Assembly (NCBI GenBank): GCA_024403365.1
Contig: JAKSRX010000009.1
Location: 1-37,658, forward strand
DNA from: Acetatifactor sp.
Lineage (GTDB): Bacteria > Bacillota > Clostridia > Lachnospirales > Lachnospiraceae
Length of the DNA stretch: 37,658 bases
Direction of reading: 5' to 3'
Under the pieces are notes generated by a model that worked only from the letters and a program-made list of their open reading frames with translations, had not been told where the DNA came from and searched no databases. The first letter of the stretch is position 1, and every line of letters begins with the position of its first letter. Shown here in pieces: positions 1-37,658 of the stretch. The translations under genes and the position numbers were made by a program.

Positions 1-691
1 GGAGCTTGGATACAACGGATTCGATATCGTCGCCGATGTAGCCGGCCTCTGTCAGGGAGGTGGCATCTGCGATAGCCAAAGGCACATCCAGAAGACGCGC
101 CAGAGTCTTTACCAGGTAAGTCTTACCGCTGCCGGTAGGTCCGATCATCAGCATGTTGGACTTCTCGATCTCGATCTCATCCATGGTGTTGGTAGCCACG
201 CGCTTGTAGTGGTTGTACACTGCCACGGAGATCACTTTCTTCGCATGTTCCTGGCCAACTACGTAGTCATCCAGCTGCGCCTTGATCTTGTGGGGTGCAG
301 GAATGTCCTTAATGTTGATGGCGGGAGCTGCGTTCTTGTCCTTCTTTTTCTTCAGTTTCTGCTTGAAAGGTACGCTGTCTCCACCGGGGAAATCACCCAG
401 ATTCAGGAAACTGATGCGGGGACCTTTCTTGCCGTCGTCATCTGCGTCTTTTCCGAACATGTCGGGGTTAAACATACCGCCGAAGCCGTACTGGTTCATA
501 GCGTCCATGGTTCTGCGCATGCAATCGTCGCAGATGCAGATATTGTTGGGCATCTTCGTCATCTTGCCGGCTTTGCTCTCAGGTCTGCGGCAGATGAAAC
601 ATACCTCTTCATATTCACTTGTATCATCGGAAGCGCCCTGTGCATTCTCCTCGGGCTTAACTTCACGGAAATCATCAAACTGATCTGACAT
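1..691 (-). CDS. clpX: ATP-dependent Clp protease ATP-binding subunit ClpX (5' part, cut by window edge)
   Basis: This is the first 230 residues of the AAA+ unfoldase that feeds substrates to ClpP. A C4 zinc-binding domain is visible (Cys31, Cys34, Cys54, Cys57), followed by the family segment [20 protein letters not shown], the Walker A motif GPTGSGKT (about 184-191) and the ClpX-typical stretch [12 protein letters not shown]. The ATG at 691 gives an acidic leader of about 30 residues before the zinc finger, with AGAAAGG upstream. Compared with textbook ClpX it is N-terminally extended, and a Lys/Asp-rich linker of about 70 residues lies between the zinc finger and the AAA module. It may therefore be a divergent lineage-specific ClpX. 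It has its own promoter and follows the htrA terminator, so it is probably a separate unit. The rest of the gene lies beyond base 1. Confidence 0.9.
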
Positions 692-730
692 ATATTACCC
701 ATGCCTTTCTTCTGTTCATTGTCTGTATGA

Positions 731-759
731 AGTATACCCGAAATCCAAAAACCGCACAA
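731..759 (-). promoter_or_regulatory. Probable sigma-A type promoter of clpX
   Basis: On the minus strand a TATACT -10 box (731-736) lies 17 bases downstream of TTGTGC (754-759). The start codon of clpX is about 40 bases further on. The -10 box matches five of six consensus bases and the -35 box only three, so this is a moderate prediction. It fits the terminator just upstream, which isolates clpX from htrA. Confidence 0.45.
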
Positions 760-788
760 GTGAAGTTTTTATAAACTGGGACGGGCAT

Positions 789-846
789 AAAAAACCCCGA
801 TGCCCTTGGATCGCACCTGATCGTGCGGTTCCCATAAGCATCGGGG
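789..846 (-). terminator. Rho-independent terminator after the HtrA-type protease gene
   Basis: A 9-bp stem (GCATCGGGG at 838-846 pairing with CCCCGATGC at 795-803) is followed on the minus strand by six T (789-794). The large loop carries a second small hairpin (CGCAC at 812-816 with GTGCG at 823-827). It lies directly after the htrA stop codon and should end htrA transcription before clpX. Confidence 0.85.
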
Positions 847-853
847 ATCCATT

Positions 854-2251
854 TTATTCTACAGGTCTCTTACCTAAAGTAAGTTCCAGTTCCATATCCT
901 GATATTCGCCTTTTTCAGGACGTTTGATGGAAAGTGTGATGGTCTCGCCTGCTCTGTAGTAGCTGATCTGATTTCTCAGTTCGTCGGAGGTGGAGACCTT
1001 CTGTCCGTTCATCTTTACTACGATATCACCCTTGCAAAGGCCTGCCTTCTCAGCTGCGGAATCCTCGCCGACAGACATGATGCAGACACCCTTAGGCATA
1101 TCCAGGGTATTGGCGATCTCATCGGTCACGGTCTGCAGGGTAACACCCATGTAACCCATTTCCTTCTCATCGACCTTCTCAATCCTGTTCTCACGCTCCA
1201 TGAGTTCGGTCAGGATAGGGCTTGCAGAGCTGATGGGGATGGCATATCCCATACCCTCGATGGTGCTGCCGCCGATCTTACTGGAGTTGATACCGATGAC
1301 TTCACCGTTAATATTCAGAAGCGCGCCGCCGGAGTTGCCGGGGTTGATGGCTGCGTTGGTCTGGATGAAAGTATTGGTGGAACCGTCCTCGTTGGTCAGT
1401 TCACGATTCAGTGCGCTGACGATACCGTTGGTTACGGACTGACCGTAACCCAGTGCATTACCGATGGCTACTACAGGCTCGCCAAGCTTCAGTTCATCAC
1501 TGTCGCCAAGCTTTGCTACGGAGATAGTATTCATGGTATCTGCTTCCAGATTCTTCAGGGAAACAGCGATCACTGCCAGGTCCATGTCAGGGTCGGTACC
1601 CTTGATCAGTGCCTCTGCGGTACTGCCGTCCGCAAAAGTGACCTCCAGCTTGTTGGCATCTTCTACTACGTGGTTGTTAGTTGCGATCAAAAGCATATCG
1701 TCGGTCTGTCCAACGATGATACCGGAACCGCTTGCCACCTTGTCTTCGTTGAACTTCTGTCCGAAGAATCCCCAGTAGCCGGTAGCGGTATAGTTGTTCA
1801 CGATGGATACCATGGCGGGCATTACCTCATCTACCATGGATACGATGTCGTTCTGGGTGTAGGTAACATAGGTAGATACGGGACCGTTATTGCCGGCGGG
1901 ACTTCCCTGCTGCTGGATCACAGGTGCGGGACTTGCCTGTGTCTTATCGGGAAGATAGCGACCTGTCACCTTGTTCACTGCGAAGAATCCTAAGCCTGCG
2001 CAGGCGCCGAAGCAAAGTCCCAGGCCGATGGCCATGGCAAACTTTCCGAAGCCGCCCATAGGACGTCTCTCTCTCTTCTGCTTTTCTTTTTTCTTAGGTT
2101 TCGCTGCCTCACTTGCGGAATTCAGTTCCTCTGCGGAACGTCCGGTATAATCAAAATAAGGATTGCTGCCTTCGGATACAGCCTTCTCTGCAGTATCCGC
2201 TACATCCTCTGCGGATCCGGCACCCTGTCTGTAAGTTTCATCTTCGTACAT
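854..2251 (-). CDS. Membrane-anchored HtrA/DegP-type serine protease with PDZ domain
   Basis: This S1C-family protease degrades or refolds damaged proteins outside the membrane. The 465-residue product has an acidic, charged cytoplasmic head (1-60), a positive stretch followed by one membrane segment (about 70-92), a trypsin-like domain with catalytic His194 (TNNHVVEDA), Asp224 (DPDMDLAVI) and Ser307 (NPGNSGGAL), and one C-terminal PDZ domain (about 365-460). The ATG at 2251 is chosen because GAAGGA lies six bases upstream of it. An upstream in-frame ATG at 2278 would start inside a hairpin and has no ribosome site. Neighbours are a surface glycosyltransferase upstream and clpX downstream, so it marks the edge of the polysaccharide locus. 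Its promoter region has regulator-like repeats, as expected for a stress-induced gene. Confidence 0.93.
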   Translation of the reverse strand: MYEDETYRQGAGSAEDVADTAEKAVSEGSNPYFDYTGRSAEELNSASEAAKPKKKEKQKRERRPMGGFGKFAMAIGLGLCFGACAGLGFFAVNKVTGRYLPDKTQASPAPVIQQQGSPAGNNGPVSTYVTYTQNDIVSMVDEVMPAMVSIVNNYTATGYWGFFGQKFNEDKVASGSGIIVGQTDDMLLIATNNHVVEDANKLEVTFADGSTAEALIKGTDPDMDLAVIAVSLKNLEADTMNTISVAKLGDSDELKLGEPVVAIGNALGYGQSVTNGIVSALNRELTNEDGSTNTFIQTNAAINPGNSGGALLNINGEVIGINSSKIGGSTIEGMGYAIPISSASPILTELMERENRIEKVDEKEMGYMGVTLQTVTDEIANTLDMPKGVCIMSVGEDSAAEKAGLCKGDIVVKMNGQKVSTSDELRNQISYYRAGETITLSIKRPEKGEYQDMELELTLGKRPVE

Positions 2252-2276
2252 ATTGATTCCTTCTTTCTTAAAAACC

Positions 2277-2296
2277 ATTCGCCTTAGCGAATATGC
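2277..2296 (-). repeat. Short hairpin repeat, copy 1 (5' leader of htrA)
   Basis: ATTCGC (2277-2282) and GCGAAT (2287-2292) form a 6-bp stem with a four-base loop, followed by ATGC. The element matches 17 of 20 bases of a second copy at 16351-16370, and two of the three differences are a compensating base-pair change. It sits about 25 bases upstream of the htrA start codon. Confidence 0.6.
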
Positions 2297-2314
2297 CTTT
2301 TTGTTTCTTTCTGA

Positions 2315-2349
2315 TTCACAGTATATCTGCTAATTGTGAAGGAATTGTG
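2315..2349 (-). promoter_or_regulatory. Candidate htrA promoter with operator-like repeats
   Basis: On the minus strand a TATACT -10 box occupies 2320-2325, but no good -35 box is found 16-18 bases upstream. Instead CACAATT occurs twice with an 11-bp period (2343-2349 and 2332-2338 on the plus numbering). TTCACA/TGTGAA arms (2315-2320 and 2335-2340) flank the -10 box. A poor -35 box overlapped by helically phased repeats is typical of promoters needing a response regulator. The identity of any regulator is not visible. Confidence 0.4.
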
Positions 2350-2376
2350 TTCATCTGTTAAAAAAAGAATAAAGTT

Positions 2377-3297
2377 CTATTTCCAATATGCTTTGTTGTC
2401 AGAAAGTGCAAGCACCCATTTGCGGGGAAGTTTGCGATAGCTCTTTCCTAACTTATAGCCGGCCAGTTTGAAGGCGCACTGCATACAGAAAGCCGGGAAC
2501 AGATAGATCCTGCCGCTTTCCTTCATCGCCTTCCAGGTAGCTTTCACCAGTTTCATGCCTTCGGATTCGGAGGGAACATCACCGAATACCTCGGGATGGT
2601 CTGCCTGAGAGACACCCAGGTCAAAGTTACGGTGCAGCTGCTGCATACAGCTGTAATTGTGGGAATGTACTACTTTCGCCTCCGCCTCGTAAGCGATGGT
2701 CATGCCGCTTCGCACCACGCCGGAAGCAAAGATCATATCCTCGTTGAAGATAGTATGGCGAATGAATCCGCCCTGCTTCTCATAAATGTCCTTTCGGTAC
2801 GCCGCGCACACATTGGAGCAGAAAAAGGTCTTGATCCCCAGTGTCGGGATATCCTCTGCTCTCTTCAGGCAGGAGGTATCGGGATAGTTGAAGGCTCTGG
2901 AGATCTTCTCCGCCTCACTGCTCTGTGAGGAAGGCAGCTGTCTGGCATAGGCCACTGCCACATCTCCGCCAAGGCGGGCGGTCAGCTTCTCTATCAAATA
3001 TTCATCCGCAGGCATGGCATCCTGGGTCATGCAGACTACCACATCGGCATTTGAAAGCATCATACCCTGATGTCTGGTGGCACCATGGTCGAAGTCTTCC
3101 TTCTTCAGGTGATGTACCTGAGCATTGGGATATGCCTTAGCGAAATCCATGCCTTCCGTCAACTGCAGGAAGTACTTCTCCTCGGTGTTCATCAATATGA
3201 TATTGGAGATCTGCAGGGTCTGAGCATTCAGCTGATCTAACAGGGTGAACAACTCTTTCCCGGGCTTATACAGGGGGATCACTACATCTATTTTCAA
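2377..3297 (-). CDS. Family 2 glycosyltransferase, rhamnosyltransferase-like
   Basis: This cytoplasmic GT-A enzyme probably adds one sugar (rhamnose in the best-known relatives) to the growing lipid-linked chain. The N-terminus IDVVIPLYKPG is the usual first GT2 strand. The metal-site region reads MTQDAMP (about 90-96), and the run VAYARQLP...LGIKTFFCSNVCAAYR is characteristic of the RfbF/rhamnosyltransferase subgroup. About 306 residues, single domain. The TTG at 3297 is chosen because AGGAG lies seven bases upstream and it starts exactly at the family N-terminus. An ATG at 3312 is the alternative, and longer starts fall inside the preceding terminator. It is the last polysaccharide gene, separated from the LCP gene by that terminator, so it may depend on read-through. 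Sugar specificity is inferred only. Confidence 0.85.
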   Translation of the reverse strand: MKIDVVIPLYKPGKELFTLLDQLNAQTLQISNIILMNTEEKYFLQLTEGMDFAKAYPNAQVHHLKKEDFDHGATRHQGMMLSNADVVVCMTQDAMPADEYLIEKLTARLGGDVAVAYARQLPSSQSSEAEKISRAFNYPDTSCLKRAEDIPTLGIKTFFCSNVCAAYRKDIYEKQGGFIRHTIFNEDMIFASGVVRSGMTIAYEAEAKVVHSHNYSCMQQLHRNFDLGVSQADHPEVFGDVPSESEGMKLVKATWKAMKESGRIYLFPAFCMQCAFKLAGYKLGKSYRKLPRKWVLALSDNKAYWK

Positions 3298-3313
3298 AAT
3301 GTTTCTCCTCATT

Positions 3314-3341
3314 GACAAAAGGGGAAGCAATTGCTTCCCCT
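3314..3341 (-). terminator. Palindromic terminator after the LCP gene
   Basis: A perfect 22-base palindrome (3320-3341) with half-site AGGGGAAGCAA is followed by TTTTG on the minus strand. It begins nine bases after the LCP stop codon and ends about 20 bases before the next gene's start codon. It should end most transcripts from the long upstream operon. Confidence 0.75.
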
Positions 3342-3349
3342 AAGTTTTC

Positions 3350-4417
3350 TTATTTGTTGATATAAGGTGATGTCTCAGCCTTGATCTTGTTACCGTATTC
3401 CTTAACCTTATCGGTTACCTGATAATCAGGATCATCGAAGAGGAACTCATGCAGCCATTCAACATTGGACTTCAGATCCAAAGGAACAACGCTGCTTCCC
3501 TTTGCACCGATATTTGCTACGGTTCTCATATCTTCCTGAGGGAAACCGCCCTCATCTACGATACGGTAGTTTGTGATATTGCCAAGCAGGGTCAGGATAT
3601 CTTCGCTGTCGATGCTGGTGTAGATGTCGCCGATGCAGTTATTGAAGACCTTGGTCAGAGTAGCCAGATCCTTCTTCTTAGCCTGCTCCTCGATTGCCTT
3701 GATGACCTCACGCTGTCTTGCAGTTCTCTTGAAGTCGTCACCGGAAGTGTAACGGATACGGCAGTAAGCAGTTGCCTGCAGACCGTCCAGAAGCTGATAA
3801 CCGGTATTCTGTACGGGAGTGTAGGTGGTCTTCAAAACCTTAGCAACGTCGATCTGGTAGTTGTTGATATGCTTTAACTCTGCAGCATCTACATCAATGT
3901 AAATACCGCCCAGTCCATCGATCACTTCGCTCAGTCCCTTGTAACCAACGGTGATGAAGTTCTCGATATCCATATCCAGGTTCATGTTCAGCATCTTGAT
4001 TGCCTGCTCAGCACCACCATAGGAATATGCTGCATTACACTTTCTGTACTCGCTACCGATGTTCAGGAAAGTATCACGGTAAACGCTGCAAAGCTTGATG
4101 TCACCGGTATCCATATTGATACTTGCGATCATGATACTATCGCTTCGGCTGCCCTTCAACAACTGCTTGTCAGTCTGTGCGTCTACACCGAACAGTGCGA
4201 TGTTCATGTAGCCCTTCATGGTACTGGTACCCTCTTCCTTCGCCTGAACGATCTCCTCGGGGATCTCCAGCTTGCCGGGATCCAGGACGGTTACCTTGGG
4301 GCCTTCTTTGGAAGTGTTCATTACCAGGTAAAGAACTCCTACCATTGCAAGAATGATCAGAATCTCAATTGCGAAGATAATGATCTTACGTTTGCTCTTT
4401 GCTTTTTTTGCTGCCAT
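3350..4417 (-). CDS. LytR-CpsA-Psr (LCP) family polysaccharide-peptidoglycan ligase
   Basis: LCP enzymes transfer undecaprenyl-diphosphate-linked polymers to peptidoglycan outside the membrane. The 355-residue protein has a Lys/Arg-rich cytoplasmic start, one membrane helix (about 11-34) and an extracellular LCP domain (about 72-260). Visible motifs are LFGVDA, GSRSDS (89-94), SVYRD (111-115) and the Arg/Asp cluster CRIRYTSGDDFKRTARQ (219-235), which in the family binds pyrophosphate and metal. The extracellular C-terminal tail of about 90 residues is unassigned. AAGGAG lies upstream of the ATG at 4417. It follows the glycosylphosphotransferase gene by 17 bases, so the initiating enzyme and the attaching enzyme are co-transcribed. 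This links the locus to a wall-bound polymer rather than a freely secreted one. Confidence 0.95.
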   Translation of the reverse strand: MAAKKAKSKRKIIIFAIEILIILAMVGVLYLVMNTSKEGPKVTVLDPGKLEIPEEIVQAKEEGTSTMKGYMNIALFGVDAQTDKQLLKGSRSDSIMIASINMDTGDIKLCSVYRDTFLNIGSEYRKCNAAYSYGGAEQAIKMLNMNLDMDIENFITVGYKGLSEVIDGLGGIYIDVDAAELKHINNYQIDVAKVLKTTYTPVQNTGYQLLDGLQATAYCRIRYTSGDDFKRTARQREVIKAIEEQAKKKDLATLTKVFNNCIGDIYTSIDSEDILTLLGNITNYRIVDEGGFPQEDMRTVANIGAKGSSVVPLDLKSNVEWLHEFLFDDPDYQVTDKVKEYGNKIKAETSPYINK

Positions 4418-4434
4418 GTTATTTTTTCTCCTTA

Positions 4435-5841
4435 TTAGTACGCGTTTTTATTAATAAAACCTGTAAAGAAAGTCATGATAATGATCTTGATGTCCAGACC
4501 TAAGGTCCAATTTTCAATGTAATACAGGTCGTACTCGATACGCTTGCGGATGGAGGTATCTCCTCTGAGTCCGTTCACCTGCGCCCAACCGGTCAGACCG
4601 GGACGCACCTGGTGTTTTACCATATACCTGGGGATCTCTTCTTTGAATTTCTCAACAAACTGAGGTCTCTCAGGTCTGGGGCCGACTAAACTCATGTCAC
4701 CCTTTAATATATTAAACAACTGCGGCAATTCGTCAAGACTGGTTTTTCTTAAGAATTTACCAACATTTGTTACTCTCGGATCGTTTTTGGTAGTCCAACC
4801 GGACTTTTCTTCCTTCACGGATTGCACGCCCATGCTGCGGAACTTGTACATACAGAAGGGCTTGTTGTGAAGTCCTACTCGCTCCTGCTTGTAGATGATG
4901 GGGCCGGGGCTGGAAAACTTAACAAGGATCGCTGCCACCAGCATCACGGGAGATGCGATGATGATTCCAACCAGGGAACCCACGATATCCATGAGACGCT
5001 TGATGAATTTGTTACCGGTATTGGTCAAAGGCACATATCGGATATTGATCACCGGAAGTCCCATCAGATCTTCGGTGTAAGGTTTGCTGGGTATTAAACT
5101 ATTGTAATCAGGAATGAATTTCGTATGCACGCCGGATTTCTCACAGGTGGCTACGATGCTCTCCAGGTAATCATAATCCTTCAAAGGAAGGGTGATGGCA
5201 ATTTCATCCAGTTCGTTCTGGGGAAGGATGACCTCCAGGTTGCCCAGACTGCCCAACACCTTGACGCCCTTATATAAGGTTCCTGCCGGGATGTTGTTAT
5301 CCAAAATACCCATTGCGGCGTATCCCCACTGAGGATTGTCGCTGATTCGGTCGATATATTCTTCAGCTGCTCTGGAATAACCTACCAGAAGAATGTGCTT
5401 GAGGTTGTAACCCTTGCTGCGGATGGATCGAAGGCTGCCGCGCAGGAACCATCGAAATGCAGAGGTCAAAACAATATTAAAGGCATAGAAGAAAGCCATT
5501 ACCGAACGGGACACGTTAAATTCTCGAATGATTAAGTACAGCAGAATAATCAAAGCGAGAATACCGATGGTATTGGCTTTTACAATGCCGTAGATCTCGA
5601 AACGTCTGCGTATGGTTCTTTTGGGTGCGTACACATCGCAGGCAAAATAGATCACCATATAAATGGGGATGATAATGAAAAGTAAATTCAGATAGGCTGT
5701 GGGAGAAAGGACACCCGGACCCGGTCCCGGATTGAGAATATAGAATTTAAAAAAGTAGGCTCCCATAAAAGACGCCGCTAACAAGCAAGCGTCGATCAGT
5801 ACCAATACTCTGTTGAATACTCTCTGATTGTCCTTTATCAT
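4435..5841 (-). CDS. Undecaprenyl-phosphate sugar phosphotransferase (WbaP/CpsE type), chain initiation
   Basis: This membrane enzyme moves a sugar-1-phosphate from a nucleotide sugar to undecaprenyl phosphate, starting each repeat or chain. The 468-residue product has four or five N-terminal membrane helices (to about 130), a Rossmann-like CoA-binding-type middle domain (LLVGYSRAAEE, about 150-250), then the bacterial sugar transferase domain (about 280-468). That domain has a re-entrant helix, KFRSM (333-337), the Asp-Glu pair in SLDELPQLFN (370-371), LVGPRP (385-390) and RPGLTGWAQVNG. The ATG at 5841 is preceded by GGAG at five bases; an upstream ATG at 5859 lacks a site. It heads the pair with LCP and has a candidate promoter upstream. 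Length and architecture match full-length WbaP-like enzymes. The sugar is probably a hexose such as glucose or galactose, but this is not shown by sequence. Confidence 0.93.
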   Translation of the reverse strand: MIKDNQRVFNRVLVLIDACLLAASFMGAYFFKFYILNPGPGPGVLSPTAYLNLLFIIIPIYMVIYFACDVYAPKRTIRRRFEIYGIVKANTIGILALIILLYLIIREFNVSRSVMAFFYAFNIVLTSAFRWFLRGSLRSIRSKGYNLKHILLVGYSRAAEEYIDRISDNPQWGYAAMGILDNNIPAGTLYKGVKVLGSLGNLEVILPQNELDEIAITLPLKDYDYLESIVATCEKSGVHTKFIPDYNSLIPSKPYTEDLMGLPVINIRYVPLTNTGNKFIKRLMDIVGSLVGIIIASPVMLVAAILVKFSSPGPIIYKQERVGLHNKPFCMYKFRSMGVQSVKEEKSGWTTKNDPRVTNVGKFLRKTSLDELPQLFNILKGDMSLVGPRPERPQFVEKFKEEIPRYMVKHQVRPGLTGWAQVNGLRGDTSIRKRIEYDLYYIENWTLGLDIKIIIMTFFTGFINKNAY

Positions 5842-5882
5842 AAATGCTCCGCAACCCATGAACTATAGGCAACTGCGACCCT

Positions 5883-5945
5883 GGGGTCACAGTATGTACT
5901 TCTCATAACAAGCACACTTAGCTTATTGTTTCATAGGTTATTATA
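5883..5945 (-). promoter_or_regulatory. Candidate promoter and small inverted repeat upstream of the phosphotransferase gene
   Basis: The minus strand has a perfect TATAAT at 5940-5945 but no recognisable -35 box 17 bases upstream (ATAATT). Between it and the gene is a short inverted repeat GACCC/GGGTC near 5878-5889. The gap between the two genes is about 138 bases, the widest inside this part of the operon, so an internal promoter is plausible. Activator dependence is possible. Confidence 0.35.
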
Positions 5946-5979
5946 GCGGCAACAAATTATGAAATTATGAAGACATATC

Positions 5980-6957
5980 TTAAGATTTCTTAAGAATTTG
6001 GAAGAAATCCGTGTAGAGAGTCAACTGAATGGACAGATAATGGGACAGATTTTGAAAACGGAAGGGCACTTTGGCTTTTCTGCCTTCCGGTGTAAAGCAT
6101 TTTTTCAGGCCCTTGCCCAGTCCCTTCAGATAGAGACTGCCGTAGCCTTTCCTGCAGAAAAACAGGAATTTCACGAAAAATCCCAGCAGTAAAAAAGGCA
6201 GATTCCAGATCCACTGAAGCAGGGGCATATTCTTGCCGATGACATAGACGCTGTTGGCGGAAGCCAAGGTCGTCTTCCACTCGTTGTACCTGGAACCGGA
6301 AGAAGCACTGCCGAAATGGATCACTGCCGCTGTAGGTTCATAATAATTGTGATAACCGTAGATCCTTGCACGATATCCGATGTCCAGATCCTCCAGGTAT
6401 GCAAAATGCTGCTCATCGAAAAGGCCGATCTCATCCAGTACACTCTTACGATAGATGGCTGCGCCGCCGCAGGCTGCAAATACCTGACAGGGCTTGTCAA
6501 AATTAGCTGCAGGCTTTCCTTTTCCTCTGGCAAACGCCCAGCCCAGCATGCAATAACGGTCTCCCGCATCATCCAAAAGCTCCGGCTTATCCCACATCAA
6601 CATCTTGGCGCTGATGGAAAAGGCATCCGGTCTTTGGTCCATCGCCCGGCAAAGGTTTCTCAGATAGTTTTCATCTACTTTGGTATCATTATTCAACAAG
6701 ATAACGAAAGGAGTCTCCGCCAGCTCGATGCCTACGTTGACCGCATGGCAGAAACCGGTATTTTCAGCCAGTTCCACCAGTTTCACGGCAGGGTATTCGT
6801 CTTTTACTATTTCCCTGCTGCCGTCGGCAGAACCGTTATCCACCACAATGGTTTCAAATTCGGGCGCACCTTCCCCCTGGGAATACAGTGCATCCAAGCA
6901 GCCCCGGATAAACTTTATGCCATTGTAGTTGGGGATCACCACCGTTACCTGTTTCAT
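5980..6957 (-). CDS. Family 2 glycosyltransferase, WbbL/rhamnosyltransferase-like
   Basis: This is a 325-residue GT-A enzyme with the first strand VTVVIPNYNG, nucleotide-binding VVDNGSADGS (about 38-47) and the DXD-type site LLNNDT (87-92). The acceptor-side stretch AYLEDLDIGYRARIYGY is typical of dTDP-rhamnose-type transferases. The hydrophobic C-terminal part (about 250-275, LPFLLLGFFVKFLFF) suggests membrane association, where the lipid-linked acceptor sits. GGAG lies a few bases before the ATG at 6957. The gene follows another GT2 by 19 bases and its stop is within an AT-rich CTTAAG pair. Donor and linkage cannot be read from sequence. Confidence 0.88.
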   Translation of the reverse strand: MKQVTVVIPNYNGIKFIRGCLDALYSQGEGAPEFETIVVDNGSADGSREIVKDEYPAVKLVELAENTGFCHAVNVGIELAETPFVILLNNDTKVDENYLRNLCRAMDQRPDAFSISAKMLMWDKPELLDDAGDRYCMLGWAFARGKGKPAANFDKPCQVFAACGGAAIYRKSVLDEIGLFDEQHFAYLEDLDIGYRARIYGYHNYYEPTAAVIHFGSASSGSRYNEWKTTLASANSVYVIGKNMPLLQWIWNLPFLLLGFFVKFLFFCRKGYGSLYLKGLGKGLKKCFTPEGRKAKVPFRFQNLSHYLSIQLTLYTDFFQILKKS

Positions 6958-6976
6958 GTCATCTCCTGATGCTTAC

Positions 6977-8311
6977 TTACTGTCTGTCGGGAAGATATAA
7001 AAGTCGGAAGCCCTTCTGCCTGATCGCACGTCCCAGGGCGATGGCAAGTTCCTTTGTGTCTGCCCCCTGCGGCAGGATCGATACGTCCAGTCGACCGGTG
7101 CTTTCATCCTTTTTGTAAGGCACACCGACGACCTCCTGAAACAAGGGATACAATGCTTCCTTCAGTTCTATGTTGCGAAGATCTAATGCAAGGGCGTCCT
7201 GCTGAAGACTTGCCCTGTGCAAATAGCCGCTGAAATTCACGGGAAGGTTCTCATAATATACCTTTCCCTCTTCATCCATACGTCCGCCGATGATTCGGTT
7301 TCTATGGATCACCGGACCGCCGATCGCGCCCAGATCTGTGCGCTGGGACAGCGGACTTTCCGCATATTCATACCGGTAAAAGCCCAGATGCTTCGTCTCT
7401 TTAGCTTGTACCTTCCAACCTTTTTTTGCCGCAAAATCCGCGGTAGCTCGCATTCCGGCCTCATAGGCATAACGCTTGCTCTGGGGATTCTCTGCGGTGG
7501 AGGCACTGTGACAGCGCCAGTGATACAACACCTTACCCACGTGGGCGATACACTCTTCCCTGTGGGATAAAGCAAATGCTGCTCGCAGCACCAGATCAAA
7601 ATCCTGGGCACCGTCGTATTCCCCTCGGAATCCCAGGCTCTGCATCAGTTCCCGTTTCATCATCAGGAAATGGCAGATATAGTTATTACTCAACAGAAGA
7701 TCCAGATTGAAATCTTCCTTGAAATTCGGTTCAAAATAAGCAGTTTCTTCGCCGTCGCACTTATCCTCGTCGGAATAGAGCATCTGCAATTCGATTCCCT
7801 GACGACGCTTATTTTCGATCATCGAGACCATCTCGTACAAAGCGTCCGGTGTCAGAATGTCGTCGTGATCCAGAAGACCCACGTAATCTCCGGTCGCAAA
7901 CTTAAGACCTTCGTTGGTATTCTGAGAGATTCCCGCATTTTCCGCCAGTCTGTGATAGACCAGTCTTTCATCGGAGTAGGTCTTCACCACCTGCTCCACG
8001 CTGTCGGTATCACTGGCATCCGCCAGGATCAATTCCAGTTTCGGATAGGTCTGATTCAATACGGAATCGATCATTCTGCGCAGAAACTGTTCCGGTGTGC
8101 GGAAGGCAGGCACCACAATACTGACACGAATGTCAGAAAGCGTCCCGGATGCTGCTCTCTGGTTCTCCAGAACATCCGCCGGGGTCTCCGTGAAGACATA
8201 TGTCTCCCCGCTGCCGCCTAATCTTTCCGCCACTGCATCCCAAGTATTCTTCAGGCCGTTTCGCTTCAGATAATATGCAGTTTTCTTGATATTAGCAATG
8301 ATTGATCCCAT
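6977..8311 (-). CDS. Family 2 glycosyltransferase with N- and C-terminal extensions
   Basis: The 444-residue cytoplasmic GT2 has a helical N-terminus (1-60), then VSIVVPAFRTP (63-73), LADASD (about 96-101), the DXD-type LLDHDD (146-151) and the conserved CHFLMMKR and YDGAQDFDLVLRA segments. The C-terminal 110 residues (about 335-444) form an extra region ending in a Lys/Arg-rich segment without a recognised domain. This resembles the single-GT half of the larger two-domain enzymes encoded upstream, so the set probably arose by duplication. It follows phosphoglucomutase by 12 bases in the same transcript. The acceptor is inferred to be the undecaprenyl-linked chain. Confidence 0.87.
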   Translation of the reverse strand: MGSIIANIKKTAYYLKRNGLKNTWDAVAERLGGSGETYVFTETPADVLENQRAASGTLSDIRVSIVVPAFRTPEQFLRRMIDSVLNQTYPKLELILADASDTDSVEQVVKTYSDERLVYHRLAENAGISQNTNEGLKFATGDYVGLLDHDDILTPDALYEMVSMIENKRRQGIELQMLYSDEDKCDGEETAYFEPNFKEDFNLDLLLSNNYICHFLMMKRELMQSLGFRGEYDGAQDFDLVLRAAFALSHREECIAHVGKVLYHWRCHSASTAENPQSKRYAYEAGMRATADFAAKKGWKVQAKETKHLGFYRYEYAESPLSQRTDLGAIGGPVIHRNRIIGGRMDEEGKVYYENLPVNFSGYLHRASLQQDALALDLRNIELKEALYPLFQEVVGVPYKKDESTGRLDVSILPQGADTKELAIALGRAIRQKGFRLLYLPDRQ

Positions 8312-8323
8312 AAATGGTCCTTT

Positions 8324-10045
8324 TTACAGTTCAGCCTTCAGATCCTCGGTAAGCTGCTCCAGTCTTGCCTTGGCATCCTCCAGGCTCACACCCTTAGCGC
8401 CCATGTAGAACTTGATCTTAGGTTCGGTTCCGGAAGGACGTGCGCAGCACCACTCGTCATCGGGAAGTTCGAAGTAGAGAACGTTGGACTTGGGCAGTCC
8501 GGTCTTTGTCTCTGCGCCGGTCTCCATATCCAGGATCCTGTCAGCCTTGTAGTCTCTGAATTTCAGAACCTTTCTGGATCCGAATGCCTTGGGCGGGTCG
8601 TTACGAAGCTTATCCATCAGAGCAGCGATCTCTCTTGCGCCGTCGATACCCTTCATGGTGATGGTATACTGGCTTTCTTTATAGTAACCGTACTTCTCGT
8701 AGGTCTCCAGCATCATATCCCAGAGGGTCTTGCCCTGCTTCTTGCAGTATGCAGCAACCTCGCAGAGGCACATAACTGCAACGCAGGCATCCTTATCTCT
8801 TGCGTGAGTACCTGCAAGACATCCGTAGGATTCCTCCAGGCCGAATACATAATTGTTGCTTCCGGACTGCTCAAAGAACTTGATCTGCTCACCGATGAAC
8901 TTAAAGCCGGTGAGGACCTCGATCAGTCTTACATTGTAAGCTTCCGTGATAGGTTTTGTCATATTGGTGGTAACGATAGTGGTCACCAGTGCGGGATCTG
9001 CGGGCATGGTTCCGGTAGCGGTCTTCTCTCTCAGAATATACTCTGCGATCAGCATGCCGGACATATTACCGGTGAAGGATACATACTCGCCGGTCTTGGT
9101 ATCCTTTGCATAGACACCGAGACGGTCTGCATCGGGATCGGTTGCCAGAACGATATCTGCATCCTTTTCCTTTGCCAGACGAAGTGCATAGGTAAATGCC
9201 TTGGGATCCTCGGGGTTAGGGTATTCCAATGTGGTAAAGTTGGGGTCGGGATTCTCCTGCTCGGGAACCACATACACGTGCTTGAAGCCAAGCTCTGCAA
9301 GAACGCGTCTAACAGGCAGGTTGCCGGTACCGCAGAGAGGGGTGTAAACGATCTTGATATCCTCTGCCATCTCCTTGATCACATCGGGATGGATGATCTG
9401 CTTCTTCAGTTCTTCCATGTATTTGTCATCGATCTCCTTGCCGATGACTTCATAGAGGCCCGCTGCAATGGCGTCAGCCTTATCCATGGTCTTGCAATCA
9501 TGGAAATCCTTGATGGCCTTTACTTCACCGATGATCTCGGCATCTCTGGGTGCGGTGATCTGTGCGCCGTCTTCCCAGTATACCTTGTAACCGTTGTACT
9601 CGGGAGGGTTGTGGCTTGCGGTCACAACGATACCTGCGGTACAGCCCAGAGTACGCAGTGCAAAGGAAAGTTCGGGAGTGGGTCTCAGTGTCTCGAACAC
9701 ATAAGCCTTGATGCCGTTAGCTGCCAGACAAAGACCTGCAACATCAGCGAACTCAGGAGACATTTTTCTGGAGTCGTAAGCAATTGCTACGCCCTTCGCC
9801 TGAGTACCCTGCTTCAAAATATAGTTTGCAAGGCCCTGTGTAGCCTTACGTACGGTATAAATATTCATGCGATTCATACCTGCACCGATCACGCCGCGGA
9901 GACCGCCGGTACCGAATTCCAGCTCCTTGTAGAAACGGTCCTCGATCTCACCCTGATCGTTGCGGATCGCCAACAGTTCATTCTTAGTGTCCTGGTCGAA
10001 ATAATCATCCTCTAACCAGAAACGAAACTCATCCATAAAACTCAT
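8324..10045 (-). CDS. Phosphoglucomutase / phosphomannomutase (alpha-D-phosphohexomutase)
   Basis: This enzyme interconverts hexose-6-phosphate and hexose-1-phosphate, supplying glucose-1-phosphate (or mannose-1-phosphate) for nucleotide sugars. All four family signatures are present: the phosphoserine loop TASHNPPEYNGYKVY (Ser144), the metal loop DPDADR (303-308), the sugar-binding GLEESYG (402-408) and the phosphate-binding RPSGTEP (536-542). At 573 residues it matches the long PgcA-type class common in Firmicutes. AGAGG precedes the ATG at 10045. Its place between glycosyltransferase genes suggests a dedicated precursor supply, although a general metabolic role is equally possible. Confidence 0.95.
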   Translation of the reverse strand: MSFMDEFRFWLEDDYFDQDTKNELLAIRNDQGEIEDRFYKELEFGTGGLRGVIGAGMNRMNIYTVRKATQGLANYILKQGTQAKGVAIAYDSRKMSPEFADVAGLCLAANGIKAYVFETLRPTPELSFALRTLGCTAGIVVTASHNPPEYNGYKVYWEDGAQITAPRDAEIIGEVKAIKDFHDCKTMDKADAIAAGLYEVIGKEIDDKYMEELKKQIIHPDVIKEMAEDIKIVYTPLCGTGNLPVRRVLAELGFKHVYVVPEQENPDPNFTTLEYPNPEDPKAFTYALRLAKEKDADIVLATDPDADRLGVYAKDTKTGEYVSFTGNMSGMLIAEYILREKTATGTMPADPALVTTIVTTNMTKPITEAYNVRLIEVLTGFKFIGEQIKFFEQSGSNNYVFGLEESYGCLAGTHARDKDACVAVMCLCEVAAYCKKQGKTLWDMMLETYEKYGYYKESQYTITMKGIDGAREIAALMDKLRNDPPKAFGSRKVLKFRDYKADRILDMETGAETKTGLPKSNVLYFELPDDEWCCARPSGTEPKIKFYMGAKGVSLEDAKARLEQLTEDLKAEL

Positions 10046-10118
10046 ATCTTTACCTCTTTTTGCCCTTAGGGCTATTATTTTTTATTGATCGCCGCCTAAT
10101 AAAGCGACCAGTATTTCT

Positions 10119-12182
10119 TTACTTCTGTACCTTCAGGGAGAAATCACTTCTGTCCAGGGATAAGTTTACATTGTAGTAAGGATCTCCTGCTTCCAGTTCC
10201 TTCGCCCACTTCTCGCGGAATCTTGCGGATTCATCGTCGTAGCGCTTCGCCTTCTCACCGTTGTCATCCAGTCCTCTGGATACGGACTCATGATGGAACA
10301 GTTCACAGAAGGGAGTAAACACATTCAGAAGTCCCTTTCCGCGAAGTTTCAGGCACAGATCCACGTCGTTCAGAGAGATCTCGAAGCTTTCATCCAATCC
10401 GCCTACCGCAAGGTAAAGAGCTTTCTTTACCAAGAGACATGCTCCGGTCACAGCGGTAACATTCTGCGCATAGCAAAGTCTGCCCATATAACCAAGGTTC
10501 TGTCTGTGCTGCTTGTAGTGGGTATGTCCTGCGGTCCTGTGTGCGCCGAGACCGATGACCACGCCCGCATGCTGAATGGTCTTGTCTGCGTAGTAGAGCT
10601 TTGCGCCTACCGCGCCGACATCCTCACGCTGGGCATACATCAGAAGTTCCTCCATCCAGTTCACGGTGATAACTTCCGTATCGTTGTTCAGAAGGAGCAC
10701 ATATTCGCCCTCTGTATAATCCACGCCCAGGTTATTCACTGCGGAATAATTGAACTTGCCCTCGTAGAGCACGATCTTTACCTTCTCCCCGCATACACCA
10801 TCGGCATTGGCACGAAGGATACCCATATCGCAGAGTTTGCCGCGGCGTAAGATCACACGGCTGTCCTCCACTGCTTTGTCATAATCGTATCCCAACAACT
10901 CGCTGTAGTACTTTTTGATCTCAGCGGTAGTGCTGTTGTTCTCTACGATGATAATCTCATAGTTGTCGTAGGTGCTCTTCTCCAAAATAGAAGTCACGCA
11001 GCGACGCAGATCCTCCGCATGGTCCTTATTGGGGATCACGATAGAGATCTTGGGAGTGCCGAGGATCTCATAACGAATACGGAAGATGGTCTCGAAAGCA
11101 CGGGTGCTCTCGATCTTGAAATGATCGTATCCGTGGTTGCGAAGATGCTCTGCAACCGCTCCCTTTGCCGCATCGATAGCGTAGGGCTTTGCGGAGATAC
11201 CGGAAGCAACGCTGCCGGAGTGAGATCTCCAGTAATACATCAGTCTGGGGATATGCACGATCTTCTCTGCATTGTCTGTCAGACGCAGGATCATATCATG
11301 GTCCTGGCTTCCGTCAAACTTGGGGCGGAACAATTCCTTACCATCCAGGAGGGTCCTCTTGAACACGCTGAAATGGCAAATATAGTTGTTGGCACGAAGG
11401 TTATCGGGTGCATAATCGGGTTTGAAATGCATGGTCAGCATGTGATCGATATTACCGCTCTTAAAGGTGGTCTCATCACAGTACAGATAGTCCGCGCCCT
11501 GCTCATTGATAGCCTTCACATACTCGAAAAGCACGCTGGGATGCAGGATGTCATCCTGATCCAGAAGACCGATATATTCACCGGTAGCAAGTTCCAGGCA
11601 GGCATTGGTGTTGCCTGCGATACCGCCGTTTTTCTCCAGATGCTTATAAACGATACGACCGCCGGATCTCTCTGCGTACTCCTTGCAGATGTCGCCGATG
11701 TAGCTGTGGGCCTCGTCGGAACCGTCTGCCAGGCAGAGTTCCCAGTTCTGATAAGTCTGATTCATTACGGAATCCAGCATCTCGATCTGGAATTCCTTCT
11801 GATTGTTCCACAGGGGCACCAGAATACTGATCTTCGCCATGTAAGGGAAGACCGTCTCTCTCTCCTTGGCTGCCTGCTCCACGGAAGGGAAACTAGCGCT
11901 GCCGAACTGCTTCATGGCTTCCTTCTCACGCTTCTTGTAGCCGATCTTGGCTACCACGCCGCGAGGTCCGCCGCAGTTTTTCAGTCTGTCCTTCTGACGG
12001 ATGGCCCAGTGAACACAATCTCTGGCAGGTTTGCTTGCCTTCCAGAGGGGATTGTTCTTGATACGGCCCAGTTTCCACTCCAGTTCTTCGTTCTTTGCTT
12101 CCAGGTCTGCAATGCGTCCCGCCAGATCGGCGTTTTTCAAATGCTCCTGTTCATATGCTTCTCTGTAATCTATTTCACTCAT
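10119..12182 (-). CDS. Two-domain family 2 glycosyltransferase
   Basis: The 687-residue cytoplasmic protein has a short N-terminal coiled coil (about 10-45) and a basic linker. A first GT-A domain follows (about 117-370; ISILVPLWNN, DXD-type LLDQDD at 206-211), then a second (about 378-640; ISIVIPNKDH, LLNNDT at 497-502, LNDVDLCLKLR). Two complete donor sites in one chain suggest that it adds two sugars or alternates linkages, as bifunctional polysaccharide polymerases do. The second domain has an extra segment of about 30 residues (about 435-470) before the usual NYSAVNNLG motif. GGAG lies seven bases before the ATG, and the gene starts 10 bases after the previous stop, so translation is probably coupled. 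Confidence 0.9.
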   Translation of the reverse strand: MSEIDYREAYEQEHLKNADLAGRIADLEAKNEELEWKLGRIKNNPLWKASKPARDCVHWAIRQKDRLKNCGGPRGVVAKIGYKKREKEAMKQFGSASFPSVEQAAKERETVFPYMAKISILVPLWNNQKEFQIEMLDSVMNQTYQNWELCLADGSDEAHSYIGDICKEYAERSGGRIVYKHLEKNGGIAGNTNACLELATGEYIGLLDQDDILHPSVLFEYVKAINEQGADYLYCDETTFKSGNIDHMLTMHFKPDYAPDNLRANNYICHFSVFKRTLLDGKELFRPKFDGSQDHDMILRLTDNAEKIVHIPRLMYYWRSHSGSVASGISAKPYAIDAAKGAVAEHLRNHGYDHFKIESTRAFETIFRIRYEILGTPKISIVIPNKDHAEDLRRCVTSILEKSTYDNYEIIIVENNSTTAEIKKYYSELLGYDYDKAVEDSRVILRRGKLCDMGILRANADGVCGEKVKIVLYEGKFNYSAVNNLGVDYTEGEYVLLLNNDTEVITVNWMEELLMYAQREDVGAVGAKLYYADKTIQHAGVVIGLGAHRTAGHTHYKQHRQNLGYMGRLCYAQNVTAVTGACLLVKKALYLAVGGLDESFEISLNDVDLCLKLRGKGLLNVFTPFCELFHHESVSRGLDDNGEKAKRYDDESARFREKWAKELEAGDPYYNVNLSLDRSDFSLKVQK

Positions 12183-12192
12183 TGAGTTACTC

Positions 12193-14169
12193 CTATTTCG
12201 CAGTAAAAATGCGATTGCTCCAGTTTACCAGTCGGATACGGCCGACTCTGTTCTCTGCAAGAATACCGATCCTGTACTCTCCGGCAGGAAGTTCGCTTCT
12301 CTCCAGGTCGACCCAGAATCCGGAAAGTTCCACATTCACCTGATCCGGCATATTCACCGCAAGATCGGGGCGAAGGTGTCCCTGCAGGGGATCCAGAATA
12401 TATTCCTCGGAACCGATCTTCTGAAGGACCAGGGTCTTGTCGTAGCAGGCATTATCATCGCCCAGCACTACGCTCCAGCCGATGATCCGTCCCATCTGCA
12501 CATCTTCCACCGTCACCATCAGGCAGGCATCCTCACGCACCTCCCCAAGGGTAGACACAGTCTTCAGTTCGGAAGGCATCAGAGGCATATTGTCTCTGGT
12601 CTCATATCCGGGAACGATACGCACATCCAGTCCCTGGATATTCAGATGTATGGAATAAAAAGGATCGAATGCCAAGGCTTCATGTCTGTGAAGCAAGGTA
12701 TCTCTCTCCTTCATCAGTCTCTTCAACTTCTCCACGGAAGCATCGTCGCCGCGGCTCAAGGACTCATGATGATATGCCTTTACCTCATTGATGCAGACAT
12801 TGAAATATCCGTGCTCATATAACGTGTAGCAGAGATCCACATCGTTGAAGGCTACCGCCAGATCCTCATAGAATCCGCCCACTTCCTCGAACTTGCTCTT
12901 CTCTACCATCAAACAGGCGGCGGTCACCGCCAGGAAATTCGCTGTCACCTTGTTGGTTCTTGCATAATACTCTCTGTCATCCGGTAAGGTCTGCAGCTTG
13001 TGTACCGGTCCCATAGCGATCTGGGAAACTCCCGCATGCTGGATCTTCTTTCCGTCCGGATACAGCAATTTGATGCCTACCGCACCGGAGTAGGGGCGAA
13101 TGCTTCTGGCAGCCATCTCGGCCACACAGTTTTTCTGAAGGACTACATCGTCGTTCAGAAACAAAAGCAGTTTACCCTGTGCCTTCTCGGCACCCAGATC
13201 ACACATTTTGGAGAAATTAAACTCCATGGGATTGTAAATATAATGGAAGCGACTGATCACTGTCCCGTCGCTGTTTGCCTTCATATCCGTAAGCAACGCT
13301 ACGATTTTTTCTTTGTTTTCCTCACTGCTGCCGTTATCTACCACGATCACCTCGCAGGGTAGATCCACCGTCTCCTTCACACTCTCCAGACAGTTTCTCA
13401 GTAATTCCGGATGGTCCTTGGAGGGTACGATCACCGATACCGCAGGCTGCCCGGGATCCAGAGAAAGTACAAATTTCTCATACAGATCGCGAAGCAATTG
13501 CTCTTTTTTCTTACGAAGAAAAGGCGTGGTCTCCAGCGCACTCTTGCGGGCCTCTGGATCTTTTGCATGGAACAGTACCTCAGAGAGATGTCCCACCGCA
13601 GACTGAGGGGCTTCGATACAACTGCCCTGATAATTCTTACGAAAACCGATGGTCAGGCAATGGTGCAGCCATTGTTCCGCGGCTTCCGGGTCGTTGACAT
13701 GATAGAGTTCCCCGGTCTTTTCCCGGAAGATGGTCTCATAAGCCGCTGCATCCAACTTCTCATAGAGACTTTTCACTTTCTCGAAATGCTCTCTTCGCAC
13801 AGCCAGGAAACTACCGATGTAGCGATGGCTTTCCAGTCTGTCCGGAGACCAGTCAGGTTTGAAGAAGGGGTTCTCTAAGGAACCGTCGGCACCCATCAGG
13901 TCCTCATCTGCGTACAGCACCTGAACAAGGGAATGCTCCGCAAAGTACTCGCTTACCATGGTTTCATAACGGGGCGAAAACTCGCCTTCCGCAAACATCA
14001 CGGTAACAAAATCGACCTTAGGGCTCTCCTGTCTATGAGCGAACTGCCACAGTTTCTCGCGGTCTGCTACCCAGTCCGTGTAGGTGATCCGCTTCTGTGC
14101 CAGTCGTGTTTCATACTTTTTATCTTCTTTTTTGATCAAATGGTTTTTTATCAGATTCTTGATACCCAA
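12193..14169 (-). CDS. Family 2 glycosyltransferase with reduced N-terminal GT-A half and C-terminal beta-rich domain
   Basis: Three parts are visible in 658 residues. Residues about 50-205 resemble the second half of a GT2 domain (VQVLYADEDL at 84-91, FKPDWSPDRLESHRYIGSF) but lack the first strand and donor-binding loop. Residues about 243-490 are a complete GT2 domain (VSVIVPSKDH, VVDNGSSEEN, LNDD at 338-341, FNDVDLCYTL). Residues about 535-658 are a beta-rich tail without a known family. The first part is probably a decayed or acceptor-binding domain, the second the active enzyme. It lies between the methyltransferase-kinase gene and another two-domain GT2, suggesting one chain-elongation complex. 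Confidence 0.87.
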   Translation of the reverse strand: MGIKNLIKNHLIKKEDKKYETRLAQKRITYTDWVADREKLWQFAHRQESPKVDFVTVMFAEGEFSPRYETMVSEYFAEHSLVQVLYADEDLMGADGSLENPFFKPDWSPDRLESHRYIGSFLAVRREHFEKVKSLYEKLDAAAYETIFREKTGELYHVNDPEAAEQWLHHCLTIGFRKNYQGSCIEAPQSAVGHLSEVLFHAKDPEARKSALETTPFLRKKKEQLLRDLYEKFVLSLDPGQPAVSVIVPSKDHPELLRNCLESVKETVDLPCEVIVVDNGSSEENKEKIVALLTDMKANSDGTVISRFHYIYNPMEFNFSKMCDLGAEKAQGKLLLFLNDDVVLQKNCVAEMAARSIRPYSGAVGIKLLYPDGKKIQHAGVSQIAMGPVHKLQTLPDDREYYARTNKVTANFLAVTAACLMVEKSKFEEVGGFYEDLAVAFNDVDLCYTLYEHGYFNVCINEVKAYHHESLSRGDDASVEKLKRLMKERDTLLHRHEALAFDPFYSIHLNIQGLDVRIVPGYETRDNMPLMPSELKTVSTLGEVREDACLMVTVEDVQMGRIIGWSVVLGDDNACYDKTLVLQKIGSEEYILDPLQGHLRPDLAVNMPDQVNVELSGFWVDLERSELPAGEYRIGILAENRVGRIRLVNWSNRIFTAK

Positions 14170-14188
14170 ACCACAATCTCCTTTAACT

Positions 14189-16321
14189 TTAGAATATCCT
14201 CTTCACCGACTTAGCCATGGCTTCCGTCATAGCCAAAGGAACACGGGCAACCTCCATGCATACATGAACGGTATTCTCTGCCTTGCGATCCAGCTCTGTC
14301 AGATTGATATGGATATTGGGGTCAATGGTGGGAAAGATCAGGGTCGCGGGCTTTGCGATGCGACCGTTGATCAGGAAGATCTTCTTATTGTCGGTAGGGA
14401 TGGGCACCCCATTCAAGGTCAGTTCCTTCACCTGCACCACGCAGCTGTCGAAGGCGGGGTCGATGCGCAAGGTACGCACATTGCCATCCACATGCAGATC
14501 CATTTCGATCAGGTTATCGCCCTGATAAGCATCCTTCACGAAATAGGAAGCCTCCTCGGAAAAGCCTTTTCCGGTATCCTCATATACCTGCACACGATTC
14601 ACATTATCGGAATCGCGGTACTTATCGATCCACTTCTGCGGCTCCATCACGCGGTAACCGATCAGATCTCTCATCTGAGACATCGCCAGATGCTTACCGG
14701 TGACGAAACTCTGGAATTCTCTCTCCTGCTCACGGAAGTTCTCCGCCTCTGCCTCAGAGATGTTCAGTTCCTCCAGAATACTATCCAGATCGATCCTGTT
14801 GCGCTTCTCGCTCTCCAGCAGATAGCAGTAGATCGCGCGGAAAGCCAGTTCTCTGGTCTCGATGGATTTGCCGAAGGTCCACTCGTAGTCGATCATGGTC
14901 CAGGTATCTCCATCCACTAAGAGGTTCGCGAAGATCAGATCAAAATCCGACACGGGATATTCGCTGTTATAACCAATGCGCTCCATATACTCATGGAACA
15001 GTTTCTTGAAGCCGATGAGATCGTTCTTCTCCACGCAGGCATCCATCAGCTGAGAAAGGGGAATGCCGGGAACGAAATCGAACTCCGCAAATACCTTGCC
15101 ATCCTCTTCTCCCAGGCGGCAGTAATTGATCTCCAGCTTACTGTCCTTGTAACGGTCGCTCAACTGCTCATAGGCCACCGCCATAGCTTTGACGTGGTTC
15201 TCTGCTTCCTTGGTCTGCGGATATTTGCGCACGGTGATGAGCTGGCGCATTTCCTTTCTGGGATCGGTGACCTCGTCACCGTTTTCGGGAGGCAGGGCAA
15301 CCTCGATCTCTGAAACGCGGATCTCTGTGCGAATCGCATACTCGGGAGCTCTGTCATTGGAATATTTTGCATATTTTACTTCCGGTGATGCGCCTAACAC
15401 CACCAGATAAGAATTGGAGAAAACAGGGAACAGGCCTTCCTCAACGATACCGTCGAAGGCATTTTTCTCATCAAAGAGAAGCATTCTATCTCTGTCGAAA
15501 TTTCTAAGATTGTTGGATAAGTCACCCTTACCGGGCAAGTATTCATCACTGTAAAGAGCGGTCATGAATTTATAGTCGGGGTAAGGATAATAGAAGTGGT
15601 AATCCTCCACGCCGCACTTGCGGAAGATGTTCTCCAGTCCCTGTCTGCCGAAGGTACGAACTCCGCCGCCATCTGCATAATTCTCGATGCCGGAGAACCA
15701 GGTGCCCAGATGGTCTTCCTTGCAGCCTGCGAAATACTTCAGGCCGTATTTGTTCTCAATCGCGATCACCAGCTTGCCGTTCTCAGCAAGATGGGGCAGC
15801 AATGTCTTCAGGAAATCTTCGAAAGGCGTATCTCCGCCGATGTAACTGATACCGTACTCAAACACACCGATGAGGCAGATATAGTCATAATCACAGGGCA
15901 GATCAGGCTCGATATCCTTGAAATTGCCCACATGGATGGTGATATTGTCATTCTCTGCATGACGGTAGGCATTGATCAGGCTGCGCTTCTTGGAAAGGTC
16001 CACACAGGTCACACTGCCTGCCTTGGCAGACAAAGCACCGGTGATGGCACCACAGCCGCTGCCTACTTCCAGAACCTTCATGTCCTTGTTCATGGGAAGC
16101 CAGTCCACGATATTCTCACGTAACGGAGAAAGGTGATAAAGCACCGGCCAATTCTTATGTTCTTCGATGGCACCGGCATACTCGATGGGCGCAAGATCTT
16201 TGACGATGGTAAGGATCTCATCCTCCACCGCTCCGTCGCAATAAAGATCCTCTCCCGGATATTTACTGTAATCCAGTGTCACCAGTCCGATCTTCTCTGT
16301 TGTCTGGTTTGAATCTGCCAT
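14189..16321 (-). CDS. Methyltransferase-kinase fusion, WbdD-like chain-terminator candidate
   Basis: The 710-residue protein joins three regions. First is a class I SAM methyltransferase (about 60-240; SAM loop VLEVGSGCGAITG at 83-95, then CVDLS). Second is a kinase-like region (about 355-540) with Lys366 in ITVRKY, acidic Glu372/Glu374, Asp461 and Asn466 in DFDLIFANLLV, and Asp478 in MIDYEW. The spacing matches the HRDLKxxN and DFG elements of protein and aminoglycoside kinases. Third is a beta-rich tail (about 600-700). In E. coli O9a, WbdD joins the same two activities and caps the O-chain, setting its length. GGGGGAAG precedes the ATG at 16321. It follows wzt, whose extra domain could read the cap. 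The activities are seen as motifs; the role is inferred from architecture and context. Confidence 0.8.
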   Translation of the reverse strand: MADSNQTTEKIGLVTLDYSKYPGEDLYCDGAVEDEILTIVKDLAPIEYAGAIEEHKNWPVLYHLSPLRENIVDWLPMNKDMKVLEVGSGCGAITGALSAKAGSVTCVDLSKKRSLINAYRHAENDNITIHVGNFKDIEPDLPCDYDYICLIGVFEYGISYIGGDTPFEDFLKTLLPHLAENGKLVIAIENKYGLKYFAGCKEDHLGTWFSGIENYADGGGVRTFGRQGLENIFRKCGVEDYHFYYPYPDYKFMTALYSDEYLPGKGDLSNNLRNFDRDRMLLFDEKNAFDGIVEEGLFPVFSNSYLVVLGASPEVKYAKYSNDRAPEYAIRTEIRVSEIEVALPPENGDEVTDPRKEMRQLITVRKYPQTKEAENHVKAMAVAYEQLSDRYKDSKLEINYCRLGEEDGKVFAEFDFVPGIPLSQLMDACVEKNDLIGFKKLFHEYMERIGYNSEYPVSDFDLIFANLLVDGDTWTMIDYEWTFGKSIETRELAFRAIYCYLLESEKRNRIDLDSILEELNISEAEAENFREQEREFQSFVTGKHLAMSQMRDLIGYRVMEPQKWIDKYRDSDNVNRVQVYEDTGKGFSEEASYFVKDAYQGDNLIEMDLHVDGNVRTLRIDPAFDSCVVQVKELTLNGVPIPTDNKKIFLINGRIAKPATLIFPTIDPNIHINLTELDRKAENTVHVCMEVARVPLAMTEAMAKSVKRIF

Positions 16322-16350
16322 ACGCTTCCCCCAATTAAGCCTATTTGTGT

Positions 16351-16370
16351 ACTCGCTTTAGCGAGTATGC
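16351..16370 (-). repeat. Short hairpin repeat, copy 2 (between wzt and the methyltransferase-kinase gene)
   Basis: ACTCGC (16351-16356) pairs with GCGAGT (16361-16366) around a TTTA loop, followed by ATGC. With wobble pairs the stem can extend to about 10 bp (16347-16370). It matches the copy at 2277-2296 except for a compensating pair change and one loop base. Like copy 1 it sits in the leader just upstream of a start codon. There is no T-tract, so it is not a terminator. Confidence 0.6.
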
Positions 16371-16374
16371 TTTC

Positions 16375-17667
16375 TTAGATATCCTTCACATGCACCTCAG
16401 AGTCCATGTCATAATATCCCACGGTATTTTTATCCGACACCACTGTGATATTCAAGGTGTCATAAAGTCTGTGATAGACCTCGAATTTATCTTTTTCATA
16501 GCCTGTTACTCCCAAAGATAACAGGTACTCACCACCCTGAAGGCTCATCTTCTGGGTAAAGGTGATCTCTTTCACCATGCCTGCCTTGGCACTGTCTAAG
16601 AACGCCTTTTCAAACATGGTATTGGTTCCGGTGATCTCCGTACCGATGGGATTCTTGAAAGAAAATGCAAAGATCGGTGCCGGAATATCTTCCAGGAACC
16701 GCACCTTCATATGAAGGGTAAATGTGCTTCCCTTGATCACTGCGGTGGTACGCACACCGGAATCATCGGTGACATAATACTCTTCGATCACAGCCTGCTT
16801 GGTGCCGTACTCCAGCTTATCGGGATTGATTCCCGCTGCCTGGCTCGCCGCATTCTGAATATCGGGATCTTCCAGCAGATTATTTTCATCACCCTTGACA
16901 GGGACTTCATACTGTCCCACCAGGATCCTCTTATAGGCATCGATCATAGCCTTGGGAGTACCTTCTCCCAGGAGATTACCCTGATTCAGCAGGAATACTC
17001 TGTCGCAGTATTTGCTGATACTGCTTAAGTCATGGCTGACGAAGACGATGGTCTTACCCATCTTCTTGAATTCTTCGAATTTGTGATAACACTTCGCCTG
17101 GAAGAATACATCTCCTACGGAAAGTGCTTCATCTACGATCAATATCTCAGGCTCGATGTTGATGGCAACCGCAAAAGCCAGTCGCACAAACATACCGCTG
17201 GAGTAAGTCTTTACCGGCTGATATACATAATCACCGATGTCCGCAAACTCCAGGATCTCCGGCAGTTTCTCATCGATCTCCTTCTCGGAAAAGCCCATCA
17301 TGGTACCATTCAGATACACGTTCTCAATACCGTTGTATTCCTGGTTGAAGCCTGCGCCCAGTTCCAGCAGCGCACTGATTCGTCCGTCCACTTTCACCTC
17401 ACCGGAGGTAGGATTGAGTACGCCGGTGATGATCTTTAAGATGGTGGATTTACCGGAACCGTTGGTACCGATGATACCTACCGTCTCACCCTTGTTGATC
17501 TTCAGGCTGACGCCGTTCAAGGCATAATGGGTCTTGTGATTAACTTTTTTGCCGAAGCCCAGGGCCTCTTTCACGCGGTCTCTGGGTTTCTCATATAATT
17601 TATAGACTTTTACGACATCCTTCACCTCAATGGCGGGAGTGTCTGCTTGTATCTTTTTTTCTTCCAT
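16375..17667 (-). CDS. wzt: Polysaccharide ABC exporter ATPase (Wzt type) with C-terminal carbohydrate-recognition domain
   Basis: This is the ATPase of an ABC exporter that moves lipid-linked polysaccharide across the membrane. The nucleotide-binding domain (about 12-250) has Walker A GTNGSGKST (67-75), the signature YSSGMFVRLAFAV (155-167), Walker B ILIVDEA (175-181) and the switch His in VSHDLS. The remaining 180 residues include a beta-rich domain (about 290-430) like the extra domain of Wzt proteins that bind modified chain ends. A plain TagH- or RfbE-type ATPase would lack it. GGAG lies five bases before the ATG. It is 24 bases downstream of the permease gene and upstream of the methyltransferase-kinase gene. 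Confidence 0.93.
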   Translation of the reverse strand: MEEKKIQADTPAIEVKDVVKVYKLYEKPRDRVKEALGFGKKVNHKTHYALNGVSLKINKGETVGIIGTNGSGKSTILKIITGVLNPTSGEVKVDGRISALLELGAGFNQEYNGIENVYLNGTMMGFSEKEIDEKLPEILEFADIGDYVYQPVKTYSSGMFVRLAFAVAINIEPEILIVDEALSVGDVFFQAKCYHKFEEFKKMGKTIVFVSHDLSSISKYCDRVFLLNQGNLLGEGTPKAMIDAYKRILVGQYEVPVKGDENNLLEDPDIQNAASQAAGINPDKLEYGTKQAVIEEYYVTDDSGVRTTAVIKGSTFTLHMKVRFLEDIPAPIFAFSFKNPIGTEITGTNTMFEKAFLDSAKAGMVKEITFTQKMSLQGGEYLLSLGVTGYEKDKFEVYHRLYDTLNITVVSDKNTVGYYDMDSEVHVKDI

Positions 17668-17691
17668 AGTTACTCCGAATCCTGATACGCT

Positions 17692-18678
17692 CTACAGTAC
17701 ATCTGCAAAATGAACCTTCAGACGCTTGAAGATCAGGGCGCCTACACCAAACAATACCACGGTCACGATCCAGAAATACATAGTGGAGAAGAAGTCCTGG
17801 AAGAACCATTCTCTCTCATAGATCGCACTTCTGTAACCGTTCACGATGTACACTAAGGGATTGAGTTTCAGAATCACCACCCACTTGGCATCGATGGTAT
17901 TGATATTCCAAAGGATAGGGGTCGCCCACATACCGATCTGCAGCGCAATGTTGATGATCTGCCCCAGATCGCGGAAGAATACCACGATGGAGCAGGTGGT
18001 ATAACACAGCGCCAGCACAAAGATAAACAGGCAGAAACTGTAATAAAAGATCTGTATGGTATAGACCGTAGGGAAATATCCGTACAGAGCTGCCACGATC
18101 AGAAGCACACATACGAAAAATGCGTGGATGAAGGTGGCTGCGATGATCTTAATGATCGGCAGAATACTGATCTTGAATACCACCTTTTTGACCAGATAAT
18201 TGTATTCCAGCATGGCATTGGTTCCGTTGTTCAAGGCTTCATTAAAGAAAAACCAGGGAACCAGACCTGCGGTCAAAAACAGTACAAAGGGGACATCGCC
18301 GCTGCCGCGGTTCAATCCGTTGCCCATCAGTTTGTCAAACACGATATAGTACATTGCCACGGTGACTACCGGCTGGACCATAGCCCAGACAGCACCCATG
18401 TAGGAGCCGGCATAGCGCTTTTTGAAGTCGTTCTTAGCCAGTTTCCAGATCAGAAATCTGCTCTGATACAGTTCCTGAGGCAATGTCATGATTTTGTCAT
18501 ATCCGATTGCGAAAGCAATGACAGCTATCAGAATGATCGTGCAGGAAATGATCTTCTTCACCAGCTCCGCCTGCAAGTCAGGGGCAGGACCCGGGTTTTT
18601 ATAGAAGATGATCACTGCTGCAAGAAGCAATCCGAGAAGCGAAAAAATCGAGATTCCGCACTTTTTGCTAATCTTCAT
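17692..18678 (-). CDS. wzm: Polysaccharide ABC exporter permease (Wzm type, ABC-2 family)
   Basis: The 328-residue integral membrane partner of Wzt carries the polymer channel. The ABC-2 core (from about 85) starts with the amphipathic interface helix LIWKLAKNDFKKRYAGSYMG and has six hydrophobic spans. WFFFNEALNNGTNAM and the late NPLVYIVNGYRSAIYER are typical of the polysaccharide and teichoic-acid exporter permeases. Two extra hydrophobic spans precede the core (about 8-25 and 34-53), making it longer than the usual 260-280 residues. The ATG at 18678 is chosen because AAAGGA lies upstream. Earlier in-frame ATGs lack ribosome sites and would add a hydrophilic leader. It follows the lysozyme gene by about 100 bases without a clear terminator. 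Confidence 0.93.
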   Translation of the reverse strand: MKISKKCGISIFSLLGLLLAAVIIFYKNPGPAPDLQAELVKKIISCTIILIAVIAFAIGYDKIMTLPQELYQSRFLIWKLAKNDFKKRYAGSYMGAVWAMVQPVVTVAMYYIVFDKLMGNGLNRGSGDVPFVLFLTAGLVPWFFFNEALNNGTNAMLEYNYLVKKVVFKISILPIIKIIAATFIHAFFVCVLLIVAALYGYFPTVYTIQIFYYSFCLFIFVLALCYTTCSIVVFFRDLGQIINIALQIGMWATPILWNINTIDAKWVVILKLNPLVYIVNGYRSAIYEREWFFQDFFSTMYFWIVTVVLFGVGALIFKRLKVHFADVL

Positions 18679-18742
18679 GTTACTTTTTCCTTTACAAACC
18701 ATTTGTGGGCCGCTCATCCGGCCTCCAAATATGGTTATACGA

Positions 18743-18770
18743 AATGGGAACGATACAAATCGTCCCCATT
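18743..18770 (-). other. Intergenic hairpin between lysozyme and wzm genes
   Basis: AATGGGAACGAT (18743-18754) pairs with ATCGTCCCCATT (18759-18770), a 12-bp stem with one G-U pair and a four-base loop. On the minus strand no T-tract follows, so a complete terminator is unlikely. It may stabilise or partially attenuate the transcript between the two genes. Confidence 0.55.
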
Positions 18771-18780
18771 CCAATGATAT

Positions 18781-21700
18781 TTAATAACCCATGTAGCTTA
18801 AGTTCAGGTCAACATTGCCGCTGATACCGGTAACCTTACCTGTTGCACGATACTGCCAGATATCATATCTTCCGGTATAAGAAGGGGATGCTGCGTACTG
18901 AGCCAGCCAGATCTTATAGGCACTCAGGGAAGAAGGATCCAGCTTCTCCTCCAGCCAGTTCTTGTTTGCATAGACACCTGCGGTGTAGCCGGCATTCTGA
19001 ATGGTCTGGCAGAAAGCCTTACATACTGCGGTTCTCTGGTCCTTGGTGATCTTGTCGCCGCGGCCGCCGCTGGACTCAACATCCAGGAATACAGGATAGG
19101 AGATCTTGTAGTTCTTGATCTGCTCGATGACCATGGATGCTTCCTCGACTGCTTCTCTCTCATCAACTGCCTGAGTGAAGAAGTAGACACCCACCTTCAG
19201 GCCTGCATTGGTTGCGCCCTTGATATTGGTCGTAAACTTAGGATCTTCGATCAATGCGCCCTGAGTGGAACCTCTGTAACCGCATCGAATGATGACATAA
19301 TTGATACCGGAATTCTTAACAGCCTTCCAGTCGATGGTACCGTTCCACTTGGAAACATCGATACCCAGGGAACCCTTACCTACAGACAGGGATCCGTCAG
19401 CAGCAAAGGTATACTTCGCACCCTGGATGACCTGCTCGCCTACTACTTTCTCGCCGTCTGCGTTGAAGAAGTAAACTTTACCGTCGATGGTCTGCCATCC
19501 GGTGTACTTCTCGTCGCCCTTTACGTAGAACTTAGCAGCGGTGTAGTAGTCTGCGTAGGTTGCCTTTCTGTACTTATCGCCGTCAGCCACGTAAATGTTC
19601 TGGCCCTTATCATCCAGAAGCTCTGTAGCCTTATCCTTCATAGGATTCTCTCTGACGAGAACAGGAACATCCTGCTTGCTCTCTACATCGCCATCCTTCA
19701 GGATCAGAGTTACGGTGATGCTGCCTGCCTTCAAAGGCTCCAGGGTTACAACTACCCTGTTGGTGTCTGCGGTGATCTTCGCGGTACCCTTGGCAACGGT
19801 CTCGTCGGAACTCTTGACCTCTGCCTCCATACCGGCAGTTAATTTATCTTCCGTAAAGGCGATCAGAGATACATTGCTCTCGTCCTTTACTTCTGCATAT
19901 ACTTCATACTTTTCTTTTGCAAAGGTGATCTTGGTCTCTTTGCCGACCTTAACATCGATGGTGACAACACAAGCGGTGTTCTCGGTAGTTGTACCGGAAG
20001 CGTCCTTCTTGTAGTCTGCGATCAATGTGATCTTGGCAGTTCCTGCGGTCTTGCCTGCAGTCAGAGTGATCACCTCACCCTTCTCGTCGATCTTAGCGGT
20101 AACGATATCGGGCTTATCGGAAGCGATCTTATATTCCAGTTCCATCTTGTCGGTGAACTTCTTCTCGGTGATCTTGATCTGAGAAGTTTTCTCCATGCCG
20201 ACGGTGATCTCTTTCTTCTCCAGTGTCAGGGATACAGGCATGATCTCTGCTGTAACCTTAACAGCACAGGTAGCGGAAACGCTGATCCTTTCCTCCTTGA
20301 TACTCATAACGGTAGGCTCGGGAGTTGCGGTGGGCTCGGGAGTTGCAGTCGCCTCAGGTGCTGCGGTAGGCTCGGGAGTTGCGGTAGGCTCGGGAGTTGC
20401 GGTAGGCTCAGGGGTTGCAGTTGCCTCGGGCTCATCGTTCTGATCGATGGTCACGATCGCGGTCGCCTTGAAGGAGATCACTGCGTCACCTGCGCTGATA
20501 CCCTTTACCTTACCGTTTGCATCAACGGTAGCGATCTCGGGCTTGTCGCTCTTCCATTCAATGGTGGAAGGATCCAGCTCGACCTTCACGATCTTCTCAT
20601 TCTCGCCGCAGGTGATCTTGGACTCAGCCTTCAGCTGCAGCTCCGCATCCTTTACAAGAGTAGCGGTCTTGGGATCGATCTCATAGTTGCCCTGTGCGGT
20701 AATGCGCAGGAAAGATTTATTCAAAGATGCTGTGGTCTTAGGCTTCTGAAGCAGCAGCAAAGGATCGGTGATACTGCTCTTTGCGATCTCGGTGTAGTTG
20801 GAGATCATTGCCTTACTCTCCACCCATGCTACGGTATCCTTCAGAGAGGACTCGGAGCTGGTATCCTTCTTGGAGGTGTCTTCCTTCTTGGCATCGATCT
20901 CGCTCTCTGCCTTGATCTCGTCGGAGACATCTACCTTCTGGTAAGCAATATCCTTCTTAACATCAACAGTTCTGGTCATGGTGGAAACAGTGTAATTGGA
21001 ATACAGATCCGCATCCAGTGCTTCCATGGTCACCTTATATTTACCGGGGGTGATATCCTTCTTGTAAATGATACCGTCCATATCGTCATCGGACCAGATA
21101 GCGGTCTTGCCGTTAGGATCTTCCACAGTAACGGAGAAAGGCACATTGGGCACCAGTTTCTTGGTGGACTCGTTGATGAATTTGATCTTCAGGTCCTTCT
21201 GAATACTGGTCATGTTGAGTGCAACACTGATCTGACGATTGTAATCTCCCTCGGTGTAGCCGGGATCGATCTCTGTGTCACCGCCGATGGTGCTGTCTAC
21301 GTACTCGGCAGCTGCGATCTTGGCAACCGTCGCATCAGCGATAGCGATCAGACCTTTTTCACCGATCAAAGGAATATCTGCCAGCTGAGTACCGATATTG
21401 GCAAAATCAGCCACCTGCTTATCCTGGGTCCTGTTGGTCAGCCAGAACTTTGCGGTAAAGATCAGCAGGAAAAGCACTGCCACACCGGTCAGCAGGATCA
21501 TGATATCCATACCGGAGATCTTATTCTTCTTTTTCTTTCTGCGGGGAACAGGTGCCACAGGCACTGCCTCGTCATCGTAATCTGCTACGAAGTCATCGTC
21601 CTCATCATAGATGATCTCGCCCTCGAATACATCGCTGCCTTCGCCTTCATATCCGTCGCCGGCTTCCTCATAATATCCGCCTGCGGCTGCAGCACCGTCA

Positions 21701-21969
21701 TAGTATTCACCGTCGTCACCGTAGTATCCGCCTTCGTCGCCGGCATAGTCACCCTCATAGTACTCGCCGCCTTCGCCCTCGTAATACTCGCCATCCTCAC
21801 CTTCGTAATACTCGCCGTCTTCGCCTTCGTAGTATTCTCCATCTTCTCCGGAATACTCTTCACCGTAGCCTTCTGCTATAGCGTCTTCATCTTCCCAGGA
21901 AAAATCATCTGATGCACTCGCATCCCAAGCGTCATTCGGTCGTTTGGTATGGTTGAATCGTTTTTTCAT
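18781..21969 (-). CDS. Membrane-anchored GH25 lysozyme with Ig-like domains and acidic Tyr-rich cytoplasmic tail
   Basis: This 1062-residue type II membrane protein should cut the glycan strands of peptidoglycan. Residues 1-140 are very acidic with repeats of EYYEGEDG. RRKKKKNK (143-150) then precedes one membrane helix (about 154-177), placing the acidic tail inside the cell. Outside are beta-rich Ig-like (Big2-type) domains (for example around 430-505), a TATPEP linker (about 511-553), more beta domains, and two short wall-binding repeats (GKVYFFNADGEK, about 820-865). A C-terminal GH25 domain (868-1062) has GIDVSKWNG (Asp871) and FLDVES (Asp963, Glu965). Residues 178-400 are unassigned. 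It has a strong promoter and leads the exporter operon, suggesting that it opens or remodels wall where the polymer is exported or attached. Confidence 0.92.
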   Translation of the reverse strand: MKKRFNHTKRPNDAWDASASDDFSWEDEDAIAEGYGEEYSGEDGEYYEGEDGEYYEGEDGEYYEGEGGEYYEGDYAGDEGGYYGDDGEYYDGAAAAGGYYEEAGDGYEGEGSDVFEGEIIYDEDDDFVADYDDEAVPVAPVPRRKKKKNKISGMDIMILLTGVAVLFLLIFTAKFWLTNRTQDKQVADFANIGTQLADIPLIGEKGLIAIADATVAKIAAAEYVDSTIGGDTEIDPGYTEGDYNRQISVALNMTSIQKDLKIKFINESTKKLVPNVPFSVTVEDPNGKTAIWSDDDMDGIIYKKDITPGKYKVTMEALDADLYSNYTVSTMTRTVDVKKDIAYQKVDVSDEIKAESEIDAKKEDTSKKDTSSESSLKDTVAWVESKAMISNYTEIAKSSITDPLLLLQKPKTTASLNKSFLRITAQGNYEIDPKTATLVKDAELQLKAESKITCGENEKIVKVELDPSTIEWKSDKPEIATVDANGKVKGISAGDAVISFKATAIVTIDQNDEPEATATPEPTATPEPTATPEPTAAPEATATPEPTATPEPTVMSIKEERISVSATCAVKVTAEIMPVSLTLEKKEITVGMEKTSQIKITEKKFTDKMELEYKIASDKPDIVTAKIDEKGEVITLTAGKTAGTAKITLIADYKKDASGTTTENTACVVTIDVKVGKETKITFAKEKYEVYAEVKDESNVSLIAFTEDKLTAGMEAEVKSSDETVAKGTAKITADTNRVVVTLEPLKAGSITVTLILKDGDVESKQDVPVLVRENPMKDKATELLDDKGQNIYVADGDKYRKATYADYYTAAKFYVKGDEKYTGWQTIDGKVYFFNADGEKVVGEQVIQGAKYTFAADGSLSVGKGSLGIDVSKWNGTIDWKAVKNSGINYVIIRCGYRGSTQGALIEDPKFTTNIKGATNAGLKVGVYFFTQAVDEREAVEEASMVIEQIKNYKISYPVFLDVESSGGRGDKITKDQRTAVCKAFCQTIQNAGYTAGVYANKNWLEEKLDPSSLSAYKIWLAQYAASPSYTGRYDIWQYRATGKVTGISGNVDLNLSYMGY
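20311..20436 (-). repeat. Seven tandem 18-bp units encoding the TATPEP linker
   Basis: Units beginning GGTAGGCTCGGGAGTTGC repeat seven times with few changes and encode the Thr-Ala-Thr-Pro-Glu-Pro linker of the GH25 protein. The low divergence suggests recent expansion or gene conversion, and copy number is likely to vary between strains. Confidence 0.85.
21761..21856 (-). repeat. Four tandem 24-bp units encoding the acidic Tyr-rich repeat
   Basis: Units at 21761, 21785, 21809 and 21833 (for example TACTCGCCGTCTTCGCCTTC) encode successive EGEDGEYY octapeptides at the cytoplasmic N-terminus of the GH25 protein. Most changes between units are third-position, which suggests selection on the peptide. 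Confidence 0.85.
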
Positions 21970-22039
21970 TCCCTTTATCCCTTTCCAAACCTGTTTTCAG
22001 GCATATATGCAAAATTACTCCACAATAATGGATTCTATC

Positions 22040-22068
22040 ATTATAGCATTTTCGCCTACTGTCTTCAA
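22040..22068 (-). promoter_or_regulatory. Strong sigma-A type promoter of the lysozyme-exporter operon
   Basis: Minus strand: TTGAAG (22063-22068), a 17-base spacer, and a perfect TATAAT (22040-22045) with an extended TGC just before it. The GH25 start codon is about 70 bases downstream. This is the best promoter match in the window and probably drives lysozyme, wzm, wzt and the following glycosyltransferase genes. Confidence 0.8.
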
Positions 22069-22118
22069 GCCGAAAAGCATTTCTTCATAATTTATTAAAT
22101 CTTTTTTAAGACAAGCGG

Positions 22119-22145
22119 TTGAGGTAGACTTTGCAGGCCGATAAT
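22119..22145 (+). promoter_or_regulatory. Possible promoter of the plus-strand SGNH-like gene
   Basis: TTGAGG (22119-22124) and GATAAT (22140-22145) are separated by 15 bases, slightly short. They lie 37 bases before the chosen ATG. With the promoter on the opposite strand they form a divergent pair about 50 bases apart. This is a weak prediction. Confidence 0.3.
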
Positions 22146-22181
22146 AGTAAAATGAATGAAAGTAAAGGAGACTTTTATAGA

Positions 22182-23243
22182 ATGGATAATGAAATGAAAC
22201 AGAATATCTCGCAGGAAGCGGAAGAAGTTCAAACTCCCACCCCTGCAGCGAAAGCGAAGAAGCGTCTGAGCACCCACCAGATCATCCTGATCGTTCTGGC
22301 AGTCACGGTCCTCGCCTGCGTCATCGCCGTCGTATATAGATTTAAAAACTGGGGGCAGTTCATCGGGCAGGATGAGATCTTTCAGGATGGTCTCGGAGAG
22401 TATTCCGACACCTTCGATATGATGCTTCCCCTGATCGATGCAGAAGGCAATATCGTCACTCCCAAGAAGGGTGAGACCTTGAATATCCTGCTCTTCGGCA
22501 ATGCACCTTTTGCGGATGACAGAGATTCTTCCGACGGTCTTGCCAACATGATCGCTCAGATGACCGGTGCCAATGTGATCAACTGTTCCATCTCCGGCAG
22601 CTACATGGCTTCCGTGGAACCCTGGTACAACGGCAACGAGCCCATGGATGCCTTCATTCCTTACTGGCTGGTACAGCGCGGTATCTACCACGATAACCCC
22701 TACAACGATCACTACTACGAAGATGCCAAGGCGCAAATGGGAGATGCATATCCTCCCGAAGCAGATGCCATCGTAGACTATCTGGCTTCCACAGATCTGT
22801 CCCAGATCGATGTGTTCGTCTTCTGCTATGACGGTTCCGATTATCTCATGGGACACCCCATGTACAGCGACGACAGAGACAATGATATCCAGCAGTTCAC
22901 CGGCTGTCTTGAGGCAAGCATCGAGGAGCTTCAGTGGAATTGTCCCAACAGCCGTATCATCGTGTTATCTCCTCCTTACGCTTTCGCAGCGGAGAAGGAT
23001 GAGAATGGCGAATACCTCAGCAGTGATATCAAGACCTACGGCTGGGATGTACTTTCCACCTATGTCATCAAGGAGTACGGTTCCTGTGCTTCCCGTCAGG
23101 TCACCTTCGTCGATAACCTCTACGGCACCATCACTCAGGACAATGCAAAGGACTATCTCATCGACAACCTGCACTTGAATGTGGCAGGTCGCAAAAAGAT
23201 AGCCCAGCGATTTGTCTATGCATTAAATTATTATGACAACTAA
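22182..23243 (+). CDS. Membrane-anchored SGNH-like protein lacking the catalytic serine
   Basis: The 353-residue protein has a hydrophilic start, one membrane helix (about 33-52) and an extracellular domain with SGNH-hydrolase layout. Block II glycine is in NCSISGSYMA and the block V Asp/His pair is in DNLHLNVAGRKK (Asp328, His331). Block I reads LLFGNAPFADDR where active enzymes have GDS, so Ala108 replaces the nucleophile. Block III reads YDGSDY where GxND is expected, so Ser replaces Asn. It may bind acyl or glycan groups without hydrolysis, or use another mechanism. The ATG at 22182 follows AAAGGAG at 11 bases; an upstream TTG at 22131 is less likely. It is the only plus-strand gene, and its stop overlaps the stop of the convergent gene by two bases. 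Confidence 0.75.
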   Translation: MDNEMKQNISQEAEEVQTPTPAAKAKKRLSTHQIILIVLAVTVLACVIAVVYRFKNWGQFIGQDEIFQDGLGEYSDTFDMMLPLIDAEGNIVTPKKGETLNILLFGNAPFADDRDSSDGLANMIAQMTGANVINCSISGSYMASVEPWYNGNEPMDAFIPYWLVQRGIYHDNPYNDHYYEDAKAQMGDAYPPEADAIVDYLASTDLSQIDVFVFCYDGSDYLMGHPMYSDDRDNDIQQFTGCLEASIEELQWNCPNSRIIVLSPPYAFAAEKDENGEYLSSDIKTYGWDVLSTYVIKEYGSCASRQVTFVDNLYGTITQDNAKDYLIDNLHLNVAGRKKIAQRFVYALNYYDN

Positions 23244-23992
23244 TAGGTCAGGGACAGATTGTTATTGTAATAGATAACATAACCGTCCATCCGATCAAAT
23301 TCAACAAGATTGAAATCCTGTGGATCTCCCAGGATTTCTTTTTTTTCGTCCAGAATAATATAGTGGACACCGAACAGTTCAATACGTTCCCACATGGTCT
23401 CCAGATCGATCACGTCCGCGTCCATCAATTTCTCAAAATGATTGAACTCTGTTTCGTAAGCATCTCTGCCGTAAGGCATGCACACATAAGGGGAATACTG
23501 TCTGACATACAGCACCATTTCTCTGGGAAATGCAGCCATGACTTCTCTGCCCTCGCACTTGATGGCATCACAGATATGCACTACACTGTCCGGCACATGA
23601 TAAGGATTCTGTGCCTTGGAGTACAGCGGATTGGTATAGACCAGTTTGCCGGAGATGGCGATCAGGCAAAGCATACCAGCGATCAGGCAAGCCTGTTTTT
23701 TGCCCTCAAACCGCTCTGCGATCTGTACCGCACTGTATCCGAGCACCACGCCTACAGGCAATAGCCAGCAGATGCGGAAGTAGATCTCGGTATCCACCAC
23801 CTTGCAGAAAAATGCAGCGAACAGCGGGTTGAAATACAGCAAAAGGGTCAAGACCGGCAGATAGATCAGCAGAATGCGGCGCTCTTTTCGCTTTTCTGTC
23901 AGGAAAAGATATACGATAGCCGCCAGAAACAAGATCACAACGATGCCGGTTCCCATATATTTTTGAAAGATTCCGTAAACATCCGTCCACAT
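23240..23992 (-). CDS. Polytopic membrane protein, probable C-terminal half of a TAG-split protein
   Basis: The 250-residue product has four hydrophobic spans (about 14-31, 40-60, 72-90, 103-118) followed by a soluble extracellular-type tail (about 120-250). The tail contains YVRQYSPYVCMPYGRD and IELFGVHYIILDEKKE. No family is recognised with certainty. It begins in the same reading frame as the preceding gene, three sense codons after that gene's TAG stop, and has only a weak G-rich ribosome site. The arrangement of helices plus soluble tail is what one expects at the end of a GT-C-like membrane glycosyltransferase. It may be translated as a separate subunit, but a broken single gene is equally likely. 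Its stop overlaps the convergent SGNH-like gene. Confidence 0.6.
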   Translation of the reverse strand: MWTDVYGIFQKYMGTGIVVILFLAAIVYLFLTEKRKERRILLIYLPVLTLLLYFNPLFAAFFCKVVDTEIYFRICWLLPVGVVLGYSAVQIAERFEGKKQACLIAGMLCLIAISGKLVYTNPLYSKAQNPYHVPDSVVHICDAIKCEGREVMAAFPREMVLYVRQYSPYVCMPYGRDAYETEFNHFEKLMDADVIDLETMWERIELFGVHYIILDEKKEILGDPQDFNLVEFDRMDGYVIYYNNNLSLTY

Positions 23993-24001
23993 AGTAACAC
24001 C

Positions 24002-25042
24002 CTACCCCAAAATCAAGTACAGCACCGCCATACCCGTAGGAATGACGCAGCAAATAACCGTAGGAACCAAAAGTCGATATCTTCGATACTGGAAGGCAAG
24101 CAACGCTCCGCCCAGTCCCAGCAGAATGCAATCCAGCAAGGCTCCCTGGGTACTGCAAAGGCATCCGGCCATCATGGTCGCAGCGACGATCAGCCAGAGG
24201 AAGCGGGTACTTTTTCCTGTCTTACAGCGGTCTGCCAAAGCAAACAAAAGATACAGAAGAAACGGTATGATAATGCAGGCCAGCACCGCCTTACCCTGTG
24301 CGGTTCGAACCAGCAGGAAATTCTCGGAAGTATAAAGGGACTGTCCGCCGAACAATACAACGAATTCCTCCACTAACAGAAAGATCCCCAGTTTCTTACG
24401 ATCTCCCTCAAACAGGTGATTTCCGATAAGATACATGATACCGTAGGCAACCGGGATGAAAAGCACCGGCAGAATGATCTGATTCATAATGGCTGCATGG
24501 ATCCCGGAAAGTCTGGAAAGCATAGCGATCCAGATTGGTAACGGTGCCAGTCCGTGTCTGGCATCCAGGCCGGTGGTCTGACCGGTATAAGGAAGTACCT
24601 GGTACATTTTGCCGGATTCCTTTGTCAGGGTAGACACCGCAACATAGAATGCGTCATCGCCCTCCTCATAGGCCAAAGTTGCTGCCAGTACCATCTGTAA
24701 CACAAGCAGCGCGATCACGATCAACCACAAAAGCACATGCTCCTGTTTGCCTTTTTGGAATCCGGGGCGTAAGGAGATCTTGTTCTTCAGGCACACTCCG
24801 AGAGAAGTAAGTGCCGCCAGGGCGCAGAATCCCCCGTAAGCGACAATGACCTCTTTCAGGTCTCTGCCCTTTAAGATAAACGGGATGCTGATGGTCAGAA
24901 ATCCTGCCCAGAGGATCATCTGTCCACAGATCCAGACGTAGATCATGCTATGATTCACATTTTCTGTTCCTCGAAAGCACATTCCCACAGCCAGGGGAAG
25001 TACGATCAGGAAGCCGAATAACACAAGGATCCCCAGTATCAA
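24002..25042 (-). CDS. Polytopic membrane protein (DUF6077-like), probable N-terminal half of a TAG-split protein
   Basis: The 346-residue product has about nine hydrophobic spans. The polar loop EEGDDAFYVAVSTLT with QTTGLDARHGLAPLPIWIA (about 125-170) resembles the first extracellular loop of GT-C-type enzymes, where acidic residues bind metal and lipid donor. I recall this pattern from Lachnospiraceae proteins annotated DUF6077, but cannot confirm it here. The start is a TTG at 25042 with AAAGGA seven bases upstream. The gene begins four bases after the previous stop, so it is probably coupled. It ends with a TAG at 24004, after which the same frame continues for 253 codons. Confidence 0.6.
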   Translation of the reverse strand: MILGILVLFGFLIVLPLAVGMCFRGTENVNHSMIYVWICGQMILWAGFLTISIPFILKGRDLKEVIVAYGGFCALAALTSLGVCLKNKISLRPGFQKGKQEHVLLWLIVIALLVLQMVLAATLAYEEGDDAFYVAVSTLTKESGKMYQVLPYTGQTTGLDARHGLAPLPIWIAMLSRLSGIHAAIMNQIILPVLFIPVAYGIMYLIGNHLFEGDRKKLGIFLLVEEFVVLFGGQSLYTSENFLLVRTAQGKAVLACIIIPFLLYLLFALADRCKTGKSTRFLWLIVAATMMAGCLCSTQGALLDCILLGLGGALLAFQYRRYRLLVPTVICCVIPTGMAVLYLILG

Positions 25043-25046
25043 GTCA

Positions 25047-26330
25047 TTATCCTTTCTGCTTTGCTGTCATCACAGTTCCGACCAGCATCACAAGTTCTGT
25101 CACCACAAAGGTGATCTTATAATCCATAAGCCCTGCCCCGCGCAGTGTCGCAAGGAGACAGAGCAGACCGATGGTTATCAAACTCATCCACACTGCAGAC
25201 AGAGTCTTCTTACCTTTTCCACTCACCTTGCAAAGGACCATGATCACAAGTCCCGTCAGCATGAGCAAATACAGTGCAATGGCAAAATTCATATAAACTG
25301 AAGAAAGCATGGGTGCATTCTCCAGAAAAGCTTCATAATTTCTGCCCACATAGGCCGAACTAAGTCTCCCCCTAAGCTGCAGGATCAGTGCCAGAGGTGC
25401 ACAGAGATATGCTCCAAAGTCACCCAGCGCCTGTCTTGCGATCAGGGTACCGTTACTGGAAAGCGCGAACTTTTCCAGTGCGTGATAATACCGGATGGCC
25501 TGATCTTTGCCATATGTGCCAAGCATCATCGGACGGAACAGGTCCTCCATCTCATCCGCATAAAAAGTGATCTGGAAGATGTCCTCCTTATACAGTTCCT
25601 GAAGTTCCTCCGGCCAGCCGTAATAATAATCGATACCGATCTTCGGCCAGATGATACGGCTGCAGAGATGAAATGCTGCCTCTTCTCTGTCTGGGATCAC
25701 TGCATTATCTGGGTCTGCCCCGTACAGTCCCAGGCTGATCCCTCCGAATGCAAGCAAAAGGATCAGAAAAGATACCCATTTTTTACCGGGAAGCAACTGC
25801 TTTCTTCCGGCGATCGCTACTGCCAGGATCGGAACCAGTCCCACATATAAAAACATCGGAACCATCAGGGACATAAGACACCAGATAGCGGTCATCCTGC
25901 AGAACTTTCGCAGGGAAAGGGTGTCTATCTGCCTAAGCATCGCTGCCCCCAGGCCGATCTCTCCCAATAATAACGTTCCCCCAAGAGAGTAGGGGGTAAT
26001 AGACATATGACACTGCAGCACCATCGGGAAGAAATTCACACCTATGCTTGCGTACAGACACATCTGCCATGAGAGTTTCGGTGCCAGTGCCTTCAAAGTC
26101 ACAAAACCGACTCCCACGCCTGCAGCCAATTGCAGCAAGTAAACAAACGGATATATCTCCACCGCAAGGGCATGAAGGTAGGTACCGGCGAAGCCGCCAC
26201 CCACTCCGAGGTCCCGCAAAGAGGGCATATTATAACACATCCAGACGATCCCAAGAATCGTCTGGATGCCAAAACCTATGATGATAATTTTTGAAAAAAT
26301 ATCGCACAGCGCTACTGCTGCTCTCTTCAT
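25047..26330 (-). CDS. Polytopic membrane protein of unknown function
   Basis: The 427-residue product has about ten hydrophobic spans. One large polar loop (about 210-300, from YGADPDNAVIPDREE to ALSSNGTLIARQALGD) lies between helices 5 and 6 or so. No conserved family motif is recognised. The shape resembles GT-C glycosyltransferases or polymer-handling membrane proteins, but the typical early Asp/Glu loop is not obvious. AAGGG lies nine bases before the ATG. It follows the WecE-type aminotransferase by 12 bases in the same operon, so a role in using that amino sugar is plausible but unproven. Confidence 0.65.
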   Translation of the reverse strand: MKRAAVALCDIFSKIIIIGFGIQTILGIVWMCYNMPSLRDLGVGGGFAGTYLHALAVEIYPFVYLLQLAAGVGVGFVTLKALAPKLSWQMCLYASIGVNFFPMVLQCHMSITPYSLGGTLLLGEIGLGAAMLRQIDTLSLRKFCRMTAIWCLMSLMVPMFLYVGLVPILAVAIAGRKQLLPGKKWVSFLILLLAFGGISLGLYGADPDNAVIPDREEAAFHLCSRIIWPKIGIDYYYGWPEELQELYKEDIFQITFYADEMEDLFRPMMLGTYGKDQAIRYYHALEKFALSSNGTLIARQALGDFGAYLCAPLALILQLRGRLSSAYVGRNYEAFLENAPMLSSVYMNFAIALYLLMLTGLVIMVLCKVSGKGKKTLSAVWMSLITIGLLCLLATLRGAGLMDYKITFVVTELVMLVGTVMTAKQKG

Positions 26331-26342
26331 ATCAAATTACCC

Positions 26343-27473
26343 TTACTTTGAGAAAAATTCCTTCACTTTATCGGAGATATAATCTACCTGCTCCAAGGTC
26401 AGGCCATAATACATGGGAAGACGTGCAAGACGCTCGCTTTCCTTGGTGGTATATTTATCCTCACCGTGGAAGCGACCGAACTTCATTCCTGCCGGAGCGG
26501 AATGGAGAGGAATATAGTGGAATACACAATAGATGCCGTTCTCCTTCAGGAAGCTGATCATTGCGCTTCTCTCCTCGATGTCCTTCGCCTTGATGTAGAA
26601 CATGTGCGCATTATGTACACAGCCTTCGGGAATGGTAGGCAGTTCGATCTTGCCTGCCTCTGCCAGAGGCTTTAAGTTCTCGTAATATCTGTTCCAGCAA
26701 TCCAGTCTGGTCTCATTGATCTCATCTGCCATCTCCAGCTGTGCATAGAGGTATGCGGCATTCATATCACTGGGCAGATAAGAAGAACCGTAATTCACCC
26801 AGGTATACTTATCGATCTGGCCGCGGAAGAATTTACTTCTGTTGGTACCCTTCTCACGGATGATCTCAGCCTCTTCCACATCCTTTTCGTCCTTGATGAG
26901 CAGAGCGCCGCCCTCACCCATGCTGTAGTTCTTGGTCTCATGGAAGCTGAATGCGCCGAAGTCACCAATGCTTCCCAGTGCCTTGCCCTTATAGGTAGAC
27001 ATGATGCCCTGAGCCGCGTCCTCAATAACTACCAGATTGTGTCTCTTAGCGATATCCATGATGGTATCCATCTCGCAGGCAACTCCTGCATAATGCACGG
27101 GAACGATAGCCTTGGTCTTCTCGGTGATAGCATCCTCGATAAGTTTCTCATCGATATTCATGGTGTCAGGTCTGATATCCACGAATACGGGAACTGCGCC
27201 GCGGAGCACGAAAGCATCTGCGGTAGATACGAAAGTATAAGAAGGCATGATCACCTCGTCACCGGGCTGAATATTTGCAAGCAGTGCTGCCAGCTCGGTA
27301 GCGTGAGTACAGGATGTTGTCAAAAGCACTTTGGTAGCACCAGTCTTCTTCTCCAGCCACTCGTTACACTTCTTGGTGTATGCGCCGTCGCCGCAGATCT
27401 TCTGATTCTTGACACACTCCTGAATATATTCCATAGCCTTGTCCGCACAAGGGGGTACATTAAAATTGATCAT
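26343..27473 (-). CDS. wecE: dTDP-4-amino-4,6-dideoxygalactose transaminase (WecE/RffA type)
   Basis: This PLP enzyme converts dTDP-4-keto-6-deoxyglucose to dTDP-4-amino-4,6-dideoxygalactose (dTDP-Fuc4N), using glutamate. The 376-residue product has the same length as the E. coli enzyme and very similar segments: LCGDG-like ICGDGAYTKKC, PGDEVIMPSYTFVSTADAFV, RPDTMNIDE, VHYAGVACEMDTIM, and the PLP Lys181 in FHETKNYSMGEGGA. These long matches make WecE more likely than other DegT/DnrJ enzymes. The ATG at 27473 follows GGAGGA at seven bases and overlaps the previous stop as ATGA. RmlA/RmlB, which would make the substrate, are not in the window. The sugar is presumably used by the GtrB-like and other membrane enzymes nearby. 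Confidence 0.9.
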   Translation of the reverse strand: MINFNVPPCADKAMEYIQECVKNQKICGDGAYTKKCNEWLEKKTGATKVLLTTSCTHATELAALLANIQPGDEVIMPSYTFVSTADAFVLRGAVPVFVDIRPDTMNIDEKLIEDAITEKTKAIVPVHYAGVACEMDTIMDIAKRHNLVVIEDAAQGIMSTYKGKALGSIGDFGAFSFHETKNYSMGEGGALLIKDEKDVEEAEIIREKGTNRSKFFRGQIDKYTWVNYGSSYLPSDMNAAYLYAQLEMADEINETRLDCWNRYYENLKPLAEAGKIELPTIPEGCVHNAHMFYIKAKDIEERSAMISFLKENGIYCVFHYIPLHSAPAGMKFGRFHGEDKYTTKESERLARLPMYYGLTLEQVDYISDKVKEFFSK

Positions 27474-28429
27474 TGTCTCTTCCTCCAACTTCCGATGACT
27501 TCGCCCTGCACATTACCGGTGACCTTGCTGATAATGTATTTGGGACGACCCTTCACCTCTTCGTAAATTCTAGCTATATAATGTCCGATGATTCCCAGAC
27601 TTAACATCAGGAATCCACCGATGATCAAAATCAATAAAATGACGGTGGTAAAACCTTCCACTGCTGTTCCGGAGATATACTTTACCAATGTCTGTATCGC
27701 CAGTACAACACTGAACAGAATGGAAACGATACCCATCACCGTCACCAGCTGCAAAGGCAGGGTACTGAAGCTTGTAGCATTGCTGATGGCATATTTCATC
27801 AGGCTCCAGAAGGACCACTTACTCTTGCCGAACTGTCTTTCCTGTACTTCATAGTACACAGGCTCCGTGCGGAAGCCTGCCCAGAAGCTCAAGGCTCTGA
27901 AGAAGGTATTGCGCTCCGGCAGTGCCAGAAGCACATCCACCACTTTTCGATCCAGCAGTTTGAAATCGGAAGAGGCGCTCATGTCCATCTTGATCAAGCC
28001 GCTCATGATCTTATAGAAAAGGCCTGCGGAAAGCTTGTAACCCAGGCTCTCCTTGCCGCGATTTTTCTTGATACCCTCTACGACTTCCACGCCGCTCTGC
28101 CACTTGCTCCACATCTCGGGGATCACCTGAGGAGGATGCTGCAGATCGCAGTCCATCACGATGACCGCATCTCCGGTGGTCATCTCAAGGCCTGCAAAAA
28201 TACCTGCCTCCTTACCAAAGTTACGGCTGAACTCCGCACCTTTGATGTTGGGATTGACTGCTGCCGCCTTCTGGATCTCATCAAAGGTCCCATCCGAGGA
28301 TCCGTCACTGATAAACACCAGTTCATACTCGATGAGGTTTTTCTCCAGCAGTTCGGCTAACACTTTGGCAGTGTTGGCAATATTCTGTTCTTCATTGTAT
28401 GAGGGCAGAACGATCGATAACTTCGACAT
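27470..28429 (-). CDS. GtrB/DPM1-like polyprenyl-phosphate glycosyltransferase
   Basis: The 319-residue protein has a GT2 domain (LSIVLPSYNEEQN, ISDGSSDGT, DXD in VMDCDLQHPP at 93-95, FSRNFGKEAG) followed by two membrane helices (about 232-256 and 266-290) and a short basic end. This layout is typical of enzymes that move a sugar from a nucleotide donor onto undecaprenyl phosphate, making a membrane-bound donor. GGAG lies eight bases before the ATG. It overlaps the wecE start (ATGA) and follows a GtrII-type gene. The GtrB/GtrII pair is the classic set for decorating a polysaccharide with side-chain sugars after flipping. The sugar could be glucose or the WecE product. Confidence 0.9.
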   Translation of the reverse strand: MSKLSIVLPSYNEEQNIANTAKVLAELLEKNLIEYELVFISDGSSDGTFDEIQKAAAVNPNIKGAEFSRNFGKEAGIFAGLEMTTGDAVIVMDCDLQHPPQVIPEMWSKWQSGVEVVEGIKKNRGKESLGYKLSAGLFYKIMSGLIKMDMSASSDFKLLDRKVVDVLLALPERNTFFRALSFWAGFRTEPVYYEVQERQFGKSKWSFWSLMKYAISNATSFSTLPLQLVTVMGIVSILFSVVLAIQTLVKYISGTAVEGFTTVILLILIIGGFLMLSLGIIGHYIARIYEEVKGRPKYIISKVTGNVQGEVIGSWRKRQ

Positions 28430-28442
28430 CAGAAGTTCTCCT

Positions 28443-29990
28443 TTAACGATTCACATTCTCGGTCTTAATATACATAACACCGTCTATGATCTTAATTGAA
28501 TTTGCACCCGGGAAGCTTTCCATCTCTACGTATCTCTCATCGTAGTACATCTCCGCCATGGAATCCGCAGGCAGGAAATTCAGGGTGGCTCCCAGATAGT
28601 TTTTCAGGAATAATTCGTAATTGGGACCGGTATACAGCAGATAATCTCCGCCCAAGCCGATCATATTTGCGGTGACGTCCGCAGTCACGTCAGTTGTGGG
28701 GAACTGTTCATTTCCCACCACACCGATCATGGTCACGGGAATTCCCGGATAATACCCTTCCGTCTGCTCGATACGATCCAGCAACCTCAGGCAATATGCG
28801 TAGGTCTTCTCGTATTTTTTCTGCAGATTGGAGTAACCGATATTGTCAGTCACGCCATAGAAAAGGATCAACACCGCTGCCGCCGCAAGCGCGACATACT
28901 GTCCGCAAAGGGATCCCTTGCCCTCCTCCCGATTGCTCAGGAAAGCTACGGCTCCCAGGAAAAACAACACCCACTGATATCTCATCAGCAAATGATAAGT
29001 TACCGAAGGGGAGATCAGCAAGATCACATTGGCAGCCAAAGGAAGCACCGCCAAAGTCAGTACCATTATACTCAAAAACAGTGCATTCTTCCACCATTTT
29101 CTTCGAAGCATCGTTGCCGCAAACGTCACCAGCACTGCTGCAAAGAGCACCAGTACCGCAGCCGCGGAAATACTGTTATGGAACAATACTTTGCCCTTAA
29201 TTGTAAAGGCGAAGAAATCCCGATACATTCTGTAAATCGATTGAAGCAGGCCTGCATCCGCAGCACTTCCTGCGGTCATCTCATTGATTCCCTGGTAGGA
29301 AGCCAGTTCCTTGCCCTGGATCTTCAGAAGGATCTGTAACAGGAGATAATACAGCGCGGTTCCGCCCACTCCCATGTACAGATAATGCAGGATCTCAAGG
29401 ATCCTCTCTTTGACGGGAGTCTCTTTTGCAGCGATCTTCCATACACAGAAGATGGAAAGGATCATAGCGAAGGGCAAGTATGCCTGATAAGTACCCAGGC
29501 TGAATGCCAGACACACCGCGCCGGGAAGAAATCCCCACTTATATTTACAGGTAAACAGTACGGACAATACTGCCAGAAGAAGTCCCAACATATATCCGTC
29601 CAGAGTGAATACATAAGCAAAGGTGGAAGCCATGGAAGGAAAAGATACAAACAATCCACCGATCGCTGCAGCTGCCCAGATCTTACGCACCTCAAGGATC
29701 TCTGTCACTGCCGCAGCGGCAATTCCGAGGAAGATCAGACCCAGAACTCCGATCACCCAGGGAAGGGCATAAAAGGAGGAGAACCCGCAGGCGATCATCA
29801 GAAACCATCTGCCGGAGGTGATCATATTCTGGTCAAAATAGATGCTGTCCAGGCCGTCATGATTGGGGATGTCCGAAAGCATGATGGGCATATGCACCAA
29901 AAGGCCAATGATCACTGCAGCCAGAAAAGCCGCTTTCCACTCTGCTTTGATACTGCTCTTCATTTTTTGAAACAATGAGGCCGGTGTCAT
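28443..29990 (-). CDS. GtrII-like membrane glucosyltransferase
   Basis: The 515-residue product has about eleven hydrophobic spans and a C-terminal soluble part (about 400-515). Its first loop carries NHDGLD and TSGRWFL (about 42-63), like the acidic and GRW motifs of serotype-converting GtrII transferases, which use polyprenyl-phosphate glucose outside the membrane. The ATG at 29990 overlaps the previous stop (TGATG), so translation is coupled; a GTG three bases upstream is an alternative. It is 13 bases upstream of the GtrB-like gene that could make its lipid donor. The family assignment rests on pattern and context, with moderate confidence. Confidence 0.72.
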   Translation of the reverse strand: MTPASLFQKMKSSIKAEWKAAFLAAVIIGLLVHMPIMLSDIPNHDGLDSIYFDQNMITSGRWFLMIACGFSSFYALPWVIGVLGLIFLGIAAAAVTEILEVRKIWAAAAIGGLFVSFPSMASTFAYVFTLDGYMLGLLLAVLSVLFTCKYKWGFLPGAVCLAFSLGTYQAYLPFAMILSIFCVWKIAAKETPVKERILEILHYLYMGVGGTALYYLLLQILLKIQGKELASYQGINEMTAGSAADAGLLQSIYRMYRDFFAFTIKGKVLFHNSISAAAVLVLFAAVLVTFAATMLRRKWWKNALFLSIMVLTLAVLPLAANVILLISPSVTYHLLMRYQWVLFFLGAVAFLSNREEGKGSLCGQYVALAAAAVLILFYGVTDNIGYSNLQKKYEKTYAYCLRLLDRIEQTEGYYPGIPVTMIGVVGNEQFPTTDVTADVTANMIGLGGDYLLYTGPNYELFLKNYLGATLNFLPADSMAEMYYDERYVEMESFPGANSIKIIDGVMYIKTENVNR

Positions 29991-30841
29991 CACTTGCTCT
30001 CTCCTTTCAGATATGTGGTGATTCTTTCGGCAATCAATTCACGCCCTGTTTCCAGAGGGTGCATGCCGTCAAAAGTATAGATAATGATATCCTCCCAGGT
30101 CTCGTGAGGATAAAAATCATGATAGATATCGATCAGTTCTACCTGCTGCTCTTCTGCGATCTGATAGAGCTTCTTCACATAATTCTCCAGAGGTCCAAAT
30201 CCTGCATCGTACTCTTCGCAAGTCACGTGAGTCTCATAGATCGCGCTGTAGGTAGGTGTCACCAGAATGATACGAACCTCGGGGTTGCAGTTTCGGAAGT
30301 TTCTGATAGCAGTCCGAAGTGCTCCGCCGTAAGTCGTGGTGTCATAAGCGTCCTTCTCATTATCCAGAGGTACGCCGCCGTAGAAATCATTGGTACCGTA
30401 GGCAAAAAATACCGTATCCACCGTTTTAAAATCCACCTGTTCCAAAGCATCCACCGCTTCATCAAAATAGCGGGAAGCCAATGCCTGGGTGCGCATAGTC
30501 TGCTGGGGGCCGAAATCATCCGCCGCTATGCTTGCAGACAATACTGCCAGTGACAAGGAATCCAGAGAATAATCCATATTGCTCTGGGCATCTCTTTTGG
30601 CTGCACAGGTTCCGCCGAATGCACCGTTATACACCGGTATACCAAGCTTCTCCGATAGTTTAGCGGTGATGGAAGTGTCGTCACGGATATTGCCGAAACA
30701 GCTGTCTCCCAACACCACCATGGAATACATGTCTGTCTTAGGTGACCGCCGCAAAGCGGTGACAAGTACAAACGCTCCCGCCAGGATCACACATGCCGCA
30801 AGCAGATATGCAATTGTGCGAAAGGTCTCCTTTTTCTTCAA
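29990..30841 (-). CDS. Extracellular SGNH/GDSL hydrolase with intact catalytic residues
   Basis: The 283-residue protein has an N-terminal signal-anchor (about 8-30) and a complete SGNH domain: GDS nucleophile Ser47 (VVLGDSCFG), block II Gly in NGAFGGT, block III GTND (149-152) and block V DGMHP (Asp258, His261). Such enzymes remove or transfer acetyl groups on glycans or lipids. The start is TTG at 30841 with GGCGGAG nine bases upstream, 21 bases after the ABC flippase stop. It probably edits acetylation of the polymer made here. It contrasts with the nucleophile-less relative at 22182-23243. Confidence 0.88.
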   Translation of the reverse strand: MKKKETFRTIAYLLAACVILAGAFVLVTALRRSPKTDMYSMVVLGDSCFGNIRDDTSITAKLSEKLGIPVYNGAFGGTCAAKRDAQSNMDYSLDSLSLAVLSASIAADDFGPQQTMRTQALASRYFDEAVDALEQVDFKTVDTVFFAYGTNDFYGGVPLDNEKDAYDTTTYGGALRTAIRNFRNCNPEVRIILVTPTYSAIYETHVTCEEYDAGFGPLENYVKKLYQIAEEQQVELIDIYHDFYPHETWEDIIIYTFDGMHPLETGRELIAERITTYLKGESK

Positions 30842-30862
30842 CTCCGTACTCTCCGCCTACAT

Positions 30863-32608
30863 TCAGATTTGCTTCTCCAGTTTCATCTTGCCGTCTTCCA
30901 CGCGGTAAACCATATCACACTTTTCAATGGTCTGCAGTCTGTGCGCAATGATGATCAATGTCTTCTCCCCGCGGAAACGATTGATGGAATCCATGATCGC
31001 TTTCTCCGTATCGTTATCCAGGGCGGAAGTCGCCTCATCCAGCACCAGGATCTCAGGTCCGTGATACAGGGCACGGGCAATACCGATTCGCTGTCTCTGA
31101 CCGCCGGAAAGTCTGATACCTCTCTCTCCGATACCGGTATCCAGTCCCTCGGGCAGGGATCTTACGAATTCATCCAGCTGTGCATCTTTCAGCACCTGCC
31201 ATACACGCTCTTCATCTATCTTATCCTTGGGTACGCCAAAGGCTACATTGCTTCTGATATTGTCATCCAGCATAAAGATCATCTGGGGAATATAACCGAT
31301 ATTTTTCAGCCAACTGCGATAGTTGCTCTTCACATTGACGCCATCCGCAAAGATCTCACCCTCTCTGATCTCCAGAAGACCCAGGAGCACATCCACTACG
31401 GTACTCTTTCCGGCGCCGGAGGTACCGACGATACCCACGCTCTTACCAATGGGGATCTCCATGCTTGCATGGTCAAAGATCAATCTGTCGGTGTTGGGAT
31501 ATGCATAGGTGATATCCTTCATCTCGATCTTTTCATGGACGGGAAGCTTCTCGTCTGTATCGGAGGCAAAGGACATATCCACCTTGCCCTCGGAGATCTC
31601 TTCCTGCAGATTATCGCTGACACCCATGAAGAAGGGCTCGAAGTAAGAGATGGAAGTGATCTGGTTATTGATGCGGTTCACGCTGGGAAGCAGTACGAAG
31701 GCCGCCGCTGCCAGGGTGCTGAATATCTCTAACATATCTTCGGAGCTTTTACCCATCACGGTCAGTGCGATCATGTAGATCATCATTACCGCAACGCAGG
31801 CGCTCTCGATCAGAAGCTTGGGAATGTTGTTGTACAGACTGTATTTCTGTACTGCATTCACATATCCTTCACCGCACTTTTTATACTCGTCTACAAAATA
31901 CTGTTCTTTACAGCTGACCTTTACTTCCTTGATACCCTGTACCGTCTGGGAGATCCACTTAAATAATCCGCTGTAATAATTCTGGTTATCCTCGCCGGCC
32001 TTGTACATAATAGGCTTCAGGACTCTCTTGATCATATACATCAAAGCCAACAGAACCACTGCCAGAAGAATGGTCATGGTACCGCTCTTGGAAAGGCAGT
32101 AGATGGAAACAAACAAAGAAATAACGATATCACTCATCAACTGCAGCAGTGCCAGGATCAGTGCGTACATATTGTTGACATCAGATGTGATGCTGCGCTG
32201 TACCACTGCGGTATCTGCATTGAGATAAAATTCATAGCCTCTGCGAAGATAATTTCTCATCATTCGCTCGGAAGTGCGGAACTGGTTGGTATAGACAAAG
32301 GCGAAGGTCAGTTTCTGCTGCACGTAAAGGAAAATATTCTTTACAGCAAACACAATGATCAGACCCAGCATGACCAATACGGAAAATACCTGGTAATTCT
32401 GAAATCCCAGCAGATCGTAGACTACACGAACCATTTCCGAGTTCTGTGCGGTCACGGGGTCGATGACTACCTGCACAACGGCAACCAGCATACCTACGCC
32501 CAGCGTCTGGAGCGCCGCACTGATCACCATCAGCACCATCAGACCAAGCATGGATCTTTTCTGTTTTTTATCCAATAAAACATTCAGTTTCTGTAATATC
32601 CGTTTCAT
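30863..32608 (-). CDS. ABC exporter/flippase, permease fused to ATPase (PglK/MsbA type)
   Basis: The 581-residue half-transporter has six membrane helices (about 20-330) and a C-terminal ATPase (about 350-580) with Walker A GTSGAGKST, signature LSGGQ, Walker B ILVLDEATSALD and the switch in IIIAHRLQT. Relatives flip lipid-linked oligosaccharides (PglK, WlaB) or lipid A (MsbA). In this setting a lipid-linked sugar or oligosaccharide is the likely cargo, separate from the Wzm/Wzt route. AAAGGA lies about eight bases before the ATG. It has its own promoter and heads an operon with SGNH, GtrII, GtrB and WecE genes. Confidence 0.9.
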   Translation of the reverse strand: MKRILQKLNVLLDKKQKRSMLGLMVLMVISAALQTLGVGMLVAVVQVVIDPVTAQNSEMVRVVYDLLGFQNYQVFSVLVMLGLIIVFAVKNIFLYVQQKLTFAFVYTNQFRTSERMMRNYLRRGYEFYLNADTAVVQRSITSDVNNMYALILALLQLMSDIVISLFVSIYCLSKSGTMTILLAVVLLALMYMIKRVLKPIMYKAGEDNQNYYSGLFKWISQTVQGIKEVKVSCKEQYFVDEYKKCGEGYVNAVQKYSLYNNIPKLLIESACVAVMMIYMIALTVMGKSSEDMLEIFSTLAAAAFVLLPSVNRINNQITSISYFEPFFMGVSDNLQEEISEGKVDMSFASDTDEKLPVHEKIEMKDITYAYPNTDRLIFDHASMEIPIGKSVGIVGTSGAGKSTVVDVLLGLLEIREGEIFADGVNVKSNYRSWLKNIGYIPQMIFMLDDNIRSNVAFGVPKDKIDEERVWQVLKDAQLDEFVRSLPEGLDTGIGERGIRLSGGQRQRIGIARALYHGPEILVLDEATSALDNDTEKAIMDSINRFRGEKTLIIIAHRLQTIEKCDMVYRVEDGKMKLEKQI

Positions 32609-32642
32609 ACTGCAGTCCTTTCCACACTATTCACCGAATAAC

Positions 32643-32671
32643 ATTTTATCACACTTTTGCACAGTAGTAAA
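32643..32671 (-). promoter_or_regulatory. Probable promoter of the flippase-GtrII-WecE operon
   Basis: Minus strand: TTTACT (32666-32671), a 17-base spacer and TAAAAT (32643-32648) with an extended TGA before it. The flippase start codon is about 35 bases downstream, and a strong terminator lies just upstream. The -10 box is good and the -35 box moderate. Confidence 0.6.
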
Positions 32672-32732
32672 AATCTTTCGTATGAATTAAATATTTTTAA
32701 GGAAATATTCAAAATTCTTCCCCGAAAAGCAT

Positions 32733-32769
32733 AAAAAAACCGGGAAAAGAAAGACTTTCTTTTCCCGGT
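32733..32769 (-). terminator. Strong Rho-independent terminator after the GT2 of the PseB/PseC module
   Basis: ACCGGGAAAAGAAA and its complement (32739-32769) form a stem of about 14 bp with a tiny loop, followed by seven T on the minus strand. It separates the amino-sugar module from the flippase operon. Confidence 0.92.
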
Positions 32770-32792
32770 AAGGATACCTATCACATATAATT

Positions 32793-33746
32793 CTATTTTC
32801 CCTCGTCGTTGGAATTGACCTTTTCCCGAACCACGTACTGAGGGGAATTGTTCAGGCTGATGTAGATACGTCCGATGTATTCACCGATCAGGCCAAGCAT
32901 CAACATGATCATACCGCCGAAGAACACGATGGCAGCCATGGTGGAACTGAAACCCATAGGCACATCCGGATTCACAAAACGCTTGATGATGGTGTAGAAG
33001 CCGTACAGGAAACCTGCAACCGCACTCAAAGCACCGATGACGGTGGCAATACGCAGGGGCTTTACGGAGAATGCAGTGAAACCGTTGAACCACAGTCCCA
33101 GCAATTTCTTCAGAGTATAGCCGGAATTACCTTCCTCACGCTCTCTGTGCGTCACCACTACGTTGGTGATGCTCTTGGTGGCGCGAAGCACCAGACCGAT
33201 GACATAAGGATAGGAATTCTCGTAACGGATCATATCCTTCACCACAAATTTCTTCACCGCAAAATAACTGGAAACATAGAGATCCGCAGGCTTTTCCAAC
33301 ATGATTCTGGTCATGCGCTCGTTCACCATACTTCCCATGTTGCGGAACAGGGAGTGCTTCTTATTCTCATACTTTGCATAGACCGCATCGTAACCTTCTT
33401 CCAGTTTTGCGATCAGTTTATCCACCTCGTTGGCAGGGGTCTGGCCATCGTCATCCAGGCATACCACATAGTCGCCGCCGGCTTCCCGAAGACCTGCCAT
33501 CAGTGCAGAGTGCTGGCCGAAATTCTTGGCAAAGAAAATACCTCTGCGCACACCGTTTCCTCTGTCCTTCTCCTCGCAAAGCTTTTTGATGGTCTCTGCC
33601 GTATTGTCGGGAGAGCAGTCATTTACCAGAATGATCTCGTAGAGATACTCTTTCATCTCTGCCATCTTGGTATCGATCTCCTCGATCACATGAGGCAAAG
33701 TTTTCTCCGAGCGATAGCAGGGAATTACAAAGCTGATCAAATCCAT
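32793..33746 (-). CDS. Polyprenyl-phosphate-type family 2 glycosyltransferase with two C-terminal membrane helices
   Basis: The 317-residue protein has the GT2 start LISFVIPCYRSE, VNDCSPDNT (about 41-49), the acidic site CLDDDGQTP (96-104) and two membrane helices (about 232-255 and 268-290), ending in a charged tail. ArnC, GtrB and DPM1 share this form. It closes the transcript with the PseB, PseC and acetyltransferase genes, so its donor is probably the UDP-amino sugar they make, placed on undecaprenyl phosphate. AAAGGA lies seven bases before the ATG. Without the rest of the pathway in view, other donors remain possible. Confidence 0.88.
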   Translation of the reverse strand: MDLISFVIPCYRSEKTLPHVIEEIDTKMAEMKEYLYEIILVNDCSPDNTAETIKKLCEEKDRGNGVRRGIFFAKNFGQHSALMAGLREAGGDYVVCLDDDGQTPANEVDKLIAKLEEGYDAVYAKYENKKHSLFRNMGSMVNERMTRIMLEKPADLYVSSYFAVKKFVVKDMIRYENSYPYVIGLVLRATKSITNVVVTHREREEGNSGYTLKKLLGLWFNGFTAFSVKPLRIATVIGALSAVAGFLYGFYTIIKRFVNPDVPMGFSSTMAAIVFFGGMIMLMLGLIGEYIGRIYISLNNSPQYVVREKVNSNDEGK

Positions 33747-33771
33747 AGTTCATTCCTTTCCGTGGGGCACC

Positions 33772-34299
33772 TTACGGTTCCAGCACAGCCATGAAAATAA
33801 TATCCAGGTATTCACCTTCTGCAAAAACTTCATCCTTTAAGTAGGCTTCCTTCTGAAAACCTGCCTTCTCGTAACTTCTGATCGCTCTGATATTATCGGC
33901 GATCACACGCAAAAAGACTTTGTGAAGTTTCAATTCCTCGAAACAATAACGAAGCATCAGTTTCGCCGCCGCAGTGCCTACACCACGACCGCGGCCTGTA
34001 GCCTCTCCGATGAAGATACCGTACTCCGCCTTGCGGTTTGTGTAGTCGATGTCTCTGATATATACACTTCCAAGGGGCGTATCGGTGGCACTGTCGCAGA
34101 TGATCATCTGAACGACCTTGCCGGTCTCCACCATTGTTTTGATCCAATTCTCGTGACCCTCTCTGGTGAAGGTCCCTCTGTAAAGAAAACGCTTCCTGAC
34201 TTCCTCTGAATTTCTCCAGTTGACGATCAGGTCTGTATCGTCATAGGTCATGGGCCGCAGGAATATGCCTGCCGCCTCATCCGCATAGGTATAAGTCAT
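33772..34299 (-). CDS. GNAT N-acetyltransferase, PseH-like amino-sugar acetyltransferase
   Basis: The 175-residue protein has the RimJ/RimL-type GNAT fold: LRPMTYDDTDLIVNWRN at the start, acetyl-CoA loop GRGRGVGTAA (about 112-121), and the ADNIRAIRSYEKAGF helix that closes the site. Between aminotransferase and GT2 genes it most likely acetylates the new 4-amino group of the sugar made by the PseB/PseC pair, as PseH does. A general protein acetyltransferase is less likely in this context. GAGGT lies five bases before the ATG, 12 bases after the PseC stop. Confidence 0.78.
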   Translation of the reverse strand: MTYTYADEAAGIFLRPMTYDDTDLIVNWRNSEEVRKRFLYRGTFTREGHENWIKTMVETGKVVQMIICDSATDTPLGSVYIRDIDYTNRKAEYGIFIGEATGRGRGVGTAAAKLMLRYCFEELKLHKVFLRVIADNIRAIRSYEKAGFQKEAYLKDEVFAEGEYLDIIFMAVLEP

Positions 34300-34311
34300 A
34301 ACGTACCTCTG

Positions 34312-35505
34312 TTATTTTCTGAAATAATCCACCAGCTTCTTCACTGCTGCGATCACATCTTCCACATCTGCGTCCGTCATAGCGGGGAACAGGGGAATGC
34401 TCATGATCTCATTGTACAGTTTCTCCGCATTGGGGCAAAGTCCCTTCTCATAGCCCAGGCTCTCATAGTAGGAGTGCCAATAAACAGGAAGATAATGCAC
34501 CTGTGCGCGCACATTCTCTGCTGCCAGCGCATTGAAGAAGGTCTTTCTGTCACAGGTAAGTTTCTCCAGATCCAGTCGCAGGATATACAGATGTCTGGTG
34601 GTATCGGATTCCGGAATCTCCTTCTGCACGATCAATTCAGGCATCCGGGAAAAAGCTTCGTCGTATCGGTTCACGATCTCTTTTCTGCGATCGGAGAATC
34701 GGGTAAGTTTGTTCAGCTGGCTGATCAACAGCGCAGACTGCATATCGGTGATACGATAGTTGTAGCCCAGATCCACCTGCTCATTGTACCATGCCGCATC
34801 TGTGGGATGCTTCATGATGCTCTGATTTCTGGTGATACCGTGGCTTCTGTAAAGCAGCAGCTTCTGATACAGTGCTTCGTCATTGGTGGTGACTGCACCG
34901 CCCTCGCCACTGGTAACTGTCTTAACCGGATGGAAGCTGAAGCAGGTCATGTCTGCAATGCTTCCCACAGGCTGTCCTTTATATTTTGTTCCCATAGCAT
35001 GGGCTGCGTCCTCGATCAGGATGAGATGATGCTTCTTAGCGATCTCTCTCAGTGCATCCAGCTCGGTAGCCTGTCCGGTGAAATCCACCGCAACGATACC
35101 CTTGGTAGCGGGAGTGATCAATTTCTCTACGCAAGCGGGATCGATGTTATAAGTATCATTCTTAATATCCGCAAATACAGGTTTTGCTCCGCAATACAGG
35201 ACACAGTTCGCACTGGCTGCGAAGGTGATGGGGCTGACGATCACTTCATCCCCGGGGCCAAAGCCTGCTGCCATAGCCGCAATATGAAGGGCTGCGGTGC
35301 CGTTGCTGACTGCCACAGCGTATTTTGCGCCGGTCACCTCGCAAAGCTTGCGATCTAACGCATCCACCATAGGTCCGCAGGTCAGGTAATCGCTTCGAAG
35401 TACGTCCACCACTGCCTGAATATCATCTTCTTCTATACACTGTCTGCCATAAGAGATCGCTTTCTCTCTGACAGGTGTTCCGCCGTATAATGCAGGTTTT
35501 TCCAT
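34312..35505 (-). CDS. pseC: PseC-type UDP-4-keto-6-deoxy-sugar aminotransferase
   Basis: This PLP enzyme adds an amino group at C4 of the keto sugar made by the preceding dehydratase. The 397-residue product has the DegT/DnrJ fold with AVSNGTAALHIA (about 65-76), SPITFAASANC, EDAAHAMGTKYKGQPVG and PLP Lys195 in FHPVKTVTSGEGGA, the form typical of PseC. AGAGG lies eight bases before the ATG at 35505; a TTG six bases upstream is less likely. It is adjacent to the PseB-type gene, supporting the pathway call. The alternative is a related 4-aminotransferase with another stereochemistry. Confidence 0.87.
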   Translation of the reverse strand: MEKPALYGGTPVREKAISYGRQCIEEDDIQAVVDVLRSDYLTCGPMVDALDRKLCEVTGAKYAVAVSNGTAALHIAAMAAGFGPGDEVIVSPITFAASANCVLYCGAKPVFADIKNDTYNIDPACVEKLITPATKGIVAVDFTGQATELDALREIAKKHHLILIEDAAHAMGTKYKGQPVGSIADMTCFSFHPVKTVTSGEGGAVTTNDEALYQKLLLYRSHGITRNQSIMKHPTDAAWYNEQVDLGYNYRITDMQSALLISQLNKLTRFSDRRKEIVNRYDEAFSRMPELIVQKEIPESDTTRHLYILRLDLEKLTCDRKTFFNALAAENVRAQVHYLPVYWHSYYESLGYEKGLCPNAEKLYNEIMSIPLFPAMTDADVEDVIAAVKKLVDYFRK

Positions 35506-35528
35506 AACCAATGCCTCTCTTCAAATTA

Positions 35529-35554
35529 AGGCACCGTGTAGGTACACAGTGCCT
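35529..35554 (-). other. Stable hairpin between pseB and pseC
   Basis: AGGCACCGTGTA (35529-35540) pairs with TACACAGTGCCT (35543-35554), 12 bp with one G-U pair and a two-base loop. On the minus strand only TAATTTG follows, so termination would be partial at most. It could lower downstream expression relative to pseB or protect the upstream message. Confidence 0.55.
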
Positions 35555-35566
35555 CAAATGTTTTCC

Positions 35567-36562
35567 TTATTTCTCCAGGTCTACCGTCTTGATCAGCTCG
35601 CGGATCTCTTCTACGGAAAGCCACTCGGTATTGTTACCGGAGCTGTAGGAGAATCCTTCCGCAACTTTCTTACCGCCGGGGATCACCTGGGATCTGTTGC
35701 GCCAATCCATGTGAGGATATACGATGAAGTGCTTCTCATACTCGTAGGTATTCATGGAATCCTCAACGGTAACCATGATCTCGTGAAGCTTCTCGCCCTC
35801 ACGGATACCTACCTCAGGCTTGTTGCAGCCGGGAAGCATAGCCTCTGCAAGGTCTGTGATCTTGAAGGAAGGGATCTTGGAGATGAAGGTCTCGCCGCCT
35901 TCTGCTTCCTCCAAAGCCTTGATCACCAGTTCCACACCCTGCTGTAAGCTGATCCAGAATCTGGTCATACGATAATCGGTGATAGGAAGCTCTGTGCCGC
36001 CGTTCTTGATGATGTTGTGGAAGAAAGGAATAACAGATCCTCTGCTTCCAGCTACATTACCGTAACGAACGATGGAGAAGCAGGTCTCCTTACCGCCGGA
36101 ATATGCATTTGCTGCAATGAAAAGTTTGTCGCTGACAAGCTTGGTTCCACCGTAAAGGTTAACAGGGTTTACTGCCTTGTCGGTGGACAGTGCAACTACC
36201 TTCTTAACGCCTCTGTCCAGTGCTGCGTCGATGATGTTCATAGCACCGTTTACATTGGTCTTGATTGCCTCGGAAGGATTGTACTCACAAGCAGGAACCT
36301 GCTTCAGAGCAGCTGCGTGGATGACATAATCCACACCCTCGAAAGCTCTCATCAGACGCTCTTTGTCTCTCACATCGCCGATGAAGAAACGAAGCTGCTT
36401 CTTATATTCCTTGAACTCGTTCTGCATGATGAACTGCTTGTACTCATCTCTGGAATAAATGATGATCTTCTTAGGGTTGTAATGTGTCAGCACATATTTT
36501 GTAAATGCTTTACCAAAACTACCGGTTCCTCCGGTAATCAAGATTGCTTTATCGTTTAACAT
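35567..36562 (-). CDS. pseB: PseB-type UDP-N-acetylglucosamine 4,6-dehydratase (inverting)
   Basis: This NADP-dependent short-chain dehydrogenase turns UDP-GlcNAc into the 4-keto-6-deoxy-AltNAc derivative. The 331-residue soluble form has the Rossmann loop ITGGTGSFG (9-17), SRDEYKQ, HAAALKQVPACEYNP and the catalytic STDKA (Asp128, Lys129) with YGGTK (Tyr137, Lys141). The short form without membrane helices distinguishes PseB from the retaining PglF/CapD type. The ATG at 36562 follows AAGGAG at six bases; a GTG at 36580 would start upstream of this site. It is the first gene after a promoter in a 110-base gap and begins the amino-sugar module. Confidence 0.93.
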   Translation of the reverse strand: MLNDKAILITGGTGSFGKAFTKYVLTHYNPKKIIIYSRDEYKQFIMQNEFKEYKKQLRFFIGDVRDKERLMRAFEGVDYVIHAAALKQVPACEYNPSEAIKTNVNGAMNIIDAALDRGVKKVVALSTDKAVNPVNLYGGTKLVSDKLFIAANAYSGGKETCFSIVRYGNVAGSRGSVIPFFHNIIKNGGTELPITDYRMTRFWISLQQGVELVIKALEEAEGGETFISKIPSFKITDLAEAMLPGCNKPEVGIREGEKLHEIMVTVEDSMNTYEYEKHFIVYPHMDWRNRSQVIPGGKKVAEGFSYSSGNNTEWLSVEEIRELIKTVDLEK

Positions 36563-36603
36563 AAGTAACTCCTTTTTCACAGAAACTGGTCAAAACCTTA
36601 GTT

Positions 36604-36632
36604 ATCGTAACATATTCACGATAAAAAGACAA
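36604..36632 (-). promoter_or_regulatory. Probable promoter of the pseB-pseC operon
   Basis: Minus strand: TTGTCT (36627-36632), a 17-base spacer and TACGAT (36604-36609) with an extended TGT before it, about 40 bases before the pseB ATG. A small AT-rich inverted repeat (ATTAAG/CTTAAT, about 36632-36648) overlaps the upstream side and may be a weak terminator or operator. Confidence 0.5.
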
Positions 36633-36674
36633 TTAAGTTTCTCTTAATATAAACAGCAATAAATTATTATCCTT

Positions 36675-37658
36675 TTACAGCGTGGGTGGCGTCCACTCGA
36701 TCTCCGTCTCTCCCTGAGTAGGTCCTTGTGATGCATCAGCGGTAGGTGCAGGCGTAGGTGTTGCTGTAGGCACTGGCGTAGGTGTTGCTGTAGGCACTGG
36801 CGTAGGCGTCGCTGTGGGTGCAGGTGTAGGTGTTGCCGTAGGTGCCGGAGTAGGCGTTGCCGTGGGTACTGCGGTAGGTACCGGCGTCGCGGTAGGTCCG
36901 GCAGGAGGTGCTACGGGCACAGTTCCCGGCTTAGGTGTTGCTGCGCCTCCGGTCACAGGCTTTGCTGTGGCAGTGGGTGCAGGAGTTGCGGTAGGCGCTG
37001 TCGTTGCCACGGGTCTTGCGGTGGCGCGGGGCTGCGCAGTTGCCGAGGGTGCGGGGGTATTTGCGGGCTTTGCGGTAGGTGCCGCTGTAGGTGCTGCGGT
37101 GGGTGCTATGGTAGGCTCAGGTGTTGCAATGGGCTCATATTCCGTAGTCGTCACCACATAAGCGAAGTTTTCTCTCATGCTGAAAAGATCATAAGGGTCC
37201 TCTTCCCCTCGTCCTTTTCTCAGGGAAGAAGTAAAGGTTCCGCGCTTCTCGCCCTTGATAAAAGTACCCTCTTCATGAAGCACATCTCCGGTAGCTCCGG
37301 AAAACTGCCATAATTCGTAAGTTCCGTCATACATTCCGTCCACGATAGCGGAGTTTACCAGGGAAATACCTCTGGCGTCCTTCTTCAGGATCTGAACAGG
37401 TCCCTCTGCCTTGGGCGTATAGAGGTAAGTCCATACATTACCCTCAGAGTCTGTTCCCACCTGTACATCCAAAATGACTACGCCGTCTTCCTTCAGGAGG
37501 TAATTTCTGGCACCCTCTACTGCCTTGGAGCCCATGGTCTGATTCCAGGGTTCGCCATTGATGATATGGATGCACTCGCCAAGATACTCAGGCACTTCCA
37601 GGTACTGATATACTTCCTTCAGAAGTTCGGTCACTTCATCCTTCTGCTGCTGGTCCAT
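36675..37658 (-). CDS. Pro/Thr-rich surface protein of unknown function (N-terminus probably outside the window)
   Basis: At least 327 residues are visible. The first 170 form a soluble region with YLYTPKAEGPVQILKK and a MORN-like stretch (DGMYDGTYELWQFSG, then GTFIKGEKRGTF). The next 135 are a TPTPAPTA-type low-complexity tail, ending in EIEWTPPTL. There is a Met codon at the very edge of the window, but no signal peptide follows it. Since this kind of tail is normally extracellular, the true start probably lies upstream. No wall-sorting signal is seen at the end. It is separated from pseB by a promoter-containing gap, so a functional link is uncertain. Confidence 0.7.
   Translation of the reverse strand: MDQQQKDEVTELLKEVYQYLEVPEYLGECIHIINGEPWNQTMGSKAVEGARNYLLKEDGVVILDVQVGTDSEGNVWTYLYTPKAEGPVQILKKDARGISLVNSAIVDGMYDGTYELWQFSGATGDVLHEEGTFIKGEKRGTFTSSLRKGRGEEDPYDLFSMRENFAYVVTTTEYEPIATPEPTIAPTAAPTAAPTAKPANTPAPSATAQPRATARPVATTAPTATPAPTATAKPVTGGAATPKPGTVPVAPPAGPTATPVPTAVPTATPTPAPTATPTPAPTATPTPVPTATPTPVPTATPTPAPTADASQGPTQGETEIEWTPPTL
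36741..36860 (-). repeat. Five tandem 24-bp units encoding the TPTPAPTA tail
   Basis: Units such as TGTAGGCACTGGCGTAGGTG repeat from 36741 with a 24-bp period and few changes, then continue in degenerate form to about 37130. They encode Thr-Pro-Thr-Pro-Ala-Pro type octapeptides. Expansion and contraction between strains are likely. Confidence 0.8.

What the first reader, a model, noticed from the sequence alone, without database searches (positions are those of the whole stretch)
14189..16321. Methyltransferase-kinase fusion resembling the E. coli O-antigen chain terminator WbdD, in a Gram-positive-type locus
A SAM loop (residues 83-95) is followed by a region with all key kinase landmarks in order: Lys366, Glu372/374, Asp461, Asn466, Asp478. 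The Asp-Asn spacing (5) and Asn-Asp spacing (12) fit the HRDLKxxN and DFG elements. WbdD combines the same two activities to cap a polymer and set its length. An automatic annotation would probably show only 'methyltransferase', hiding the kinase half.
Basis: partly seen in the sequence, partly recalled or inferred. Interest (0 to 1): 0.8.

Follow-up and report, generated by a model that had tools for sequence, protein, structure and literature searches.

The report
Methyltransferase-kinase cap for gut-bacterial wall sugars
A gut bacterium of the Lachnospiraceae carries a two-part enzyme that probably puts a phosphate and then a methyl group on the end of a surface sugar chain, which would stop the chain growing and mark it for export; relatives of this system are known from Gram-negative bacteria, and it turns out to be common in this Gram-positive gut family.

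Summary
The observation largely holds, on the minus strand: 14189-16321 is one intact 710-aa gene, a SAM methyltransferase (about 1-310), a kinase-like domain (about 314-545) and a C-terminal domain. K366, D461, N466 and D478 are invariant in two alignments (19 and 77 sequences); E372/E374 are not conserved. In 9 of 30 relatives the halves are separate adjacent genes, split at the predicted boundary.

It works like WbdD but shows no specific sequence kinship to it. Its kin is the Klebsiella O7 terminator (ORF6-O7, shown in print to add methylphosphate), through a Pseudomonas orthologue with all six published SAM-site residues; unlike that type it shows no coiled coil of its own. In 150 family genomes 78 have a homologue, including all 76 with a strong Wzt_C (cap-reader) domain. 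Most likely it is a phospho-methyl chain terminator of a wall glycan: a Gram-positive, unfused variant of a known kind. Activity, cap and polymer are untested.

The parts
14189..16321 (-). MTK: 710-aa methyltransferase-kinase protein with a C-terminal CBM-like domain (putative chain terminator)
   Evidence: single open frame from ATG; homologues
15392..16243 (-). methyltransferase domain, residues 27-310, including conserved ENxxGLKYxAG..EDH and YPYPDYK motifs
   Evidence: Pfam/NCBIfam; invariants; PDB profile hits for this half are methyltransferases
16037..16075 (-). SAM-binding loop VLEVGSGCGAITG, residues 83-95
   Evidence: invariant E85 G87 G89 G91
14687..15382 (-). kinase-like domain, residues 314-545
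   Evidence: profile vs PDB sequences, hhalign vs APH and protein kinases with controls, natural gene splits at the boundary
15224..15226 (-). K366, aligned to the ATP-binding lysine of kinases
   Evidence: 39/40 diverse domains; aligned with the VAVK lysine of JAK1
14939..14941 (-). D461, catalytic Asp
   Evidence: 39/40; aligned to the HRD Asp and to D443 of the Pseudomonas orthologue
14924..14926 (-). N466, Mg-binding Asn
   Evidence: 40/40
14888..14890 (-). D478 of IDYEW, equivalent of the DFG Asp
   Evidence: 38/40
14222..14614 (-). C-terminal domain, residues 570-700, partly aligned to the Pseudomonas orthologue; at the place of the Ig-like CBM reported for ORF6-O7
   Evidence: no convincing Pfam or PDB match
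16375..17667 (-). Wzt: ABC ATPase with C-terminal Wzt_C domain
   Evidence: PF14524 E 6.7e-40; 38% identical to E. coli O9-type Wzt, C-terminal domain included
17692..18774 (-). Wzm: ABC-2 permease
   Evidence: PF01061
12193..14169 (-). GT2 glycosyltransferase, 658 aa, variable between loci
10119..12182 (-). dual-GT2 putative polymerase, 687 aa
   Evidence: 35% over 574 aa to the C-terminal part of the Pseudomonas fusion
12060..12125 (-). possible short coiled coil, residues 20-41 of the dual-GT2 protein
   Evidence: core positions hydrophobic 429/444 vs 274/1110 at other positions in 74 homologues; a crude scan of 28-residue windows did not single it out
8324..10045 (-). phosphoglucomutase/phosphomannomutase-type protein
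6977..8311 (-). GT2 glycosyltransferase
5980..6957 (-). GT2 glycosyltransferase
4435..5859 (-). undecaprenyl-phosphate glucose phosphotransferase (initiation)
   Evidence: TIGR03023 above cut-off
3350..4417 (-). LCP-family wall glycopolymer transferase (anchoring)
   Evidence: PF03816 E 5e-31
2377..3330 (-). GT2 glycosyltransferase

Best explanation
The protein is a bifunctional chain terminator. Undecaprenyl-linked glycan is built in the cytoplasm (initiation by the 4435-5859 transferase; polymerisation by GT2 enzymes, chiefly the dual-GT2 protein). The kinase domain phosphorylates the non-reducing-end sugar with ATP and the methyltransferase domain methylates that phosphate from SAM; the cap blocks elongation. 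The Wzt C-terminal domain recognises the cap and licenses export through Wzm/Wzt; an LCP enzyme then anchors the chain to peptidoglycan. Shown here: gene, domains by profile, conserved residues, neighbourhood, co-occurrence with a Wzt_C class, homology to a protein of the Klebsiella O7 type. Inferred: both reactions, their order, the cap as terminator, recognition by Wzt, the wall anchoring; the sugar is unknown.
For: Catalytic residues invariant in close relatives and nearly so in 40 diverse domains. Kinase profile finds mainly kinases among PDB sequences, in register; the whole-protein profile matched 196 chains, and the 60 shown are methyltransferase-type for one half and kinases for the other. 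hhalign vs APH 94.1%, vs protein kinases 61.5%; reversed, RmlD, methyltransferase and C-terminal-domain controls at most 1.5%. Split genes at the predicted boundary; fusions to GT2 in other family members. Pseudomonas asturiensis protein directly after permease and ATPase genes: 27% over 665 aa, kinase halves related on their own (hhalign 95.8%), six of six published ORF6-O7 SAM residues at identical numbers; ORF6-O7 was shown to add methylphosphate and to terminate (PMC11231755). Wzt_C at 130 bits or more in 76 of 150 genomes, all 76 with a homologue. Order wzm, wzt, terminator as in E. coli HS.
Against: No fold could be predicted. No activity data; the polymer is unknown. The terminator shows no coiled coil, which is called a characteristic marker of this strategy (PMC11231755), so a length ruler would have to lie in a partner. 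No conserved helix-C Glu. Single members match APH in Pfam only once in 40, and the APH profile alone scores the Pseudomonas kinase half at only 7.5% although it scores WbdD at 95%. Pseudomonas lacks the Lys (His) and Citrobacter has Glu for D478. L124 has a degenerate kinase and L123 lacks the motif. Two or three genomes have a homologue without a strong Wzt_C (G090 is a weak match). Kinship to ORF6-O7 goes through an orthologue; the Klebsiella sequence was not at hand.
Confidence: 0.75

Rival explanations
1. Methyl-only terminator: the kinase half is structural or inactive and the cap is a plain O-methyl, as for E. coli O8 WbdD or Geobacillus WsaE.
For: Methyl-only caps are known, also in a Gram-positive (WsaE, PMC2943079 passages); one distant relative (L124) has lost the kinase residues and L123 lacks the motif.
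Against: K366, D461, N466 and D478 are invariant in 77 of 77 rows and nearly so in 40 diverse ones, which is unexpected for a dead domain; the O7 enzyme needs its kinase Asp (PMC11231755).
Confidence: 0.09
2. Internal decoration: the enzyme adds methylphosphate to residues along the chain and does not terminate it.
For: Nothing in the sequence says which residue is modified; the protein shows no coiled-coil ruler of its own.
Against: Tight link with a strong Wzt_C class (76 of 76), fusions with glycosyltransferase modules, and a relative that terminates.
Confidence: 0.1
3. Two separate jobs: the kinase acts on something else (a lipid carrier, a sugar or a protein) and the methyltransferase on the glycan.
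For: APH-like kinases act on many small molecules (recalled); the halves are separate genes in 9 of 30 loci.
Against: In the split cases examined the halves stay adjacent; the O7 relative uses both on one glycan end.
Confidence: 0.05

Closest known systems
ORF6-O7 N-terminal methyltransferase-kinase of Klebsiella pneumoniae O7 (PMC11231755; sections 11 and 13, first parts, and passages seen)
   Same: Methyltransferase, then an unannotated kinase of about 220 aa, then a further domain; ABC-exporter pathway; same SAM-site residues (one E to D) through the Pseudomonas orthologue; dual GT2 part of that orthologue homologous to the dual GT2 protein in the window.
   Different: Here terminator and dual-GT2 protein are separate genes with a further GT2 gene between them, the terminator shows no coiled coil, and the host is Gram-positive with an LCP enzyme. 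The paper names orthologues in alpha- and gammaproteobacteria and cyanobacteria, and homologues in an archaeon.
WbdD of E. coli O9/O9a (PMC3482155, abstract and passages; HS sequence)
   Same: Order methyltransferase then kinase, D-x4-N catalytic loop, place directly after wzm-wzt; Wzt partner 38% identical.
   Different: No detectable specific sequence similarity; His132-His133 replaced by Glu-Tyr; no coiled coil found in this protein.
WsaE of Geobacillus stearothermophilus (PMC2943079, passages)
   Same: Gram-positive, ABC-exported glycan, methyltransferase-based end cap, gene next to wzm-wzt.
   Different: No kinase is described there; 2-O-methyl rhamnose cap; S-layer glycan; sequence not compared here.
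Lcin_0519 kinase-methyltransferase family (PMC9758233, section 9 and passages)
   Same: Predicted kinase plus methyltransferase, Wzt/Wzm/GT neighbours, no helix-C Glu found.
   Different: The groups named in that section are Gram-negative; prediction only; sequence not compared here.

Membership tests
ORF6-O7-type methyltransferase-kinase terminators | SAM-site residues Y28, Y66, G91, G93, E112, Y158 | tested here: met
   Pseudomonas orthologue has all six at the same numbers; the window protein aligns Y27, Y62, G87, G89, D108 (conservative change), Y156
ORF6-O7-type methyltransferase-kinase terminators | kinase catalytic Asp (D441) | tested here: met
   D461 aligns with D443 of the Pseudomonas orthologue; the Klebsiella sequence itself was not compared
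ORF6-O7-type methyltransferase-kinase terminators | sequence homology of the kinase domain | tested here: met
   profile of 38 rows without the two Gram-negative ones vs Pseudomonas kinase: hhalign 95.8%, E 8e-9; hmmsearch 25 bits, best of 150 shuffles 1.7 bits
ORF6-O7-type methyltransferase-kinase terminators | Ig-like CBM-like domain after the kinase | tested here: inconclusive
   C-terminal domain partly aligned to the orthologue; no convincing Pfam or PDB match; fold not predicted
ORF6-O7-type methyltransferase-kinase terminators | coiled coil on the terminator | tested here: not met
   crude heptad scan: window protein 18 of 40 shuffles reach its best score, against 0 of 40 for WbdD and for the Citrobacter protein; Pseudomonas 10 of 40, so the scan also misses it there. 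Hence filed as a homologous variant, not as a full member
ORF6-O7-type methyltransferase-kinase terminators | ATP- and SAM-dependent modification of the chain end | not testable with these tools
   needs assay
WbdD family | sequence homology | tested here: not met
   BLASTP best E 0.68 over 18 aa; kinase hhalign 2.4%, hmmsearch within shuffles; only the generic methyltransferase core aligns, 44%
WbdD family | kinase residues equivalent to D351, N356, D369 | tested here: met
   residues present in the HS protein; D461, N466, D478 in register with them in the weak hhalign alignment
WbdD family | His132-His133 of the phosphate methyltransferase site | tested here: not met
   they align with Glu155-Tyr156; Arg203 lies outside the alignment and was not tested
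WbdD family | extended C-terminal coiled coil | tested here: not met
   the membrane-binding region was not tested
ABC-exporter-coupled end capping | Wzt with C-terminal CBM beside the terminator | tested here: met
   stated as typical of such systems in PMC11127046 (passages)
APH/protein kinase superfamily | conserved helix-C Glu | tested here: not met
   E372, E374 and E385 not conserved
APH/protein kinase superfamily | fold | not testable with these tools
   structure prediction switched off; profile evidence

The most novel reading that the evidence does not exclude
About half of Lachnospiraceae genera build a peptidoglycan-anchored wall glycan whose length and export are policed by a methylphosphate end cap and a matching Wzt cap reader: the first phospho-methyl-capped glycan system of Gram-positive bacteria, with its parts (methyltransferase, kinase, glycosyltransferases) freely fused or split between lineages.
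Probability: 0.58. Interest if true: 0.68.

Novelty: new variant of a known kind. Interest (0 to 1): 0.55.

Why it matters
If right, a length-and-quality control known from LPS O antigens also governs a surface glycan of common gut Gram-positives. It would predict a methylphosphate end on that glycan, give a handle (one gene) on its length, and explain a kinase domain that Pfam and NCBIfam do not name. The natural splits and fusions make the coupling of terminator and polymerase testable by comparison.

Tried and rejected
Structure prediction: sent once (told to wait twenty calls), again after more than twenty (switched off); fold search therefore not possible. Replaced by profile comparisons.

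Membership in the WbdD family: rejected on direct comparison with the WbdD-position protein of E. coli HS. E372/E374 as helix-C Glu: rejected. A coiled coil on the window protein: not found by a crude heptad scan; the same scan did not single out residues 20-41 of the dual-GT2 protein, so that stretch rests on its conserved pattern alone.

Klebsiella O7 ORF6 itself: not at hand; the Citrobacter gene has no match in the E. coli genomes. Kinship is inferred through the Pseudomonas protein.

Identity of the C-terminal domain: at E up to 1 no Pfam family in more than one of 34 members, and one PDB match at E 0.72; called CBM-like by position only.

Sugar: the genome has an RmlD match and, beside it, a second weaker match to the same model, so dTDP-rhamnose is plausible; this does not fix the substrate.

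Phage records with homologues carry no annotation; taken as probably bacterial contigs, not followed.

Literature: searches listed no paper on such a terminator in Lachnospiraceae or other Firmicutes; listings and passages were seen, and the library holds open-licence papers only.

Full report
What is there. The finding's coordinates hold one intact gene on the minus strand, ATG at 16321, 710 aa. Pfam and NCBIfam recognise only its methyltransferase part (a sub-threshold HisKA_2 match lies in the second half). It sits in a closely packed gene row on the same strand: wzm (17692-18774), wzt with a C-terminal Wzt_C domain (16375-17667), this gene, a GT2 gene, a dual-GT2 gene, a phosphohexomutase, two GT2 genes, an undecaprenyl-phosphate glucose phosphotransferase, an LCP-family wall-polymer transferase and another GT2 gene.

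Observation. All four are invariant in 19 rows down to 36% identity (18 of the 30 loci plus the window) and in 77 rows (76 of the 80 loci plus the window, four that looked redundant left out). In 40 diverse kinase domains (chosen from 117 hits at under 50% identity, one short row dropped and the Citrobacter row added) they are 39, 39, 40 and 38 of 40. Exceptions: His for K366 in Pseudomonas, Glu for D478 in Citrobacter, and L124, which has lost D461, D478, E480 and W481. The Glu at 372/374 is not conserved.

Is it a kinase? With the 40-row profile, 33 distinct PDB sequences came up at E up to 10; by my reading of the names 29 are kinase or phosphotransferase chains (best E 6e-4; two lanthionine-synthetase-type entries, SalKC and 8w7l, counted in), three are phosphodiesterase chains and one is a 'putative kinase' of unclear type. 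The five printed alignments put D461/N466 on the HRD-N loop; the three JAK1 ones put K366 on the VAVK lysine and the two Ser/Thr-kinase ones put D478 on the DFG Asp. The profile of the whole protein (A1) matched 196 distinct chains; the 60 shown are methyltransferase-type for positions 73-191 (one named only 'ToxA protein') and kinases for 341-485. hhalign gave 94.1% (E 1e-7) against 29 APH-family sequences and 61.5% against 29 protein kinases, while the reversed profile, RmlD, methyltransferase and C-terminal-domain controls stayed at or below 1.5%. The C-terminal-domain profile finds no kinases in the PDB (one match, E 0.72). Against this, on single sequences Pfam finds APH in only 1 of 40.

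Natural dissection. In the first 30 related loci the two halves are one frame in 21 (one of them cut by a contig end) and two adjacent frames in 9. At the 12 junctions that I looked at (those nine and L133-L135) I read the methyltransferase stop as overlapped by, or followed within about 20 nt by, a start codon of the kinase, which begins near the conserved K-Y/F...R motif. In 16 loci picked for long frames or distance, one frame carries methyltransferase, kinase and GT2 in seven (L125-L129, L131, L132) and, with a weak kinase match, in an eighth (L140, another family); kinase-GT2 with a separate methyltransferase in three (L133-L135); methyltransferase and kinase without a detected GT2 in three (L130, L136, L137) and with a weak kinase match in L139; in L138 the profile finds only the methyltransferase, though the motif is there. 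The parts behave as modules of one machine.

Kinship. A tblastn of the plasmid collection found two records: Pseudomonas asturiensis (1457 aa, 27% over 665 aa in BLASTP) and Citrobacter braakii (649 aa), both directly after an ABC permease and ATPase gene. The Pseudomonas protein has Y28, Y66, G91, G93, E112 and Y158, the six SAM-site residues printed for Klebsiella O7 ORF6, at the same numbers, and its C-terminal GT2 pair is 35% identical over 574 aa to the window's dual-GT2 protein. It thus links two separate genes of the window in one protein. Kinase halves alone are related (hhalign 95.8% Pseudomonas, 86.6% Citrobacter; hmmsearch 25 and 16 bits, best of 150 shuffles 1.7). A result that cuts the other way: the APH profile by itself gives the Pseudomonas kinase half only 7.5%, but WbdD 95.1%. 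In PMC11231755 (first parts of sections 11 and 13, and passages) O7 ORF6 gave phosphorylated and methyl-phosphorylated products on O-3 of the terminal rhamnose, D441A abolished the reaction, the cell phenotype shown is described as that expected when O polysaccharide cannot be exported, and the orthologues named are in proteobacteria and cyanobacteria, with homologues in an archaeon.

WbdD. From E. coli HS (O9 by its wzt/wzm annotation) I took the gene between wzt and wbdA, annotated only as a methyltransferase; it carries the residues published for WbdD that I checked (R36, H132, H133, R203, Y230, E274, D351, N356, D369; passages of PMC3482155). It has no BLASTP similarity to the window protein, only the generic methyltransferase core aligns by profile (44%), and against our kinase profile it scores within the range of shuffled sequences, with a 2.4% hhalign match that is nevertheless in register at the catalytic loop. 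Yet wzm, wzt and terminator stand in the same order and the Wzt proteins are 38% identical through the C-terminal domain. So: works like WbdD, not of the WbdD family.

Linkage to export. In 150 genomes of the bacterial family, 81 have a match at E up to 1e-3. I dropped three weak ones (G085, G090, G124; G090 may be a true distant member), leaving 78 at E up to 1e-7, whole or in parts. Wzt_C occurs in 94, in 92 over its cut-off. All 76 genomes with a Wzt_C of 130 bits or more are among the 78; the two others are G023 (121 bits) and G076 (none found). Of 16 genomes with only a weaker Wzt_C above the cut-off, one (G023) has the homologue. In 73 of the 76 both lie on one contig and in 66 the Wzt_C is within 1.5 kb upstream on the same strand. 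Fisher p is 3e-41, but genomes are related and the bit limit was set after looking, so it is descriptive. In the 80 loci, a wzt match is found in 79, wzm in 77, dual-GT2 in 78 and the GH25 protein in 74 (tallies, whose per-locus list was cut in print; GT2 counts include cross-matches between GT2 genes, and downstream genes are limited by the 10-kb flank: LCP 8, initiating transferase 47).

Against. The terminator shows no coiled coil in a crude heptad scan (18 of 40 shuffles reach its best score; WbdD and Citrobacter 0 of 40; Pseudomonas 10 of 40). A possible short one sits at residues 20-41 of the dual-GT2 protein, where core positions are hydrophobic in 429 of 444 cells against 274 of 1110 others in 74 homologues, but the scan did not pick it as that protein's best window. 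L124 has a degenerate kinase and L123 lacks the motif, while four other distant genomes keep it (G199, G298, G359, G532). The polymer and cap have not been seen.

Verdict. Most likely a phospho-methyl chain terminator homologous to the Klebsiella O7 type, in unfused form, in a Gram-positive wall-glycan locus; filed as a variant, not as a full member, because the coiled coil is missing. The mechanism is inferred; the parts list, homology and linkage are shown. In print I found a Gram-positive methyl cap (WsaE, PMC2943079, passages) but no Gram-positive methyltransferase-kinase terminator.

Noticed in passing
16350-16367, minus strand: Perfect 7-bp inverted repeat (TACTCGC-TAAA-GCGAGTA) in the gap between wzt and the methyltransferase-kinase start; no T-run follows.
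   Followed up: no
18781-21969: 1062-aa protein with GH25 muramidase, choline-binding-like repeats and a Big_2 domain directly upstream of wzm; a match is present in 74 of 80 related loci, so it may belong to this glycan system.
   Followed up: partly
L124 (whole-genome locus of G467): A relative from another family of the phylum with an apparently dead kinase half (D461N, D478N, E480Q, W481G), perhaps a methyl-only terminator like E. coli O8 WbdD.
   Followed up: partly
L017, L021, L022, L024, L026-L030, L133-L135: Methyltransferase and kinase as separate adjacent genes with the junction at the same domain boundary, in some with overlapping stop and start.
   Followed up: yes
33772-36580: Sugar nucleotide dehydratase, DegT aminotransferase and GNAT acetyltransferase genes, resembling the start of a pseudaminic-acid-type pathway (naming recalled), with a second ABC exporter at 30863-32608 and a GtrII-like gene at 28443-29993.
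   Followed up: no
phage records MT839147, MT836085, MT836982: Unannotated faecal 'Bacteriophage sp.' records hold homologues at 61%, 38% and 40% identity; possibly bacterial contigs with a phage label.
   Followed up: no
12193-14169: The GT2 gene between terminator and dual-GT2 protein is less conserved (about 30-45% in the rows seen) than its neighbours and seems absent in some loci (for example L036, L061, L062, L110), as a strain-specific gene would be.
   Followed up: no
JAMPHU010000021.1 (L034): A contig labelled Candidatus Gastranaerophilales carries a 65% identical homologue with the same gene order; likely a binning error.
   Followed up: no
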